This document shows positions 1-64,000 of a DNA stretch of 64,000 nt, piece after piece. The translations under genes were made by a program, and so were the position numbers. Numbering within the stretch: the first letter of the stretch is position 1; every line of letters starts with the position of its first letter. Source of the stretch: an uncultured Verrucomicrobiota bacterium (GTDB lineage: Bacteria; Verrucomicrobiota; Verrucomicrobiia; Limisphaerales; UBA9464); the NCBI GenBank assembly GCA_903907995.1, contig CAIVQH010000046.1, positions 1 to 64,000 of the forward strand, given 5' to 3'. The notes under the pieces were generated by a model that made no database searches, was not told where the DNA came from, and saw only the letters and a list, made by a program, of their open reading frames with translations.

Positions 1-1
1 C

Positions 2-346
2 ATTTATCGCCTAAGCCAACTCGGCACCATACCAGCCGGTGCGACTGAACTGATCTATTACCGTAGTGGTCCTGGTGGAGCTGGCGCCGGACCAACTCCA
101 GGGTCGTTCCAGATTCTCATTAACGGCAACTCCATGCCATATTTCGAAGGCCGTTTCACCAGCATAGGTACAGCAGATGTTTCAGCATTCGCCGGCCAAC
201 AGGTAAGCTTAGAATTTGTTTTCCCAAAAGGCAGCACCATTTTTGATATTGCCGGTTTCGTCACTGCACCCGAACCGTCCACCTATGCCCTCGTTGGGAT
301 GGGCGCGGTTGCCCTCTGGTGGCAATGCCGGCGGACACGCACATGA
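2..346 (+). CDS. PEP-CTERM sorting-domain protein, C-terminal part
   Basis: The gene enters from the left edge; only its last 114 residues are present. The extreme C-terminus reads PEPSTYALVGMGAVALWW followed by a basic tail (CRRTRT). This is the PEP motif, hydrophobic span and Arg-rich end of the PEP-CTERM sorting signal, which an exosortase system recognises on exported proteins of exopolysaccharide-forming Gram-negative bacteria. The remaining sequence is rich in Gly, Ser and beta-forming residues, as in extracellular adhesion-like proteins, but shows no domain I can name. No exosortase gene is in the window. Confidence 0.8.
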   Translation: MYRLSQLGTIPAGATELIYYRSGPGGAGAGPTPGSFQILINGNSMPYFEGRFTSIGTADVSAFAGQQVSLEFVFPKGSTIFDIAGFVTAPEPSTYALVGMGAVALWWQCRRTRT

Positions 347-398
347 TCGGCGGCGCGGGCGGGCTTGTTCCGGCGCGGCCAGCCGGTAAGCTTCCGGC

Positions 399-1580
399 GT
401 GGTTTACGATCCTTCCACCGATACGCTGCTCCAGAAAGTCTGGGACGGCGGACGCATCGACGCGGCCGAGGCGCGGCGGCTCTACACCCTCCCGCTGGAG
501 GAACTGGGCGCGCTCGCGGACCGGCGGCGGCAACTGGTGAAGGCGGCGGCCTTCGGCGGGCGCGGGGCCGACGTCGTCACGTACATCGTGGACCGCAACG
601 TGAACTACACGAACGTGTGCAACGTGTACTGCAAGTTCTGCGCGTTCTGGCGCACGGAGAAGGACGCCGACAGCTACGTCATCACGCTCGACCAGCTCGA
701 CCGCAAGATCGAGGAGACCATCGCGCTCGGCGGCACGCAGATGCTCATGCAGGGCGGGCACCATCCGAAGCTCACCAAGCAGTGGTACCTCGACCTGCTC
801 CACCACGTCCGCGAGAAGTTCCCCGGCTTCAACGTCCACGGTTTCAGCCCGAGCGAGTTCATCGCCTTCCAGGAATTCTTCCACGAGCCGGTGGAGCAGA
901 TCCTGCGCGATTTCGTGGCGGCGGGCTACGGGTCGCTGCCCGGCGGCGGCGGTGAAATCCTCGTGGACCGTGTGCGCAAAAAGATCTCCCCCCTCAAGGC
1001 CGACACGGCGGAATGGATGGGCGTGATGGACACCGCGCACCGGCTGGGCCTCGCAAGCACGGCCACGATGATGTTCGGCCACGTCGAGACGGTGGACGAA
1101 CGGATCGAGCACCTCGAGGTCGTGCGCGCACAGCAGGACCGGTCTCTGGGAAGAATTTCGATGGGCGAGTGCCAAACGCCGATTGAACGCGCCGCCGCCT
1201 ACGCGTCGGCTTTGGAACGCGGAGCGCTCAATGGTGGCGCGTTCACGGCCTTCATCGCCTGGACCTTCCAGCCCGAGAACACGGTGCTCAAGGCCCCGAC
1301 GGTGGGCGCGCACGAATACCTGCGGATGCAGGCGCTCAGCCGCATCTACCTCGACAACATCCCGAACATCCAGAGCTCGTGGGTCACGCAGGGCCAGGAG
1401 GTCGGCCAGGTCGCGCTGAAGTACGGCGCGAACGATCTCGGCTCGATCATGATCGAGGAAAACGTGGTGAGCAGCGCCGGCACGACCTTCCGCATGGGCG
1501 TCGCCGACATGAGGCGGCTCATCGCCGACCTCGGCCAGGAACCGCGCCAGCGCGACAACTGGTACCGCGCGGTGCGCTGA
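399..1580 (+). CDS. mqnC: Dehypoxanthine futalosine cyclase, radical SAM
   Basis: A 393-residue radical SAM enzyme. The cluster-binding motif CNVYCKFC lies near residue 70 in the context NYTNVCNVYCKFCAFWR, which is closer to MqnC than to the related MqnE. MqnC cyclises dehypoxanthine futalosine to cyclic DHFL in the futalosine route to menaquinone, in the cytoplasm. Length fits the family (about 350-390). The start is a GTG; no better upstream start is in frame. No other mqn genes are adjacent, so the pathway must be scattered. Menaquinone would feed the complex I genes at the other end of the window. Confidence 0.9.
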   Translation: MVYDPSTDTLLQKVWDGGRIDAAEARRLYTLPLEELGALADRRRQLVKAAAFGGRGADVVTYIVDRNVNYTNVCNVYCKFCAFWRTEKDADSYVITLDQLDRKIEETIALGGTQMLMQGGHHPKLTKQWYLDLLHHVREKFPGFNVHGFSPSEFIAFQEFFHEPVEQILRDFVAAGYGSLPGGGGEILVDRVRKKISPLKADTAEWMGVMDTAHRLGLASTATMMFGHVETVDERIEHLEVVRAQQDRSLGRISMGECQTPIERAAAYASALERGALNGGAFTAFIAWTFQPENTVLKAPTVGAHEYLRMQALSRIYLDNIPNIQSSWVTQGQEVGQVALKYGANDLGSIMIEENVVSSAGTTFRMGVADMRRLIADLGQEPRQRDNWYRAVR

Positions 1581-1610
1581 CCGTGTTCCGGTAGCCTCGG
1601 CGACTCGTGC

Positions 1611-1783
1611 GCTCCCTTCCCCCCTCACCCATGCCCTCTGCCTGAGGCAGAGGGAGAATCATCGCCCGCCTGCTGGCGAAAGCCCGGCGCTGGCATGGCC
1701 GGACGCGCCGCCAGCGCATCTGCCCCGACGCCCAGCTGTCCCTTCTCCCCAAGGGAGAAGGTTAGCATGAGGAGGAAGGGAGC
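1611..1783. repeat. Compound inverted repeat with nested hairpins
   Basis: The gap between mqnC and the phosphoesterase gene holds no gene. It contains outer 10-bp perfect arms (1611-1620 GCTCCCTTCC and 1774-1783 GGAAGGGAGC) enclosing two strong hairpins. CCCTCTGCCT/AGGCAGAGGG lies at 1634-1654 with a 1-nt loop, and CCTTCTCCC/GGGAGAAGG at 1741-1761 with a 3-nt loop. The layout resembles a small non-autonomous palindromic repeat. It could also terminate transcription from both convergent genes. Confidence 0.6.
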
Positions 1784-1855
1784 TTCCGTCCGTCGGTTGC
1801 TTCCGATCATCAGGCAAGCCCTCGCCAGCGCGACTACAGTATTTTTGGAACCGCT

Positions 1856-2824
1856 CTAATCCCAAGGCAGCCGCACCCGGTGAAAACGCACCGGCTCGGT
1901 TCCCGGCAGGTCCAGCTCCGCCTGCAGGTAGCCGCCATCCTTAAGCAGTTGGATGCCGGGCGGCGAGGGACAGAGCAGCACCTTGAACTCGCGCCAGCAG
2001 CGTGCTTCCCGTAACGCGGAGGTGTAGCGGCGAGCCGTCACACCGGCCCAGGCAATCCGGGGTATGCCCGCGACCAGTTGCGCGGTCCGCAGGATGAGGG
2101 GCGTGTGCAGGTGGCCGATCACCGTACGCTCCACCTGCCCCAGGCGCGAACGGATCTCCTCATCCCGCCACAGGAACGGCAGGGCGGTCGGATCGTGGAC
2201 GAAGAGCAGCACGCGCTGATCAGGCTCCAGCGCGGCGAACGCCGCCCGCACCTCGGCCAGGTGTGCCACGTGCAGCGCCTGCCAGGCCGACCGCTCCTCG
2301 GTCGGCAGCTCGAGAGCAAACACCGGGAGGGCCAGCACGGTGGAGGTAACGCCGAGCAGCACATGACGGCCAACTTCACGCCGCCAGAACGGGGCGATGC
2401 CCAGCTGGTTCTGACAACGGTTCCAGCTTAAGATCCGGGGTCCGCCCACGCCGCCAAAGAGGCTCTGCTTGCCCAGATCGTGATCGCCGATGGTGGCCAG
2501 CAGGCGTTCGCCGTAGGCGTGCCGCAGTTCGCCGAGGGCGAGGGCCGCACTTTCCAGCGAGGCATCGTCACTCACGCCGACAAAATTCGTATCCACCGTG
2601 AAGTCACCGTTGGCCACGACCAGGTGGGGAGCGGGATTCGCCCGGATGATCTGTCCGAGGCGGTGGTTCTGCGCCAGCGGATCGCGCAGCCAGACGCCCT
2701 GCCGCCAGGCGTTTGCCAGCGACCGCAACACGGGATTGCCAATGACCCGCGCCTCGTGACCGCGCCGGGCCTGCTCGCCGGGTCCGGCGAAATGGAGGTC
2801 CGAGACGATCAGCAGCTTTCGCAT
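1856..2824 (-). CDS. Calcineurin-like metallophosphoesterase
   Basis: A 322-residue protein starting MRKLLIVSDLHF. The calcineurin-like metal-binding blocks are visible in order: D-x-H (SDLHF, residues 8-12), GD (VVANGDFTVD), GDHD (a variant of GNHD) and GHLHTP towards the C-terminus. The enzyme should hydrolyse a phosphoester with a dinuclear metal centre; the substrate is unknown. An upstream ATG at 2863 would add 13 residues without homology, so I chose 2824. It is divergent from the DUF350 operon with only 80 nt between starts, so promoters probably overlap. Confidence 0.75.
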   Translation of the reverse strand: MRKLLIVSDLHFAGPGEQARRGHEARVIGNPVLRSLANAWRQGVWLRDPLAQNHRLGQIIRANPAPHLVVANGDFTVDTNFVGVSDDASLESAALALGELRHAYGERLLATIGDHDLGKQSLFGGVGGPRILSWNRCQNQLGIAPFWRREVGRHVLLGVTSTVLALPVFALELPTEERSAWQALHVAHLAEVRAAFAALEPDQRVLLFVHDPTALPFLWRDEEIRSRLGQVERTVIGHLHTPLILRTAQLVAGIPRIAWAGVTARRYTSALREARCWREFKVLLCPSPPGIQLLKDGGYLQAELDLPGTEPVRFHRVRLPWD

Positions 2825-2904
2825 TGCGGCGGCAGTCTGTGCACATTCGGCCGGCAACCACAAAACTTGCTCGCCCCCTCCCCGGCCTCAGGGCACAAGG
2901 TCTC

Positions 2905-3204
2905 ATGTTCAAATCCCGCCTTCCCCTGCTCAGCCTGCTTGCCCTGGCCGGTCCTTCGCTGCATGCCGCCGACACCGGCTCTTCCTGGCACGCCTCATCC
3001 TTGGCCGAGGCCATCGGTTTGGTCGCCCTCTTCACTTTGGTCGGCGTGCTCCTGGCGATCACCGGCTACAAGCTCTTTGACGCCGCCACCCCCGGAGACC
3101 TGCATCGCGAGATCATCGAGAACCGCAATGTCGCCGCCGCCATCATCGGTGCGGCGATCATCGTGGGCGTCTGCATCGTCGTGGCGGCGGCCATCGTCGG
3201 CTGA
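2905..3204 (+). CDS. DUF350 family membrane protein (YjfL-like)
   Basis: A 99-residue protein with a signal-like N-terminus and hydrophobic spans separated by the family signature ITGYKLFDAATPGDL followed by NVAAAIIGAAII. These match DUF350 (PF03994, YjfL/YshE type). Upstream TTG/ATG codons would extend it into the divergent phosphoesterase gene; the ATG at 2905 begins a clean signal peptide. The next two genes are a small lipoprotein-like protein and an ATP-grasp enzyme, the same order as Escherichia coli yjfL-yjfM-yjfC. Function is unknown; an envelope role is inferred from the membrane location. Confidence 0.8.
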   Translation: MFKSRLPLLSLLALAGPSLHAADTGSSWHASSLAEAIGLVALFTLVGVLLAITGYKLFDAATPGDLHREIIENRNVAAAIIGAAIIVGVCIVVAAAIVG

Positions 3205-3283
3205 GCGCCAGCCCATGTGGGTGGAAAAAGGCCCGTCCGTTCCGAATAGCCCGCCCGCCAGTGGTCCCTAACGTGTCCGCCGT

Positions 3284-3769
3284 ATGAAACGCAGCCAGCA
3301 TGTGGGTCTGGTGCTGTCCGGGGTGGTTGCCTCGGCGCTCTGGACGACCGGTTGCCAGCAGGATGACGCGGCGGTCCGTGCGACCAACACGCCGCCCATG
3401 CTTTCGACCAACCAGGTGTACACCAACAACGAGTACGTCAGTGGTGTGGGCTATTACCATGCTCCCTATGGCGGCTGGTATGCGCGGCCCTTCAACTCCT
3501 ACCTGTCGGGTCGCGGCTATTACCACGGTGGCGATTGGTGGCCCACGCCTTACACCGGGCCGGTCGTGGTCTCAACCCCGCGGCCGGAAGCGGTCGAATC
3601 GGCCAATATCAAGACCGAGCCGTTGCGGACGAGCGCCAGCAGCTTCAGCGCTTCCGGGGGAGGTGGAAGTTCCTCCTCGGGGGGCAGCCGTTCCTGGAGC
3701 ACCGACACCTCCCACTCGAGCATCTCGCGCGGTGGTTTCGGCGGGTCGCATTCCAGCTCCGAATCCTGA
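3284..3769 (+). CDS. Putative lipoprotein, Gly/Ser/Tyr-rich
   Basis: A 161-residue exported protein. The N-terminus MKRSQHVGLVLSGVVASALW leads into TTGCQQD, a plausible lipobox (TTGC). The middle is rich in Tyr, Gly and Trp (YYHAPYGGWYARPF, RGYYHGGDWW) and the last 45 residues are almost entirely Ser, Gly and Arg. By position it corresponds to YjfM/YgiB (DUF1190), which are also low-complexity envelope proteins next to an ATP-grasp gene. I see no clear DUF1190 sequence signature, so this is an analogy of context. It lies 79 nt after DUF350 and 13 nt before the ATP-grasp gene. Confidence 0.65.
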   Translation: MKRSQHVGLVLSGVVASALWTTGCQQDDAAVRATNTPPMLSTNQVYTNNEYVSGVGYYHAPYGGWYARPFNSYLSGRGYYHGGDWWPTPYTGPVVVSTPRPEAVESANIKTEPLRTSASSFSASGGGGSSSSGGSRSWSTDTSHSSISRGGFGGSHSSSES

Positions 3770-3782
3770 TCCTGATTCCGCC

Positions 3783-4910
3783 ATGCAACGCCACACCTGC
3801 ACGCCCCGTCCGAACTGGCGCGAACGCGTCGAGGAAATCGGCCTGACTTATCACACCCACGAAACGGCGCCTTACTGGGACGAAACGGCCTATTACGAGT
3901 TCACCGCCACCGAGGTGGATACGCTCGAGGCCGCGGCGAACACCCTCCATGCGCTTTGCATCGAGGCTGCCGGCGCGGTCATCGAGCGGGACTGGTGGTC
4001 GCGGCTGGCCATCCCGGCCGCTGCGATCCCGGCGATCCGCGCCTCGTGGGAGCAGGACGATTTCAGTCTGTATGGACGCTTCGATTTCGCCTGGAACGGC
4101 AGCGGCGAGCCGAAGCTGCTCGAATACAACGCCGACACGCCCACCACGCTGCTCGAAGCCAGCGTCGCGCAATGGTTCTGGCTGCAGGAGAACTACCAGG
4201 GGGCCGACCAGTTCAACTCCATCCACGAGCGCCTGATCAAAGCCTGGCAAGCGGCCCCGGCAGGCCCGGTGCATTTTGCCGCCGTGCGCGACAATCTGGA
4301 GGATGCCCAAACTGTCCACTACCTGCGCGACACCTGCACGCAGGCCGGACGTGTCACCAAGGAGCTTCCGCTGGAGGAGCTCGGCTGGGACTCCCTGCGC
4401 CAGCGGTTCGTGGATCTCGAGGGCGAGCCGGTGCAAAATCTGTTCAAGCTCTACGCCTGGGAATGGCTTTGGACCGAGGACTTCGCCCAGTTTCTGACCG
4501 CCCGCCGCGAGAACTTCATCGAACCCTGCTGGAAAATGCTGCTCAGCAACAAGGGCCTGCTGCCGGTGCTCTGGGAACTGTTTCCCGGCCACCCGAACCT
4601 GCTGCCCGCGTACACCACGCCCGCACCGCTCGGCGGCAGCTACGCCCGCAAACCCCTGCTCAGCCGCGAGGGCGCGAACGTGTCACTCGTCGTGAACGGA
4701 CAGCCGCTCGCCGCCAACGAGGGCGAGTACGGTGCGGAGGGATTCATCTATCAGGGGCTCGCACCGCTTGCCGACTTCGGCGGAAACCATCCCGTGCTCG
4801 GAGCCTGGATCGTGAATCACGAGGCGGCCGGGCTGGGCATCCGTGAGGATACCCGGCTCATCACGGGCAACCTGAGCCGCTTTGTGCCGCACCTGTTCTG
4901 GCCACGATGA
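3783..4910 (+). CDS. Glutathionylspermidine synthase-like ATP-grasp protein (YjfC/YgiC family)
   Basis: A 375-residue protein with the YjfC/YgiC signatures YGRFDFAWNGSG followed by EPKLLEYNADTPTTLLE, and a C-terminal ATP-grasp end (GIREDTRLITGNLSRFVPH). The family shares the synthetase fold of glutathionylspermidine synthase but lacks its amidase half. It probably forms an amide bond at ATP cost, with unknown substrates in E. coli homologues. The ATG at 3783 follows the lipoprotein stop by 13 nt. Together with DUF350 and the lipoprotein gene it forms the yjfLMC-type unit. Confidence 0.85.
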   Translation: MQRHTCTPRPNWRERVEEIGLTYHTHETAPYWDETAYYEFTATEVDTLEAAANTLHALCIEAAGAVIERDWWSRLAIPAAAIPAIRASWEQDDFSLYGRFDFAWNGSGEPKLLEYNADTPTTLLEASVAQWFWLQENYQGADQFNSIHERLIKAWQAAPAGPVHFAAVRDNLEDAQTVHYLRDTCTQAGRVTKELPLEELGWDSLRQRFVDLEGEPVQNLFKLYAWEWLWTEDFAQFLTARRENFIEPCWKMLLSNKGLLPVLWELFPGHPNLLPAYTTPAPLGGSYARKPLLSREGANVSLVVNGQPLAANEGEYGAEGFIYQGLAPLADFGGNHPVLGAWIVNHEAAGLGIREDTRLITGNLSRFVPHLFWPR

Positions 4911-4922
4911 TCGGAAACAAGG

Positions 4923-4975
4923 CATGGATTAATTTGGAAAGCAGGAAAACGCCAACCCGTCGAAATGATTGAACA
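4923..4975 (+). repeat. Left inverted terminal repeat of a mobile-element remnant
   Basis: Two blocks are present: CATGGATTAATTTGGAAAGC plus AGGAAAAC (4923-4950) and CGTCGAAATGATTGAACA (4958-4975). Both recur in the same order and opposite orientation at 9887-9974. The first pair matches at about 26 of 29 positions with one gap, the second at 17 of 18. Further partial copies of the second motif lie at 5025-5042 and 5075-5092. The repeats bracket all the phage-type genes, so they look like ends of an inserted element. Confidence 0.6.
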
Positions 4976-5065
4976 AGCCTAAATTAGCTTAGAAGCCGCG
5001 TGGGGATAGGCACTTACGAGCCTAAAACAATGTTTGAACAGGAATTCCTGAACACCCCTGTTTTT

Positions 5066-5097
5066 AAGCACCCCGGAAATGTTTGAACAGGGTGCTT
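5066..5097. other. Hairpin downstream of the minus-strand island genes
   Basis: AAGCACCC (5066-5073) pairs perfectly with GGGTGCTT (5090-5097) across a 16-nt loop that contains one copy of the GAAATGTTTGAACAG motif. It lies between the convergent ATP-grasp gene and the last island gene. There is no T-tract in either direction, so I do not call it a terminator. It may be part of the element end. Confidence 0.4.
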
Positions 5098-5108
5098 TGG
5101 CCCAATTC

Positions 5109-5678
5109 TCAGGCCGGGACCGGCCTCCTGCGCCGGCCGGGTTTATTCGCCCAACAGTACCGCGAGAACGCCTTCAGTTTGTCGATGGGCAGCGTGGCCC
5201 AATCCGACCCGTGATCGCGGTTAAAATGGTAGCTCAGATCGCGCAGGCGGCTCGCTGAGAGGCCCGTGTTGTGAATGCCCCAGATGAGGCGTGGCCGCTG
5301 CTTCTCTTCGGGGAACTGCCACAGGCGCACCGCCTCCAGATCGAGCGGGTTGAGCAGCAGAGCCAGCAGCGTCATGACGTGATCCAGTTCCGGCTCGGTC
5401 AGCTCCTTGGAACTGAGCTTGCCGCGCACGGGTTTGCCCGCCCGAAGCTGCAGGTCGGCCGTGGCCACGTAGTTCACCGCGTGCCGGTAATCGTCGATCT
5501 TGGGGCCGCGCGCCTCGCGGTGGGCCAGCCGGCCGGCGATGTCCTCGACGTTCGTCAGCCACTCGCTTTCCGTGCGCCCCTCGACGGCCAGCACGCTCCC
5601 GCGCTCGGTGCGCCAGTTCGCCTTTCGGGCGGCATTCCAGGCCGGCAGATAGAGGTCAAACTTTTGCGGGTTGGTCAT
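5109..5678 (-). CDS. Unrecognised phage-island protein
   Basis: A 189-residue soluble protein that I do not recognise. It is charged, with a Lys/Arg-rich C-terminal end (NKPGRRRRPVP) and no membrane segment. It starts 2 nt after the ASCH gene stop, so it is the last cistron of the minus-strand island operon (methyltransferase, unknown, DUF1643, ASCH, this gene). The context of phage-type modification genes suggests an accessory phage or nucleic-acid-related role, but nothing in the sequence proves it. Confidence 0.6.
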   Translation of the reverse strand: MTNPQKFDLYLPAWNAARKANWRTERGSVLAVEGRTESEWLTNVEDIAGRLAHREARGPKIDDYRHAVNYVATADLQLRAGKPVRGKLSSKELTEPELDHVMTLLALLLNPLDLEAVRLWQFPEEKQRPRLIWGIHNTGLSASRLRDLSYHFNRDHGSDWATLPIDKLKAFSRYCWANKPGRRRRPVPA

Positions 5679-5680
5679 GC

Positions 5681-6103
5681 TCAGCGAAGGTGGAAAAAGC
5701 CGAGCCGACCCTTGCGGGGATAGAGACGGGGAAGCGGCCGGGCGTCGGTCAGAGCATAGCCAAAAGGACCGCTAAACCAGACGGAGTCAAAACGGTTGCC
5801 GCACATGACCTGAGTCGCGACTCCCACGATGCCGCCGCGCAGAAGCCTGCTCAGGACGGGCACCGGTTCACAGCCGGCCTTGCGATGGCGGTTGATGGAA
5901 TCCGCTGCCAGGTACCACTCTTCGAACGTGCATCCCATCGCGGCATGGATCAGAAAACGGCCCCGGTAATTGGACCGGCGGGTGCGATTTTCAACATCCT
6001 TGCCCGCGTGGAGAATCGCCCACGCCCACGGCTGGCGGATGCTGAGCACGGGCAGGTCAGCCAGCCCGGCGGCGTCGAGTTCGGCGAGATCGAGAGGGTT
6101 CAT
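5681..6103 (-). CDS. ASCH domain protein
   Basis: A 140-residue protein with the ASCH signature near residues 18-55: LSIRQPWAWAILHAGKDVEN followed by RTRRSNYRGRFLIHAA. ASCH domains are related to PUA folds and bind RNA or modified bases; they are frequent in phages beside methyltransferases. It sits in the island operon, 3 nt after the DUF1643 gene and 2 nt before the next gene. The N-terminal 16 residues (NPLDLAELDAAGLADLP) look like a linker rather than part of the domain. Confidence 0.8.
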   Translation of the reverse strand: MNPLDLAELDAAGLADLPVLSIRQPWAWAILHAGKDVENRTRRSNYRGRFLIHAAMGCTFEEWYLAADSINRHRKAGCEPVPVLSRLLRGGIVGVATQVMCGNRFDSVWFSGPFGYALTDARPLPRLYPRKGRLGFFHLR

Positions 6104-6106
6104 AAG

Positions 6107-6592
6107 TTATTCGCGTTTGAACCGCACCAGTTTGGTGTCGCCTCTCACGTAGAGCGGGTGTTTCGGGAAGCCGGCCTTGGTGTGCCCGAGACAAAGGGCG
6201 TCTTCGTAAGTGTTGGCCCACGCGCGCATTTCGTGGGCGCACACCGGCCACTGGTTGAACGTGGCACCCCACGCAAAGACCACTGCCGCGCTGGAGCGAA
6301 TGCCTGATCTGACATTCATGCCGTTGAGGAGCATCTCTGGCTCGGTAATCCGGCGTTGCCGAAGCTCCTGCGGGACCGTGGCGCGGAAGCTGAACAGGTT
6401 CAGCATCACGAACTCGTCGTAGCCGTGTGCGAGGCTGAACTTGCGCACGCGCGCGAGCGTCGGGTCCAACCGATGCTCGTCGGCTGTGCTTGGGTTAAGG
6501 CCGATCCACGCGATGCGCTTGCCGCCCGGCTGCATCACATGGAGCAGCGAGTAGCGGTGCAGGCGGTCGGCTGAGAAAGCGCAGGTGTTCAT
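6107..6592 (-). CDS. DUF1643 family protein
   Basis: A 161-residue protein with the DUF1643 hallmarks: RIAWIGLNPSTADEHRLDPT near residues 27-46, then VMLNLFSFRATVPQEL, and a later VVFAWGATF. The family is common in phages and accessory regions and its biochemical role is not established. It lies 14 nt after the upstream unknown gene and 3 nt before the ASCH gene, within one operon. Confidence 0.8.
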   Translation of the reverse strand: MNTCAFSADRLHRYSLLHVMQPGGKRIAWIGLNPSTADEHRLDPTLARVRKFSLAHGYDEFVMLNLFSFRATVPQELRQRRITEPEMLLNGMNVRSGIRSSAAVVFAWGATFNQWPVCAHEMRAWANTYEDALCLGHTKAGFPKHPLYVRGDTKLVRFKRE

Positions 6593-6606
6593 GGCGGAAT
6601 GGCGAC

Positions 6607-7266
6607 CTAACCCACCCGATTCAGCTCGTTGCGGACCTGGAAAACCGTCTTCGATTCGAGTCTCGCCCTGGCGCGAATCATCGAATGCCAGAGCGGCGTG
6701 CCGTCATTGGACGAAGAGAAATCCGGGTCACTCCGCATGCACCTGAAAAACTCATCGATGGCAGCCCGTCGAGATTCATCCGTCACCGGGACCACCAGCG
6801 AGGTGTGGAAATCCTGCTCGTCGCGGAGCGTGCCGTTTTTATCGGCCATCCCCATCAGCACGCCAATCCCTTGTGCAAAGGCGAACACGGCAGAGTCCTT
6901 GATGGAGCACCATTTTATCGGTCCATCGAGCCGGCTTTGTACCGCCCTGACGTATTCGGGGTTGAAGAGGTTTTCGCCCAAGCTGACCACGTGGCGAAAA
7001 TCCGTGACGGTAGGAATCTCGTTCCAATCCAGACCCTCCGTGCCGGCAAGGTGGGCTTCCGTCACCTTTGCCACATTGATCACCGCCCTGGGGATCGCCT
7101 CAAAATCAGGCTTTGAAAATCCCTCCGCCGGGACGCGGAGCAGGATGCGGCCGTCCGTGGCGTAAACAAACGACTCATCCCGAATCAGGTCGTTGATCTC
7201 TCCGGTTCTTACCAGCGGGTCGCACGTGAATGTGCGCAGAACCTCCAATGATATTTGTTTGCTCAT
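6607..7266 (-). CDS. Unrecognised island protein, possibly clamp-like
   Basis: A 219-residue protein 3 nt downstream of the methyltransferase gene. I do not recognise the family with confidence. Two short stretches, FVYATDGRILLRVP (residues 34-47) and GIGVLMGM in the middle, resemble the ATDGxR and VLMPM segments of DNA sliding clamps, and clamp-like proteins occur in phage replication modules. The resemblance is short and the protein is smaller than a normal clamp (about 365), so this is only a suggestion. The start ATG at 7266 is clear. Confidence 0.55.
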   Translation of the reverse strand: MSKQISLEVLRTFTCDPLVRTGEINDLIRDESFVYATDGRILLRVPAEGFSKPDFEAIPRAVINVAKVTEAHLAGTEGLDWNEIPTVTDFRHVVSLGENLFNPEYVRAVQSRLDGPIKWCSIKDSAVFAFAQGIGVLMGMADKNGTLRDEQDFHTSLVVPVTDESRRAAIDEFFRCMRSDPDFSSSNDGTPLWHSMIRARARLESKTVFQVRNELNRVG

Positions 7267-7269
7267 AAT

Positions 7270-9222
7270 TCAGGCTGCTTTTGTGGTTTCCGTCTGGTTC
7301 CAAAGGTCAAAAAGGGTCGGCACGTTCTGCTGCGCCTCGACCTGTTCGGCGTAGCCGACCGAGCAGCGCCAATACTCCTCGTTCAGCTCGATGCCGATGG
7401 CCCGGCGGCCCATCTTGAGCGCCTGGAAGCTCGTGCTGCCGATCCCGTTGAACGGGTCCAGGACCGTCTCGCCCTCGTTGGTGTACCGGGTGATCAGCCG
7501 CTTGATGATGTCGAGCTGGAGCGGGCAGACGTGCATCTCCTCGTTCCGGCGCGCCTGCTCCGTGTTCAGCGTCCGCATCCGGGCGATGTCGGTCCAGATG
7601 TCGGCATTCCGGCTCACGGCCGGGAACAGCATGAAGGACGACGGCAGCTTGCCCCGCGCCTCCAGCGCCTTGGCCAGCTCGACATGCTCCTCGTGCGAGT
7701 AGCCGCCGGCCTGGGCGTAGCTGATCCACAGGCGCTTCACGTCCTCCATCGGCAGATGGGTCAGCACCTCGGGATCGGGCAGCCGGTTCCCGTTCGAGCG
7801 CCACAGGCCCGCCGCGTCGAGCTGCCAGTCCGCCCGCGTGTAGGCCTCCTTGGGCTTCTGCACGGGCACGTCGGCGTAGCCGTTGCCCTGGTCGCTGGGG
7901 AGCTTGCGGAACACGAGCACGTACTCGGGCAGGCCCGCGCCCATCCGGGAGCTGTCCTTCGCGTTCTCGCTCCACCCGAGCCGGTACGTCTGGTTGTTCT
8001 CCCGGACCACGTCGGTGTCCACCGTGATGCGCGCCAGCAGCCGGAAGCCGGCCTTCGTGAACGCCGCCGTCGTGTGGTCGCTGAAGGGCTCGACCGTGGG
8101 GAAGGCGTCGCCGGTCACGTTGCCGAACCGGATCCGGTCCTTCACATGGATCGCCGCGATCCGGCCCGGCCGCAAAATCCGCAACAGCTCCGGGCACAGG
8201 AAGTCGAGCTGCCGGAAGAACGCGTCATTGTCGCGGTTGTGCCCGAAGTCGTTGAACGACGGGCAGTACTCGTACTGCGTCCCGAACGGGATCGAGGTCA
8301 GCACCATGTCCACGCTGTCGTCGTTCATGATGCGCGCCTCCTCCACGCAGTCGCTGTGGATGAGGTTGAACTTCTCGCCGAGGACCGCGCGTCGCGCGCA
8401 GCCCATTGATTTTTCCAGTTTCATAAGTCCCTCCGAGGTGAGCCGGTTGGCCCGCAAAATCTCCGACATCCGCGCCATCAGCTCGTCGTGCCGTTGCCAC
8501 TTGGCCTCCAGCTCGGCGCGGATGCCGTCTTCCGCCTCCGTGTAGATGATGTGGATGTTCACCTGGTGCGCCTGCAGGAAGCGGTAGATGCGGTGGATGG
8601 CCTGGATGAAGTCGTTAAACTTGTAGCCCACCCCGATGAAGATCGCGTCCGCGCAGTGGCGCTGGAAATTGCAGCCGGAGCCGGCCAGCACGGGCTTGGT
8701 GGCGAGGATGCGGTATTCGCCCCGGCTGAAGCCCAGGATCAGATCCTCGCGCTCGTCGAGGCCCTGCGTGCCGTAAACCGTCTTGGCGAGCGGGAACAGC
8801 TCCTCGATGGCGTCGCGCTCGGCTTCCAGGTCGTGCCAGATCAGCCAGTGCTTGCCGAGCGGCTCCCGGCTCACCAGCTCGTGCGCCTTCTCGACGCGCC
8901 GCCGGATGGTGTCGCGCTTCGTCGCGGCGGCCTGGGCGAGCCCCAGGCTCTGATCCTGGAAGAGCTGGGACTGCCCCCACGAATCCACCATCTGCCACGC
9001 GGCGCGGTGATCCACCTCGACGCGGTGCCAATGCACCTTCATTGGCGGCAGGTCGAAGCCGGCGTCGGAGTAACCGAGGTCGCTCGGCTTCGTGATGAAC
9101 ACCGCCCACGACGACAGCCAGAGCCAGAACTGGCCCTCCATGTGCGGGTAGAGCGTGAGGTTGCCCGCCTGCGAGCTGTCCCGCTGGAAGAAGCGGGTCC
9201 TGTGCCCCTTCACCAGCGGCAC
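7270..9222 (-). CDS. Helicase C-terminal domain fused to DNA methyltransferase, 5'-truncated
   Basis: A 650-residue open frame. Residues about 8-230 are the C-terminal half of an SF2-type phage helicase, with an arginine-finger motif QAIHRIYR at 207-214. The DEAD/DEAH N-terminal ATPase half is missing. Residues 285-650 are a beta-class amino-methyltransferase: catalytic TSIPF at 309-313, then SAM-binding DPFNGIGST at about 589-597. Recognisable helicase sequence begins at TRFFQRDSSQ (about position 9198); the preceding residues MPLVKGHR come from an opposite-strand gene fragment. The methyltransferase half appears intact, so it could still modify DNA if expressed, but helicase activity is not expected. 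No restriction enzyme is nearby. Confidence 0.8.
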   Translation of the reverse strand: MPLVKGHRTRFFQRDSSQAGNLTLYPHMEGQFWLWLSSWAVFITKPSDLGYSDAGFDLPPMKVHWHRVEVDHRAAWQMVDSWGQSQLFQDQSLGLAQAAATKRDTIRRRVEKAHELVSREPLGKHWLIWHDLEAERDAIEELFPLAKTVYGTQGLDEREDLILGFSRGEYRILATKPVLAGSGCNFQRHCADAIFIGVGYKFNDFIQAIHRIYRFLQAHQVNIHIIYTEAEDGIRAELEAKWQRHDELMARMSEILRANRLTSEGLMKLEKSMGCARRAVLGEKFNLIHSDCVEEARIMNDDSVDMVLTSIPFGTQYEYCPSFNDFGHNRDNDAFFRQLDFLCPELLRILRPGRIAAIHVKDRIRFGNVTGDAFPTVEPFSDHTTAAFTKAGFRLLARITVDTDVVRENNQTYRLGWSENAKDSSRMGAGLPEYVLVFRKLPSDQGNGYADVPVQKPKEAYTRADWQLDAAGLWRSNGNRLPDPEVLTHLPMEDVKRLWISYAQAGGYSHEEHVELAKALEARGKLPSSFMLFPAVSRNADIWTDIARMRTLNTEQARRNEEMHVCPLQLDIIKRLITRYTNEGETVLDPFNGIGSTSFQALKMGRRAIGIELNEEYWRCSVGYAEQVEAQQNVPTLFDLWNQTETTKAA

Positions 9223-9832
9223 CTACACCACCCTGACCGAGAACGTGGCGGCCGAACCGATCCCGCTCGGCTTGGCCCGGCAGCTTTACGAGGCGATGGC
9301 CGATCCGCAGTACGAGGGCCAGATCAGCCTCGCCGCTCGGGAATGCCCCGCCTGGGCGCTGGGATGCGTCCTGAACGTCACCGGCGGCCGGCCGGAATGG
9401 GCGACGGCCCGCGCGCTGGTGCAGACGGCCGAATACGACATCGATTCGGGCACCACGACCCTGAACTTCGGCCCGGCGAACCATATCGGCGTGGCCGACA
9501 TCATCGACCAGCTCCGGGCCGCCCGTCTGCGGCGCATCACGGTCAGCTATTCCGCCCGCCTGACCGGGTCTGGCTCCGGTTCTGCCAGCCTCGGCCTCGG
9601 CGACCTTACCGCCGCCTCCTCGGCCGCTCCCCAGCTCAACGGCGGCACCGCTCTCTTCACGGTCACTGACCCGGTTACCGGCCGGTCCATCACCCTCGAC
9701 CCCTACAACTACGAGTTGGGTCGAATCCTGATCCGCCAGCCCAACGGCAGCACCATCCCCATCTTCACCCTCTTCCAGGCCGGGGCAGCCAACGTCGGGG
9801 ACACCATCATCCTCAGACCCGAGGGGAGCTGA
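9203..9832 (+). pseudogene. C-terminal fragment of a phage-type structural protein
   Basis: The frame from about 9203 (CPFTSGTYTTLTENV) to the stop at 9832 encodes about 209 residues. It contains segments such as EYDIDSGTTTLNFGPANHIG that remind me of large tail-associated proteins encoded by phage-like clusters; this family assignment is from memory and weak. No plausible native start exists. The only ATG in frame (9155) lies in sequence antisense to the truncated helicase gene. It therefore looks like a 5'-truncated remnant, abutting the truncated helicase head to head within a few bases. Confidence 0.45.
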
Positions 9833-9886
9833 CGGCGGCGCGGCGCTACTTAGCCGGGGTACCCTCTTGGGGCGTTTCGGCTACCC

Positions 9887-9974
9887 TGTTCAAACATTTC
9901 GACGGTTCTACAAACAGGAATGGAACTGCCGGCTGCCTCTTTCTTGTTTTCCTGTTTTCCAGATTAAATCCATG
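9887..9974 (-). repeat. Right inverted terminal repeat of the mobile-element remnant
   Basis: Read on the minus strand, 9974-9946 gives CATGGATTTAATCTGGAAAA plus CAGGAAAAC, and 9904-9887 gives CGTCGAAATGTTTGAACA. These are the partners of 4923-4950 and 4958-4975. The spacing between the two blocks is 41 nt here and 7 nt at the left end. The right end lies only 8 bp before the amidohydrolase start, so the element probably inserted in that gene's upstream region. Confidence 0.6.
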
Positions 9975-9982
9975 TTCAGTCC

Positions 9983-10939
9983 GTGCCTGCCCCCGCCTTC
10001 AGCCTCAGCCGTCGCGACTTTCTCATGACCACAAGCCTCGCCGCGGCCGGCACCTTCGCCGGCTGCGTGACGGGCGACGGGTTGGCGGGCGGCATCATCG
10101 ACACGCACACGCACTTTTATAACCCGACGCGACCGCAGGGCGTACCCTGGCCACCCCAAGGCGAGCCGACCCTATACCGCCCCATACTGCCCGCCGAATA
10201 CATCGCCATGACCCGCCCGCTCGGCGTCACCGGAACCGTCATCGTCGAAGCCAGCGCCTGGGTGGAGGACAACCAATGGGTGCTCGATCTGGCGGAAAAT
10301 AAGCCGTTCATCGTCGGTTTCGTCGGCCACTTGACGCCGGGTGATCCGGAATTTCCAGCGCAGCTCAAACGCTTCGCCCGCAACCGACTCTTTCGCGGCA
10401 TCCGCATCGGGGGCGAGATCATGCAGAAGGCCTTGCAAGACCCCGCCACGCTGGACGACGTCCGCCGGCTCGCCGACCACAACCTCGCCCTGGACATCCT
10501 GCTCAGTCCGGACCAACTGCCGGACGTGGAGCCTTTCGCGGCGAAGGTCCCTTCCCTCCGCATCATCATCGACCACGTCGCCAACGTCCCGATCACGCCT
10601 CCACCACATCCGAACCGCTGGGTGTCCGGGCTCGCGGGCTGCCACTATTCGCCGAACGTCGTGATGAAAGTCTCCGGCCTCGTCGAAGGCTCCGGCAAAC
10701 GCGGCGGACAGGCGCCGAGGGATCTCGAGTTCTATCGCCCTGTGCTCGACGCCGTGTGGCACATCTTTGGCGAGGACCGCCTGCTCTACGCCAGCAACTG
10801 GCCCGTCAGCGCGCTCTTCGCCGATTATGCCACCGTGCAGCGGCTCGCGGTCGAATACTTCACCGCCAAAGGGCCGCGCACCGTGGGAAAAGTTTTCCGC
10901 ACCAACGCCGCACATGTTTATCGGACAGTCCATCGCTGA
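9983..10939 (+). CDS. Tat-exported amidohydrolase (COG3618 type)
   Basis: A 318-residue protein. The N-terminus has a twin-arginine signal (LSRRDFLMTTSLAAAGTFAG, ending before a Cys at GCVTG, so possibly a lipoprotein). The mature part begins with the amidohydrolase metal motif IIDTHTHFYNP. Later hallmarks are IIIDHVANVP and YASNWPVS, which fit the TIM-barrel amidohydrolase_2 / dicarboxylate-lactonase-like group. The substrate is unknown, probably a lactone or sugar-derived compound given the adjacent Gfo/Idh/MocA dehydrogenase. The start is a GTG at 9983, chosen because it opens the Tat signal. No promoter can be placed because the element repeat ends 8 bp upstream. Confidence 0.8.
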   Translation: MPAPAFSLSRRDFLMTTSLAAAGTFAGCVTGDGLAGGIIDTHTHFYNPTRPQGVPWPPQGEPTLYRPILPAEYIAMTRPLGVTGTVIVEASAWVEDNQWVLDLAENKPFIVGFVGHLTPGDPEFPAQLKRFARNRLFRGIRIGGEIMQKALQDPATLDDVRRLADHNLALDILLSPDQLPDVEPFAAKVPSLRIIIDHVANVPITPPPHPNRWVSGLAGCHYSPNVVMKVSGLVEGSGKRGGQAPRDLEFYRPVLDAVWHIFGEDRLLYASNWPVSALFADYATVQRLAVEYFTAKGPRTVGKVFRTNAAHVYRTVHR

Positions 10940-11018
10940 AAGCCCGTCTGAACATGCCTGCGCGCATCGCCGTCCATCTCCACCAATTTCTGAGTCCACG
11001 GATTCCTGATTCACCCTT

Positions 11019-12059
<1,041 letters not shown>

Positions 12060-12087
12060 GCCAAGAGATCGCTTCGGCCGATCGGAC

Positions 12088-12714
12088 TCACGATCCTTCG
12101 GCCTTCAACCCATCCCAAGTATCGAGGTAAAGCTGGCGCACCGGCGCAGCGACGGGCAGGTCGCGCGGCAGTTTCTTCCACTGGATGAGTTCGGTCACGT
12201 CGGCCTTGTCCTTGAGGCGGCGCAGCGGGCTGACGCGGTAGCTGTCGAGCTTCAACGAAACCAGGTCGGGCAACGAGATGATCCGCGGCTCTTCCGAAAC
12301 CTCCTTGGGCACCGGGAAAGGCACTTCGCAGCCTTGCCGCAGCACTTGACCCGCCGGCAGCAGGTCAATCTTCACGTCGAAGCGCTTGTCCACGAGCCGG
12401 TCGGCTACGCCCGCCACGCGCTGAAAGGGACCGGCGATGTCTGCCGTCAGAAACTCGGCCGCTTCGAGCACATCGGGCACCACGACATCCACATCGATGG
12501 TGAAGCGTGGATAGCCGTGCTCCTGAACGGCCAACCCACCGACGATGAGGTGTGGAACACCCCAATGGGCCAGCGTTTCGGCGACCTTGCGGGCGACCTT
12601 TACAAGACGGTGATCATCGGTGTTCTCGCGCAATAGCCAGGCCTCCTGATCACCAAAGGTGACCGGGCCATAATCCAGATAGGCTGGTAGCGTTTCACTC
12701 ACATTGGAATGCAT
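12088..12714 (-). CDS. Nucleotidyltransferase-fold protein (AbiEii/DUF6036-like)
   Basis: A 208-residue protein with the minimal nucleotidyltransferase motif GG-x(n)-DxD: PHLIVGGLAVQEHGY followed by TIDVDVVVP (residues about 56-82), and a third acidic strand FDVKIDLLPAG. The later segment LPDLVSLKLDSYR fits AbiEii-like or DUF6036-like transferases, which often act as toxins or antitoxins. No partner gene such as a HEPN or AbiEi protein is adjacent, so it appears to be an orphan. The ATG at 12714 precedes the first conserved residues; frames further upstream are not convincing. Confidence 0.65.
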   Translation of the reverse strand: MHSNVSETLPAYLDYGPVTFGDQEAWLLRENTDDHRLVKVARKVAETLAHWGVPHLIVGGLAVQEHGYPRFTIDVDVVVPDVLEAAEFLTADIAGPFQRVAGVADRLVDKRFDVKIDLLPAGQVLRQGCEVPFPVPKEVSEEPRIISLPDLVSLKLDSYRVSPLRRLKDKADVTELIQWKKLPRDLPVAAPVRQLYLDTWDGLKAEGS

Positions 12715-12755
12715 AGCCCCATGCCGGGCCTTTGTCGCGTGGTAAAGTGCCCACC

Positions 12756-12983
12756 TTACCGCTTCCGCAGAAGCGCAATAAGCCCTGCGACGCCGCCCAC
12801 CAGCACGGCCAGCTTGAGCACGCGCAGCAGGCTGATGACCCAGGCAATACCGATGCCCAGGGCCGCCCATTTCACCCACCAATGACCCGGCGAGGTCATC
12901 GCGTTGATGACCACCAGCATCAGGAGAATCAGCGGTCCTTTGAACAGGAACCCCGCCGCGCGCACCGTCTTGTCCAGAAACAT
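12756..12983 (-). CDS. Small membrane protein, two hydrophobic spans
   Basis: A 75-residue protein with two or three hydrophobic stretches (GFLFKGPLILLMLVVIN, WAALGIGIAWVISLLRVLKL, AVLVGGVAGLIALL) and a basic C-terminus. I do not recognise the family. The ATG at 12983 is preceded on the minus strand by GAAAGG at a good spacing, which supports this start over longer upstream extensions. It lies 41 nt upstream of the nucleotidyltransferase gene on the same strand and may be cotranscribed. Confidence 0.5.
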   Translation of the reverse strand: MFLDKTVRAAGFLFKGPLILLMLVVINAMTSPGHWWVKWAALGIGIAWVISLLRVLKLAVLVGGVAGLIALLRKR

Positions 12984-13189
12984 AAGCGTGACCTTTCTCA
13001 ACCAGGCCGGACCGCACACGGCACCTTGCCGCACATCGCTCCGGTCAGAACCAACGGCGGCATCGTAAAAGTCCGCGCTAGGGTGGCCATTTGAAAAGGA
13101 GGCGTCCGAATCCACCCGGTGCCAGATATTACCCCCGATTCCCGGTTCGACTTGGGGCACGACCTGCTGGCCTACTTGGACAGCCTGAG

Positions 13190-13969
13190 ATGAACAAGAC
13201 CGCCATCGCCATCGCCGCGCATCCGGACGACATCGAGTTCCGCATGGCCGGGACGCTGCTGCTCCTGAAGCAGGTCGGTTGGGAGACGCATTATCTCAAT
13301 CTCTCCGCCGGTAATTACGGCAGCGTGCGCTTCGGCCCGGCCGAAACCGCCCGCCGCCGCCGTGCGGAAGCGAAACAGTCCGCGAAGCTGCTGGGCGCGA
13401 AGTGGCATCCACCCTTCTGCCGTGACCTGGAGATTTTCTACGACCTGCGCACCCTGCGCCGGCTGGCGGCGGTCATTCGGGAGGTAATGCCCTCGATCAT
13501 CCTCACCCATCCGCCGGTGGACTACATGGAGGACCACACCGCTACCTGCCGGCTCGCGGTCACCGCCGCGTTCGCACACGGCATGCCCAACTTCCGCACC
13601 GTGCCCGCACGGCCTGTGAACGACGTGGCCGTGACGATCTACCACTGCACGCCTCATGGCCTCGTGGACCCGCTCCGGCAGCCCGTCGTTCCGACTTCAT
13701 TTGTGGATACGAACAGCGTCCATGCCACCAAGCTCGAAGCCCTGGCCGCCCACGCGAGCCAGCAGGACTGGCTGGATGTGAGCCAAGGCATGAACAGCTA
13801 TCTGAAGGCGGCGGACGACGAGTCGCTGGCAGTCGGGCGGCTCTCCAAGAAGTTCCGCCACGCGGAGGGCTGGTGGCGGCATTCGCACATGGGCTTCTGC
13901 ACGAAGGATGCCGACCCGCTTCGCGAGGCGCTGGGACGGAACTGGAAGGGCAACGAGAAAACAGGCTGA
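13190..13969 (+). CDS. PIG-L family deacetylase (LmbE-like)
   Basis: A 259-residue protein with the PIG-L zinc motif AHPDDIEF at residues 9-16 and a downstream THPPVDYMEDH segment supplying the other metal ligand. The family removes N-acetyl groups from GlcNAc-type sugars or related compounds. The following gene is a NagB-like sugar isomerase/deaminase, so a joint role in amino-sugar breakdown is likely. The ATG overlaps the stop of a short upstream open frame (ATGA at 13190-13193), which may be a remnant of a former coupled gene. Confidence 0.85.
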   Translation: MNKTAIAIAAHPDDIEFRMAGTLLLLKQVGWETHYLNLSAGNYGSVRFGPAETARRRRAEAKQSAKLLGAKWHPPFCRDLEIFYDLRTLRRLAAVIREVMPSIILTHPPVDYMEDHTATCRLAVTAAFAHGMPNFRTVPARPVNDVAVTIYHCTPHGLVDPLRQPVVPTSFVDTNSVHATKLEALAAHASQQDWLDVSQGMNSYLKAADDESLAVGRLSKKFRHAEGWWRHSHMGFCTKDADPLREALGRNWKGNEKTG

Positions 13970-14043
13970 GTGCGCCTTCTCCCCGCCGCGGGACCGTTCC
14001 AAGGCTTGAGCTTTGAGCTTTGAGCTTGGAAGTTGCCCCCGTC

Positions 14044-14982
14044 ATGCCGCGCAAACTTTCCTCCATCGCCCCCGAGTGGTGGGATTACACCACGCTCGAC
14101 ACCGGGCTCATCAACGACGCCGCGAAACTCACGCCGGAGAAACTGCTGCGCCTCGCACGCCCCGGCTTCAAAATCGTGTTCTACGACACGCTGGAGGATT
14201 TCTACCTCGCGGAGGCGCTGGAATACATCGCTGCCTGGCGGCGAAGCACGCCGGACAATCCCGTAGGCATTTGCGGCCCCATCGGACCTACGGAGCAGCT
14301 TCCGCTGGTGGCACGCCTCGTCAACACGCTCGGGCTGTCGCTTGGCTCCGCGCACTTCTGGGGCATGGACGAATGGTACGACACGGCGACGGAAAGGGAA
14401 GTTCCCGTCACGCATCCGCTTTCCTTCGAGCGTGCCGACCGCGAACTGTGTTTCAACCGCATCGATAAGAAGCTGCGCCTGCCGGAGGCGAACCTGCATT
14501 TCCCCAAGGGCGACACCGTCGCCTATCGTGCCTCGTGGCAGGCGGGTGTGCGTTGTGCCGTGATTCAGGGTGGCCAGGGCGACACCAAGCACTGGGCCTT
14601 CAACGATCCCCTGCCCCGGCGCGGCAAGTGGAAGGCGGAACCGCCGACGGCCGCCGAATTTCGCAAGCTGAGCACGCGCGTGGTGGACCTGCATCCACTG
14701 ACACTGGCGCAAAATGCCCGCACCAGCGGCGGCGGCAACATCACCATGGTGCCGACCAAGGCCATCACGGTCGGGCCGGTCGAAACCTGGCAGGCGGAGA
14801 AAGTCTCGATCTGGCACGCCGGCGCGCATGACAACGCGCTTGGCCAGCGCCTCACCGCCCTGATGATCTCGCAGCGCCTCGTGGACACCTCGGTGCCCAT
14901 GTCGCTGCTCGCGGAGCACCCGAACGTGCAGTTCAACTACTACCGCGGTGGGCTGGGCTCCTGCGCTGTGGAGATGCATTGA
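14044..14982 (+). CDS. NagB-like sugar-phosphate deaminase/isomerase family protein
   Basis: A 312-residue protein resembling the glucosamine-6-phosphate deaminase / 6-phosphogluconolactonase fold: [20 protein letters not shown] near residue 77, then FWGMDEWYD (the NagB active-site Asp-Glu region) and [15 protein letters not shown] in place of the usual GIGxDGHIAFN. The altered glycine motif suggests a divergent substrate. I chose the ATG at 14044; a TTG at 14020 would add eight residues from a TTTGAGC tandem repeat. It lies 74 nt after the PIG-L gene, a pairing seen elsewhere in amino-sugar catabolism. Confidence 0.8.
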
Positions 14983-15013
14983 AACCCGCCGTCGGGGCGA
15001 ATTCAGATCGCGT

Positions 15014-15871
15014 ATGGCCATCGAAATCGGACATATCGAGGCAATCTTCAGGTATCCCGTGAAGTCGATGGCCGGTGAACGGCTGGAGACCGCACAACTG
15101 GGCTGGCATGGCCTTGAGGGCGACCGACGCCTGGCCTTCCGAAGGATGGAAGACCGCAGCGGCTTCCCGTGGTTGTCTGCAAGCAGGCTGCCCGAGCTGG
15201 TCCAGTTCGAGTCGCTCCGCAGTGAGGACGTCACTCCTGGAAACCTACCCACGCACGTGCGCACGCCGGAGGGCCAGGAGCTGCCAATCTTCGGTGACGA
15301 GCTGGCTGCGGAGATCGGCCGGCGTCATGGTGCTCCTGTCGAGATGATGCAGATGAAGCATGGCATCTTCGATGACGCGAGCCTCTCGGTGATCGCCTCC
15401 GCCACGGTCGAGGAAATCGGACGGCTCGCCGGCGTGAACGTGGATGTGCGACGATTTCGCCCGAACGTGTTGGTTCGCCTGCTTCACCCCGTTCCCTTTC
15501 AGGAAGACGAATGGGTCGGCGGCACACTCTCCTTTGGTGAAGGGGATGACGCGCCCTCCCTCGCCGTCACCATGCGCGATCTTCGCTGCTCGATGGTGAA
15601 TATTGATCCCGACTCGGCATCTCTGACGCCGGAGGTGATGAAGGCGATCGTGCGGGCAAACCAGAACTACGCCGGAGTCTATGGCACGGTCACCCGCATT
15701 GGTCAGCTGGCGGTGGGCAGACCCTTTTCTTCCATCCGGCGTCCGGGATACGTGATCGAGCGTAAGCCACTCCCTGCCCCGGTGTGGCCTGCCCGGACCA
15801 GGTCCCGACATGGACATTCAGCCCTCCCTTTCCTTCGGCCCCGCCCCCCGCTAGCTTCCAGCCGCGTTTGA
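15014..15871 (+). CDS. MOSC domain protein
   Basis: A 285-residue protein with an N-terminal MOSC beta-barrel start (IFRYPVKSMAGERL, residues 11-24; GLEGDRRLAF) and a C-terminal MOSC part (RRFRPNVLVRLLHP, RDLRCSMVNIDPDS with the conserved Cys). MOSC proteins handle molybdenum-cofactor sulphur, as in the YcbX or mARC type. The last 30 or so residues are Pro/Arg-rich and look like extension beyond the family. Its stop overlaps the lgt TTG start by TTGA, which suggests translational coupling. Confidence 0.82.
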   Translation: MAIEIGHIEAIFRYPVKSMAGERLETAQLGWHGLEGDRRLAFRRMEDRSGFPWLSASRLPELVQFESLRSEDVTPGNLPTHVRTPEGQELPIFGDELAAEIGRRHGAPVEMMQMKHGIFDDASLSVIASATVEEIGRLAGVNVDVRRFRPNVLVRLLHPVPFQEDEWVGGTLSFGEGDDAPSLAVTMRDLRCSMVNIDPDSASLTPEVMKAIVRANQNYAGVYGTVTRIGQLAVGRPFSSIRRPGYVIERKPLPAPVWPARTRSRHGHSALPFLRPRPPLASSRV

Positions 15872-16662
15872 AACCGATTCTGTTCCATATCGGCAGCTTT
15901 CCGATCCACACGTTCGGCCTGCTCGTTGCGTTGGGCTTCGTGTTCGGCCTCTGGGCGGCATCACGCAACGCCCGGGCGGCGGGACTGAACCCGGAGCTGC
16001 CCTACGACCTGGCGCCGTGGCTCATCGGCGGCGCCCTGATCGGCGCGCGGCTGCTCTACATCGTGAGCTACTGGCAGCGCGATTTTGCCGGGCAGCCCTT
16101 CACCGAGATTTTCGCGATCTGGAAGGGTGGCCTCGTCTATTACGGCGGCCTCATCGGGGCCACCGCCGCCGGCATCTTTGTCGTGCTGCGCCGCAAGCTG
16201 CAGCTCTGGAAAGTGGCCGACTGCCTCGCGCCGGGCATCGCGATCGGACAGGCGTTTGGCCGCACCGGCTGCCTGCTCAACGGCTGCTGCTACGGCCGCG
16301 AAGCGGATGTCCCGTGGGCCATCCGCTATCCCGAGGGGCACAGCACGTTTCCGCACCTGGTGCATCCGGCGCAGGTGTATGAGTCGCTGCTGAACATCGG
16401 GTTCTTCGCCCTGCTGATGCTGCTTCAACGGCGGCGCAAATTCGACGGGCAGGTCTTCGCCACCTACCTGATCGGCTATGCGTTCATCCGGTCGTTCGTG
16501 GAATACTTCCGCGGCGATTACGAGGTGATCTCCAAACCGGTCAGCGGGGTGTTCACACCGGGACAGACCACCAGTGCGCTGATCCTGGTCGCCGGAATTG
16601 CCCTGTTCTTCTTCCTGCGCCGCCCGGGCAATGCGACGGGCAGCGTTCCCAAGCAGGCTTGA
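15868..16662 (+). CDS. lgt: Prolipoprotein diacylglyceryl transferase
   Basis: A 264-residue polytopic inner-membrane enzyme that transfers diacylglycerol to the lipobox Cys of prolipoproteins. The start IGSFPIHTFGLLVALGF matches the Lgt N-terminus, and the Lgt signature occurs as IAIGQAFGRTGCLLNGCCYG near residue 130. The C-terminal VEYFRGDYE motif is also present. I place the start at the TTG at 15868, which overlaps the MOSC stop (TTGA); an ATG at 15784 would add 28 residues of Pro-rich sequence before the first conserved residue. The gene is convergent with the propeller gene, stops 8 nt apart. Confidence 0.92.
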   Translation: MKPILFHIGSFPIHTFGLLVALGFVFGLWAASRNARAAGLNPELPYDLAPWLIGGALIGARLLYIVSYWQRDFAGQPFTEIFAIWKGGLVYYGGLIGATAAGIFVVLRRKLQLWKVADCLAPGIAIGQAFGRTGCLLNGCCYGREADVPWAIRYPEGHSTFPHLVHPAQVYESLLNIGFFALLMLLQRRRKFDGQVFATYLIGYAFIRSFVEYFRGDYEVISKPVSGVFTPGQTTSALILVAGIALFFFLRRPGNATGSVPKQA

Positions 16663-16670
16663 GCTGCGGC

Positions 16671-18320
16671 TCAGAGGAACCGGCGGGCGCGATAGTAACG
16701 GTGCGGAGTCGCGACCGGGGGTTGATCCGCAATGGTCCACGCCGTGCCGGGATAGCGCTGGGTGAAGAAGGTGATCCAGACAGTCAGGTCGTCGCTCGAC
16801 TGCAATTCGTACACCCGGGTGGGCTCCCCACTGAACAGGGCGTGGAACGAGCCATCCTTGAGGAAGCCGGCCGCGTAAATCACGTCGTCCGCGCTGACGC
16901 GGGCCAGCGGGCTCAGCACGGTGCCAAAGGAATTTCCGACCTGCACTGAATAGTCACCCGCCACCCCAGCGGGCAGATACGTGACTCCGGTGGCCCCGGC
17001 GATGGGTGTTCCGTTCAGCAACCATTGATAACTGGCCGCACTCGAAGCCTGAACCGTGAGTGCCCGGTTCACGCCCGGGATCAGCGAGTAACCCTCCGGG
17101 GGCACGATGATCTGCGGCAGGCTGTCCAAGGTCGTCACCGGTGTGCGATAGGTGGCCAGCGTGGCAATGCCGGCGGACAGCGGCTGCACGGTGGCGGTAA
17201 TGACCTCGTCGGAGGCCACCCCAAACGCCAGGGCGAGCGCATTCCCCAGCGGCTCATCGGTCCGGATCAGGAGGGTGCCTTCCGGGTTGAACTTCAGGGT
17301 CAGGAGATCCTTTTCGTCGGCGGTCCCGATCACGAGCAGGTTTCCCTCCGGATCAAGGCGAGCCCCGGCCCCAGTGACCGCCTGACCTGCACGCCCAGAC
17401 CACAGGCTCTGGCCGGCGGCGTTGAACCGGGTCACGAACAGGTCGGCTTCTCCCGTAGCTTCCACCTCGCCGGAACTGAGCACGGCAAATGTGCCATCCG
17501 GCGCCCAGGTGAGGGACTTCGGGAGGATCTGGAACTGCGGCGGTCCGCCCACTCGCGACTCACCAATGACCCCGCCCTTGGCGTCGAGCCGCAGCACGAG
17601 CAGGTCGAATTGTTCCTGCAATCTGGCGGAAGCGCCCGCGAGCAGGAAATTTCCTGTCGTGTCCGCCGCAATGGCCGCCGGACCATCCGCATCGAAGAAT
17701 CCGGCTTCGGCGTCGGGCAATGGGAATACCGCCAATTGGGTGCCATCCGCAGAATATTTGACGGTGGTAATGCCCTTGGCCACGAATCCCTCGCTATTGC
17801 TGTAGCCGGTGATATAGATCGCGCCATCCGCACCGACGCAGATTGCGGTCGGCACGTCGTCCACCTCGGCGTCGTAGCGGGCGGTCCAGAGCTCGTCGCC
17901 GTTGGGGCCGTATTTCACCGTGGCATAGTCGTTGCCATTCGTGCCCCGGGAGGTGCCGGTCACATAGATGTTGCCGGCGGCGTCCAGGGCGATGGCCCGG
18001 GGCTGGTCAAACGAGCTGGACGGGCCGTTGTAGGACTTGATCCACAGCTGCTTGCCGCCCGCATATTTGGCGGTCGAAAAATTGGAAGCCTGCCCCAACA
18101 CATGGCTGATCCCCGTGACGACAAGGGCTCCGCCCGAAGCCGCGCCGGCACTCGTATCGATGGCCGCTGCGACCGGCTGCTCGATGCCATCGCCCGTGCC
18201 AGGCACCGTTTGGATAAGGGTGGACGCCGCGAATGCCGTGCCTGTGCCCAGCACAAGGGCCAGCGAGAGCGACGACATATACCGGCGGGGCGGATTCAGC
18301 GGGGGCAGCTTGAGCTTCAT
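16671..18320 (-). CDS. Secreted beta-propeller (SBBP-like) protein with Ig-like domain
   Basis: A 549-residue exported protein starting MKLKLPPLNPPRRYMSSLSL with a signal peptide cleaved near TAFAA. Repeats of the form D-x-x-G-N-I-Y-V-T-G-x-S, with partners such as YATVKYGPNGDELWTARYD, recur from about residue 60 to 370 and indicate a seven-bladed SBBP-type propeller. Residues about 400-480 (QASSAASYQWLLNGTPIAG) form an Ig-like module common in PVC secreted proteins. It is the last gene of the DUF4331-TPR-HupE operon, 31 nt downstream of HupE. Function unknown. Confidence 0.8.
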   Translation of the reverse strand: MKLKLPPLNPPRRYMSSLSLALVLGTGTAFAASTLIQTVPGTGDGIEQPVAAAIDTSAGAASGGALVVTGISHVLGQASNFSTAKYAGGKQLWIKSYNGPSSSFDQPRAIALDAAGNIYVTGTSRGTNGNDYATVKYGPNGDELWTARYDAEVDDVPTAICVGADGAIYITGYSNSEGFVAKGITTVKYSADGTQLAVFPLPDAEAGFFDADGPAAIAADTTGNFLLAGASARLQEQFDLLVLRLDAKGGVIGESRVGGPPQFQILPKSLTWAPDGTFAVLSSGEVEATGEADLFVTRFNAAGQSLWSGRAGQAVTGAGARLDPEGNLLVIGTADEKDLLTLKFNPEGTLLIRTDEPLGNALALAFGVASDEVITATVQPLSAGIATLATYRTPVTTLDSLPQIIVPPEGYSLIPGVNRALTVQASSAASYQWLLNGTPIAGATGVTYLPAGVAGDYSVQVGNSFGTVLSPLARVSADDVIYAAGFLKDGSFHALFSGEPTRVYELQSSDDLTVWITFFTQRYPGTAWTIADQPPVATPHRYYRARRFL

Positions 18321-18351
18321 ACGAGGGAAGTGGGCTAGGTGTAAAAATCGG

Positions 18352-19509
18352 TCACGGGGTCGAGGCCCGGAGAGCGGCAGCGAGATAGAACATGCCGGCC
18401 AGTGACACGGCACCCGACGCCAGACGCAACGACGGCGAGTACAGGCGGGCGCGGGATTCGGTCTTCGCCGTCCAGCGGCGGCCGAGCAGTAGCAGGCAAA
18501 AGAGCGGGAGCGCCACGGCTTGGTGACCGGCTTCAACCCCCAGGGCGAAGCCCGCAATTGCGGTGGCCACGCTCGTGCCCGGCTGCGTCTGGAGCACATC
18601 CAATAGTCCGCCGGCGAAGCCCAGCCCGTGAAAGAGGCCGAACCCGAACGCCAGTGCCAGCTGGCCGGACTCACGGGCGCGTTGCGGGCGGATAACCGTA
18701 ATGAGCGCGGCGAGTACGATACTGCCGGCAATCATCGGCTCCACGATTCCAGAAGGCACGTGCACCCAGCCTTTGACTGCGAGGATGATGGTCAGCGTGT
18801 GGGCCGCGGTGAAGACTGTCACCACCTTGGCCAACCCCCACAGGCCCCGGGCCGCCAGCACCAGCGCACACATGAACAGGAGATGATCGTAGCCGCCCAT
18901 GATATGGTGCCAGCCATGCCGGAAAAAGGCGGCGAACACGTTTGGCGAGTTGGCAGTGTCGGCAAGTGGCGATTGCCACGCGACGATCAGCGGTTCGCGG
19001 GCGGTCAGCAGCCGGCCATTTTCAGCCGGGCTTCCTTCGCGCTCGATCCTCACCAGGTAGCTGGCTTCCCACGGATTGCCTGGCGCGAAATCGAACTCCC
19101 GCAACACATCCTGCCGCAGCGTCAGCGCGGTCGCATTCGCCGGGTGGAATTCAAATTGATAAACCGCCGGCAGGGCCGCACCGGGCCTCTGCGTAGCCGA
19201 AAGCAGCGTGCCCGGCAGCACCGAGACCCCTTGGAACAATTGCAGGTGCCGCAGCAGATAGCGCCCATGCTGCGCGAGCGGATCGGTTTCGCCCGCCCCG
19301 GAGTGGGCAAAGCTCACGAGCATCTCCTCCTCCGTTACGCACGCGGTCACCAGCGCCCGGCCCGGTTGCAGCGAAAGTTCGATGGCACCCTGTGCGACCG
19401 GGTGGGCGGCAACCCGCCCGACCGGTGAAAACGTGAGCAGCAGACAGGCCAGGGCGAACCACCGCGACAGCGGCAGAGGGCGGGCCAATGGGCTGAGCGG
19501 GGAATTCAC
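18352..19509 (-). CDS. HupE/UreJ-2 family membrane protein
   Basis: A 385-residue protein with a signal peptide (ALACLLLTFSPVGRVAAHP) and a periplasmic domain up to about residue 190. It ends in a multi-span HupE/UreJ_2 membrane domain with the His-rich motif HGWHHIMGGYDHLLFMCALV, then FTAAHTLTIILAV and FHGLGFAGGLL. HupE/UreJ proteins are linked to nickel or other metal transport. The start is a GTG at 19509 that overlaps the TPR gene stop by GTGA, a translational-coupling overlap that also gives the best signal peptide. Confidence 0.85.
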   Translation of the reverse strand: MNSPLSPLARPLPLSRWFALACLLLTFSPVGRVAAHPVAQGAIELSLQPGRALVTACVTEEEMLVSFAHSGAGETDPLAQHGRYLLRHLQLFQGVSVLPGTLLSATQRPGAALPAVYQFEFHPANATALTLRQDVLREFDFAPGNPWEASYLVRIEREGSPAENGRLLTAREPLIVAWQSPLADTANSPNVFAAFFRHGWHHIMGGYDHLLFMCALVLAARGLWGLAKVVTVFTAAHTLTIILAVKGWVHVPSGIVEPMIAGSIVLAALITVIRPQRARESGQLALAFGFGLFHGLGFAGGLLDVLQTQPGTSVATAIAGFALGVEAGHQAVALPLFCLLLLGRRWTAKTESRARLYSPSLRLASGAVSLAGMFYLAAALRASTP

Positions 19510-20714
19510 CGGTGAAAGTGGTAGGACTGAAAACGCGGATTCACGGCAGCGGCCCGGGCCAGCCATTGCTGGCCTGCCGTCTTGTCGCCTTCGGCCAGCA
19601 CGATCATGGCGGCGTGAAAGAAGAGCTGCGCGTCCTCCAGGCCCGAGGCCAGCGCACGATCCAGCAGTTGGCGGGCTTCCGCCTTTTCCCCGTTCAGATG
19701 CAGCGCCCACGCAAGCGAGTCGGCGGCGAACGCGGTTTCGCGCCGCGCAAAATCATGCCGGGCCCATTTGACGGCGGCGGGCGCATCCCGGCGCACGTCG
19801 CTGAAGAAGGCGGCCAGATGATGATCGTAGCGCGGGTCCTCGTGCTCAGCCGCCTCCAAGTAACCACGCAGCGCCTGTTCGTGCCACGGACGGGCAGCCT
19901 CCGTATCGCCAGACAGCTTCAGGAGGTCCCCGACGGCCTGCCGGTATTCCGGTCGCCGGGTGCGGTTGGCGAGCGTTTCAAACAGTGCCCGCGCCGCCGC
20001 CGTCCGCCCCTGCGCCGCCTGCAATTCGGCCTGGTGATCCAGCACCGCCGGCAATCCCGGGGCGTGTTGCTGCGCCTGCCCATAGAGGGCTTCCGCGCGC
20101 TCAAAGTCACCGGAGCGGAAACGCAGTTCGCCGAGTTGCAATTCCACCATCGCCAGCGTCTCGCGTCGCACGCCCGACGGAGCCTCGGCCAGCGCCTGTT
20201 CGAGCATCGTGGCCGCTTCCGCAGGATGGCCTTCGAGAAACCTCACCCGCGCCAGCCGGCTTTGGGCGGCCAGGCCGGGGACTTTTTCGGCGACGCGCTG
20301 GAAATCGGCCTGGGCCTCGACCAAGCGGCCCAATTCAAGCCGGACATCGCCACGCGCCGCCAGGGCGTCGGCCTGTTCTGGAGTCAATCGCACGGCTTCA
20401 TCGGCCCACTTCATCCCCTCGGCGAAGGCGTGTCGCCGCAGGCACAGGGACGAGAGCGCGACCATGGCCGGCACATATTCCGGGTTGCGGGCCAACGCCA
20501 TTCGCAGGGCCGCTTCTCCCTTGGATTCCCACTCCGTCAGGGCCGTGGCCCGGACCAGTTTCAGGCAGGCCTCGCCCTCAAAGGTGGGGGAAATGGCATC
20601 TGCCACATCGCGCTCTGCCCGGGCCGCCCAAAAGCGGACCTCGTCCTCCAACTGCGTCGCCTGGGCTGACACGGCCAGCCCAAGACACAGCCAGAGTGAG
20701 AGAGGGAACCGCAT
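19506..20714 (-). CDS. Exported TPR-repeat protein
   Basis: A 402-residue protein with a short signal peptide (MRFPLSLWLCLGLAVSAQA) and helical TPR units from about residue 60 to the end, for example ADEAVRLTPEQADALAARGD and FQRVAEKVPGLAAQSRLARV. TPR domains hold protein partners. It stands between DUF4331 and HupE in a tightly packed operon: 15 nt from DUF4331 and overlapping HupE by 4 nt. It probably works in the periplasm with those two proteins. Confidence 0.82.
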   Translation of the reverse strand: MRFPLSLWLCLGLAVSAQATQLEDEVRFWAARAERDVADAISPTFEGEACLKLVRATALTEWESKGEAALRMALARNPEYVPAMVALSSLCLRRHAFAEGMKWADEAVRLTPEQADALAARGDVRLELGRLVEAQADFQRVAEKVPGLAAQSRLARVRFLEGHPAEAATMLEQALAEAPSGVRRETLAMVELQLGELRFRSGDFERAEALYGQAQQHAPGLPAVLDHQAELQAAQGRTAAARALFETLANRTRRPEYRQAVGDLLKLSGDTEAARPWHEQALRGYLEAAEHEDPRYDHHLAAFFSDVRRDAPAAVKWARHDFARRETAFAADSLAWALHLNGEKAEARQLLDRALASGLEDAQLFFHAAMIVLAEGDKTAGQQWLARAAAVNPRFQSYHFHR

Positions 20715-20729
20715 AGGACACGCCCGGAC

Positions 20730-21893
20730 TCAGTTGTGCGGCGGAACTGCCTCCGCGTTGGTGTGCGGCGGGGCGAAAAACGGGAAATCCTTGAGGAACG
20801 GCACATCGTTGGCGCTCACGCCGTCTCCGGTGACAAACCCGTTGGTTGCGGCGCTGAGCACGATATCAATCACGTCATCCTGCGGCCGGCGGCCATTGGG
20901 ATAGCCGCTGGTGCTGGTCACATCCAGCGTGAGCACATCGGGCATGTTCTTATCCACGATGATCGCGGAGTAATCGACGTCACCGTTGATATTGGAGAGG
21001 TTCGTGATGGCGTGCTGGCGGTAGAGCGGGCTCTGCTGGAGCGGGGTCGCGCGGTTGAACTCATCCTTCTTCGAACGGGAGATCAGCACCGTGTTGACGA
21101 CCGGCAGGGCCATCGCGTCGAGTTGGACAAACTCGTCGGTGTTCCGATCAAAACTGCCGGGAGAAACGGCACGCACCGTGATTTTTTGGCGGCTCGTCGT
21201 GGACCAGATGTGGATCGGCTTTCCGGGGGTCTTGGTCAGCATACTGGCGGGCACCTCGATCCCCCAGATCGAGACGTTGACGCCCGCAAAGAAGTCAATC
21301 CCCGGCGGACGCGAGGTGAGCGGGCCGCCCGGCGTGAAACCCAGGGCACGGAAGATGTAAGTCAGGTCGAAGAAGAACGGGTCGTCACGCGGTCCGGCGA
21401 ACACTTTCACACCGTTCGTACTGGTGACGCTGCCATCGGCCGGACCACTGATCAGCTTGGTGCCCGCCGGCAGTCGCAGGCTGATCGCCCCGCCGCTGGC
21501 GATGGTGTCGGCATTTTGCACCGGGGCGGCCGGACCGAAAATCGTCACCGACTGTGCGGCCACCTGGGTGGTCGAAAAGGAGGCCTGAATGACCAGGTCC
21601 TCCTTGTAGTCCCCGTCGTTGTCGATCTTGAACTGGTAAAGGACATCCGGTGAAAAATCGACCGCTGGCGCGCCGCCAAACTGAAACGGGTTGACGGTCA
21701 TCCCCAGCACGATGTTCCCGTTGTTAGGGTTCACAAAGGCGTAGATGTCGTTGATGTCCGCCCGCGGATCCTCATCGATGGCCGGAGCGTCACGATGATC
21801 CGCCGCCAGAAGAGGGATGGCCGCCAGCAGCAGGACGACGAAAGAACCGCAAAGGGTGGCTGCAAGGGATGGGGAATGCGGTTGGGTCTTCAT
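20730..21893 (-). CDS. DUF4331 family exported protein
   Basis: A 387-residue protein with a signal peptide (CGSFVVLLLAAIPLLAADH) followed by the DUF4331 opening ADHRDAPAIDEDPRADINDI and YAFVNPNNGNIVLGMTVNPF. It is the first gene of the operon DUF4331-TPR-HupE-propeller. DUF4331 has no established biochemical role. The conserved HRDAP-x(n)-D-x-DI segment just after the signal peptide is rich in His and Asp and could bind metal, which would fit a HupE-type metal transporter; that is inference. Confidence 0.88.
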   Translation of the reverse strand: MKTQPHSPSLAATLCGSFVVLLLAAIPLLAADHRDAPAIDEDPRADINDIYAFVNPNNGNIVLGMTVNPFQFGGAPAVDFSPDVLYQFKIDNDGDYKEDLVIQASFSTTQVAAQSVTIFGPAAPVQNADTIASGGAISLRLPAGTKLISGPADGSVTSTNGVKVFAGPRDDPFFFDLTYIFRALGFTPGGPLTSRPPGIDFFAGVNVSIWGIEVPASMLTKTPGKPIHIWSTTSRQKITVRAVSPGSFDRNTDEFVQLDAMALPVVNTVLISRSKKDEFNRATPLQQSPLYRQHAITNLSNINGDVDYSAIIVDKNMPDVLTLDVTSTSGYPNGRRPQDDVIDIVLSAATNGFVTGDGVSANDVPFLKDFPFFAPPHTNAEAVPPHN

Positions 21894-21984
21894 TTCTCAG
21901 ATACGAAAGCCTCAACCGCTCAGCAAACTCAAGGCCATTCCAAGCAAACGCAGCCCCTGACCGCCAATCGCCCGAAAAAGCTCC

Positions 21985-23067
21985 TCAGACCCCGCACTGC
22001 GCCTGATGCCGGAGCGCGTGATCGACCAGCACCAGCGCGGTCATCGCCTCGACCATCGGCACGGCGCGGGGAAGCACGCAGGCATCGTGACGCCCCCGCG
22101 GTTTGAGTGTCGTGTTTTGCAACTTCACATCCACGGTCTCCTGTTCGTGGAAGACCGTCGCGGTCGGCTTGAAAGCCACGCGGAAATAGATGGTCTCGCC
22201 ATTGGCGATACCCCCCTGCACGCCACCGCTGCGGTTGGTGAGTGTGCGCACCCGGCCATCCACGTTACGGAAGATGTCGTTGTGCTGGGTCCCCGTCAGC
22301 GTGACGCCGCCAAAGCCGGAACCGATGTCGAATCCTTTGGTGGCCGGCAGCGAAAGCATGGCTTTGGCGAGATCAGCCTCCAACCGGTCGAAAACCGGTT
22401 CGCCCCAGCCGACTGGCACGCCGCGGGCCACGCCGAGAATAATCCCTCCCACGCTGTCGCCGGCCGAGCGCGTCGCCTCGATCAGCTCGATCATCCGCTC
22501 CGCCACCGCTGCATCGGGGCAGCGGATGATGTTCGACTCGGCCTGGTCGGCGGTGAACTGCTCCGGGTCCACGACCGCCACGAGATCCTTCACCTGCGTC
22601 ACACATGCCAGCACTTCCACGCCCCAGCGTTCACGCAGGAGCTTCTTGGCGACAGCTCCCGCCGCGACCCGGCCGATGGTTTCCCGTGCGCTCGTGCGCC
22701 CGCCGCCCGGCCAGGCACGGATGCCATACTTGGCCTGGTAGGTGTAGTCGGCGTGCGACGGCCGGAACTTCTCCGCCATCTCGTTGTAGGCGTCCGAACG
22801 CTGGTCCTCGTTCTTCACCCACATCGAAATCGGCGTGCCCAGCGTGCGCCCCTCAAAGGTGCCCGACAGGATCTGCACCGTGTCGGACTCCTTGCGGGGG
22901 GTGACGATCTTCGACTGGCCGGGCCGGCGCCGGTCGAGGTCCGGCTGGATATCGGACTCGGTCAGCGCGAGCCGGGGCGGACAGCCATCAAGCACGACGC
23001 CGACGCCCCCGCCATGGGATTCCCCCCAGGTGGTGATGCGGAAAAGCTGGCCAAAAGTGTTGCCCAT
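21985..23067 (-). CDS. aroC: Chorismate synthase
   Basis: A 360-residue protein beginning [20 protein letters not shown], the canonical AroC start (FMN-binding GESHG). Other signatures are [36 protein letters not shown] and the family C-terminal [11 protein letters not shown] block. It converts EPSP to chorismate with reduced FMN in the shikimate pathway. Length matches the family. Standalone gene; the 91 nt to DUF4331 on one side and 136 nt to the secreted gene on the other contain nothing I recognise. Confidence 0.95.
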
Positions 23068-23203
23068 CGGTCCGGTGAGAATGGGCTAAATCCGTCCGGA
23101 GAAAAAGCGCGATCCGCAGGTGCATTGCCCCTGCGGCAGCCAACCGCTTCTGCCGACCGGCCTTCCCCGTTGAGTTCCGCCAACGCTCCGGCAACCTCAC
23201 CGC

Positions 23204-24421
23204 ATGTCAATCACCCGGGTAGTTGTTCTCAGCACGATGCTCGCATTTGCGTCGGCGGCTCCAACGCGCGCGGACGGGGGAACGCGCTTCGTCCAGGACC
23301 GGTTCGGCATCGGTTTCTGGGTTGCCCCACAGACGGATCAGGATCTCGACGCGCGCTATGCGGAGATCGCCGAAGCGAACTTCACGTTCGTCATCGGGCT
23401 CTGCGGTGGCAAAGCGCCAGTCCCCGCCGAAGAGCAGCTTCGACTACTCGAAAAACATGGGCTCAAGGCACTCACTGCACCCGGCTCCACGCCTACGGCT
23501 CAGTTGCCGACTGGTCCCGCGCTCTGGGGCTATTCGGTGATGGACGAGCCCAACGCCACGCAGTTCCCCGAACTGAGGAAATCGGTGGACGCAATCCGGC
23601 AGGCCCGGCCCGGCAGGCTGGCCTACATCAATATCTTCCCCGACTACGCCACGCCGGAGCAGCTCGGGACCAAGGATTACGACGAATACGTCAGCCGCTT
23701 CCTGGCCGAGGTGCGCCCGGATGTGCTGAGCATGGATCACTATCCGATTTTCCGTCCCGAAGCAGACGGACGCGATGGCTACCGCCGCAATCTGGCCGTG
23801 ATGCGCCGGGAATCGCTGAAGGCCGGCATCCCCTTCTGGAATTTCTTCAACACCATGCCCTACGGCCCGCACACCGACCCGACCGAGGCGCAGCTTCGCT
23901 GGCAGATTTTCACGTCACTCGCCTATGGGGCCAAGGGTGTGATGTATTTCTGCTACTGGACACCGCGCGGTGACGAGTTCCCCAAGGGCGGCGCGATCCT
24001 GACCGCTGACGGGCGGCGCACGCGCCATTACGAAGAGGCGAAGCGCATCAACGCCGGCCTGAAAAATTGGGGTCCGACGCTAATGCAACTGACCAGCACC
24101 GGCGTTGAGCGGGTGAAATCGAAAGGCACAGCGGTGGTGGTACCCGGCGACGGCCCGCTGCGCTCGATCAGCGAAGGTGATTACCTCGTGGGCACCTTTC
24201 GGCATGCCGATGGCCGCCGCGCGGTGCTGTTAAACAACCACCACTTCGCCTATAGCGCCTGGCCCACGGTGGTCTTCGATGTGGACCCGGCGCGCGTCCT
24301 CGAAGTCAGCCCGAAGTCCGGACGCGCCGAACCGGTTGTGGACGACAGCCCCGACCTACCGGGCTTGCAAATATCGCTCGATGCCGGGGAAGGACGCCTG
24401 TTCCTGCTGCCGCCCAAATGA
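23204..24421 (+). CDS. Secreted glycoside-hydrolase-like TIM-barrel protein
   Basis: A 405-residue protein with a signal peptide (VVVLSTMLAFASAAPTRADG). The body has barrel-like strand motifs: FGIGFWVAPQ, LWGYSVMDEPNATQF (a conserved DEP at a strand end, as in clan-A glycosidases), VLSMDHYPIF and GVMYFCYWTPRG. The C-terminal 110 residues (VGTFRHADGRRAVLLNNHHF) look like a beta-sandwich domain typical after glycosidase barrels. Specific activity cannot be assigned. It is convergent with the GlcG-type gene; their stop codons lie 6 nt apart inside a short inverted repeat. Confidence 0.65.
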   Translation: MSITRVVVLSTMLAFASAAPTRADGGTRFVQDRFGIGFWVAPQTDQDLDARYAEIAEANFTFVIGLCGGKAPVPAEEQLRLLEKHGLKALTAPGSTPTAQLPTGPALWGYSVMDEPNATQFPELRKSVDAIRQARPGRLAYINIFPDYATPEQLGTKDYDEYVSRFLAEVRPDVLSMDHYPIFRPEADGRDGYRRNLAVMRRESLKAGIPFWNFFNTMPYGPHTDPTEAQLRWQIFTSLAYGAKGVMYFCYWTPRGDEFPKGGAILTADGRRTRHYEEAKRINAGLKNWGPTLMQLTSTGVERVKSKGTAVVVPGDGPLRSISEGDYLVGTFRHADGRRAVLLNNHHFAYSAWPTVVFDVDPARVLEVSPKSGRAEPVVDDSPDLPGLQISLDAGEGRLFLLPPK

Positions 24422-24427
24422 TCTCGA

Positions 24428-26137
24428 TCACAGCGCGGGATTGCGCGGGAACTTCGCGTAGGGCAGCCGCGCCCCGCGGTAGCTGAAGCGGTCAGCACGG
24501 ATGTCGAGCGGCGCGAGAAAATTCGCCGTCGCGCTGGCGGCCACGATGTCGTCCTGGTCGATGCCATCGCCGGACACACCCACCGCCCCGATCAGGACGC
24601 CGTTGCGGTATAGCGGGAAGCCGCCTGGGAAGATCGTGATGCCATTGGGCAGGTTCGGATCGAGCGGCACGCGCGCCAGCGGCAGCCGGGTCGGATCCGT
24701 GACGATGGCGTCGTTGAGCGGGTTTTGGACGTTGTAGTTGAAGTTGTCGAACCGCTCCTGCAGCCCGAGAAATATGCCCGGCTGGGTGTTGATGATGCCG
24801 GGCGGATAAAATTTCTGGGCGAGGAAACCCACGGTGCGCGAGCTAAATGCCCGGGTGTCGTCAGAGAAGAAAAGCGCGGTGCGGGCTTTCTGCGCCGCCA
24901 CGTCCCAGGAGAAACGCGTGGCGTCGGGCGAGGTGCAGAAGGTGCCGAGCACCGGCGGCGGTGCCCCGTCCTGGTTCGGATTGGCCACCACGGAGATGAA
25001 GCACTGCATCTGCCGGCCGCGCGGCAGACGGATGCCACCCCGGGTTGTGCGGGCGCGATTGGCCCCGAGGTCGAGGATGGCACGAACCTCCGCCGCAGTG
25101 AGCCGGGCCTGCCCGCGGATCGTGTCATTGGACGCATCGGCATCGTGCAATGCGGGATCGTCCATGATCGGCTGACGCAGTTCGCCATTCACGCCACCCA
25201 GGGTGAGCGGCGGATACTCGACCGGTGGCGGAGCCACAATGGGATAGGCCGGTACGGGATAGCTGACCTGGTCGAGCGGCCGGACCACCTTGGCCGGTAC
25301 CGGGTCGCTGTAGATGTAGGCGAGCGAAATGCCCCCGACAAAGACCTTGCTGCCCCAGAAACGGCGATCCGGCGCAAAACCCACCTGGCCGGCCAGGGCG
25401 ACTTCCTCGTCCACATCCGGGTCAACGACGGACTCAGGGCTGATGTTCAGTTCGTAGAAGAGGGTGTTGGTGACGAGCATGGCCACCGTCGCCTTCGTCG
25501 CACCGAAGGTGATCAGCTTCGTTTCCAGCCGTGCGCCCATGTCCTCGTCGCCGGAAACCCCAAGGCCACCGACCAGCACCCCGTTCTTGTAGAGCGGCAC
25601 TCCACCCGCAGCGCCGGTCAGGCCACCGGTAATCAGCGGCGGCAGGGCCTTGCCATTGATCCCGTTCGTCTGGGAGGGATCGTAGGTGGACGGATCCTTG
25701 AGGCGGTTGACGTCGCTGCCGCTGAGGTTCGAGAAATTGACCCCGACGAGCGGGCCGTTCGGTGCATTTTCGATCCCGACGGGGAAGTGCTGCTGCACGA
25801 TGTAGCCGGCGGTCCGGGAAGAGAAGGCGTGCTGGGAGCTGCTCAGATAGGATGCCGTGCCAGCCCGGCACATGGCGTTACGCAGCTGCGCGGCAAACGT
25901 CCGGTTGGTGGCGGAATTGGGGTCCACCGTACGCACACCCACGATGTAGCCCTCACGGTCCGCCACCGCGATGACGGCATTCTGACTGACGGGATTGTTG
26001 GTGTATTCCAGCGCCTTGCTGGCCGCCTGAGCGAGGATCTGGGCGATCTCGTTTGTGGTGAGACGCTCGGTGGCAAAAGTGCTCAGACCGGAGACGGCCA
26101 GTCCCCCGGAAAGAATTGCACAGGCAAGCCGTTTCAC
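24428..26137 (-). CDS. Tandem GlcG/HbpS haem-binding-domain protein
   Basis: A 569-residue exported protein (signal MKRLACAILSGGLAVSGLST). It contains two copies of the GlcG/HbpS (DUF336) fold. Copy one spans about residues 27-245 (AVIAVADREGYIVGVRTVDP, GGVPLYKNGVLVGGLGVSGD) and copy two about 330-540 (FISVVANPNQDG, GGFPLYRNGVLIGAVGVSGD). HbpS-type domains bind haem in some bacteria. Both copies carry a shared AFSSRTxGx insertion. The gene is divergent from the outer-membrane/multihaem operon with only 43 nt between starts, so coregulation is likely. Confidence 0.82.
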   Translation of the reverse strand: MKRLACAILSGGLAVSGLSTFATERLTTNEIAQILAQAASKALEYTNNPVSQNAVIAVADREGYIVGVRTVDPNSATNRTFAAQLRNAMCRAGTASYLSSSQHAFSSRTAGYIVQQHFPVGIENAPNGPLVGVNFSNLSGSDVNRLKDPSTYDPSQTNGINGKALPPLITGGLTGAAGGVPLYKNGVLVGGLGVSGDEDMGARLETKLITFGATKATVAMLVTNTLFYELNISPESVVDPDVDEEVALAGQVGFAPDRRFWGSKVFVGGISLAYIYSDPVPAKVVRPLDQVSYPVPAYPIVAPPPVEYPPLTLGGVNGELRQPIMDDPALHDADASNDTIRGQARLTAAEVRAILDLGANRARTTRGGIRLPRGRQMQCFISVVANPNQDGAPPPVLGTFCTSPDATRFSWDVAAQKARTALFFSDDTRAFSSRTVGFLAQKFYPPGIINTQPGIFLGLQERFDNFNYNVQNPLNDAIVTDPTRLPLARVPLDPNLPNGITIFPGGFPLYRNGVLIGAVGVSGDGIDQDDIVAASATANFLAPLDIRADRFSYRGARLPYAKFPRNPAL

Positions 26138-26180
26138 GCTGGAATCCTAGCGATGCCTTCAGTATCACAACCAGCAGAAA

Positions 26181-28625
26181 ATGCCCGTGCCTGAACAGCA
26201 TCAGCAAACCAGGTGTCCGCGCGGGACACGGGTGGGCAAGGAGCCCCCAGTTTCACCTCGCGGAAATTTTTCATCCTGGTTGCGCGTGGCGGTTTTGCTG
26301 GCGCTGGCCATGCGTGGGCAGGCGGCAGAAACGTCCGGCACCAATCGCCCGGCAAGGCCGCATCAGACGGTCAGCACGAACACTCCACCGCTCTCGCCCG
26401 CCGAACGCAACGTGGACGGCGGCGTCCCACCGGTCGGTCCCCAGCGCCGAACCCCGAACCCGCTGATCTGGGACCGGCACCGCTTCGTCAACACGAACTC
26501 CCCGGCCCGCACCCCGGATTCCTTCAACCCCGACCCCGGCGCCAAACGTGGCCAACCGCTGCCCCAGGAACCGTTCTTCCAGAATGAGCCCGGCCCGGCG
26601 GCCGGGTTCGACGGTGATCCGATCGCCCGCGAACTGCTGCTGCCCCGCTGGCAGTTGCGCCGCGACACCCTGGTACCGCGTCCGCCTCGGGAGCTGTATG
26701 ACATTTACGGCACCGAACCGCTGCCACCCGACCAGGCTCTGCCCCGAAAGGATGTCCGGTCCAACGAGTGGATCGAGTTTCAGTCGGAAGGTTCACCGAA
26801 ATATCCGCTGACCGATCAGGGCATCGGCATTCCGCCCCAGTTCACCCCGCGTCCCGACCGCTACAAGATTGGCTTCGGTTTCACGCCCTGGCGTCGCTAC
26901 ACGAGCGGCTTGAGTGAGCAGCCGTACGAACAGCCCACGCCCTACCTCTGGCATCCTTACTACCAGTCGAAGCTGAAGGGTGATTTGCCGGTCATCGGGC
27001 AGGACATCTTTCTCGATCTCACCGCCACCAGCGACACGCTCGTCGAATTCCGCAAGGTGCCCACGCCCAGCGCCGTCAGCGCCGCTCGGCCCGATTCGGC
27101 GGAGGTCTTCGGCCGGAGCGAACAGATCGGCATCCAGCAGACCTTCGGCTTCGCCGCGGAACTGTTCGAGGGTGAGACCGCCTTCAAGCCGGCGCACTGG
27201 ACCATCAAGATCCTCCCGGTGTTTAACGTGAGCTACGCGCTGGTGAAGGAGGACAACGTTCTCTCGCCCGATCCGCGCGGGATTGATGGCGGCCCCATCC
27301 GCGTGCCGCCCATCTCCGGTCCGCCCTACGCGGCCCCCGGCGGCATCGTCAACCCGTCCGACATCGGCAAGCTGCTCAACGGCCAGCTGCAGCCCCTGCC
27401 GGATTCCTTGTACGGCACGAAGTACACCGACCGCACCCGCTCGTTCTTCGCCTTGCAGGAATACTTCGTCGAGTACCACCTCGGCGACCTGTCGGATAAC
27501 TACGATTTTGTCGCGCTGAAGGCCGGCAATCAGGGCTTCAACAACGATTTTCGCGGCTTCCTCTTCAACGACGTCAATCTCGGCGGACGCCTCTTCGGCA
27601 ACTGGGGCAACAACCACTGGCAATATAACATCGCCGGGTTCGATATGCGAGAAAAGGACACCTTTTCCGGTCTGAACACCTTCAACCAGCGCAACCAGAA
27701 GGTATTTTTCGCGAATGTCTTCCGGCAGGATTTCCTGTGGACGGGCTATACGGCGCAGATGTCGCTCGCGGCCAATCTCGATGATCCCGGCACCTTTTAC
27801 GACCGCACCGGCACGCTGGTGCGACCGGCCCCGATTGGCACGGTGCGCGACCATGGCATCGAGGCGATCTACGTCGGCTGGGGCGGTGATGGGCACATCG
27901 GGCGCTGGAACGTCAGCCATCAGTTCTACCAGGCCTTCGGCAAGGACGATTTCAATCAGATCGCCGGCCACGCGGTGGACATCAACGCCCAGATGGCCGC
28001 GCTGGAGGTCAGCTACGACCGCGACTGGCTGCGCTACAAGGCGTCCTTCTTCTACGCCAGCGGCGATCACAACGTGGACGACGGCGTGGGCACCGGCTTC
28101 GACGGCATCATCGACAACCCGAACTTCACCGGCGGAGCCTTCAGCTACTATGTGCATCAGGGCCTGAACTTTGGCGGCACCGGCGTCGCGCTGAAGCAGC
28201 CGAACTCGCTCCTGCCCAACCTCCGCACCAGCAAGACGCAGGGGCAGGCAAACTTCGTGAATCCGGGCATCTTCATCTACAGCGTCGGCCTCGACATCGA
28301 CACCACGCCCAAGCTGAAGACGTTCCTTAATTTCAACTACATCCGCTTTGCCGAGACCGACGCGCTCCAGACCGTGCTGCTGGCGGACAACATCCGCCCC
28401 GAGCTGGGCTACGATCTCAGCCTGGGCTTCCAGTACCGCCCCTTGCTCACCGACAACATCATCATCACCGCCGGCATCGGCGTGCTCCTGCCCGGCGCCG
28501 GCTACCGCGACATCTACCGCCGAAGCACGGAACCCGTGCCCGGCTACTACACGGATCCGGTCCGCGCGGGCAAAGTGGACCCCGTGCTCTATAGCGGCGT
28601 GATCGCGATCAATTTCAGGTACTGA
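26181..28625 (+). CDS. Outer-membrane beta-barrel (porin-like) protein
   Basis: An 814-residue exported protein. After a signal-like stretch (LRVAVLLALAMRGQAAE) comes a Pro-rich N-terminal region (residues 50-150), then alternating amphipathic strands with many Tyr/Phe/Asn-Gly turns to the C-terminus, which ends GVIAINFRY with a terminal aromatic residue as in outer-membrane barrels. I do not recognise a named porin family. The start is uncertain: ATG 26181 gives 34 residues before the hydrophobic core, while GTG 26232 or TTG 26280 would give a normal signal peptide. First gene of the operon with the decahaem protein. Confidence 0.7.
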   Translation: MPVPEQHQQTRCPRGTRVGKEPPVSPRGNFSSWLRVAVLLALAMRGQAAETSGTNRPARPHQTVSTNTPPLSPAERNVDGGVPPVGPQRRTPNPLIWDRHRFVNTNSPARTPDSFNPDPGAKRGQPLPQEPFFQNEPGPAAGFDGDPIARELLLPRWQLRRDTLVPRPPRELYDIYGTEPLPPDQALPRKDVRSNEWIEFQSEGSPKYPLTDQGIGIPPQFTPRPDRYKIGFGFTPWRRYTSGLSEQPYEQPTPYLWHPYYQSKLKGDLPVIGQDIFLDLTATSDTLVEFRKVPTPSAVSAARPDSAEVFGRSEQIGIQQTFGFAAELFEGETAFKPAHWTIKILPVFNVSYALVKEDNVLSPDPRGIDGGPIRVPPISGPPYAAPGGIVNPSDIGKLLNGQLQPLPDSLYGTKYTDRTRSFFALQEYFVEYHLGDLSDNYDFVALKAGNQGFNNDFRGFLFNDVNLGGRLFGNWGNNHWQYNIAGFDMREKDTFSGLNTFNQRNQKVFFANVFRQDFLWTGYTAQMSLAANLDDPGTFYDRTGTLVRPAPIGTVRDHGIEAIYVGWGGDGHIGRWNVSHQFYQAFGKDDFNQIAGHAVDINAQMAALEVSYDRDWLRYKASFFYASGDHNVDDGVGTGFDGIIDNPNFTGGAFSYYVHQGLNFGGTGVALKQPNSLLPNLRTSKTQGQANFVNPGIFIYSVGLDIDTTPKLKTFLNFNYIRFAETDALQTVLLADNIRPELGYDLSLGFQYRPLLTDNIIITAGIGVLLPGAGYRDIYRRSTEPVPGYYTDPVRAGKVDPVLYSGVIAINFRY

Positions 28626-28628
28626 GCC

Positions 28629-29564
28629 ATGCGACTGAAAACGACAATGCTGTGGGCCACGCTCTCCGCGCTCTTGATGGTCGCGGTCGTCTTCCTCGCG
28701 CAAACACGCAGGGATGCCGACCCCATCCTCGCGGGCCGGCCTATCAGCCAATGGCTCGGTGTTCTGGAGAAGGGACAGGCGGCCAGTGTGGCCGACTACA
28801 ACAAGGCGTATGATGTCCTGTTCGAAACCACCAATCACCGGGCCGCCTTGCAGGCCCAGATTCTGGATCGGATCGAAGCCGCGTATTCGCCCTCGGCCAA
28901 ATTGTGGCAGCAGGCCTATGCTTCGCTTCCAGCCAAAGTGAGCGCCCGTCTTCCCCAACCCCGTTTCGGCCATATCAATCCCCAGACCGTCCTTTTGCTG
29001 GATGGGATCATGCCGGAACCGTCGCCGCGGCAGCGCGCCGCCATTGAAAAACTGCTCGGCGATACTTCGCCCGACAATAGCTGGCTGATCTCCTCCGCCC
29101 TACGGGTGGGCCTGTCGCCATCGACCCAAACCGTTCCCGACGCCATGGCCCTGTTACGGCAGCAGCTTGCTGCCGCTTCCCCCAACCGACGCTTTCTGGT
29201 TTGCGGGACCATCTGCAATCAGCACGGCCTTGAAGGCTGGCGCAACCACCGGGAGGTTCTGTCCGGCTTGGTTGCCGACCTGTGGAAACTCACCACCGCC
29301 CCCATCGGTATCGATGGCCGTGAAGCGGCGCGCCGGGCCCTGGACAGGCTCCCGCGTGATCTAGAAAACTTGGGATCGGCCGCCGCCCCGCCCCTCCGTG
29401 ACACCTCACCCGAAAGTCCCCGGCTCCCAACCACCCTGTTCGACAATCCGGTCCATTCCGCCCATCGGACGCTGGCGTTGGAGGCACCCGAGACGGCGTC
29501 AAATCTCAGTCTGCAACTGGCACCGACAGTGCCAGCCGCTTGGACGGACACCTCCGATCCATGA
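28629..29564 (+). CDS. Single-span anchored periplasmic protein, unknown
   Basis: A 311-residue protein with one N-terminal hydrophobic anchor (MLWATLSALLMVAVVFLAQT) and a soluble, mostly helical remainder that I cannot assign. The segment ILAGRPISQWLGVLEKGQA resembles the start of small helical-repeat proteins in PVC genomes (GRPxxxWL), which is weak. It starts 3 nt after the barrel gene stop and ends 29 nt before the cytochrome start, so it belongs to that operon and may assist assembly or anchoring. Confidence 0.65.
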   Translation: MRLKTTMLWATLSALLMVAVVFLAQTRRDADPILAGRPISQWLGVLEKGQAASVADYNKAYDVLFETTNHRAALQAQILDRIEAAYSPSAKLWQQAYASLPAKVSARLPQPRFGHINPQTVLLLDGIMPEPSPRQRAAIEKLLGDTSPDNSWLISSALRVGLSPSTQTVPDAMALLRQQLAAASPNRRFLVCGTICNQHGLEGWRNHREVLSGLVADLWKLTTAPIGIDGREAARRALDRLPRDLENLGSAAAPPLRDTSPESPRLPTTLFDNPVHSAHRTLALEAPETASNLSLQLAPTVPAAWTDTSDP

Positions 29565-29593
29565 TTTTCTCCACTCCCTTTCCCCGCCGCCCC

Positions 29594-32500
29594 ATGAGAA
29601 TCACCTCAGCCACTTCGGCCGCCCGATTCCTCGGCTGCATCGCTTCCCTGATGCTGTTGCTCAGCGCGCGCGCCGAGTCGCCCCTGCTCGCCTATCTCGC
29701 CGCCAATGGCCCGGAGATTTCCGTCCCGACGGAGCTGCCGAAGCCGGCCCCGACAAAAGCCCGCAACCGCGTGGACCAGACCAAGGAGGAGGCTTTCGCC
29801 AAGTCCCGAGGCTGCCTCGAATGCCACAAGACCACCGACGCGCATTCGATGCACACCTCCCCCTTCGTAGCGCTCGGTTGCACGGACTGCCACGGTGGCA
29901 ATCCCGCCCCCGGCCTGACGGAACGCAAGGCGCACGTCCCGCCCCGCAACCCGGTCTTCTGGGAATCCTCGGCGAATCCGAATGAGTCCTCCGTGCTGCT
30001 CAACCACGAATCGGCGGAGTTCATCCAGTTCGTCAATCCCGGTGACCTCCGGGTGGCCGACCAGACCTGCGGGCTCTGCCACGGCGACAGCGTTGCCCAT
30101 GTCCGCAGCAGCATCATGCGCCACGGGGCGATGCTTTGGGGGGCGGCGCTCTACAACAACGGTGCCTATTCGCAGAAGAACTACCGCTACGGCCAGGCCT
30201 ACGGCCTCGATGGCGTGGGGCTCCGCCTGGAAAGCCCCGTTCCCGTCACGACCAACATGACGAGGCTCTGGGGCATCCTGCCGTACATCGAGCCGCTGCC
30301 GCGCTTCGTGAACGGCCAGCCGAGCAACATCCTCCGCATCTTTGAAAAGGGCGGTGAAGAGCAGCTCCAGCTCGGGGACCCGAACATTCTCGAACCGCCC
30401 GGCAAACCGGGCCGCCGCCTGAGCGAACGCGGCCTCGGCACCCTGCTCCGTACCGACCCGGTGTTCCTCAATCTCCAGAAGACCCGCCTGCACGATCCGC
30501 TGCTCGACTTCATGGGCGGCAATGACCATCCGGGCGACTACCGCTCCAGCGGCTGTTCGGCCTGCCATGTCGTCTATGCGAACGACCGCTCGCCCACGCA
30601 CTCCGACTACTACGCCAAGTACGGTCACCAGGGCCTCTCCTTCAGCGCCGATCCCACGATCCCGAAGAACGAGCGCGGCCACCCGATCAAGCACGTCTTC
30701 ACGCGCTCGATCCCGACGGCGCAGTGCATGAACTGCCACATGCACCAGGGAAACCTCTTCGTGAATCCCTTCCTCGGTTATACGTGGTGGGACCAGGAAA
30801 CCGACGGGGAGTTCATGTATCCGGCGAAGCAGAAGAACCCGACCGAGACGGAAATGTTCGCCTCGAACCGGGAGAACCCCGAGTCCGCCGCCGCCCGCGG
30901 CCTGTGGAGCGACAAGGACTTCCTCGACAAGGTCGCCGAGCTGAACCCGCAGCTGAAGCATACGCAGTTCGCCGACTACCATGGCCACGGCTGGATCTTC
31001 CGCGCCATCTTCAAGCGCGACAAACAGGGCGAACTGCTGGACCTCCAGGACAACGTCATTCCGCACGATGACGACCACAAGTGGGAGAAGGCGATCCACC
31101 TCAAGGACGTCCATCTCGCCCGGGGCATGCACTGCGTGGACTGCCACTTCCTCCACGACATGCACGGCAATGGCCTGCTTTACGGCGAACCGCGCGCGGT
31201 CACCGCCATCGAATGTGTGGATTGCCACGGCACGGTGAATTCCCGCCCCTCGCTGGTCACCAGCGGTAGCGGCGGCCCCTTCAACCCGCAGACGCAGAAG
31301 CAGGAGAGCATCGACCTGCTCAAGACCAGCAACACGCCGTGGGGTGCCCGCTTCCGCTGGGAAGGCAAGAAGCTCATCCAGCGCAGCGCGCTCGCACCCG
31401 ACCGCGAATGGGAGGTGCCGCAGGTCGTGGACACGATCGATCCGAAGTCGCCGCGCTACAACGCGAAGAGCGCGTACGCGAAGACCCTCCGTCGTGACGG
31501 CAAGAACTGGGGCGACGTCCCCGGTGGCGTGAAGGACATGGACGTCGCGAACCGGAACCCGTTAAAGGAGGACCGCACCACCGAGTGCGCCCGCGAACTC
31601 GCACACGACAACTCGAACGTGAGCTGTCAGATCTGCCACACCTCCTGGGCCACAAGCTGCTTTGGCTGTCACCTGCCCATGCGCGCCAATCAGCGCGTCG
31701 CCGCCAACAAGGACGAGGGCACGATGACCCGCAACTACACGACTTATAATCCGCAGGTCGTGCGCGACGACGTCTTCCAGCTCGGCATTGACGCCACCTA
31801 CAAGGGCCATCGCCTTGGAGTGTTGCGCTCCTCCAGCGCCGTCATCGTCGGCTCTCAGAATGCCAACCGCGAATGGGTCTATTCCCAGCAGCAGACGGTC
31901 AGCGCGGAAGGTTACAGCGGGCAGGCCTTCAATCCGCACTTCCCGCACACCACCGGCTCGGTGGGCACGACCAAGAACTGCACCGAATGCCACCTCGCGC
32001 AAGACAACAGCAACAATGCCTGGATGACGCAGTTGCTCGGCTTCGGTACCGGCACCGTCAATTTCTTCGGGCGCTACAGCTACGTCGGAGCCGGCCCCGG
32101 CGGGCTCTATGGCGTCGTCTGGACCGAGCGCGAGGAGCCGCAAGCCGCCTACGGCAGCCACCTGCACCACCTCGCCTACCCCGATAACTTCCGCGAGCAC
32201 ATGGAGAAGAACGGCGGCATCCTCAAGGAGTCATATCATCACGAGGCGGCCGACATCCTCGATCTCACGCAGCGCGGTGAATACCTCTACACCGCCAACG
32301 GGCCTGACGGCTTCCAGGTCTTCGACATCGCGAACATCGACAACAAGGGCTTCAGTGAACGCATCACCACCGCTCCGGTCAGCCCGCTGGGCCAGCGGCT
32401 CTGGGTACGCACGAAGTTCGCGACGAGTGTCACCCTGCCCACGACCCTCGGTGTGGATCCGCTGCGCCAGCCGTACCCGGCCAGCGAGAAGCATCCCGAG

Positions 32501-33571
32501 TTTGGCGACATTTACTCTGGCAACGAGGAGCAGCCCATCGGCCTGAACTACGCCTTCGTGTATGTCACCGACCTCGAGGAAGGCCTGGTCATGCCGGTCG
32601 TCGGCACGCTCGTGGACGGCAATCCGGACAACAACTTCTTCGACGGCAAGAACCCGGTCATCCGCTTCAATCCCGACGGCAAGCTGACCGGAGCGATGCA
32701 CAGCTATATGGCCGGCAACCACCTGTTCGTGGTCGGCAAGAACGGCCTGTTCACCGTGCGCCTGCTCAAGGACGGCAAGCCCGCGCCGGAGATTGTGGGG
32801 GAGCTCGCCGCCGGCCTGAAAAACCCGCACGCCATCGCCGTGCAGTTCCGCTACGCCTTCATCAGCGACGACGAGGGCGTCAAGGTGGTGGACATCTCCG
32901 CGCCTACCCAGCCGAAGCTGCTCGCCACCGTGCCGCTCGCCCACGCGGGCCGCCTCTATGCGGCCCGCACCTATCTCTATGTGCCGGATGGTTCCGAAGG
33001 CCTCGCGATCGTGGACATCCAGAACCCGGAGAAGCCGGCGCTGGTCGAGCACTTCACTGCCGACGGCGCGATCAATGACGCCCGGGCCGTCCAGATCGGC
33101 AGCATCAGCGCCTCGATGTATGCACTGGTCGCGGATGGCAAGAACGGCCTCCGGGTGGTGCAGATGATCTCGCCGGAAAACGTGCCCGGCCACTACGGCT
33201 TCAGCCCGCGCCCGAATCCGAAGCTCATTGCGACCTTCCCGACCGGGAAACCCGCCGTGGCCGTCAGCCGCGGTTTGGACCGCGACCGCGTGGTGGACGA
33301 AAGCGGCGGCCAGACGGTCGTCTTCGGCCGGCGCGGCAGCCGCCCCTTCAACGAGGAGGAGTTCGGCCTCCTGCTCCGCCATCTCGATCCGACCAGCGGC
33401 AAGCACACCGGCGCGACCTACGCCGTGGAAGACCTCACCAACAAGGAACCGGCGGCCAAGACCAAGTCGGGCGTCGAACTCAAACCGACACTCGAATTCA
33501 AGGGCGAGCCCGAAACCAAGGTGGCGCAGCACGTTCCCCTGGAACGACTGGTCAGGAGGGGACACGAATGA
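29594..33571 (+). CDS. Decahaem cytochrome c fused to LVIVD beta-propeller
   Basis: A 1325-residue exported protein (signal FLGCIASLMLLLSARAES). Ten CXXCH haem-binding motifs start at residues 74, 96, 159, 321, 378, 514, 541, 678, 689 and 796. From about residue 880 the protein changes to LVIVD-type propeller repeats, such as YLYTANGPDGFQVFDIANID, YAFISDDEGVKVVDISAP and YLYVPDGSEGLAIVDIQNP. It should carry electrons across or at the outer membrane. The start at 29594 opens the signal peptide; the upstream ATG at 29540 would overlap the preceding gene. Length and domain order differ from MtrA/OmcS-type cytochromes. Confidence 0.88.
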   Translation: MRITSATSAARFLGCIASLMLLLSARAESPLLAYLAANGPEISVPTELPKPAPTKARNRVDQTKEEAFAKSRGCLECHKTTDAHSMHTSPFVALGCTDCHGGNPAPGLTERKAHVPPRNPVFWESSANPNESSVLLNHESAEFIQFVNPGDLRVADQTCGLCHGDSVAHVRSSIMRHGAMLWGAALYNNGAYSQKNYRYGQAYGLDGVGLRLESPVPVTTNMTRLWGILPYIEPLPRFVNGQPSNILRIFEKGGEEQLQLGDPNILEPPGKPGRRLSERGLGTLLRTDPVFLNLQKTRLHDPLLDFMGGNDHPGDYRSSGCSACHVVYANDRSPTHSDYYAKYGHQGLSFSADPTIPKNERGHPIKHVFTRSIPTAQCMNCHMHQGNLFVNPFLGYTWWDQETDGEFMYPAKQKNPTETEMFASNRENPESAAARGLWSDKDFLDKVAELNPQLKHTQFADYHGHGWIFRAIFKRDKQGELLDLQDNVIPHDDDHKWEKAIHLKDVHLARGMHCVDCHFLHDMHGNGLLYGEPRAVTAIECVDCHGTVNSRPSLVTSGSGGPFNPQTQKQESIDLLKTSNTPWGARFRWEGKKLIQRSALAPDREWEVPQVVDTIDPKSPRYNAKSAYAKTLRRDGKNWGDVPGGVKDMDVANRNPLKEDRTTECARELAHDNSNVSCQICHTSWATSCFGCHLPMRANQRVAANKDEGTMTRNYTTYNPQVVRDDVFQLGIDATYKGHRLGVLRSSSAVIVGSQNANREWVYSQQQTVSAEGYSGQAFNPHFPHTTGSVGTTKNCTECHLAQDNSNNAWMTQLLGFGTGTVNFFGRYSYVGAGPGGLYGVVWTEREEPQAAYGSHLHHLAYPDNFREHMEKNGGILKESYHHEAADILDLTQRGEYLYTANGPDGFQVFDIANIDNKGFSERITTAPVSPLGQRLWVRTKFATSVTLPTTLGVDPLRQPYPASEKHPEFGDIYSGNEEQPIGLNYAFVYVTDLEEGLVMPVVGTLVDGNPDNNFFDGKNPVIRFNPDGKLTGAMHSYMAGNHLFVVGKNGLFTVRLLKDGKPAPEIVGELAAGLKNPHAIAVQFRYAFISDDEGVKVVDISAPTQPKLLATVPLAHAGRLYAARTYLYVPDGSEGLAIVDIQNPEKPALVEHFTADGAINDARAVQIGSISASMYALVADGKNGLRVVQMISPENVPGHYGFSPRPNPKLIATFPTGKPAVAVSRGLDRDRVVDESGGQTVVFGRRGSRPFNEEEFGLLLRHLDPTSGKHTGATYAVEDLTNKEPAAKTKSGVELKPTLEFKGEPETKVAQHVPLERLVRRGHE

Positions 33572-33600
33572 TCCATCGACCGCTCGTCGCTGCCATTTCC

Positions 33601-34270
33601 GGCCCGGAGGGCCTGCGGAACTTAGCCCCGGGCATCGCCCGGGGTTCCAGCGTACCCTTTTTGTTTTGCACCCCGGAGGGGTGCCGGAACCTGTGACCCA
33701 ACCCGGCCATGCCTTCCACGTACCTCTCTCTTAACTATCATCTGGTGTTTTCCACTAAGGATCGTCGCCCATGGATTGACGCGGCGTGGCGGGAGCGACT
33801 GCATGCATATCTGGGCGGTTGCATAAAAACCTCAGGCGGCCTTCCTGACGCCGTAGGCGGTGTAGCCGATCATGTCCACTTCCTCGTTGGCCTTCGCGCC
33901 ACCCACCGCTTGTGTGACGTGCTGGAGGAAATCAAACGTGAATCCTCGAAATGGATCCATCGCGAGCTTGGTCTGCGTGAGTTCGCTTGGCAGGAAGGTT
34001 ATGCGCCGATTACGGTGAGTCCGGGATTGCGAGCGAAGGCAAAGCGATACATCGCCCGACAGGAAGCGCATCACCGCAAGCTTACGCTCATCGAGGAACT
34101 CCGGGATTTCTTGGCCAAGGCGGAAATCGAATACAGCGAGAAATATCTGCTATGAATCGAAATTGCGATTCACGAGAGCCCATTTCCCGCACCCCTCCGG
34201 GGGGCGGGGTTATTATCTACCGGTTTCCGGGGGCGTTGCCCCCGGCTAAGTTCCGCCGCACCTCCGGCGC
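33601..34270. mobile_element. REP/RAYT-type element with palindromic flanks
   Basis: A Y1 transposase gene flanked by GC-rich palindromes. The left side has GGCCCGGAGGGCC (33601-33613), GCCCCGGGCATCGCCCGGGG (33624-33643) and CACCCCGGAGGGGTG (33669-33683). The right side has CCCGCACCCCTCCGGGGGGC (from 34187), CCGGGGGCGTTGCCCCCGG (34227-34245) and CTAAGTTCCGC (34246-34256). The outer copies are inverted: GCGGAACTTAGCC occurs at 33615-33627 and, reversed, around 34244-34256. This is the layout of RAYT transposases with their REP sequences. Confidence 0.75.
33709..34155 (+). CDS. REP-associated tyrosine transposase (IS200-like Y1)
   Basis: A 148-residue protein of the IS200/IS605 TnpA Y1 superfamily. 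The HUH motif occurs as DHVHFLVGL (residues about 55-63) and the catalytic Tyr in the C-terminal helix as KRYIARQEAHHRK. The N-terminus YLSLNYHLVFSTKDRRPW is typical. The length matches a full-length protein with no frameshift, so it may be functional. It lies inside the palindromic element. The next frame on the same strand begins 3 nt before its stop. Confidence 0.85.
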   Translation: MPSTYLSLNYHLVFSTKDRRPWIDAAWRERLHAYLGGCIKTSGGLPDAVGGVADHVHFLVGLRATHRLCDVLEEIKRESSKWIHRELGLREFAWQEGYAPITVSPGLRAKAKRYIARQEAHHRKLTLIEELRDFLAKAEIEYSEKYLL

Positions 34271-35597
34271 GAAGAATGTTTCGTCCAGCCGTTTTGGGAT
34301 TCACGTCGACTTTCCAAATCAACGCACCTTTACCCCGACGAGTTCGCTCCTCACCATCCTGTTACTCCTTTTCCTCCCTTCCGCCTTCGCGAGCGACTCC
34401 GTGCGCACGCTGGCCGGCTCGGCGCAGATGAGCGCCTACCTGGACGGCCCCGGAGCGAATGCGCGTTTCGCCGACCCCGTCGGGCTCGCGCTGGATTCAG
34501 CGGGCAACGTCTTCATCGCCGATTCGGCCAACCACTGCCTGCGGCAACTGACGCCCGCCGGCAATGTCACCACCTTCGCCGGACGCCCGGGTGACTTCGG
34601 CTCGGATGACGGCGGCACCGGCTTCGCCCGCTTTGACACGCCTTCGGCGCTGGCCGTGGCGCGGGATGGCACGCTGTTCATCAGCGACACCGGCAATAAC
34701 ACCATCCGCCGTCGCGATCCGAATGGCACGGTCACCACCTTCGCCGGTTTCGCGGGCACTCCCGGCTCAACCAATGGCGTCGGGTCCGTTGCCCGCTTCA
34801 ATGCCCCGCTCGGCCTGGCGTTGGCAGGAAATAGCGACCTGTTCGTGGCCGATTCCGGCAACCACGCCATCCGGCGCATCACCAGCGACGGCAACGTCAC
34901 GACGTTTGCCGGCGGCCTCGAACAATGGGGCGCCGCGGACGGCAAGGGCGAACAGGCCCGCTTCAACGGCCCCGTCGGACTCGTGTTCGACAAGGTGGGC
35001 AACCTCCTCGTCGCGGACTCCTTCAATCACGCCATTCGCAAGATCGCTCCCGACGGCACCGTGACCACGCTCGCAGGGCGATTAGGCGAAGACGGCTTCG
35101 CGGATGGTCGCGCCGCTGACGCCCGCTTTGGGGCGCCGGCCGAACTGGCCTTCGACCCCAACGGCAACCTCTTCATCACCGATGGCTGGTACGATACGCT
35201 GCGCAAGATCACGCCGGATGGCACGGTCTCGACCGTCGCCGGTCTGGTGGGTAACGAGGGCAGTGCCGACGGCAGCTACGGCGGCGCCCGGTTCTTCAAT
35301 CCCTACGGCCTCGTCGCCACGCCCACCGGCTCATTAATCGTAAGCGACACCTACAACGAGCTCATCCGCGAAGTCATCACCCCCTTCACGCTGTCGGCCA
35401 AACGGACGGCCAATTCGCCCACCGTCATCCGCTGGGAAAGCATTGCCGGACGCACCTACCGCGTGCTCGTTCGTGACTCCCTCTCCGCGCCGTGGCAGCC
35501 ACTGGGCACGGATCTGAAAGCGATCGGAGCTACAGCCGAATCAACCGACTCGGCGACTATTGCAATGCGTTTCTATCAGGTGGATCGCCTGGATTAA
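34152..35597 (+). CDS. Secreted NHL-repeat beta-propeller protein
   Basis: The frame encodes up to 481 residues. The reliable part begins with a signal peptide (LLTILLLLFLPSAFAS, about 34347-34395) followed by six NHL-type units of about 55 residues with the pattern ARF-x-P-x-GLA-x-D-x-x-GN-x-F-x-ADS-x-NH-x-IR. It ends in a short C-terminal sandwich (TVIRWESIAGRTYRVLVRDS). The start is not certain. The only in-frame ATG (34152) lies inside the transposase gene end and the palindromes, so the N-terminal 60 or so residues would be translated repeat. The native start was probably displaced by insertion of the RAYT element. Confidence 0.7.
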   Translation: MNRNCDSREPISRTPPGGGVIIYRFPGALPPAKFRRTSGAKNVSSSRFGIHVDFPNQRTFTPTSSLLTILLLLFLPSAFASDSVRTLAGSAQMSAYLDGPGANARFADPVGLALDSAGNVFIADSANHCLRQLTPAGNVTTFAGRPGDFGSDDGGTGFARFDTPSALAVARDGTLFISDTGNNTIRRRDPNGTVTTFAGFAGTPGSTNGVGSVARFNAPLGLALAGNSDLFVADSGNHAIRRITSDGNVTTFAGGLEQWGAADGKGEQARFNGPVGLVFDKVGNLLVADSFNHAIRKIAPDGTVTTLAGRLGEDGFADGRAADARFGAPAELAFDPNGNLFITDGWYDTLRKITPDGTVSTVAGLVGNEGSADGSYGGARFFNPYGLVATPTGSLIVSDTYNELIREVITPFTLSAKRTANSPTVIRWESIAGRTYRVLVRDSLSAPWQPLGTDLKAIGATAESTDSATIAMRFYQVDRLD

Positions 35598-35648
35598 TAA
35601 GATTAACCACTCACCGAGAATGACACTAAACTCATGGAACATAAAATA

Positions 35649-35666
35649 GATACTATCAATAGTATC
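35649..35666. promoter_or_regulatory. 18-nt palindrome upstream of the AT-rich gene
   Basis: GATACTAT-CA-ATAGTATC is a perfect 8-bp inverted repeat with a 2-nt centre, 8 nt before the putative TTG start at 35674. It lies in an unusually AT-rich stretch. The short spacer suggests a dimeric repressor operator rather than a terminator, but no regulator gene is next to it. Confidence 0.45.
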
Positions 35667-35673
35667 TAAGACA

Positions 35674-36240
35674 TTGCTATATGTTATATTTTTTAAGCTT
35701 ACCGCGGGTTCCGTGCTGTTTTGTGCTTACAAAGTCTACAGAGTGGAATTTACCGAATCCGGTGCCAACCCCAGCGAACCAGCAGGAGAGCTTTTGGTGG
35801 CGCTACTTATCGGAGTCGGTGAAATTTTGGCGTTCTTCGAGCTTCGAAATAGTGCGCATGAGAGAGATTTTGAATCCTGGTCAAAACTCCAAGAGGTATG
35901 GACGGAAAAGAGATTTACCGAAAATAGAAAACAAATCTTCGAACGAATCGATAACAATAAAACAGAATGGACAGAGGATGAAATGCTTGTCGCTAAATCT
36001 GTTTGTCAGCAAATGGACATTTTTTCGCGTTTAGATCGATTTGTTAGTCGGGACACAATCTTGGACACTTGGCATCATCCCGTTGCAAAAGCGTGGAAAA
36101 TTCTTGAACCTATAGTGCAAGAAGAACGGTTAAAAACCCATTGGCCCGATAAATGGAGTGGTTTCGAAAAATTAGGAAAACAGGCGTGCATTAAACTTAA
36201 ACGTGAAGAACTCAAACGTGAAATTAAAGCTTCTGCATAA
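35674..36240 (+). CDS. AT-rich orphan membrane-anchored protein
   Basis: A 188-residue protein that I do not recognise with confidence. It has two N-terminal hydrophobic stretches (YVIFFKLTAGSVLFCAYKVY and ELLVALLIGVGEILAFFEL) and then a charged helical domain (DFESWSKLQEVWTEKRFTEN), a layout reminiscent of DUF4760-like proteins. Its base composition and codon use (many ATA, AAA, TTT) differ sharply from the GC-rich neighbours, a sign of recent transfer. The start is uncertain: TTG 35674 is the first start-like codon after an in-frame stop at 35647. Confidence 0.6.
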   Translation: MLYVIFFKLTAGSVLFCAYKVYRVEFTESGANPSEPAGELLVALLIGVGEILAFFELRNSAHERDFESWSKLQEVWTEKRFTENRKQIFERIDNNKTEWTEDEMLVAKSVCQQMDIFSRLDRFVSRDTILDTWHHPVAKAWKILEPIVQEERLKTHWPDKWSGFEKLGKQACIKLKREELKREIKASA

Positions 36241-36257
36241 TTGAAATAATAGATTTT

Positions 36258-36686
36258 ATGAACACAGCCCAAATTCAGCCCTACCTCTTCTTCGGCGGCC
36301 GCTGCCAGGAAGCCCTCGATTTCTATGCCGCTGCGGTCGGCGCGAAAGTGGACTTCGTCATGCGCCACAAGGACAGCCCCGAAGCGCCGCCGCCCGGCAT
36401 GCTCGCGGCGGACTGGGCCGACAAAATCATGCACGTGAGCTTCCACATTGGCGGCAGCCCCCTCATGGCCTCCGACGGCTGCGAGCCGGGCGCGAAGTTC
36501 GACGGCTTCTCGCTCGCCCTCTCCTTCCCCACGGCCGCCGAGGCTGAGAAGGCCTTTGCCGCGCTTGCGGACGGCGGCCAGGTGAAAATGCCGCTGACCA
36601 AAACCTTCTGGTCGCCCTGCTTCGGCATGCTCACCGACCGTTTCGGCATGGGCTGGATGGTCAGTGTACCGGGCGCGATGGGGTGA
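36258..36686 (+). CDS. VOC-family PhnB-like protein
   Basis: A 142-residue protein of the glyoxalase/VOC superfamily in the PhnB/YjdN group: IQPYLFFGGRCQEALDFYAAA at the N-terminus and TFWSPCFGMLTDRFGMGWMV at the C-terminus are family signatures. Members are metal-dependent or metal-less enzymes or binding proteins with many substrates, so function is open. Its GC-rich composition returns to the local norm, unlike the AT-rich gene 17 nt upstream. Confidence 0.85.
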   Translation: MNTAQIQPYLFFGGRCQEALDFYAAAVGAKVDFVMRHKDSPEAPPPGMLAADWADKIMHVSFHIGGSPLMASDGCEPGAKFDGFSLALSFPTAAEAEKAFAALADGGQVKMPLTKTFWSPCFGMLTDRFGMGWMVSVPGAMG

Positions 36687-36712
36687 GCCTTACGGGACAC
36701 GAAAGTCGCGGT

Positions 36713-36836
36713 AGCGTTTTGGAGTGCGCCGGTGCTCTGGCGCTTTGCAAGGGCGCATTCATGTATAGCTGATAGCTCTCTTGCTCCATTTGCTCACCTT
36801 GCAAAGCGGTGCAGCAGCACCGCAGTCCAAAACCTC
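36713..36836. repeat. Long imperfect hairpin repeat, copy 1
   Basis: The left arm at 36713-36752 (AGCGTTTTGGAGTGCGCCGG then TGCTCTGGCGCTTTGCAAGG) pairs with the inverted right arm at 36797-36836. About 29 of 40 positions match and the distal ends are strongest, for example TTGGA and CGCTTTGCAAGG. No gene lies in the interval 36687-36952. A related copy lies at 37197-37354, so this is a small dispersed palindromic element. Confidence 0.6.
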
Positions 36837-36952
36837 ACGGCCTTCGCGGCGGGGCCTGAGCAAGCTTCATCCGCGATGAAAAACCTGCGCCCGCTAACCC
36901 ACGTCAGGTTACCTTGCCTTGACGCTACGGATTCAAAACCAGACTGTATGCC

Positions 36953-37180
36953 GTGGACTGGCGAAGCATCATCACCATCGAGCCAGGCAAGCGCAGCGGT
37001 CAGCCATGCATCAAAGGAACACGGATCACGGTGGCCGATGTCTTCGACCATCTGTCATCCGGCATGACGACGGATGAAATTATCGCAGATTTTCCGCAGC
37101 TCACCCGGGAAGCCATCCAAGCCTGTTATGCCTACGCAGCCGACCGTGATCGATACACCAAAGTGGTCGTAACGGCGTGA
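36953..37180 (+). CDS. DUF433 antitoxin-like protein
   Basis: A 75-residue protein of the DUF433 (VapB-like winged-helix) family: ITIEPGKRSGQPCIKGTRIT, then VADVFDHLSSGMTTDEIIAD and a C-terminal ACYAYAADRDR. The start is a GTG at 36953 giving the usual MDWR opening. DUF433 genes normally precede a DUF5615 PIN-like toxin starting MKxLxD. Here the stop overlaps a GTG by GTGA and the next codons read MKLF, but the frame then runs into the long hairpin repeat. The antitoxin thus seems to be a survivor of a broken toxin-antitoxin pair. Confidence 0.75.
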   Translation: MDWRSIITIEPGKRSGQPCIKGTRITVADVFDHLSSGMTTDEIIADFPQLTREAIQACYAYAADRDRYTKVVVTA

Positions 37181-37196
37181 AGCTGTTCAGGCGCGC

Positions 37197-37354
37197 AACG
37201 AGGTCGCGACAGCGTCTTGGACTGCGGCAGTCCTCTGCCGCTTTGGTCGAGGCGACCGACAAGAGGGAGTCATACTTCAGCCCATCGCTGTATCCATTCG
37301 GCGGCCGAAAGCGCCAGAGGACTCGCGCACTCCAAGACGCTCCGCGATCCCGTT
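37197..37354. repeat. Long imperfect hairpin repeat, copy 2
   Basis: Arms of about 50 nt: left 37197-37246 (AACGAGGTCGCGACAGCGTC through TCCTCTGCCGCTTTGG) and right 37305-37354 inverted. They share AGCGTCTTGGA, GAGTCCTCTG-like and CGCTTT blocks. The core AGCG-TTTTGGA/GCG-CTTTG is the same as in copy 1 at 36713-36836. It begins 16 nt after the DUF433 stop, occupying the place where a toxin gene would be expected. Confidence 0.65.
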
Positions 37355-37371
37355 ACCGCCTCTTCCGCCCC

Positions 37372-39630
37372 TCAGTCCACCTCGCACTCCGCCAGCCGCT
37401 GGCGGTAAACCTGCCTCGCGTGCTCGTAGGCTTCCTTCGCCTGCGTCAGCTCCTCGCCCTGCATGAAGCGCTCCTTCTGTGACCAACATTGGTCCACGCT
37501 CTTCAGGCACCAATCGAGGCTCCGGCGGGAAGCGCGGATCGGCTTGCCGCCCACCTCGATGAAAATGGGGTTGGTGTGAGAGCTCGGCAGGATGCGGAAG
37601 GCGTACCAGCCCGAGCGCGTCACCTGCTGCGTGAAGTCCACATCATGGAACGTGCCGTCCGCGACCAGCCGGGTCTGGGCGATGGGGATCCCATTCTGGA
37701 TCAGTTCGACCGGCACTTCGCGGGTGCCCTCGATACGGGCACGCTCGATGTGCCAGTAGGGCTGCTCGGAAAACTTCCGCTTGGCGATCTTGCCATCGGA
37801 CTTCTCATCAAGCCGGGCAGCCACTCGCACGTGGAACTTTACGGATTTCGCCGCCGCCAGCTTCAGTTCGCTGCCCTGCTCACCCATCGCCACCTCGTCC
37901 GCCCGGAAGTCCAATAGGTGGCTGTGGCCGTCGCTGACGTAGTTGTGCCCGGCCCGGATGCCCTCGCACCAGTCCTCGTAAGTCCACTTCGTCGGCAGTT
38001 TCACGTAGCTGCGGCCCAGTCCAACCCGTTCGCTGTAGATGCAGGGGAAATCGGTCTCGCCGCTGACACGCGTGCGGAAGCCGGCGTTGAGGGTCTGGTA
38101 CCAGATGTTCAGCTCCCACGGATACGGGGTGTCCACCATGGACATGAAGTCCACGGCCGGTCCGAGGCGCCCATCCGCACCGGGCAGCTCGTGGGTGACA
38201 TCCACGATGTACTCGTTCGCGCCGATGCCATTGAAGGGCGGCACGGTGAAATTCGGCAGGTTGGTTGAATTCAGTTCCAACCCCCAGCCGCTGTGCGCCG
38301 GACCCACGAGCGCGCCCTGGCGTTTGGCCCACCGGAGCGTGTTCAGGCCGAGCTTGGGCCAATGGGTATCGGAGTCGCCGCCCGGATAAATTTCCTCCTT
38401 CAGCCGCAGCAGGCACAGGTGCCCGGAATCGTGCGAGCCGAAGCCGCTCACCTCGACGTCGTAACGGAGAATCCACGGCCAGCGTGAGACCAGGTCGTCC
38501 TTCCCGGTGAAGAACTGCTTCTGATAGTCGAAGCACGGTCCCCAGGTGAGGTTCGCGCCGACCTTCAGATCTTCACCCAGGACATGCCGCATCATGTCCG
38601 CCGCGTGGACGCCTTCGGTCGGCTTCGTGTAATGCGCGCAACCGGCGGCGTGGATGTGGTGGTCGCCGGATATCCACCCGAACTTCGACGGGTCAATCCA
38701 GCGCACCACCTGGAAGGTCCAGTCGTTCGCCCCCCCGCTCACGGTGAGTTCGCGATGCTGGCGGATGGACTCGGGACCACGCTCAAACGTGACCCCGTAA
38801 TGCCCCTCCGGCAGTTTCAACACCTCACCATCCGCACGATAGATCTGCTGATGGAAGAAAAAGTCGGGAGCCAGCCGCTTGGCCGGCGCGGGGAAGACAT
38901 GTCCCTGCGCATCGGTGATGATCAGAGCGGCGGTCGTGGGAGCACCGTCCTCATCGAGCACATGAAGCTTCACCTCATGCGCCGGCGCGGCGGTGAACAG
39001 GACATCAGCTTCGCCCCGAAAGCCCAGGTCCTGGGTTCCCGGCCCCACATTGAACGCGACTTTCGCCTCACGCCGCCCCGCATCGCGCGAATAGAGCTGC
39101 AGGACGCGGTATTCGACTTCCAGCCCGCCCAGCGCCTTGTTCAGGGGCTGGCCATTGAACATCTCGAGCTGCAACCACCGGTCGGCGACCTGGTCAGCAG
39201 GTGAATTGAAGAGCCGATCCGCCTGCGGGCTCTGGGCCCGCAGCTCGGCGGTCGTGCCCGACTGGTTGTGGACCTTTACGAGAAAGGTTCTCCAGCCAGC
39301 CTCCACCAGCTCCGGCTTCACGTCGCCGGGGGCGACTTTCACGCGCATCTCCGGGTTGATGTGGACGGCAAAGAGCACATGCGCATCCAACACCGATTGA
39401 ATCTTCGCGCCCGCTAGTTCGGCATTCGTCTCGGCGATGGCGCTGTCAAGCGACTGCTTTTCCCCGGCGGAAAAGGGCGCCCCGAGATACTCGAGCGCCT
39501 CCGCAACACGACGCACCTGCGCGGCGAAGGGTTGGAGTTCCTTGACGGCGATGACGGGGACCTCGCCGGCGACGTAGCCAGCAAACCAGCCGGTTGCGAC
39601 GAGAAGGAGGAGAAGGCGGGTCGGTTTCAT
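37372..39630 (-). CDS. Exported CehA/McbA-type PHP metallohydrolase
   Basis: A 752-residue protein with a signal peptide (RLLLLLVATGWFAGYVAGEV). The N-terminal 340 residues are beta-rich with no clear domain. The hydrolase domain begins at FGWISGDHHIHAAGC (HxH metal motif) and continues with VGPAHSGWG, DFMSMVDTPYPWE and RVSGETDFPCIYSERVG, as in the CehA/McbA family of PHP metal-dependent hydrolases. The substrate is unknown. The ATG at 39630 opens the signal peptide. It is divergent from the RmlD-like gene, starts 78 nt apart. Confidence 0.8.
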   Translation of the reverse strand: MKPTRLLLLLVATGWFAGYVAGEVPVIAVKELQPFAAQVRRVAEALEYLGAPFSAGEKQSLDSAIAETNAELAGAKIQSVLDAHVLFAVHINPEMRVKVAPGDVKPELVEAGWRTFLVKVHNQSGTTAELRAQSPQADRLFNSPADQVADRWLQLEMFNGQPLNKALGGLEVEYRVLQLYSRDAGRREAKVAFNVGPGTQDLGFRGEADVLFTAAPAHEVKLHVLDEDGAPTTAALIITDAQGHVFPAPAKRLAPDFFFHQQIYRADGEVLKLPEGHYGVTFERGPESIRQHRELTVSGGANDWTFQVVRWIDPSKFGWISGDHHIHAAGCAHYTKPTEGVHAADMMRHVLGEDLKVGANLTWGPCFDYQKQFFTGKDDLVSRWPWILRYDVEVSGFGSHDSGHLCLLRLKEEIYPGGDSDTHWPKLGLNTLRWAKRQGALVGPAHSGWGLELNSTNLPNFTVPPFNGIGANEYIVDVTHELPGADGRLGPAVDFMSMVDTPYPWELNIWYQTLNAGFRTRVSGETDFPCIYSERVGLGRSYVKLPTKWTYEDWCEGIRAGHNYVSDGHSHLLDFRADEVAMGEQGSELKLAAAKSVKFHVRVAARLDEKSDGKIAKRKFSEQPYWHIERARIEGTREVPVELIQNGIPIAQTRLVADGTFHDVDFTQQVTRSGWYAFRILPSSHTNPIFIEVGGKPIRASRRSLDWCLKSVDQCWSQKERFMQGEELTQAKEAYEHARQVYRQRLAECEVD

Positions 39631-39707
39631 GACTGGGAATCGCGGGCATGATGCCGACTTCGTCGCCGCTGGGAAATGGTTTCGAAGGGCACACCCGGCT
39701 TTTCTCC

Positions 39708-40610
39708 ATGGACCCAGATCGCTACCATCGGCACGTGCAGCAATCGGGAGCATCACGGGTCTGGGTCACGGGTGCGGGCGGACTCATCGGCCATGCGCTC
39801 GTCCGAACGGCCCCGACGGCGGCGTCCGGCTGGTCGGCAATCCCGCTGGTGCGAACCGACCTGGACCTGACTGACCGGGCGGCGGTCGCGGCCCGCTTCC
39901 ACGCTGATGCGCCATCCGCCATCATCCACAGTGCGGCCCTGAGCCGGTCGCCCGCCTGCCAGGCCGATCCGGCCCTGGCCCGGTTGCTCAACGTGGAAGT
40001 CACCCGCCAGCTCGCCGAACTGGCGGCCGACATTCCGTTTGTGCTGCTCTCGACCGACCTGGTCTTCGATGGCCGCAAGGGAAGCTATGGGGAGGAAGAC
40101 ATGACCAACCCGCTTGGCGTCTATGCCGAAACCAAAGTGGCGGCGGAAGCGGTGGCACGAGCGCATCCGCACCATCTCATCGTCCGCACCTCGCTGAATT
40201 ACGGGACCTCGCCCACCGGCGACCGCAGCTTCGCCGAGGAGCTGGTCAACGCCTGGCGCGCGGGGCGCACCACGCCACTCTTCGACGACGAATACCGCTG
40301 CCCGATCGCCGCCCGGGAAACGGCGCGCGCCATCTGGGGACTGCTGACCCTCAACGCGGCCGGCACCTTCCACGTCGCCGGTCGGGAACGGCTTTCCCGC
40401 TGGCAGATTGGCCACCTGGTCGCGGCGCACCGCCCAGAAGTGAAGGCGCTGATTACCGCCAGCTCGCTCAAAAACTTCCAAGGCCCGCCCCGCCCCGCCG
40501 ACGTGACGCTCGACTCCTCCCAGGCAGAACGCGCGCTCGGGTACGCCCTGCCCAGGTTCACCGAATGGCTGGCGCAGGAAAGCGCGGCAGCCCAACCGAC
40601 CACCGCCTGA
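39708..40610 (+). CDS. RmlD-like sugar-nucleotide reductase (SDR)
   Basis: A 300-residue extended short-chain dehydrogenase. The dinucleotide motif VTGAGGLIGHAL is near residue 23, followed by VLLSTDLVFDGRKGSYGEED and the catalytic YAETK (YxxxK) in a context typical of dTDP-4-dehydrorhamnose reductase. Other rml genes are absent, so it may serve another sugar or be a scattered pathway member. The start could also be ATG 39648 or GTG 39735; conserved sequence begins after all three. It lies 3 nt before gluQ, so the two are likely cotranscribed. Confidence 0.78.
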   Translation: MDPDRYHRHVQQSGASRVWVTGAGGLIGHALVRTAPTAASGWSAIPLVRTDLDLTDRAAVAARFHADAPSAIIHSAALSRSPACQADPALARLLNVEVTRQLAELAADIPFVLLSTDLVFDGRKGSYGEEDMTNPLGVYAETKVAAEAVARAHPHHLIVRTSLNYGTSPTGDRSFAEELVNAWRAGRTTPLFDDEYRCPIAARETARAIWGLLTLNAAGTFHVAGRERLSRWQIGHLVAAHRPEVKALITASSLKNFQGPPRPADVTLDSSQAERALGYALPRFTEWLAQESAAAQPTTA

Positions 40611-40613
40611 GGG

Positions 40614-41513
40614 ATGAACCCCGGCACTTCACGCTATCGCGGTCGCCTAGCCCCCTCGCCCACCGGGCTGATGCACCTTGGCCACGCCCGCACCTTCTGG
40701 ACCGCGCACGAACGCGCACGAGCGGCGGGCGGAACGCTGGTGCTGCGCAATGAAGACCTCGACCGCGACCGGGCGCGGCCGGAGTTCGTCACGGCGTTCC
40801 TGGAAGACCTGCGCTGGTTCGGCTGCGAATGGTCAGAAGGCCCCGATGTCGGCGGACCGTTCGGGCCGTACTCGCAAAGCGAGCGGATGCCGCTCTACCG
40901 GGCCGCCTTTGAGAAACTGCGGGCCGGCGGTTTTCTGTTCCCCTGCATGTGCTCCCGGAAAGATATCCTCGCCTCGCTCAACGCCCCGCATGTCGGCGAG
41001 GAGGAGCCGGTGTATCCGGGAACCTGCCGGAAGATGATTTGCGAAGGAGGATTTACGAATTGCGAGCCACTGGGGAAAATGATGCCGCCAGCGCTTCCCG
41101 CATCTTCAAACCCGAAGATTTCCTGGCGCTTTCGGGTGACGGACGGCGAGCCCGTCACGTTTCATGATGGGCATTTCGGTCCGCAGTCGTTCGTACCCGG
41201 GCGCGATTTCGGCGACTTCGTCATCTGGCGGCACGACGGGCTGCCAGGCTACCAGCTGGCCTGCGTGGTGGACGATGCGGCCATGCAAATCATCGAAGTG
41301 GTGCGAGGCGCAGACCTGCTGCTCTCCACCGCACGACAGCTGCTGCTCTACCGCGCCCTCGGGCTGCCGGCACCGCAATTTTACCACTGCCCGCTGATGA
41401 CGGACGAACGAGGAGTGCGCCTCGCCAAGCGGCATGACGCCCTGAGCCTGCGTGCCCTGCGGAAACGCGGCGAAACTCCGGTAGCGCTGCGGGCGAAATG
41501 GAAAGCGGCCTGA
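40614..41513 (+). CDS. gluQ: Glutamyl-Q tRNA(Asp) synthetase
   Basis: A 299-residue truncated glutamyl-tRNA-synthetase paralogue that attaches Glu to queuosine on tRNA(Asp). It shows APSPTGLMHLGHAR (class I HIGH motif HLGH at residues 21-24), ALRNEDLDRDR-like LRNEDLDRDR, a zinc site CMCSRKD with PGTC, and RLAKRHDALSLR in place of KMSKS. The anticodon-binding C-terminal domain of GltX is absent, as expected. Its stop lies inside an 18-nt palindrome shared with the convergent gene. Confidence 0.9.
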   Translation: MNPGTSRYRGRLAPSPTGLMHLGHARTFWTAHERARAAGGTLVLRNEDLDRDRARPEFVTAFLEDLRWFGCEWSEGPDVGGPFGPYSQSERMPLYRAAFEKLRAGGFLFPCMCSRKDILASLNAPHVGEEEPVYPGTCRKMICEGGFTNCEPLGKMMPPALPASSNPKISWRFRVTDGEPVTFHDGHFGPQSFVPGRDFGDFVIWRHDGLPGYQLACVVDDAAMQIIEVVRGADLLLSTARQLLLYRALGLPAPQFYHCPLMTDERGVRLAKRHDALSLRALRKRGETPVALRAKWKAA

Positions 41514-41527
41514 CCGGTACCGGTCAG
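41510..41527. terminator. Perfect palindrome spanning both convergent stop codons
   Basis: CTGACCGGT-ACCGGTCAG is a perfect 18-nt palindrome. It contains the TGA of gluQ (41511-41513) and the complement of the TGA of the Bax-inhibitor gene (41524-41526); only 10 nt lie between the two coding regions. It has no T-tract, so intrinsic termination is uncertain. It may serve as a bidirectional stop hairpin or simply reflect the two convergent stops. Confidence 0.45.
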
Positions 41528-42255
41528 CGGCGGCTGTTGAGCTTCGACAGCAGGCGGAGCATTTCCAAGTAGAGCCAGACAATCGTGACCAACAGACTGA
41601 AGGCGCAGTACCACTCCATGTAGGCCGGAGCGCCCTGCTCCGCCGACGCCTCGATCAGGCCAAAGTCGAGCACGAGGCACAGAGCGGCCACCCCGACGAT
41701 GACCAGGCTGATGCCGATGCTCAGCGGGCTGGAGTCATGAAGGAAAGCCATGGGCTTGCCAAACATGCCCATCACGGCGCTCACCAGATAGAGCACCACG
41801 ATCGCCACCAGCGCGGCCATCACGCCCAGGCGGAGCTTCTCGGTGGCCCGGACAATCCGGAGCCGGTAGAGCAGGAGCATGCCGCCCAGCGTGCCGAGCG
41901 TGAGCACCGCCGCGTTGAAGGCGATGCCCGGAAAGCGGCGTTCAAAGAGCAGCGAGATGGAACCGAGCACGCATCCTTCCAGCACCGCGTACGCCGGAGC
42001 GAGGGCCGGCGACCACTCGCGCTTGAAGGTAAGCACCATGGCCACCACAAAACCGCCGATGCTGCCGCCCAGCATCGCCGGCATCAGCAGCGCGGGATTG
42101 TTCTGGCAACCCACCCAGGTTACACCCGCGACGACGCACGCGATCAGGAGCAGCAGGCCGCTCTTGAAGACCGCGCCGTCGAGCGTCATCGCCCGCCCGT
42201 AGGAGCCAAAGTTTGAAAAAGCCTTGCCGGAAAGCACCGGATTGTTCGTTTCCAT
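41524..42255 (-). CDS. Bax inhibitor-1/YccA family membrane protein
   Basis: A 243-residue protein with seven predicted hydrophobic spans, starting METNNPVLSGKAFSNFGSYG and ending KLNSRR. The sequence LVLDFGLIEASAEQGAPAYM and EWYCAFSLLVTIVWLYLEML match the Bax1-I/YccA C-terminal region, where the Asp pair that gates calcium leak is expected. Homologues interact with FtsH or mediate ion leak; the role here is unknown. The ATG at 42255 is followed by clear homology; upstream frame is antisense to apt. Confidence 0.85.
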   Translation of the reverse strand: METNNPVLSGKAFSNFGSYGRAMTLDGAVFKSGLLLLIACVVAGVTWVGCQNNPALLMPAMLGGSIGGFVVAMVLTFKREWSPALAPAYAVLEGCVLGSISLLFERRFPGIAFNAAVLTLGTLGGMLLLYRLRIVRATEKLRLGVMAALVAIVVLYLVSAVMGMFGKPMAFLHDSSPLSIGISLVIVGVAALCLVLDFGLIEASAEQGAPAYMEWYCAFSLLVTIVWLYLEMLRLLSKLNSRR

Positions 42256-42361
42256 GTCGCCGGGAGCATAGCGGCGGGCCACGCACCGTCCAGTCCTTCG
42301 CAATACCGGGTGCGGCGCGGGCTTGACGTCGCGTCGGGGGTCTCGCACAACGCTCCGCCGC

Positions 42362-42892
42362 ATGACTTCCGCAACGCTCGCCGAGATCGAAGCCGCCATC
42401 CGGAACGTGCCCGACTTCCCCAAGCCGGGCATCCAGTTCAAGGACATCACGCCGGTGCTGGCCGACGGCCGGCTCTTTTCCGGCGTGATCGACCACCTGC
42501 TCGACGGCGTGAAGCCCGGCAGCGTGGACAAGATCGTGGGCATCGATGCGCGCGGCTTCATCTTTGGCGCGGCGGCGGCGGTGCGGCTCGGCGTGGGCTT
42601 CGTGCCGGTGCGCAAGAAGGGCAAGTTGCCCTGGGCCACCCACGAGCAGAGCTACGATCTCGAATATGGCTCCAACACGGTCGCCATCCATGTGGACGCG
42701 GTGCAGGCCGGCGAGCGCGTGCTGCTCCTCGACGATCTGCTAGCCACCGGCGGCACGGCGGCGGCCGCCATGCAACTGCTGGAGCGGCTCGGGGCCAAGG
42801 TGGTCGGCGTGAATTTCGTGATCGAGCTGAAATTCCTCGAAGGCCGCGCCCGGCTCGGGGCGCACCCCGTCCGATCACTGATCGCCTACTGA
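42362..42892 (+). CDS. apt: Adenine phosphoribosyltransferase
   Basis: A 176-residue cytoplasmic enzyme making AMP from adenine and PRPP. Signatures are IRNVPDFPKPGIQFKDITPV near residue 13, GIDARGFIFGAAAA and the PRPP loop VLLLDDLLATGGTAAAA. The start ATG at 42362 gives normal length. It is divergent from the Bax-inhibitor gene (107 nt) and convergent with shc (10 nt between stops). The prs gene at 48.6 kb makes its PRPP substrate. Confidence 0.95.
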   Translation: MTSATLAEIEAAIRNVPDFPKPGIQFKDITPVLADGRLFSGVIDHLLDGVKPGSVDKIVGIDARGFIFGAAAAVRLGVGFVPVRKKGKLPWATHEQSYDLEYGSNTVAIHVDAVQAGERVLLLDDLLATGGTAAAAMQLLERLGAKVVGVNFVIELKFLEGRARLGAHPVRSLIAY

Positions 42893-42902
42893 CCGGCCGG
42901 CT

Positions 42903-44894
42903 TCACACCCGGTCATCGCCGGCCTCACGGCCGTTGAGCAGCTTGCGGTAGGTCGCGAGCGCGAGCAGCGGCCAGGCATTCCGGTACATGTCGTACTTCA
43001 GGTAGAACACCTTCGGGAAGCCGGTGCCGGTGATCTCGTCCTCCGTCCACGAGCCATCTTCGTTCTGTTGGCGGATGAGCCACTCGACGCCGCGCTGCAA
43101 AGCGGGGTCCGACGGATCGCCCATCGCACAAAGCCCCATGATTGCCCAGGCCGTCTGTGAAGCGGTCGCCGGGCCCTGGCCCTTGAAGACCGGGTCGTCG
43201 TAGGTGTTGCAGCGCTCGCCCCAGCCGCCGTCGGGCAGCTGCACGGAGCGCAACCAGTCGCGGCCTTTCACGATCCAGGGCTGGCTCATGTCGAGCTTCA
43301 GCGCGCGCAGGCCCCGGAGCACCTGCCAAGTGCCGTAAATGTAGTTCACGCCCCACCGCCCATACCATGAGCCGTCGAGCTCCTGCTCGTTCTGCACATA
43401 GCGGAGGGCCGCCTTCACCTGGGGGTCCTCCAGCGAACAGCCCTCGTAGCCGAGCAGTTCGAGGATGCGCGCGGTGATGTCGGCGCACTCGGGGTCGAGC
43501 ATCGCGTTGTGGTCGGCGAAGGGGACCTTCTCCAGGATGCTCTTGGTGCAGTCCTTGTCGAAGGCCGCCCAGCCACCGTCGCGGCACTGGAAGGTCATCA
43601 TCCACTTGATCGCGCGGGCAAGGCACTCGTCACGCCGGGCGCGGTCGTCGGTGGGCGTGCAACGCAGCGCGAGCAGCACCATCGCAGTGTCGTCCACGTC
43701 AGGGTTCCACTTGTTGGCGTACTCGAACACCCAGCCGCTCGGCTCCACGTCGGCCGGATTCTTGTAAACCCAGTCGCCCTTGAACCGGATCTCCTTGTCC
43801 ATGATCCAGGTCGCGGAGAGCTTCATCTTCGGATGCTCCGCCGGCACCCCGGACTCGCGCAGGCAGATATGGACGATCGCCGAGTCCCAGACCGGTGAAA
43901 AACACGGCTCGATGCGCATCGAGTCCTTGGTGTGATGCTCCAGCTTGGTCAGCTCGCGGTGCGCCCGGATGACTTCCGGATGGTCATCGGGATAGCCCAG
44001 CGCCTTGAGCGCGATGAGCGCGTTCAGCATGGCGGGGAAAATCGCCGCCAAGCCGTCACTGCCTTCGAACCGCTCCAGCATCCACGCCTCGGCACGTTTG
44101 AGAGCCTGCTGCCGGAACGGATGGAAGCCCCGCCGGGCGACCCATTCGGCCAGCTTGTGCAGCTTGTCGAGCCAGAGAAAGGCGTTGCGGAGGCTGTAGT
44201 CGAAATAGCGCGGACGCAGCGGCTCCTCCAGCTCCCACTTCCCGTTCGGGTATAGCTCGTCGAGGTTCACGCCGTTCTTCAGCGGTCGCGTCGGCCGGAA
44301 GTGGTTGATGATCGCCAGCGGCACGAGCATCGCCCGAGACCAGTTGCTCATGTCCCAGAAGTTCACGTGGAACCATTTGCCGATGAGCAGCACCTCGCAG
44401 GGGATCGTGGGAACGTGATTCCAGCCAACCAGCCCGATGAGTGCCAGGTAGAGCTTGGAAAAGGTGTTCATGCGGGGCACGCCGCCGAGGGCATTGGCCA
44501 TCGCCCGGGCCTTGAGCATGCGCGGATCGGTCGCAGGGACGCCCGCCAACTTGAGCGCGAGATAGGCCTTGATGGTGGCATTCACCTCGGCGGGGCCGTG
44601 CGGATAGATGTTCCAGCCACCATCCGAAAGCTGCCGCTCGAAGAGATGGTTGACCGCCTTGCGCTCGTATTCCCGGTCCACCTTTCCCCACCAGTGGTAG
44701 AAGACCACCATGTCGGAAACGAGGGTCGAATCCACGATCAGCTCGCCGACCCAGTAGCCCTCGGGCTTCTGTTCGGAAAGCAGATACGACTGCGAGCGGG
44801 TGATGGCCTCGTCTAGCAGTGGATTGGTTCGATGAAGTGCGGTCGAACCCGCCGTCGTGGCCGCGCGGGCGGCCGGGACAGTCGTCACGGACAT
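42903..44894 (-). CDS. shc: Squalene-hopene cyclase
   Basis: A 663-residue triterpene cyclase. It has the acidic catalytic motif DVDDTA (in NPDVDDTAMVLLALR, about residue 400) and several QW repeats, such as QLSDGGWNIYP, QCRDGGWAAFD, QLPDGGWGERC and QNEDGSWTEDE. It cyclises squalene to hopene at the membrane, the first step to hopanoids. The start ATG at 44894 fits family length; the open frame continues upstream but there overlaps the divergent gene. No hpn genes lie beside it. Confidence 0.95.
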   Translation of the reverse strand: MSVTTVPAARAATTAGSTALHRTNPLLDEAITRSQSYLLSEQKPEGYWVGELIVDSTLVSDMVVFYHWWGKVDREYERKAVNHLFERQLSDGGWNIYPHGPAEVNATIKAYLALKLAGVPATDPRMLKARAMANALGGVPRMNTFSKLYLALIGLVGWNHVPTIPCEVLLIGKWFHVNFWDMSNWSRAMLVPLAIINHFRPTRPLKNGVNLDELYPNGKWELEEPLRPRYFDYSLRNAFLWLDKLHKLAEWVARRGFHPFRQQALKRAEAWMLERFEGSDGLAAIFPAMLNALIALKALGYPDDHPEVIRAHRELTKLEHHTKDSMRIEPCFSPVWDSAIVHICLRESGVPAEHPKMKLSATWIMDKEIRFKGDWVYKNPADVEPSGWVFEYANKWNPDVDDTAMVLLALRCTPTDDRARRDECLARAIKWMMTFQCRDGGWAAFDKDCTKSILEKVPFADHNAMLDPECADITARILELLGYEGCSLEDPQVKAALRYVQNEQELDGSWYGRWGVNYIYGTWQVLRGLRALKLDMSQPWIVKGRDWLRSVQLPDGGWGERCNTYDDPVFKGQGPATASQTAWAIMGLCAMGDPSDPALQRGVEWLIRQQNEDGSWTEDEITGTGFPKVFYLKYDMYRNAWPLLALATYRKLLNGREAGDDRV

Positions 44895-44996
44895 GTGTCG
44901 AGAATGCGAATGGAACGCCCTGTGTAAAGTGGTTTGTGCCGGTGGCGGGCGGTGCTTTCCGCTTCCGTGGCCGGCCCGGCGGGCTAGCATCCGCCC

Positions 44997-47900
44997 ATGT
45001 TTCCTGCCTGCCGCCGTTGGATTGCAAAGCTTTGCCTGTTCCCGGCCGCGCTTCTGGCGCCGCTGCTGCCGGCCAAAGGCGCGACCAACGAGCCGGTCGT
45101 CCACATTCTGGTGCCCGGTTTTACCGTGCAGGAACTGCCGGTGAAGCTGAACAACCTGAACAACCTGCGGTTCGCCCCCGACGGCTCGCTTACCGCGCTC
45201 GGCTACGATGGGCGCATCTGGCGGTTGCGGGACACGGATGGGGACGGACTGGAGGACAAGGCGGAGCCGTTCTGGGATAAACAGACGCTCAGCGTGCCCG
45301 TCGGCATGGTCTGGAGCACCGCCGGCCTCTACGTCTCCTCTCATGGCAAGGTTTCCCTCCTCAAGGACACGGATGGCGACGGTCGGGCCGATGAGGAGGA
45401 AATCATCACCTCCGGCTGGCCCGCCACCGACGTCGCCAGCGGCGGCGTGGATGCCACGGCGGTAACACTCGATGCCGCAGGGAATGTCTATTTCGGACTG
45501 CTGGGTTCGGATTACTCGAACGCCTACCGTCTGCGGAAGCGGAAGGACCTGAAATCCGAGGAAATCGCGTGGCTCAAAGAAAACAACCGTTGGCGCGAGC
45601 CCGCCGGAAACGATTCTGCCAACGACGAATTCCCCCTCTATGACCTGAAGTCCAAACGCGGGACGATCCAGCGGTTCAACCCGCGCCTGAAGCAGCTCAC
45701 CACCATCGCCACCGGCATCCGCGTACCGTACACACTGGCTTTCAACCGCGTGGGCGACCTCTTCAACACCGATCAGGAGGGCGAAACTTGGATGCCCAAC
45801 GGCAATCCGCTGGATGAGCTCAACCGCATCGTGCCCGGTCGGAACTACGGATTTCCACCGCGCCACGATACCTGGCTGCCGGATCTCGTCAGCGAACCGC
45901 CGGTGGTGGCGTTTGGCCCGCAGCACCAGAGCACGTGTGGCCTGGTATTCAATGAACCGCACGGAGCGCTCGGCAGCAGTGCCTCGACCAATGTAAATCG
46001 TGCGCCGGCCAATGCTCCGGCAGCGCCGCCAACACCGCCAGCCGCCACCACGACCGCTTCAGCAAAAGGGGAGCGCACCAACTCGACGCCCCCTCCCGTT
46101 CCTTTGGATTTGGGCCAGGCCATCGCGCCAGCACCCCTCCGCGCCGCTCCTGCCCAGGGACTTTTCGGTCCCAAGTGGTGGGAAGGCGATGCCTTCGTGG
46201 CCGGCGAATCGCGCGGCAAGATCTGGCGCGTTCGACTGGTCAAGACGGCCAACGGCTACGTCGGTAAAAGCTACCTGATCGCCCGGCTGTCCATGCTCAC
46301 ACTCGATCTCGCCATCTCCCCCAAGGGCGACCTTTACGTCTGCTGCCACAGCGGGCCGCCGGACTGGGGCACCGGACCTCAGGGCGAAGGCAAAATTTTC
46401 AAGATCACCTACTCCGATCCGAAGGCTCCGCAGCCTGTCGCCGTGTGGCCCGCGAGCCCGACCGAAGTGAGGGTCGCCTTTGACCGGCCCATCGATCCCG
46501 CCGTGACCAATGCCTTTGCCGTGAAGGGACAGCAGATTGAGTTCGGCGAATACGTCCGCGCCGCCGACCGCTTCGAAAAGCTGAAACCGCCCTATCAGGT
46601 CGTAAGCCAGCAGGACGCCACACCGCGTGGCCACCTCGGCATTCAGGGAGCGCAATTGGCCGATCAGGGCCGGACGCTCGTGCTGAACACCGATCCGCAT
46701 CCCCTTCCAGTGACGTACGCCGTCACCATCCCGGCGGTGAAAGCGGAAAAGGCTGACGGGCCGGGCGAACCCATCGACCTCGACTACGACCTCACCGGGG
46801 TCATCGTGGAGCTCAGCCGTGGCCAGCAGCAAAAAAAACACTTCTGGCTGCCACATCCCGATGCACGGGTGTCGCGCAAGCTGGTCGAGGAATCCGCGAG
46901 CCACCGTGAATTTTATGCGGCCACGGAAGGCGCCCAGCGCCTCGCCACCAAAGCCTACCTGCCCGAAGGCGCCTACCGCTTCCAGTGGCAATCACCCGAC
47001 GAGCAAGCGGCCGGCAAGGCTGCTGATTTTACATGGGAAGTGGCTGCGCCAGGCAGCTCAACTGATGGCAAGGACACCGGTTTGGGCCTGACGGCGACCT
47101 CAAAAATGGGACACGACGCGCTGCCGCCAAGCTATCTGGCCGTGTTTGCGAACGGTTCCACCAACCTCACCGCGCCACCTCTGAGCTGGTTCCGTGTCCC
47201 ATGGGCTCCCGCCAATGTCGCCTCTTCCGGCACCGACAGCCGTGCGCCCGCGTTCGTCGCGGGTGATTGGGAAAATGGGCGCGGCCTCTTCTTTGGCGAC
47301 AAGCTCGGCTGCGCCAAATGCCACCGCATCCGGGGCGAGGGGGCCAGCGTCGGCCCGGACCTGAGCAACCTCGTCCATCGCGACACCGCGAGCGTCCTCC
47401 GCGACATTCGTGATCCGAATGCCACGCTGCACCCGGACTACGTGACCTATCAGGCGGAGCTCAAAAACGGGGAGACGATCACCGGGTTTCTGCGTTCCGG
47501 CACCGACCAGGCCGTCCGGTTGGTGGATGTCGCCGGCAAGGAGACGCTCATCCCCCGCGCCGATCTCGCAAACCTGCATCCCACCGGTCAGAGCCTCATG
47601 CCCCTCGGTCTGCTCGACAGCCTGAAAGAAGGCGAAGTGAAGGATCTGCTCACCTTCCTCCTGCGCGAACCGCCCGTGCGAACCCGCGCGGAGGTGGAGC
47701 GGGCGATTGATCCCGCCACGACCGGTGCAGGCAGCCCACCTTTGAAGATCGTCCTCCTCGCCTCCAAGCAGGACCACGGCCCCGGCCAGCATGATTACCC
47801 CGCCTGGCAGACCAAATGGCAGCGGCTGCTCGGCACCCTGCCCAATGTGACCGTCACCACCGCCTGGGAATGGCCGACAGCGGAACAGTTCGCGGGTGCC

Positions 47901-48425
47901 GATGTGCTGGTCTGTTATTTCTGGAACCACAACTGGTCCGCCGAACGGCTCGCCCAGTTGGATGCCTTTCAAGAGCGTGGCGGCGGCCTGGCGCTTATCC
48001 ATGCGGCGGTGATCGCCGACAAGGATGCGGAGCAATTGGTCAGCCGTATTGGCCTGTCGGCCCAGCCGGACAAGGTGAAATACCGTCATACTGCCTTCGA
48101 CCTCCATATCGTCCGCAACCATCCGCTCACGCATGGCCTGCCGGAATGGCTGCCCTTTCTCGACGAACCTTACTGGCCAATGATCGGGGACCCATCCCGC
48201 GTCAACGTGCTCGCCTCGGCGGACGTGGATGGAGCAACCCGCCCGTTGGTCTGGACGTTCGAGCATGGCCAGGGGCGGGTGTTCACGAGCATCCTTGGCC
48301 ATTTCACGTGGACCTTGGATGACCCCTGCTGGCGCCTGCTGGCCCTGCGCGGGATCGCCTGGGCCGGGCGGCGCGACTTCGGCACGCTCACGCCGGTGAC
48401 GACCGTTGAGGCCAATCTCAAGTAG
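44997..48425 (+). CDS. PVC-type sorbosone-dehydrogenase-like / haem c / ThuA-like fusion
   Basis: An 1142-residue exported protein (signal RWIAKLCLFPAALLAPLLPA). Residues about 35-480 form a sorbosone/glucose-dehydrogenase-type propeller (NNLRFAPDGSL, DTDGDGLEDKAEPF, GRNYGFPPRHDTW). It is interrupted near 330-390 by a Pro/Ala/Thr linker. A Pirellula-type haem domain follows, with one CAKCH at residue 772 (GRGLFFGDKLGCAKCH, GASVGPDLSNLV). Residues about 915-1130 are ThuA-like (VLLASKQDHGPGQHDY, GGGLALIHAAVI, TFEHGQGRVFTSILGH). It probably oxidises sugars in the periplasm. Divergent from shc by 102 nt. Confidence 0.85.
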   Translation: MFPACRRWIAKLCLFPAALLAPLLPAKGATNEPVVHILVPGFTVQELPVKLNNLNNLRFAPDGSLTALGYDGRIWRLRDTDGDGLEDKAEPFWDKQTLSVPVGMVWSTAGLYVSSHGKVSLLKDTDGDGRADEEEIITSGWPATDVASGGVDATAVTLDAAGNVYFGLLGSDYSNAYRLRKRKDLKSEEIAWLKENNRWREPAGNDSANDEFPLYDLKSKRGTIQRFNPRLKQLTTIATGIRVPYTLAFNRVGDLFNTDQEGETWMPNGNPLDELNRIVPGRNYGFPPRHDTWLPDLVSEPPVVAFGPQHQSTCGLVFNEPHGALGSSASTNVNRAPANAPAAPPTPPAATTTASAKGERTNSTPPPVPLDLGQAIAPAPLRAAPAQGLFGPKWWEGDAFVAGESRGKIWRVRLVKTANGYVGKSYLIARLSMLTLDLAISPKGDLYVCCHSGPPDWGTGPQGEGKIFKITYSDPKAPQPVAVWPASPTEVRVAFDRPIDPAVTNAFAVKGQQIEFGEYVRAADRFEKLKPPYQVVSQQDATPRGHLGIQGAQLADQGRTLVLNTDPHPLPVTYAVTIPAVKAEKADGPGEPIDLDYDLTGVIVELSRGQQQKKHFWLPHPDARVSRKLVEESASHREFYAATEGAQRLATKAYLPEGAYRFQWQSPDEQAAGKAADFTWEVAAPGSSTDGKDTGLGLTATSKMGHDALPPSYLAVFANGSTNLTAPPLSWFRVPWAPANVASSGTDSRAPAFVAGDWENGRGLFFGDKLGCAKCHRIRGEGASVGPDLSNLVHRDTASVLRDIRDPNATLHPDYVTYQAELKNGETITGFLRSGTDQAVRLVDVAGKETLIPRADLANLHPTGQSLMPLGLLDSLKEGEVKDLLTFLLREPPVRTRAEVERAIDPATTGAGSPPLKIVLLASKQDHGPGQHDYPAWQTKWQRLLGTLPNVTVTTAWEWPTAEQFAGADVLVCYFWNHNWSAERLAQLDAFQERGGGLALIHAAVIADKDAEQLVSRIGLSAQPDKVKYRHTAFDLHIVRNHPLTHGLPEWLPFLDEPYWPMIGDPSRVNVLASADVDGATRPLVWTFEHGQGRVFTSILGHFTWTLDDPCWRLLALRGIAWAGRRDFGTLTPVTTVEANLK

Positions 48426-48527
48426 GCAGTAGGATGGAGCGTCTTGCCCGTCCCCCTGTGGGCAACTCGCTAAAATGCCCCTTGCCGCGCCGGGGTCCGT
48501 TGTTACCGTCCCGTGACTTCGTGAGCC

Positions 48528-48556
48528 GCCACCGGTGACGGTGGCGTTTCTGTTTC
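48528..48556 (+). terminator. Hairpin with T-rich tail after the ThuA fusion gene
   Basis: GCCACCG-GTGA-CGGTGGC forms a 7-bp stem with a GTGA tetraloop (48528-48545), followed by GTTTCTGTTTC. It lies 103 nt after the ThuA fusion stop and before the prs start, so it probably ends that transcript; it could also lie in the prs leader. Confidence 0.6.
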
Positions 48557-48586
48557 TCCGCTGAGCTGTCCAACCGACCTGCATTC

Positions 48587-49531
48587 GTGAAAATATTTTC
48601 CGGCAATTCCAACCCCGAGCTCGCCAGCGCCATCTGCGACAGCATTGGCGCGCCCCTGGGCAAATGCACTGTCGCATCCTTTCCCGACGGTGAGACGTTC
48701 GTGAAGATCGACGAAAACGTCCGCGGCGAGGACTGCTTCGTGGTGCAGTCCACCAGCAATCCCACCAACCACCATCTGATGGAGATGTTCATCATGATGG
48801 ATGCGCTGCGCCGCGCCAGTGCCAGCCGCATCACGGCGGTGCTGCCCTTCTACGGCTACGCCCGTCAGGACCGCAAGGACCAGCCCCGCGTGCCGATCAC
48901 CGCCAAGCTCGTCGCCAACCTGCTGGTCGCGGCCGGGGCCAACCGCATCCTCACGATGGACCTGCACGCCCAGCAGATTCAGGGCTTTTTCGACATCCCG
49001 GTGGATCATCTGTACGCCGCCCCGGTCATTTACGAGTACCTGCACAAGAAGAGCGTGCAGAACCTCGTCGTGGTCAGCCCCGACGTGGGCGGCATCAAGA
49101 TGGCCTACGCCTACGCCCAGCAGCTCGATGCCGAGCTGGCCATCGTGGCGAAGCGCCGCAAGAGCCCGACCGAGACCGAGGCCACCGCCGTCATCGGCGA
49201 CATCGCCGGCAAAAATGTGCTGCTGGTGGACGACCTGACCGAGACCGCCGGCACGCTGGTCAACGCGGCCGCGCTGCTCAAGGCCCGCGGGGCCGAACGC
49301 ATCTTCGCCTGCGTTTCCCACACCCTCCTGAACGACCTGGGCATCGATCGGCTCCGAAAATCAAGCATTGACGAACTGATTACGACCGATACCGTCCGCC
49401 GCTCCGCGATAGACGGGGTCAACATCACGACCCTGTCGGTGGCCGGCCTGTTGGGTGAAGCAATCAAGCGCATCCACAGCAATTCGTCGGTCACGTCGCT
49501 GTTTGAGTTTAAGGGCGGACGGACCAGTTGA
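48587..49531 (+). CDS. prs: Ribose-phosphate pyrophosphokinase
   Basis: A 314-residue enzyme making PRPP from ribose-5-phosphate and ATP. Signatures are MKIFSGNSNPELASAI at the start, DGETFVKIDENVRG, MDLHAQQIQGFFDIPVDHLY (the PRPP synthase signature) and the PRPP loop LLVDDLTETAGTLVNAA. The start is GTG at 48587. It opens the run prs-rplY-pth-rpsF-ssb-rplI and lies 28 nt before rplY. Confidence 0.95.
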   Translation: MKIFSGNSNPELASAICDSIGAPLGKCTVASFPDGETFVKIDENVRGEDCFVVQSTSNPTNHHLMEMFIMMDALRRASASRITAVLPFYGYARQDRKDQPRVPITAKLVANLLVAAGANRILTMDLHAQQIQGFFDIPVDHLYAAPVIYEYLHKKSVQNLVVVSPDVGGIKMAYAYAQQLDAELAIVAKRRKSPTETEATAVIGDIAGKNVLLVDDLTETAGTLVNAAALLKARGAERIFACVSHTLLNDLGIDRLRKSSIDELITTDTVRRSAIDGVNITTLSVAGLLGEAIKRIHSNSSVTSLFEFKGGRTS

Positions 49532-49559
49532 AAGACTGGCGTCGGCTGATACGACTGAC

Positions 49560-50282
49560 ATGAAATCTGTAGCTCTGAACGCGCATCCGCGCTCGCTGGC
49601 CCGCCGCAAGGGGTCCAAACAAGTCCGTGCCCACGGCCGCATTCCCGCGGTCATCTACGGCAAGCACAATCCCGCGCAAAACCTCGAGGTGGACGCCAAG
49701 GAGTTTGATCTGGTGGTGCATCGCGCCCACTCCGAGATCATCCTGGTCGATCTCGCCGTGCCGGGCGACGCCAATGCCAAGCGCATGGCCATCGTGCAGG
49801 ACGTGCAGCATCACCCGCTCTCCGGCGACGTGCTCCACATTGATTTCCATGAGGTCCGGGCCGACGAGAAGGTCACCATCGAGGTGCCGGTCGAGGCCGT
49901 GGGCATTCCTGAAGGCGTGAAGAGCAGCGGCGGCACGTTGGAACACGTCCGCTTCCGCCTCCGCGTCCGCTGCCTGCCCCAGGATCTGCCCGAGCAGATC
50001 AACGTGGACGTCTCCCACCTCAAGGTGAACCAGACGCTGCACATCGGCGAGGTCGCCGCCCCCACAGGTGTCGAGCTCCTCGGCGACAAGATGATCCCGG
50101 TGTTTGCCGTGGCCGCCCCGGTCACCGAAGAGGCGGCTGCCGCCACTCCGGCCGAGGGCGATGCCGCCAAGCAGCCCGAGATGATCAAGGAAAAGAAGGA
50201 AGACGGTGCCGCTCCGGCTGCCGACGCCAAGGCCGATGCCAAGGCCGGCGACAAGAAGCCCGCCGCCGAGAAGAAGAAGTAA
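49560..50282 (+). CDS. rplY: Large-subunit ribosomal protein bL25 (CTC type)
   Basis: A 240-residue protein of the L25/TL5/CTC family that binds 5S rRNA. It has an L25 domain (residues 1-95: SLARRKGSKQVRAHGRIPAV, IYGKHNPAQNLEV, HHPLSGDVLHIDFHEV) and a C-terminal TL5 beta domain (VEVPVEAVGIPEGVK-like sequence). A charged Ala/Lys/Glu tail follows the domains. The ATG at 49560 is 28 nt after prs and 50 nt before pth, the common prs-rplY-pth arrangement. Confidence 0.92.
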   Translation: MKSVALNAHPRSLARRKGSKQVRAHGRIPAVIYGKHNPAQNLEVDAKEFDLVVHRAHSEIILVDLAVPGDANAKRMAIVQDVQHHPLSGDVLHIDFHEVRADEKVTIEVPVEAVGIPEGVKSSGGTLEHVRFRLRVRCLPQDLPEQINVDVSHLKVNQTLHIGEVAAPTGVELLGDKMIPVFAVAAPVTEEAAAATPAEGDAAKQPEMIKEKKEDGAAPAADAKADAKAGDKKPAAEKKK

Positions 50283-50332
50283 GTTTTACGGGGTGAGTTC
50301 CGCCATGGCGCGACTTACCTTCCCTGTCCGGC

Positions 50333-50917
50333 GTGAAGACTGTGAGTTTGATCGTCGGACTCGGGAACCCCGGTCGGGAATATCGGGACACCCGCCACAA
50401 TGCCGGATTCATGCTGGCAGACCGGCTCGCCCAGAAATGGGGGGGCTCGTGGCGGGTGGAAAAGAAGTTCTTTGCAGAGCTGGCCGATTGCGAGTTTGCG
50501 GGGCGCAGGTTCATCCTGTGCAAGCCGCAAACCTTCATGAACGCCAGCGGTGAGGCGGTCGCGAAAGCGGCCACTTTCCACCGGGTGATACCAGCCGCGA
50601 CGCTGGTGCTCGTGGATGATGCCGATCTGCCGTTGGGGGCCCTCCGCCTCCGGGGCGAAGGCAGTCCCGGCGGGCATCACGGGCTCGAATCGGTCGAGCA
50701 GCATCTGGGCACCCGCGAGTATCCGCGGCTGCGGGTGGGCATTGCCCGGCCCCAGGCGGCGGTCCGCGACATCGCGGGGCATGTGCTGGGCCGGTTCCAG
50801 GCGGACGAGTCTCCGCTGGTTGAAAAGGTGCTGGCCCGGGCCGTGGAGCAGGTGGAATGCTGGGCGTCCGAAAGCCTCGCCAAGGCAATGAGTTTGTATA
50901 ACGGGACGGTTGTGTGA
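50333..50917 (+). CDS. pth: Peptidyl-tRNA hydrolase
   Basis: A 194-residue cytoplasmic enzyme that frees peptides from peptidyl-tRNA. The opening LIVGLGNPGREYRDTRHNAG contains the catalytic His (RHNAG), and later come KPQTFMNASGEAV and GSPGGHHGLESVEQHLGT, all family signatures. The start is a GTG. Its stop overlaps an unlikely alternative GTG of rpsF. Confidence 0.95.
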   Translation: MKTVSLIVGLGNPGREYRDTRHNAGFMLADRLAQKWGGSWRVEKKFFAELADCEFAGRRFILCKPQTFMNASGEAVAKAATFHRVIPAATLVLVDDADLPLGALRLRGEGSPGGHHGLESVEQHLGTREYPRLRVGIARPQAAVRDIAGHVLGRFQADESPLVEKVLARAVEQVECWASESLAKAMSLYNGTVV

Positions 50918-50958
50918 CCGTTCCGGAAATAATTGCAGAAGCTGAAAGGAAAATCGCA

Positions 50959-51264
50959 GTGAAACGTTACGAAGGTTTGTTCATTTTGAACCTCGCCGGC
51001 AAGGAAGAGGGTCTGAACGAGGCCGTGGACAAGCTGAAGGCCGACATCAGCGCCGCGGGCGGCAAGATTGAAACCATCCAAAAGATGGACAAGAAGCCGT
51101 TTGCCCGTGTCACCGACAAGAAGGTGACCGCCGGTCACTACGTCAACATCATCTTTGCGGCCACGCCGGCGGTCATCACCGCCCTGGGCAGCAGGTTCAA
51201 GCTGACGGAGGACGTCTATCGCGTCCTCTTCAGCGAGGCTCCCGCCCCGGTCCCCGCGAAATAA
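50959..51264 (+). CDS. rpsF: Small-subunit ribosomal protein bS6
   Basis: A 101-residue protein starting MKRYEGLFILNLAG, the standard S6 opening. I chose the GTG at 50959 because it begins at the conserved KRYE and follows AAAGGAAAA at a suitable spacing. The GTG at 50914 would add 15 residues not found in S6, although it overlaps the pth stop by GTGA. It is followed by ssb at 18 nt. Confidence 0.93.
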   Translation: MKRYEGLFILNLAGKEEGLNEAVDKLKADISAAGGKIETIQKMDKKPFARVTDKKVTAGHYVNIIFAATPAVITALGSRFKLTEDVYRVLFSEAPAPVPAK

Positions 51265-51282
51265 CTCCTACCGGAGGCCGAC

Positions 51283-51759
51283 ATGGCCAATTTCAACAAA
51301 GTCATCCTCGCCGGGAACCTGACCCGCGACCCCGAGCTGCGCTATACCCCCAAGGGTACGGCGGTGGCCAAGCTTGGGCTCGCGCTGAATCGCAACTGGA
51401 CCACCGAAACCGGTGAACGTCGCGAGGAGGTCACGTTTGTGGACGTGGATGCCTTTGGCAAGCAGGCCGAGGTCATCGCCCAATACCTGCGCAAGGGCCG
51501 CTCCCTCCTCGTGGAAGGCCGGCTCAAGCTCGATACCTGGGATGACAAGCAGACCGGTCAGAAGAAGAGCAAGCTGGGTGTCGTGCTCGAGTCCTTTTCC
51601 TTTCTCGACAGCGGCAACCGCACCGAAGGCGGTGCACCCTCGGCTCCGGCCGGCCAGTCTGCCGCACCACGCCCGGCTCGCCCGGCTCCCAGCGCCCCTC
51701 CCCCGGCTTCGGACGGCATGGACGGCCCCCCGCCGGATGATGACGATGTCCCTTTCTGA
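51283..51759 (+). CDS. ssb: Single-stranded DNA-binding protein
   Basis: A 158-residue SSB. The OB-fold start MANFNKVILAGNLTRDPELR is followed by VDVDAFGKQAEVIAQYLRKG and LVEGRLKLDTW. The last third is Pro/Ala-rich and disordered, and the acidic tip DDDVPF recruits replication partners. Located 18 nt after rpsF. In many bacteria rpsR follows ssb, but here the next gene is rplI, 57 nt away. Confidence 0.95.
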   Translation: MANFNKVILAGNLTRDPELRYTPKGTAVAKLGLALNRNWTTETGERREEVTFVDVDAFGKQAEVIAQYLRKGRSLLVEGRLKLDTWDDKQTGQKKSKLGVVLESFSFLDSGNRTEGGAPSAPAGQSAAPRPARPAPSAPPPASDGMDGPPPDDDDVPF

Positions 51760-51816
51760 GTGATCCCGCTCACCCCATTCTCTTAAACGCAAACCAATCC
51801 CTTTCTTTTCGCTCGT

Positions 51817-52428
51817 ATGGCCAAAACTGAAGTTATCCTGATCAAGCCCGTCATCGGTCTGGGTGGTGAATCCGACCAGGTCACCGTCGCTACCGGCTAC
51901 GCCCGCAACTACCTCGTCCCCCATGGCATCGCGATCCCCGTGAGCTCTGGCAACAAGCGCCGTCTGGAGAAGCTCCAGAAGGTGCGCGCCGAGCGCGAGG
52001 CGCACGAGCTGAACAGCATGGCCGAGCTGGGCAAGAGCCTGAACAAGGTCACCCTGACCCTCACGGTGAAGACTGGCGACGACGGCAAGATGTTCGGCTC
52101 CGTCACCAGCGGCACCATCGCCGACGCGATCAAGACCCAGCTGGATGTCGTGCTCGACAAGCGCAAGATCCACCTGGAAAAGGCCATCCACACGCTCGGC
52201 GAGTTCGAGATCGAGCTGCGCCTGCACCCCGAGGTCAAGTGCGTCCTCAAGATCATCGTCAAGAGCAGCAACCCGCTGCCCGCGCCGGTGGTGGACGAGA
52301 AGGCCGAGGCGCCCCACACCGAGAAGCGTGGCCGTCGCTCCGCCCCCGAAGCCGAGGCTGCTCCCGCCCCCGCTCCCGAAGCCGAAGTCAAGCCCGCCAA
52401 GGGCGGCAAGGGTGCGAAGAACAAGTAA
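51817..52428 (+). CDS. rplI: Large-subunit ribosomal protein bL9
   Basis: A 203-residue protein with the L9 N-terminal domain: KTEVILIKPVIGLGGESDQV, then TVATGYARNYLVPHGIAIPV. The linker helix and C-terminal domain (DGKMFGSVTSGTIADAI, HLEKAIHTLGEFEIELRLHP) are complete. The last 45 residues are an Ala/Pro/Glu/Lys extension beyond the usual 150-residue length. A strong terminator follows immediately. Confidence 0.95.
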   Translation: MAKTEVILIKPVIGLGGESDQVTVATGYARNYLVPHGIAIPVSSGNKRRLEKLQKVRAEREAHELNSMAELGKSLNKVTLTLTVKTGDDGKMFGSVTSGTIADAIKTQLDVVLDKRKIHLEKAIHTLGEFEIELRLHPEVKCVLKIIVKSSNPLPAPVVDEKAEAPHTEKRGRRSAPEAEAAPAPAPEAEVKPAKGGKGAKNK

Positions 52429-52449
52429 GCGTTCCCCATTTCCCTCAGG

Positions 52450-52485
52450 AAGGCAGGTCTTTGCGGACCTGCCTTTTTTCTTTTT
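52450..52485 (+). terminator. Rho-independent terminator after rplI
   Basis: AAGGCAGGTC (52450-52459) pairs perfectly with GACCTGCCTT (52466-52475) across a 6-nt loop and is followed by TTTTTCTTTTT. This is a textbook intrinsic terminator that separates the ribosomal run from dnaB. Confidence 0.92.
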
Positions 52486-52614
52486 GAGCGCCTGTGTGAA
52501 CAAGCTGTCGGTAGCTAGTGCAACAGCAGTCGAAGAGCTGGTGCACTGATTCCAGCAGTTCGATTTTGAACGCTCCTTCCACTTGTCCGGTAATGCACGC
52601 CGCCATCCGCCGCC

Positions 52615-54081
52615 ATGTCTGAACCTGCCGAATCCAACATCGTCCCTTTAAACTCGCCCGACTTCAAAAAGCTCCGCCGCCAGAAGAGCACGGCGGTGGA
52701 TCTGTCGAAGCTCGACCGCCTGCCGCCGCATTCCATCGAGGCCGAACAGGGCGTGCTCGGCTGCATTCTTTTGTCCCCCGGTGAAAGCCTCGGCATCTGC
52801 CTCGAGAAGCTGAAGGCCGGCGGGGAAGTCTTCTACGACCTGCGCCATCAAACGCTCTTTGGCGAGTTCATCGCGATGTACGATGCGCGTCTGCCCATCG
52901 ACCTCATCACCGTCCAGCAGCGCCTGCGGGATCTGAACCAGCTCGATGGCGTCGGCGGCCTCGCCTACCTCTCGGGCCTCATGGACGCCGTGCCCAGCGC
53001 GGCCAACCTCGCCTACTACCTCGACATCGTCCGCGAAAAGCACGTCCTGCGGAAGATGCTCCAGACCTGCACCGGCGTGCTCGGCCGGGTGCATGAGCAC
53101 GAGGGCGACGTTGACCAGCTGCTCGACGAGGTGGAACGCGACATCCTCAAGATCAGCCAGGATCGTGAGACCATCACGAATCGCGGCATGAAGGACCTCG
53201 TCCGCGGCGCGATCGCGATGATCGAGGACTACCACCAGCGCGCCGGCGGCCTCACTGGCATCAGCACGGGCTTCGTCGATCTCGACAAGATGACCAGCGG
53301 CATGCACGAGGGCGAAATGATCGTCATCGCCGCGCGTCCCTCGATGGGCAAGACCTCGCTCGCAATGAACATCGCCGAGCACATCGTCGTGAACGAGGGG
53401 CTGCCGGTCGGCGTGTTCAGCCTGGAAATGACCTCCGAATCGCTGGTCATGCGCATGCTGTGCTCCCTTGCCCGGGTGAACGGCCGCGCCATCCGCGACG
53501 GTTTCCTCGCCGAGGCCGACATGCGCAAGCTCACCGGTGCGGCCAGCAAGATGGCCAAGGCTCCGCTGATCATCGATGACACCCCCGGCCTCTCCATCCT
53601 CCAGCTCCGCGCCCGCGCCCGCCGCATGTGGCAGCAGCACGGGATCAAGGTCATTGTCATCGACTACCTGCAGCTGCTCCACTCCTCCGCCAAGAAGGCG
53701 CAGGACAACCGCCAGCAGGAAATCGCCGACATCTCGAACGGCGTAAAGGCGCTCGCGAAGGAGCTGAAGTGCCCGGTGATCGTGCTGAGCCAGTTGAACC
53801 GCGAACTGGAGAAGGACAAGAACCGGAAGCCGCGCCTCTCCGATCTCCGTGAATCCGGCGCCATCGAACAGGACGCCGACGTGGTCGCTCTGCTCTACAA
53901 GCCGAGCACCGACGACGATGAGGACGCCGGCACCGAACGTCAGCCGCAGGACGTGGTTCCCGTGAACCTGCTGATCGCCAAACAGCGCAACGGCCCGACC
54001 GGCGACGTGCGCCTGTCCTTTCTCAAAGGTTTCACCCGCTTCGAATCCGCCGCCAAGATCAGCGACGAGGATGTGGGATAA
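52615..54081 (+). CDS. dnaB: Replicative DNA helicase
   Basis: A 488-residue hexameric helicase. The N-terminal primase-interacting domain begins PPHSIEAEQGVLGCILL near residue 38. Walker A is ARPSMGKTSLA, Walker B region VIVIDYLQLLH, and the C-terminal motifs are LSDLRESGAIEQDADVV and LIAKQRNGPTGDVRLSFL. It follows rplI after a terminator, so it probably has its own promoter within 52486-52614. Confidence 0.95.
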   Translation: MSEPAESNIVPLNSPDFKKLRRQKSTAVDLSKLDRLPPHSIEAEQGVLGCILLSPGESLGICLEKLKAGGEVFYDLRHQTLFGEFIAMYDARLPIDLITVQQRLRDLNQLDGVGGLAYLSGLMDAVPSAANLAYYLDIVREKHVLRKMLQTCTGVLGRVHEHEGDVDQLLDEVERDILKISQDRETITNRGMKDLVRGAIAMIEDYHQRAGGLTGISTGFVDLDKMTSGMHEGEMIVIAARPSMGKTSLAMNIAEHIVVNEGLPVGVFSLEMTSESLVMRMLCSLARVNGRAIRDGFLAEADMRKLTGAASKMAKAPLIIDDTPGLSILQLRARARRMWQQHGIKVIVIDYLQLLHSSAKKAQDNRQQEIADISNGVKALAKELKCPVIVLSQLNRELEKDKNRKPRLSDLRESGAIEQDADVVALLYKPSTDDDEDAGTERQPQDVVPVNLLIAKQRNGPTGDVRLSFLKGFTRFESAAKISDEDVG

Positions 54082-54162
54082 GTCCGGAGCGCCGGTCTCC
54101 GACCCGGTGCGGCCTCCGCGACTCCCCCGCCTTCCTTTGAGCTTCGACCCGCTATCGTCCCC

Positions 54163-55278
54163 TCACCCCGCCACCAAATCCTTCGGGTCTATGTAAGGCA
54201 GCCCGTGCGCCTCGGCCACCGGCCGGCTGGTCACCTTGCCGGCCATCACGTTGATGCCGCCCAGCAACGCCGGCTGTTTGCGGCACGCTTCGGCGAGGCC
54301 AAGATCGGCCAGTGTCTCGATGAAACGGAAGGTCGCGTTGGTCAGCGCCTGCGTCGCGGTACGCGAGTAGGCGCCGGGCATGTTCGCCACGCAGTAGTGC
54401 GTCACGCCCTCCTCGACGTACACCGGATCGTGATGCGTCGTCGGCCGCGACGTTTCCGCGCAGCCGCCCTGGTCAATGGCGATGTCCACCAGCACGCTGC
54501 CCGGCCGCATCTTCCGCAGCATCTCGCGGTGGATCAGCTTCGGGGCCTTCGCGCCCGGCACGAGCACCGCGCCGATGAGCAGGTCCACGTCGGGTAACAG
54601 GTCAATCAGGTGCGCCTCGCTCGAATAGAGCGTGTGCGCCGTGTGCAGTGTGATGTCGAGAAAGCGCATCCGCTCGATGTCTACCTCGAGGATGGTTACA
54701 TCGGCACCCAATCCTTGCGCCATGCGGGCCGCGTTCACGCCGGCCACGCCGCCACCGAGCACCACGACCTTGCCCGGCAACACACCGGGCACGCCGCCGA
54801 GCAGCGTGCCGCTGCCACCATGATGCTTCGCGAGGAAGTAGCCGCCCACCAGCACGCTCATCCGGCCGGCGATCTCGCTCATCGGCTCCAGCAACGGCAG
54901 GCGGCGGTTCACCTCCACCGTCTCGTAGGCGAGGCAGGTCGCGCCGGATTTCATCAGCGCCTCCGTCAGCGGCTTGCTTGCGGCCAGGTGCAGATAGGTG
55001 AAGAGCAGTTGACCTGGACGCAGCAGCGGCAGTTCGGCGGGCAACGGCTCCTTCACCTTCACAATCAGGTCCGCCACCGCGAACACGTCCGCGTGTGAAT
55101 CGAGCAACATTGCCCCCGCCGCCGCGTAGTCGGCATCTGGATAGCCCGCGCCTACTCCCGCGCCGCGCTCGACGAACACCTGGTGCCCGCGCTTGGCGAG
55201 TTGGTACGCCGCCGACGGCAGCAGCGCGACACGATGCTCCTGCTCCTTGATCTCCTTCGGGACGCCAATGGTTGCCAT
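54163..55278 (-). CDS. ald: Alanine dehydrogenase
   Basis: A 371-residue NAD-dependent enzyme that interconverts L-alanine and pyruvate plus ammonia. The start [20 protein letters not shown], then [20 protein letters not shown], the Rossmann motif [20 protein letters not shown] and [18 protein letters not shown] are family signatures, and the length is exactly typical. The start ATG at 55278 is unambiguous. The upstream gap has a GCCATTTATC tandem (55344-55366). Confidence 0.94.
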
Positions 55279-55376
55279 AGCTGGAAAGAGGTTCGGCCCG
55301 GACGGACGACACGCAAGTGCGCAATGAATCAGCCGCTGGCCCGTCGCCATTTATCGCCATTTATCGCCAAGTACGA

Positions 55377-55751
55377 TCAGGTGGCCTCAGCGCAACACTC
55401 CAACGAGATGCCGGCCTCGGCCAGACATCTCAAAAAGGGTGACTCAAATCTGAGTCCGTATTCGGAGGCGGCGTACTCCACAAACAGGGTCACCGACGCA
55501 CCTGCCGCCTGCATCTTTCGGATAAACGCAGCATGCTTTTTGAGTGCCTTCATCGTGTAAGTGCAAAAGTCGCTTGCCTCATCATGAAACCCCAACTCCA
55601 GTACAAAGAAGTCCATCTTGGCATTCGGTCGCTCAAAGGGTGCCGGCGGCTTTCCGGTAATCCCATTGAGGCGCAGCAGACAGTTCGAAATTTTTGCGCG
55701 CTCAATGTCGCCCGATGGTTCCCGCCGAGGTTGGATGGTCTTCTTTCGCAT
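55377..55751 (-). CDS. Small DUF4279-like protein
   Basis: A 124-residue soluble protein. The C-terminal half (ALKKHAAFIRKMQAAGASVT followed by LFVEYAASEYGLRFESPFLR and CLAEAGISLECCAEAT) resembles the end of DUF4279 proteins, but the N-terminal part is less clear. Start chosen at ATG 55751; further upstream sequence does not look coding. Function unknown; it stands between ald and the divergent radC. Confidence 0.45.
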   Translation of the reverse strand: MRKKTIQPRREPSGDIERAKISNCLLRLNGITGKPPAPFERPNAKMDFFVLELGFHDEASDFCTYTMKALKKHAAFIRKMQAAGASVTLFVEYAASEYGLRFESPFLRCLAEAGISLECCAEAT

Positions 55752-55909
55752 GTTGGATGGCACGGTTTTGTGAAACCCGAAGTCATCTTCGGTTTCACAG
55801 CTGGCGGCGCCTATCCTGGAGCAAAGTCGCCTCCCAAGACCCTGTCGAGTGCAAGTCGGGCTCACTTTGAGCTTTGAACTTTCCGCCCCGTCCTTCGACG
55901 CTCGCCGTC

Positions 55910-56620
55910 GTGAGCCAGCCCCTGCGCATCCACGACATGGCCGCCGCCGACCGGCCGCGTGAACGGCTCGTGGAACGCGGCGCCAAGTCGCTCGGCACCG
56001 GTGAACTCCTCGCCATCCTGCTGCGCACCGGCCTGCAGGGCGCTTCGGCGGTGGAGATCGGAAACCAGCTCGTGCGGCGCTTCGATTCGCTCGAAGCCCT
56101 GGCCCGGGCCCCGCTGGAGGAGCTGGTCAAAGTCAAAGGCATCGGCCGCGACAAGGCGGTGACGCTCAAGGCCGCCTTCGAACTGGCCATCCGCCTCTCG
56201 GAGGAAAAGCGCCGTGAATCACCGGTGCTCGATACGCCCGAAACCCTCGCCGCCTTGCTCCGCGACGAGTTTTCCACCAAGGACATCGAGCACTTCGTCG
56301 TCGTGCTGCTCAACACGCGCCGCCGGCTCATCCGTGTAGAAGAAGTCGGCCGCGGCCTGCTGAACCAGGTGCTGGTCCATGCCCGCGAGGTCTTCCGGCC
56401 GGCTATCGCCGCCAACGCCCACTCCATCGTGCTCGCACATAACCATCCCGGCGGCGATCCGCTCCCGAGCGAGTCGGACATCAAGATGACCCGCGACCTG
56501 ATCCGCGCCGGCCACCTGCTGAAGATCGAGGTGTTGGACCACCTCATCCTCGGCCGCCGCAGCGAAACGCGGGAGAGGGATTACTGCTCGCTCCGGGAGC
56601 TGGGGCATTTCCATAGCTGA
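55910..56620 (+). CDS. radC: RadC family JAB-domain protein
   Basis: A 236-residue protein. An N-terminal helix-hairpin-helix segment (ERGAKSLGTGELLAILLRTG, LVKVKGIGRDKAVTLKAAFE) precedes the JAB metalloprotease-like domain with the motif AHNHPGGDPLPSESD (HxHPxGxxxPSxxD). Despite its name the family's DNA-repair role is not supported; it may be a metal hydrolase acting on nucleic-acid-linked substrates. I chose GTG 55910, where homology begins; TTG 55874 would add 12 residues from a repeat. Confidence 0.9.
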   Translation: MSQPLRIHDMAAADRPRERLVERGAKSLGTGELLAILLRTGLQGASAVEIGNQLVRRFDSLEALARAPLEELVKVKGIGRDKAVTLKAAFELAIRLSEEKRRESPVLDTPETLAALLRDEFSTKDIEHFVVVLLNTRRRLIRVEEVGRGLLNQVLVHAREVFRPAIAANAHSIVLAHNHPGGDPLPSESDIKMTRDLIRAGHLLKIEVLDHLILGRRSETRERDYCSLRELGHFHS

Positions 56621-56629
56621 GAAACAGAA

Positions 56630-56908
56630 ATGGAAAGCGATCAAAAGCCGCTCTCGAAGCACTTCAAGCTCGCTCTCCCGGCTACACTACTCTGGATTGT
56701 CAGCAGCTTTTGGATCGAGGACGCGTTGGGCATGAATTATCGGGTTTTTGGAGTCTCAATGGCCGCCGGCTGGCTCCCGATGGTGGTCGTGGCATGGCGC
56801 CGACCGCAGACACCCACAAAGCTGGACCTCTTCGCCCTATTCGCTGGGCATCCGTTGGTTTTCTTCTTATCGGCAGCCTTTAATCACTGGTATTTCCATA
56901 AGCACTGA
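56630..56908 (+). CDS. Small membrane protein, unknown
   Basis: A 92-residue protein with about three hydrophobic stretches (FKLALPATLLWIVSSFWIED, GVSMAAGWLPMVVVAWRRP, FALFAGHPLVFFLSAAF) and a His-rich C-terminus (NHWYFHKH). I do not recognise it. It lies 9 nt after radC and 7 nt before lpxA, on the same strand, and could be cotranscribed with either. Confidence 0.5.
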   Translation: MESDQKPLSKHFKLALPATLLWIVSSFWIEDALGMNYRVFGVSMAAGWLPMVVVAWRRPQTPTKLDLFALFAGHPLVFFLSAAFNHWYFHKH

Positions 56909-56915
56909 TAGCAAG

Positions 56916-57731
56916 ATGTCCTCATCCCCATTTTTTCACCCAACTGCGGTCATCCACCCGCACGCCCAGCTCGACGCCGGCACCACCGTCGGCCCGTATG
57001 CGGTAATCGATGAGCATGTCGCCCTCGGAGCAAATTGCGTGGTCGGGCCGCACGTCCATCTCACGGGGCACACCACCATTGGCGAAGGCAACCGCTTCCA
57101 CACAGGCTGCGTCATCGGCGACGCCCCGCAGGATTTCAAATATGCCGGCGCGCCGACCCGGCTGCGCATCGGGAATGGCAACGTCTTCCGCGAGCACGTC
57201 ACGGTGCATCGCTCGAACAAGGAGTCCGAGGACACGGTCATCGGCAACGGCAACTTCTTCATGGCCGGCAGCCACGCCGGGCACAACTGCCTCGTCGGTA
57301 ACCATAACATCCTCGCGAACGGAGCCCTGCTCGCGGGCCACGTCACGCTGGCGGACCGGGCGTTCGTGTCGGGCAACTGCCTTGTACACCAGTTCTGCCG
57401 CGTGGGCCGTCTGGCGATGATGCAGGGGGGCTCGGCCATCTCGAAGGATCTCCCGCCCTTCTGTGTCTCACGCGGCGACAACGGCATCTGCGGCCTGAAT
57501 ACGGTCGGCCTGCGCCGGGCCGGCTTCACCACCGAGGAACGCCTCGCCCTCAAGCGCGCCTACCTGCTGCTCTTCCGCTCCGGCAAACGGCTGAAGGCGG
57601 CCCTCGAACTGGCCCGGACCGAATTCGCCGGAATCGCCGGGGTGATGGAGCTGGTTGATTTCGTCGCCGCCAGCAAACGCGGGGTCTGCGCGGATGCGGG
57701 AAGGGTGACCAGCGGCGACGATCAGGAATAG
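56916..57731 (+). CDS. lpxA: UDP-N-acetylglucosamine acyltransferase
   Basis: A 271-residue left-handed beta-helix enzyme that starts lipid A synthesis. Hexapeptide repeats run from IHPHAQLDAGTTVGPYAVID onward; GDAPQDFKYAGAPTRLRIGN and the catalytic-His region MAGSHAGHNCLVGNHN match LpxA, as does MMQGGSAISKDLPPF. Length is slightly above the E. coli enzyme. The start is ATG 56916. It indicates a lipid A outer membrane. The usual neighbours lpxD, fabZ and lpxB are absent here. Confidence 0.93.
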   Translation: MSSSPFFHPTAVIHPHAQLDAGTTVGPYAVIDEHVALGANCVVGPHVHLTGHTTIGEGNRFHTGCVIGDAPQDFKYAGAPTRLRIGNGNVFREHVTVHRSNKESEDTVIGNGNFFMAGSHAGHNCLVGNHNILANGALLAGHVTLADRAFVSGNCLVHQFCRVGRLAMMQGGSAISKDLPPFCVSRGDNGICGLNTVGLRRAGFTTEERLALKRAYLLLFRSGKRLKAALELARTEFAGIAGVMELVDFVAASKRGVCADAGRVTSGDDQE

Positions 57732-58012
57732 GGACTTTGACCTGGAAGTGAGCCACGCAGCGCCTCGGCAAAATCCCGAAGGGATTTCATCATTCAGCCC
57801 AGCGTTGCGTAACGAAGTCAGGCTACGCTGGGTAATCGAGAGAAATTGTGACCTGCCCTGTAGGGGTAGAATCAAATTCGAATGGCAACCGCTCCAACCC
57901 ACGTTGGGGTCGAAGACTGTTTTGTCGGATGACCCAGGGTAGTCGCTCCGCGCCAACCCTGGGCTGAGGGATTGAATCCTTTCAGGATTCGGAAGGGCTC
58001 CTGGTCGCCGCC
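57732..58012. repeat. Non-coding array of hairpins
   Basis: The 281 nt between lpxA and nuoN hold no gene but at least four hairpins: AAATCCC/GGGATTT (57771-57787), CCCAGCGT/ACGCTGGG (57798-57832), CCCAGGGT/ACCCTGGG (57933-57963) and GAATCCT/AGGATTC (57974-57990). A CCCT/AGGG pair lies near 57857. The stems are 7-8 bp and mostly perfect. The array has the look of a dispersed palindromic repeat cluster and may also terminate both convergent transcripts. Confidence 0.65.
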
Positions 58013-59491
58013 CTACTTCGCCGCCGTGTGAACCTCGGCGGCGGAGGGCGGCACATTCAGTCCGGCCACCGCCTGCTTCGCCGTCCGAACGAGGGCGTTG
58101 GGGCAGATGCCCAGATAGAATACACCGACGACACAGAGGACCACAGCCAGCCGGGTCGCCCCACCGACCGCGATCGGCGTCAGGTCGGTCGCGTTGCGGG
58201 GCCAGAACATCGCCCGCACAACCCCGAAGTAGTAGTAGATCGAGAGGACCACGCCCACGCACGCAACCAGCAGCGCGAGGAGGAACATCTTGTCAGTGCC
58301 GATGTGCGCGGCCACGGCCTTGAGCAGCAGAAATTTGCCAAAAAAGCCCGCCAGAGGCGGGATGCCGGCCAGACTGACCATGGCCACCGTCAGGCCGGTC
58401 GCCAGCAGCGGCGAACGCTGCCCGAGGGCGGCGAAGGCGCTGACATCATCGCTTTCGGTGCGGTTGACCACCACGTTGATGACCGCAAAGCCGGCCAGCA
58501 CGGTGAAGATGTAGCCGCCAAGATAGGAGAGCACCGCCGTACCGCCGCTCAGGCTCGCTGCGGCCACACCGAGAAGCAGATAGCCGGCATTGGCAATGGA
58601 GCTGTAACCCATCAGGCGCTTCACGCTTCGTTGCGGGATAGCGCAAAGGCTGCCGTAGAGAATGGTCACGATGCCCAGGCCGAGGATCAGCCGGCTCCAG
58701 TGGGCGGTGATGTCGGGCACCGCGCCGAAGGCAACGCGCAGCAGCAGCGCAAAGCCGGCGGCCTTGGAGCCGGTTGCCAGAAAGGCGGTCGTGGTGGCCG
58801 GCGCGCCCTGATAGACATCAGGGGCCCACATCTGGAACGGGAACGCAGCGATCTTGAAGCCGAGGCCGACCACCGTCAGCAGCAGGCCAACGAGGAAAAT
58901 GGGCGATTTTGCCAGTTCCGTCTGCTTAGCCGCGATCTCGTAGAAGTTGGTCGTGTTGGCCGCGCCGAAGATGAAGGCGATGCCGAACACCATGAAGCCC
59001 GACGCCAGTGCCCCGAGAATGAGGTACTTCACACCAGCTTCCAACGAGCCAAGGCGGCCGCGTGAGAAGCTGACCAGGATGTAGAACGTGACCGTGATCA
59101 GTTCGAGCGCGACGAACATCAGGATGAAATCGTTGGCCGAGGCGGCAAACAGCATGCCCACCGCCGCGAAGATCGTGAGCGCGCAATACTCGGCATAGCC
59201 GACCAGGGTCTCCGAGGACTCGATCGACATCAGCAGCACCACAAGCGTGGCGAGCAGGAAGAACCCCTTGAAGTAGTTCGACATGGCATCCACGACGAAC
59301 ATGCCGCCGAAGGCGGTGCCATCCGCCGGGGCGCCGGAACCGAGCGCGTAGGTGAGCAGGATGGCCACCCCGGTCGCTGCGACGTAGCCGAGCAGCTTGC
59401 GGGCGGACGCCGGCAGCCAGAGGTCGGCCAGCAGCACGCCGACGCCGAGCAGCGTGGCCAGAATTTCAACGGTCAGCAGCGAGTAGTTCAT
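58013..59491 (-). CDS. nuoN: NADH-quinone oxidoreductase subunit N
   Basis: A 492-residue antiporter-like membrane subunit of complex I. Signatures are MFVALELITVTFYILVSFSR followed by LGSLEAGVKYLILGALASGF, and FPFQMWAPDVYQGAPATTTA. About 14 membrane spans are expected. It is the last gene of the minus-strand nuo run, 28 nt after nuoM. Function: proton pumping driven by quinone reduction. Confidence 0.95.
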   Translation of the reverse strand: MNYSLLTVEILATLLGVGVLLADLWLPASARKLLGYVAATGVAILLTYALGSGAPADGTAFGGMFVVDAMSNYFKGFFLLATLVVLLMSIESSETLVGYAEYCALTIFAAVGMLFAASANDFILMFVALELITVTFYILVSFSRGRLGSLEAGVKYLILGALASGFMVFGIAFIFGAANTTNFYEIAAKQTELAKSPIFLVGLLLTVVGLGFKIAAFPFQMWAPDVYQGAPATTTAFLATGSKAAGFALLLRVAFGAVPDITAHWSRLILGLGIVTILYGSLCAIPQRSVKRLMGYSSIANAGYLLLGVAAASLSGGTAVLSYLGGYIFTVLAGFAVINVVVNRTESDDVSAFAALGQRSPLLATGLTVAMVSLAGIPPLAGFFGKFLLLKAVAAHIGTDKMFLLALLVACVGVVLSIYYYFGVVRAMFWPRNATDLTPIAVGGATRLAVVLCVVGVFYLGICPNALVRTAKQAVAGLNVPPSAAEVHTAAK

Positions 59492-59519
59492 CGCGGGGCG
59501 AAAACGGGGTTCGGCAGGT

Positions 59520-61052
59520 TCAATGGGCGGTGTTCATCGCCGTGGCGGTCGGCGTGTGGGCGGCTTCGGTGGCCGGGGATTTGGCGGCGGCGGCCTTCAC
59601 CACCTCCGCGACCGCGGGCTTGATGCGCTCAACCAGCGAGCCGGGGTTGACCCCAAAATAAATCAGCGCGCCGAGCAGCACGAGGAACGGCAGCTTGCGC
59701 CAGCAGCCGGCATCCTCCACCCGGGTGAACTCGGCCTTCACCGGGCCGTGCAGCACGGTACGGATGGCGCGCAGCATGTACACGCCGCCGATGAGCAAAC
59801 CGCCCCAGGCGGCCACCACCACAAAGCCGGGCAGCGTCTTCCACACGCCGAACATCACGGTGATCTCACCGGGGAAATTCGCGAAGCCGGGCAGGCCGCA
59901 GCCCGCCATCAGCGCGGCCACCAGTGCGGCCCCGATGAACGGAAGCGGACGCAACAGACCGCCGAGCCTGTCCATGTCGCTCGTGCCAGTGACCTTCACC
60001 AGGTGGCCGAGGAGGCCGAAGCTCAGCGCCGCCAGCAGGCCGTGCGCGACCATGATGAGCACCACACCGGTCACGCCAATGACGCTCACGCTGGCCAGGC
60101 CCAGGAAGCAGAAGCCCATGTGCGCGAGGCTGGAGTTACCGAGCAGCAGCGCGAGGTCGCGTTGGCGCATCGCCACCCAGCCGCAATAGATGATGTTGCC
60201 GAGGCAGAGCCACGCGATCACCGGCGCCCATTGGGCGAGGCCATCGGGCAGCAGCGGCAGGGCGACGCGGATGAGCGCATAGAGGCCAACCTTCTTGAGC
60301 ACCCCCGAGTGCATCATCGCCGTCGCGGTGGGCGCGGCGGCATAGCCGGGAGCCGCCCACGAATGGAACGGCCAGAGTCCGACCAGAGTGCCGAAGCCGA
60401 AGAGCAGCAGCGGGAAGATCAGTGCCTGCACCTGATGGCTCATCGGCTTTTGGGCCAGCCACGCCTTGAGCACGACGATGTCGAGGGTGTTCGCGCCGGA
60501 CAGGCCGTAGAGCGCGATCAGGCCGGTCAGCGCGACGAGCGCACCCAGCGTGAGGTACAGTGTGATCTGGAAGGTCGCGTAGTTCTTCTGCTCACCCCGG
60601 CCCCAGAGGCCCATCATCAGGAACGTCGGCACGAGGGCCAGTTCATTGAAGAAGTAGAGGAAGAACAGGTCCAGCGAGACAAACGCGCCGATGGCCCCGC
60701 CGGTCATCAGCAGCAGGAGGATATAGAAGAGCTTGGGCTGCCGCTCGATGTCCCACGAGACGCAGGTCGCGGCGAAAGCCACCAGCGAGGCCATGAGCAC
60801 GAGACCGACGTTCAGACCATCCAATCCGACGTGATAGCTGAGGCCGGCGGCGGGAATCCAGGCAGTGTGCTGTTCGAACTGGAAATCGGCCACGCCCGGA
60901 TGGAACGCGGTGAACAGGCAAATCGACCCGATGGCGATGACCGCCGTGGTGAGCAGCGCGATGAGCCGGATGATGACCCGGTAGTTGCCGGGCACGAGCA
61001 GCACGAGGAGCGCGCCGACGAAGGGCGTTAGCAGAAGTGAAGTGAGTGACAT
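59520..61052 (-). CDS. nuoM: NADH-quinone oxidoreductase subunit M
   Basis: A 510-residue complex I antiporter-like subunit. Family signatures are LYFFNELALVPTFLMMGLWG, WPFHSWAAPGYAAAPTATAM and LKKVGLYALIRVALPLLPD, with the conserved Glu (FNE) and Lys residues of the proton channel. A short Ala/Pro/Thr tail follows the last span. It lies 15 nt after nuoL. Confidence 0.95.
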   Translation of the reverse strand: MSLTSLLLTPFVGALLVLLVPGNYRVIIRLIALLTTAVIAIGSICLFTAFHPGVADFQFEQHTAWIPAAGLSYHVGLDGLNVGLVLMASLVAFAATCVSWDIERQPKLFYILLLLMTGGAIGAFVSLDLFFLYFFNELALVPTFLMMGLWGRGEQKNYATFQITLYLTLGALVALTGLIALYGLSGANTLDIVVLKAWLAQKPMSHQVQALIFPLLLFGFGTLVGLWPFHSWAAPGYAAAPTATAMMHSGVLKKVGLYALIRVALPLLPDGLAQWAPVIAWLCLGNIIYCGWVAMRQRDLALLLGNSSLAHMGFCFLGLASVSVIGVTGVVLIMVAHGLLAALSFGLLGHLVKVTGTSDMDRLGGLLRPLPFIGAALVAALMAGCGLPGFANFPGEITVMFGVWKTLPGFVVVAAWGGLLIGGVYMLRAIRTVLHGPVKAEFTRVEDAGCWRKLPFLVLLGALIYFGVNPGSLVERIKPAVAEVVKAAAAKSPATEAAHTPTATAMNTAH

Positions 61053-61067
61053 GGTCGGGTTCGGCGC

Positions 61068-63041
61068 TTACTTCAGCTTCAGGGCGATCATCACCACCAC
61101 CGCCACGCCGGCGGCGAACATGAAGGTGTAGGTCTGGAGGTTGCCGGTCTGGGCCAGCCGCAGGGCGCGACCGACCAGTTCGGTGGAACCGTGGACGCCG
61201 CGAATGATCAGGCCGCTCACGATCCAGCGGTCAAACCAGTCGGCCAGGCGGGCCAGCATGTCGTGCAACGGCACGAGCACACCGTCGTAAATCTCATCAA
61301 AATAGAAGCGGTTCTTCATGGCCCGACCGATCAGGCCCAGCTGGCCGGGCAGCGGGTCTTTGGGGACATTCCAGTAAACCCCAAAGGCGGCGGCAGCGCC
61401 GAAGAGCAGCGCGCCGGTGCCGAAGGTCGCGGCCAGCGGGGCATGGTTGAAGGGACCGAAGATCCCGCCGCCCTCATGCGGGTGGAAGTGCGGGTTGAAA
61501 TGGGCGGAAAGGAAATCGCCGAGCGGCAGCCAGGCGATGGCAATGCTGGGCACGGCCAGGACGATCAACGGCCAGATCATCGAGTTCGGCGATTCATGCG
61601 CGTGACTGGCGGCCCCGGTGCGGGGCGCACCGAAGAAGGCGACGATGACGAGACGCAGCATGTAGAACGTGGTCATCGCGGCCACGATCACACCCAAGCC
61701 GAAAAGCACCGGATGCCCGCCCGTGATTGCGGCGTCGAGGATTGCATCCTTGGAATAGAAGCCGCTCGTGAGAATTGGGAGACCGGCCAGCGCGGCGGTG
61801 CCAATGGCAAAGGTGCGGAAGGTCACCGGCAGTTTGTTCCAGAGGCCGCCCATCTTCCAAATGTCCTGCTCATGGTGGCAGGCGTGGATGACCGAGCCGG
61901 CCCCGAGGAACAGCAGCGCCTTGAAACCCGCGTGGGTCGTCAGGTGATACATCGCCGCGTCCGGTCCGCCGCAGCCCACGGCCATCACCATGTAGCCGAG
62001 CTGGGAAAGCGTCGAATAGGCGAGGATGCGCTTGATGTCGTTCTGCTGGATCGCAATCAGCGCGGCGAGCAACGCCGTGAAGCCGCCAATCACGGCGATG
62101 ATGTCCAAGGCGGAAATGCTGCCCAGGAAGGAAAGTGGCGCAGGCCAGGCAGCCGGCACCTGATAGAGGAAGAACGTCCGGCAGAGCATGTAAACGCCGG
62201 CGGCCACCATCGTCGCGGCATGGATAAGCGCGGATACGGGCGTGGGGCCTTCCATCGCGTCCGGCAACCAGACGTGCAGCGGGAACTGCGCGCTCTTGCC
62301 CATGGCGCCGCAGAAGACCAGCAGACCGGCGATCGAAGCCATCGAACCGAGCGCGGTCGGGTCCGCCCCAAGCTTGTGCGCGATCCCGGCGAAGCTCACC
62401 GAGCCGGTCGCCGCCCAGACCATGAGGATGCCGATCAGGAAGCCGAAGTCGCCGATGCGGTTCGTGAGAAAGGCCTTCTTCGCGGCGTCGCCGGCCGAGG
62501 GTTTCTCGTACCAAAAGCCGATGAGCAGGTAGCTGGAGAGACCGACCAGCTCCCAGAACACGAACATCATCACGAAATTGTCCGCGAGCACGATGCCGAG
62601 CATCGAGAAGGTGAAGAGGCTCAGGCTCGAAAAGAAGCGGCTGAAACTGCGGTCGCCGTGCATGTAGCCGGTGCTGTAGATCTGGACCAGGGCCGACACG
62701 CCGGTGACCACGAGCAGCATGAGCACCGAAAGCCGGTCCACCGTCACCCCCAGGTTCACGTTCAGGTCGCCGACGTGGATCCAGGAGAATGGCGTTGTGA
62801 CCGTAGCCTCGCCACCAATGCCGAAGGTGATGAACAGCCCGACGCTCAGGAAGAAAGCGGCCAGGACCGCCCCGATGGAGAACACGGCCGAGAGCACGTT
62901 GCTCTTCCGAACGAAAAAGGCGATGCCCGCCGCGGCGATCAGCGGCAGCAGCAGAATGAACCAGGCCAGATCCTCCGGCCGGGAGCTGAAGGCCGGCGCG
63001 GCGGCGCTGATGGCGTTGTGGGCGTTATGGGCGTGTTCCAT
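61068..63041 (-). CDS. nuoL: NADH-quinone oxidoreductase subunit L
   Basis: A 657-residue complex I subunit, the largest antiporter-like one. Signatures are FVFWELVGLSSYLLIGFWYE and the proton-channel block HVWLPDAMEGPTPVSALIHA followed by ATMVAAGVYM. The C-terminal lateral helix expected after residue 550 is consistent with the length. It lies 6 nt after nuoK and 15 nt before nuoM. Confidence 0.95.
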   Translation of the reverse strand: MEHAHNAHNAISAAAPAFSSRPEDLAWFILLLPLIAAAGIAFFVRKSNVLSAVFSIGAVLAAFFLSVGLFITFGIGGEATVTTPFSWIHVGDLNVNLGVTVDRLSVLMLLVVTGVSALVQIYSTGYMHGDRSFSRFFSSLSLFTFSMLGIVLADNFVMMFVFWELVGLSSYLLIGFWYEKPSAGDAAKKAFLTNRIGDFGFLIGILMVWAATGSVSFAGIAHKLGADPTALGSMASIAGLLVFCGAMGKSAQFPLHVWLPDAMEGPTPVSALIHAATMVAAGVYMLCRTFFLYQVPAAWPAPLSFLGSISALDIIAVIGGFTALLAALIAIQQNDIKRILAYSTLSQLGYMVMAVGCGGPDAAMYHLTTHAGFKALLFLGAGSVIHACHHEQDIWKMGGLWNKLPVTFRTFAIGTAALAGLPILTSGFYSKDAILDAAITGGHPVLFGLGVIVAAMTTFYMLRLVIVAFFGAPRTGAASHAHESPNSMIWPLIVLAVPSIAIAWLPLGDFLSAHFNPHFHPHEGGGIFGPFNHAPLAATFGTGALLFGAAAAFGVYWNVPKDPLPGQLGLIGRAMKNRFYFDEIYDGVLVPLHDMLARLADWFDRWIVSGLIIRGVHGSTELVGRALRLAQTGNLQTYTFMFAAGVAVVVMIALKLK

Positions 63042-63047
63042 CAGAAA

Positions 63048-63365
63048 TCAGTATTTCAGGCTGGTGAGATCCTCGACGTGGGCCGTGGAGCGCTTGCGGT
63101 AGAGCGCCACGATAAGCGCCAGGCCGACCGCGACCTCGGCGGCGGCGACGGTGATGATGAAGAACACCATCACCTGCCCGTTGAGATTGGCGTTGAAATG
63201 GGAAAAGGCGACGAGGGCGAGGTTCGCGGCGTTCAGCATGAGCTCCAGGCCCATGTAGATGACGATCAGATTGCGCCGCGCCAGCACGCCAAACAGCCCG
63301 AGGCTGAACAGCAGCACGCTGACGATGAGATAGTGTTGGAGACCGGCCTGGATCATGTCGCTCAT
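63048..63365 (-). CDS. nuoK: NADH-quinone oxidoreductase subunit K
   Basis: A 105-residue three-span complex I subunit. Both conserved intramembrane glutamates are present, in [17 protein letters not shown] and [17 protein letters not shown]. The ATG overlaps the nuoJ stop by ATGA, so translation is coupled. Normal length for the family. Confidence 0.95.
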
Positions 63366-63868
63366 TTCAGCTCCTTCTTGCTCAGCAGGATCACGCCGAC
63401 CATCGCCACGAGCAGGAGGATGGACAGGATCTCGAACGGCAGCAGGTATTGGGTGAACAGGGCCACGCCGAGCGGCTTGGTGTTGCCCTCAACCGCCTTG
63501 CCCGCGGCCAGCGGCACCGCGCTAAGGGTCGCCTTGATGAGAATGCCCGCGATCGCGGCCACGGCGACGGCCCCGAGGCCGACCGTGAACTTGCGCAGCT
63601 TGCGGCGCTCCTCCTCCTTCAGGTCGAGGAGCATGATGACGAACAGGAACAGCACCATCACGGCACCCGCGTAAACGAGCACCTGGACGGCCGCGAGGAA
63701 GAAGGCGTGGAGCAGGATGAACAGGCCGGCCATCGAGATGATGGTCAGCACGAGGAACATCGCGCTGGTGACGGGGTTGCGGCTGAGCGGATTCGCAACG
63801 CACAGGAAGCCGAACAGCAGCGTCAGCGCGGCAAATCCGTAAAACAGCAGGTCGGTTAACTGGGGCAT
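63362..63868 (-). CDS. nuoJ: NADH-quinone oxidoreductase subunit J
   Basis: A 168-residue five-span complex I subunit. The block [20 protein letters not shown] and the following [20 protein letters not shown] are family signatures. A charged loop ([12 protein letters not shown]) and two further spans follow. It overlaps nuoK by 4 nt and is 9 nt after the nuoI stop. Confidence 0.94.
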
Positions 63869-63877
63869 GGTCGTGGT

Positions 63878-64000
63878 CTATTCCGTGGCGACGGGAAACA
63901 CTTCCTGTTCCTTCGCCTCATCCAGCTTGTGCTTCCATTTCTGGATGCCGGCGTGGGTGCCGCCGAGCTTCAGGAGCTTTTCCTTGTTGAAAATCATCTC
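63878..64000 (-). CDS. nuoI: NADH-quinone oxidoreductase subunit I, C-terminal end
   Basis: Only the last 40 codons are in the window; the gene continues past the right edge. The segment MIFNKEKLLKLGGTHAGIQK resembles the tail after the two 4Fe-4S motifs of NuoI, and its place directly before nuoJ in the conserved nuo order supports the call. The iron-sulphur motifs themselves are outside the window. Confidence 0.75.
   Translation of the reverse strand, partial: EMIFNKEKLLKLGGTHAGIQKWKHKLDEAKEQEVFPVATE

Follow-up and report, generated by a model that had tools for sequence, protein, structure and literature searches.

The window, a stretch of 64,000 nucleotides from an uncultured Verrucomicrobiota bacterium, contains a locus (Table 1) in which the gene of a tandem GlcG/HbpS protein is divergent from those of a barrel-like protein (P0002), a single-span protein (P0003) and a ten-CXXCH protein with LVIVD repeats (P0004); the starts of the GlcG/HbpS and barrel genes are 43 nt apart. 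This arrangement, already given in a preliminary description of the DNA, is borne out by the open reading frames, as is the aromatic terminal residue of the barrel protein, which is Y. The start of P0004 was taken as the ATG at 29594, in a frame whose earliest possible start is a TTG at 29540.

Table 1. Genes and predicted features of the locus, in window coordinates
Feature	Position	Strand	Basis or remark
Secreted tandem GlcG/HbpS-like protein, 569 aa	24428-26137	-	GTG start; PF03928, two stretches
Outer-membrane beta-barrel protein P0002 (predicted), 814 aa, long Pro-rich N-terminal tail	26181-28625	+	AlphaFold2
18 predicted transmembrane strands of the barrel (residues 276-813)	27006-28619	+	AlphaFold2 model
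Single-span protein P0003, 311 aa, probably lineage-specific	28629-29564	+	Hydrophobic span, residues 6-24
Decahaem c-type cytochrome P0004 with LVIVD beta-propeller, 1325 aa	29594-33571	+	Cytochrom_c3_2 and LVIVD matches
Span of the ten CXXCH motifs of P0004 (residues 74-800)	29813-31993	+	Motif positions
Predicted beta-propeller of P0004 (about residues 828-1215)	32075-33238	+	AlphaFold2 model and Foldseek

The proposal that P0002 is a transmembrane barrel agrees with its AlphaFold2 model, which has 18 long strands; among the matches listed, the closest folds are those of AlgE and OprD (VIA-align Z up to 30.1), with 12% identity to AlgE in the structure comparison. These porins share with P0002 the barrel fold and the number of strands, and we know of no redox partner for them. 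MtrB is not among the 50 matches listed in the fold searches, beyond which further families are possible. At the sequence level, P0002 gave no match in a Pfam profile search and nothing useful in the PDB; Alginate_exp (PF13372) matches 5 of the 55 members of alignment A3 at E <= 0.01 (best 6.7e-5), the window protein being without a match. In the 55 rows the barrel sequence ends with Y 37 times and with F 18 times. L100 is the only one of these barrels with CXXCH, in a fused N-terminal c3 domain that carries four such motifs; a barrel-cytochrome fusion at L058, suggested by a long overlapping frame, was dropped on this ground. The calculated C-alpha radius is 16.5-17.2 Å for 18 strands versus 23.5-24.1 Å for 26; the barrel is therefore narrow and a threaded haem wire unlikely, so that the decahaem protein threaded in the Mtr manner, as first supposed, is doubtful in this predicted AlgE/OprD-type barrel.

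In P0004 the CXXCH motifs start at residues 74, 96, 159, 321, 378, 514, 541, 678, 689 and 796, whereas 2000 residue shuffles contained 0.0145 motifs on average and 2 at most. In alignment A4, formed by P0004 and 40 sequences chosen out of 80 fetched relatives, nine motifs are conserved in 41/41 rows and the first one in 40/41; the 80 cytochrome ORFs, cut ones included, have ten motifs in 58 cases and fewer in 22. Thirteen further His are conserved in at least 38 of the 41 rows, enough for bis-His ligation of ten haems, which would suit electron transfer over catalysis. The LVIVD profile (PF08309) matches P0004 with 53.9 bits against a cut-off of 20.2, and in the AlphaFold2 model of residues 28-1223 the propeller region is mostly confident, with low stretches; Foldseek places propeller folds on top among the matches listed. 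The haem part carries no haem in the model and has low confidence there, so its shape is not interpreted. By eye, the window protein has no lipobox where its N-terminal hydrophobic stretch ends; a PDB search by sequence returned weak haem-motif matches, and the ExtM model (NF040943), whose cut-off is 800 bits, reached 51.4 bits over 51 residues only.

The GlcG/HbpS protein matches PF03928 in two stretches with 68.1 bits (cut-off 25); a homologue is found in 33 of the 42 relatives whose sequence extends at least 5 kb in both directions, and in both plasmid operons read. Its role as a haem-binding partner, put forward in the preliminary description, rests on the family name, since no His is invariant across 28 aligned relatives. 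A pattern scan of 31 GlcG copies gave eight lipobox matches, all acidobacterial by title (L090, L091, L094, L095, L096, L098, L107 and L109). By eye, the L091 protein has an LASC box at a position other than the pattern match, and an LSSC box was seen in the Sphingobium plasmid GlcG; the two plasmid copies are outside the 31-copy scan. Homologues of P0003 are nearly absent among relatives (1/80 loci, namely the closest relative L069, and none in the ten loci L024-L033), so that this protein, at first included in the core of the system, is not a core part.

Eight of the 80 loci have less than 600 nt upstream of the cytochrome gene and were left out; in 68 of the 72 others the barrel gene lies directly upstream of it, and the gene order is thus kept in relatives. 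Among the four exceptions, the barrel overlaps an over-extended start at L076 and lies on the other strand at L103; no barrel was detected at L111, where the cytochrome is present, or within 1.7 kb upstream at L071. The divergences of the two proteins are correlated (Mantel r 0.904 over 66 loci, none of 999 permutations as high; the set comprises the window, two plasmids and the 63/80 loci retained after filtering by length and score), as is expected for linked genes. The barrel and the haem part of P0004 were each found in 11 of 387 genomes of the phylum, and these are the same genomes.

The system reaches far beyond the coordinates of the preliminary description, and its second half, which the letters of the window could not show, lies on another contig. 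Contig C19 of the window's own genome carries a cluster of genes for a tetrahaem cytochrome, a flavoprotein of the NAD(P)H type (FAD/NAD/2Fe-2S), a cNMP-domain 4Fe-4S protein, an inner-membrane protein with paired His motifs (IMP) and an anchored decahaem cytochrome (dh570). In relatives these genes are often beside the barrel: of the 42 loci that extend 5 kb or more in both directions, 25 contain dh570, and 21 each contain IMP, the cNMP/4Fe-4S protein and the tetrahaem cytochrome. A strong IMP match is present in 17/387 genomes of the phylum, including all 11 with the barrel (hypergeometric probability 2e-17 counted by genome and 1e-11 counted by genus, in a model that takes no account of relatedness), and six genomes have IMP but neither barrel nor P0004; the 17 genomes leave out 8 of 25 hits, which have E values of 2e-8 to 2e-10 and match part of the profile.

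Two WX3HX13H motifs are found in 18/19 IMP homologues and SGXXG in 17/19, the own-genome copy having both. Profile matches at E <= 0.01 are to Ferric_reduct (2/19) and DUF4405 (3/19); no PDB match was found by sequence. The hydropathy profile of the own-genome copy has four regions (about 5-27, 36-56, 102-126 and 255-273), the His-bearing third helix being sub-threshold. An acidobacterial IMP used as tblastn query found nothing on plasmids, but the IMP profile A5 finds the protein on plasmid pMSHV; misses with a single IMP sequence therefore mean little. The cNMP/4Fe-4S protein (L131:12023-13747(-)), encoded directly upstream of IMP, matches PF13247 with 38.4 bits (cut-off 26.2); beside it, or fused to it, flavin or ferredoxin-type modules occur, either FNR-like, or as a Pyr_redox fusion in Sphingobium, or as Fer2_4 N-termini in five of nine others scanned. 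The ten motifs of dh570 are invariant in 19/19 sequences, and the c554-type (tetrahaem) cytochrome, among 25 homologues of 900 nt or more, has three CXXCH plus one CX4CH in 16 and four plus one in 7. Among the ten loci L024-L033 a pentahaem cytochrome with a gene of its own does not recur; three Cytochrom_C_asm matches are present in the window's genome.

The system, first described for a PVC bacterium, is not limited to the PVC group: relatives of the barrel and the cytochrome are found in several phyla, at least six by record title, and on plasmids. By title, 26/80 loci are outside Verrucomicrobiota, where L108 is recorded as 'bacterium' and L078 (Proteobacteria) is counted with Verrucomicrobiota. 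The pair is present on 13 Sphingobium/Sphingopyxis plasmids. Plasmid pMSHV of Sphingobium herbicidovorans MH, a culturable soil bacterium, holds seven genes of the set together; in the 32 kb read of Sphingopyxis plasmid pMC4 the outer operon stands without the inner half, and no dh570 match was found on this plasmid. Relatives of P0002 were not found in viral contigs by a pattern scan, nor relatives of P0004 in phages at E <= 1e-10.

Taken together, these data suggest, with a probability of about 0.6, an NAD(P)H-linked electron-transfer chain that spans the envelope and of which the window genes encode the outer-membrane half; the gene content, domains, conserved haem and His motifs, linkage and co-occurrence behind this reading are observed, and the barrel is predicted. 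In such a chain the partner in the cytosol would be NAD(P)H, reached through the FAD/NAD/2Fe-2S protein in Verrucomicrobiota and possibly through other flavin/Fe-S modules elsewhere. From the flavin/Fe-S module electrons may pass to the cNMP-domain 4Fe-4S protein and then to two putative b haems of IMP, to which its paired His motifs point. IMP would deliver them to the membrane-anchored decahaem cytochrome, plus the tetrahaem c554-type cytochrome, and the anchored decahaem to the decahaem-LVIVD cytochrome, presumably docked on the 18-strand barrel. The latter complex might exchange electrons, in either direction, with a substrate located at the outer membrane or beyond it, if it has access to the surface; candidate substrates are humic substances or metal oxides, which would suit the members from anoxic lakes and peat, and less so Sphingobium. 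Since Sphingobium is aerobic, an interpretation as anaerobic respiration is weakened. The fused barrel of L100 and the three Cytochrom_C_asm matches count in favour of the chain; the six genomes with IMP alone, the outer operon of pMC4 standing by itself and the loci L071 and L111 with no barrel detected count against it. Of the electron conduit postulated at the outset, the redox role is supported by the conserved haem motifs and the linked inner-membrane electron-transfer genes; the crossing of the outer membrane is putative, as is the LVIVD propeller in place of a surface cytochrome, which would presuppose a particular side of the membrane for P0004. A wider generalization, offered tentatively and at less than even odds, is that of a distinct, modular and sometimes plasmid-borne class, found in six or more phyla by record title and expected to work in aerobes as well as anaerobes. 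In it a single conserved cNMP 4Fe-4S hub would take electrons from interchangeable NAD(P)H or ferredoxin-type modules in the cytosol, and a decahaem-propeller protein on an 18-strand AlgE-type barrel would make the contact at the outer membrane, with no threaded Mtr wire and, in part of the hosts, together with a GlcG lipoprotein.

The direction of the flow admits a compatible version of the main reading, in which Fe(II), Mn(II) or another donor outside the cell or in the outer membrane would feed the barrel complex and, from there, quinone or NAD+. The aerobic soil Sphingobium among the hosts fits this inward chain, and PCC4, which has the same inner-membrane signature, was proposed in 2017, from genomes, as an inward route in Fe(II) oxidisers (excerpts of PMC5566968); however, 11/80 record titles mention palsa, bog, fen, Baikal or Erken, places that suit reduction no less, and the flavin module is equally usable outward, so that we regard this version as somewhat unlikely. 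In a different scheme, which we judge unlikely, the barrel is a solute channel and P0004 a multihaem enzyme of the periplasm, fed by that same inner-membrane chain, which reduces or oxidises the soluble substrate that enters; electrons would stay inside the outer membrane. The AlgE and OprD-family folds at the top of the matches listed and the Alginate_exp matches in the family agree with a channel, and the excerpts of PMC5877670 link the Geobacter porin ExtI to the reduction of selenite and tellurite; against it stands the relative whose barrel is fused to a four-CXXCH domain. As for catalysis, the A4 profile matches octahaem nitrite reductase with E 0.002, but this match is weak and covers about 50 residues in one haem region, and the 13 spare conserved His would fit electron transfer better.

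Export of a polymer, as by AlgE, with the cytochromes as neighbours that modify it or hitch-hike, would account for the closest fold of the barrel; yet the genes that recur around it in ten loci are GlcG and redox genes, the non-recurring neighbours being mostly unannotated, and barrel and cytochrome co-vary and share the same 11 genomes, which renders this explanation highly improbable. Identity with the porin-multihaem cluster published in 2017 for freshwater Verrucomicrobia (PMC5615132) is equally remote. In both cases a porin gene lies beside multihaem genes in the same phylum, and strain IMCC26134, named in the excerpts of that paper, carries a locus of the window type (L059); however, the cytochrome described there has eight conserved haem sites, unlike the decahaem protein of the window, and it is another locus of IMCC26134, at a distance of about 170 kb, that fits the description. 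The latter encodes a NapC-like cytochrome, a 269-aa cytochrome with, by eye, seven CXXCH and one CX4CH, and a 763-aa protein in which no similarity to P0002 was detected; a search with the 269-aa cytochrome, run without a positive control, found nothing in the window's genome at E <= 1e-5.

If the main reading, that of an envelope-spanning chain, is correct, many uncultured Verrucomicrobiota, Acidobacteriota and their relatives hold a complete and recognisable route from cytosolic NAD(P)H to the outer membrane, one that would probably escape searches based on Mtr, Omc or Cyc2 models; the presence of seven genes together on a plasmid of the culturable S. herbicidovorans MH makes a laboratory test of non-Mtr conduction possible.

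No description of the barrel/decahaem-LVIVD pair was found in searches of open-licence PubMed Central literature, nor is it mentioned in the excerpts of PMC11475568, PMC7399161, PMC6344600 and PMC12133095; the pair may be included in the 76 cytochrome families without a name and 42 accessory families that PMC11475568 reports. In the same open-licence literature no co-mention of LVIVD or of alginate export with multiheme cytochromes was found, and in the excerpts available the LVIVD repeat is mentioned together with a cytochrome for Methanosarcina. MtrCAB, MtoAB and PioAB likewise link an outer-membrane barrel to a decahaem cytochrome, but the barrels MtrB, MtoB and PioB have about 26 strands (26 for MtrB in the excerpt of PMC12133095) versus the 18 modelled here. 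The Geobacter systems ExtABCD, ExtEFG and ExtHIJKLMNOPQS also combine non-Mtr barrels with multihaem cytochromes; in the excerpts of PMC6148476 and PMC5877670, ExtB is described with 18 membrane spans and the extHIJKLMNOPQS cluster with its own cytochrome b. They differ in their cytochromes and surface proteins, and the ExtM model falls far below its cut-off on P0004.

The closest likeness concerns PCC4, which, in the excerpts of PMC5566968, comprises a porin, cytochromes with 4, 5 and 10 haems and an inner-membrane protein with five transmembrane helices, SGXXG and two WX3HX13H, preceded in subgroup II by a PF13247 Fe-S protein. Judged on these published features and not on sequences, the shared elements are the porin, the 10-haem and 4-haem cytochromes, IMP with both motifs and the PF13247 protein upstream of it; the tandem GlcG and an additional decahaem protein that carries an LVIVD propeller are found here and are not listed in those excerpts. 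The inner half thus bears the signature of PCC4, a resemblance short of proven identity, and because of this match the locus is not clearly the independent version of a conduit that the preliminary description had claimed. Outer-membrane porin-cytochrome electron chains are already known, and the set formed by the decahaem-LVIVD protein and the 18-strand barrel is best read as a variant of them.

The preliminary description had placed a four-gene locus in the window, and all four genes were found there: those of the GlcG/HbpS protein, the 814-residue barrel protein, a 311-residue protein (P0003) with one hydrophobic span and a 1325-residue cytochrome (P0004) with ten CXXCH motifs and LVIVD repeats. 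Shuffled P0004 (2000 versions) contained 0.0145 CXXCH motifs on average and 2 at most; in an alignment of P0004 with 40 sequences chosen out of 80 (41 rows), every one of its ten motifs is conserved in at least 40 rows. Thirteen additional histidines are shared by 38 or more of these rows, a number sufficient for ligating all ten haems. Ten CXXCH are present in 58 of the 80 fetched ORFs of this family and fewer in 22, cut ORFs counted too.

Coordinates of genes in the window and in related loci
Feature	Record	Position	Strand	Remark
GlcG/HbpS protein	window	24428-26137	minus	two PF03928 stretches
814-residue barrel protein	window	26181-28625	plus	start 43 nt from GlcG/HbpS start; last residue Tyr
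IS200-like transposase	window	33709-34155		Y1_Tnp (PF01797); shortly past cytochrome gene
NHL-repeat protein	window	33987-35597		36% identical homologue borders cytochrome gene in L027 too
Three complex I/Mrp-type antiporter subunits	window	58013-63041		in a row
Inner cluster, complete	same genome, contig C19	about 275.5-282.3 kb
Anchored decahaem cytochrome	same genome, L131	9517-11193
Barrel homologue	acidobacterial MAG, L100	5695-8016		N-terminal c3-type domain with four CXXCH in same frame
ShlB/FhaC-type secretion genes, 2092-aa protein	plasmid pMSHV, L145	797-8950 and 28410-30089		border electron-transfer genes
NapC-like hexahaem, octahaem-type cytochrome, 763-aa protein	IMCC26134 (2.59 Mb), L125	4423-9271		consecutive

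When GTDB contigs were scanned with the alignment of the cytochrome, at least 543 of 592 stretches were confirmed as relatives. The best 80 of these were analysed; by record title they are mostly Verrucomicrobia, and Acidobacteria, Rokubacteria, Binatia, Deltaproteobacteria, Planctomycetota and Ignavibacteriae MAGs are included. The closest named relative among the 80 (L069) is 96% identical. The gene order, on whose conservation the earlier conduit model depended, proved stable: the barrel gene lies directly upstream of the cytochrome gene in 68 of 72 loci with enough sequence, and a barrel match was found in 24 of the 25 loci with upstream sequence among the 26 classed by record title as outside Verrucomicrobiota. 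Barrel and cytochrome distances are correlated (r 0.904, 66 filtered loci), and the barrel and the haem part of P0004 occur in the identical 11 of 387 Verrucomicrobiota genomes, the window's own counted. A divergent GlcG gene adjoins the barrel gene in 26 of 53 loci with a barrel and at least 4.5 kb upstream; GlcG is present at any position in 33 of 42 loci with 5 kb on both sides.

Barrel and cytochrome are also found on 13 of 72,556 plasmid records (12 Sphingobium, 1 Sphingopyxis), 11 predicted to be non-mobilizable and 2 conjugative; a second, membrane-anchored decahaem cytochrome matched only the 12 Sphingobium records. The conjugative type comprises pMSHV of Sphingobium herbicidovorans MH, with c554-type, GlcG, barrel and decahaem-LVIVD genes in this order and decahaem, membrane-protein and cNMP/FeS genes on the opposite strand, and Sphingopyxis indica pMC4, with c554-type, GlcG, barrel and decahaem-LVIVD genes. 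The 2092-aa protein of pMSHV had no Pfam match.

In many relatives the neighbourhood adds a c554-type cytochrome, a FAD/NAD/2Fe-2S protein, a cNMP/4Fe-4S protein, a small membrane protein and the anchored decahaem cytochrome. In the window's genome this cluster and the window locus lie on separate contigs, neither of them more than about 35 kb from the end of its contig. The small membrane protein, an inner-membrane protein, has a pair of W-X3-H-X13-H motifs in 18 of 19 homologues and SGXXG in 17 of 19. It is strongly matched in 17 of the 387 genomes, including all 11 with the barrel, a co-occurrence whose hypergeometric probability, uncorrected for kinship, is 2e-17 when genomes are counted and 1e-11 when genera are. 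The other six genomes (L133-L138) have neither barrel nor P0004; an anchored decahaem homologue is near the membrane protein in five (L133, L134, L136, L137, L138), and L135 has the membrane protein alone in a thinned ORF list. A 485-aa protein next to the tetrahaem gene of L137 has F as its last residue and may be another outer-membrane partner. The cytosolic input varies with the host, being an FNR-like protein in Verrucomicrobiota and a fused pyridine-nucleotide oxidoreductase in Sphingobium; of nine other cNMP proteins scanned, five (L086, L088, L089, L103, L109) have Fer2_4-type N-termini. A Cys-rich N-terminal stretch precedes the span of the anchored cytochrome in 8 of 9 Verrucomicrobiota copies aligned; it is absent from acidobacterial copies and replaced by FHA-like matches in the Sphingobium copy.

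The analysis shows which genes are present, how they are linked, what motifs they encode and that a barrel is predicted. The simplest interpretation is an NAD(P)H-linked chain, in which electrons would pass from the cytosol through b haems and two decahaem cytochromes to the outer membrane; we infer the order of its carriers, their contact, exposure at the surface, the direction of flow and the substrate. The main rival explanation is that the barrel is a solute pore and electrons stay in the periplasm. AlphaFold2 (55-sequence alignment, mean pLDDT 73.8) modelled the 814-residue protein as a barrel, as the preliminary description had anticipated, with 18 long strands of mostly high confidence in residues 276-813 after a low-confidence Pro-rich tail. 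By Foldseek and VIA-align the model groups with AlgE, its closest fold (Z 30.1; 361 residues at an rmsd of 2.9 A and 12% identity), and with OprD/Occ porins. Alginate_exp is weakly matched by 5 and CarboxypepD_reg matched by 9 of 55 family members (E <= 0.01); all 55 end in Tyr or Phe. The acidobacterial L100 protein is a natural barrel-cytochrome fusion as read from its sequence, the single such barrel-haem link among the 55. The Mtr-type threading of a decahaem cytochrome through the barrel, proposed earlier, looks unlikely for this model, because 18 strands give a calculated C-alpha radius of 16.5-17.2 A, and 26 strands one of 23.5-24.1 A. A conduit is compatible with eighteen spans, since Geobacter ExtB is likewise described with 18 (PMC6148476). 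No invariant His was found in 28 GlcG relatives, so the haem binding also claimed for this partner is not to be assumed.

Among published systems, one described in Verrucomicrobia, IMCC26134 being named, pairs a porin with a cytochrome that has eight conserved haem sites (He et al. 2017 mSphere, PMC5615132). IMCC26134 has a window-type locus (L059). Some 170 kb from it lies a separate cytochrome of octahaem type, whose 763-aa neighbour showed no similarity to the window barrel; this second locus may be the porin-multihaem system of Figure 7 in that paper. The PCC4 proposal, as set out in the available portion of He et al. 2017 Front Microbiol (PMC5566968), comprises a porin, cytochromes with 4, 5 and 10 haems and an inner-membrane protein with a PF13247 protein upstream, and is reported also in Planctomycetes. 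The inner-membrane-protein motifs (W-X3-H-X13-H pairs, SGXXG) are the same here and the inner half has most PCC4 features, whereas the decahaem-LVIVD cytochrome and tandem GlcG of the outer half are without counterpart in that portion. Going by these described features, the system is filed as a PCC4-like variant rather than a proven PCC4 member.
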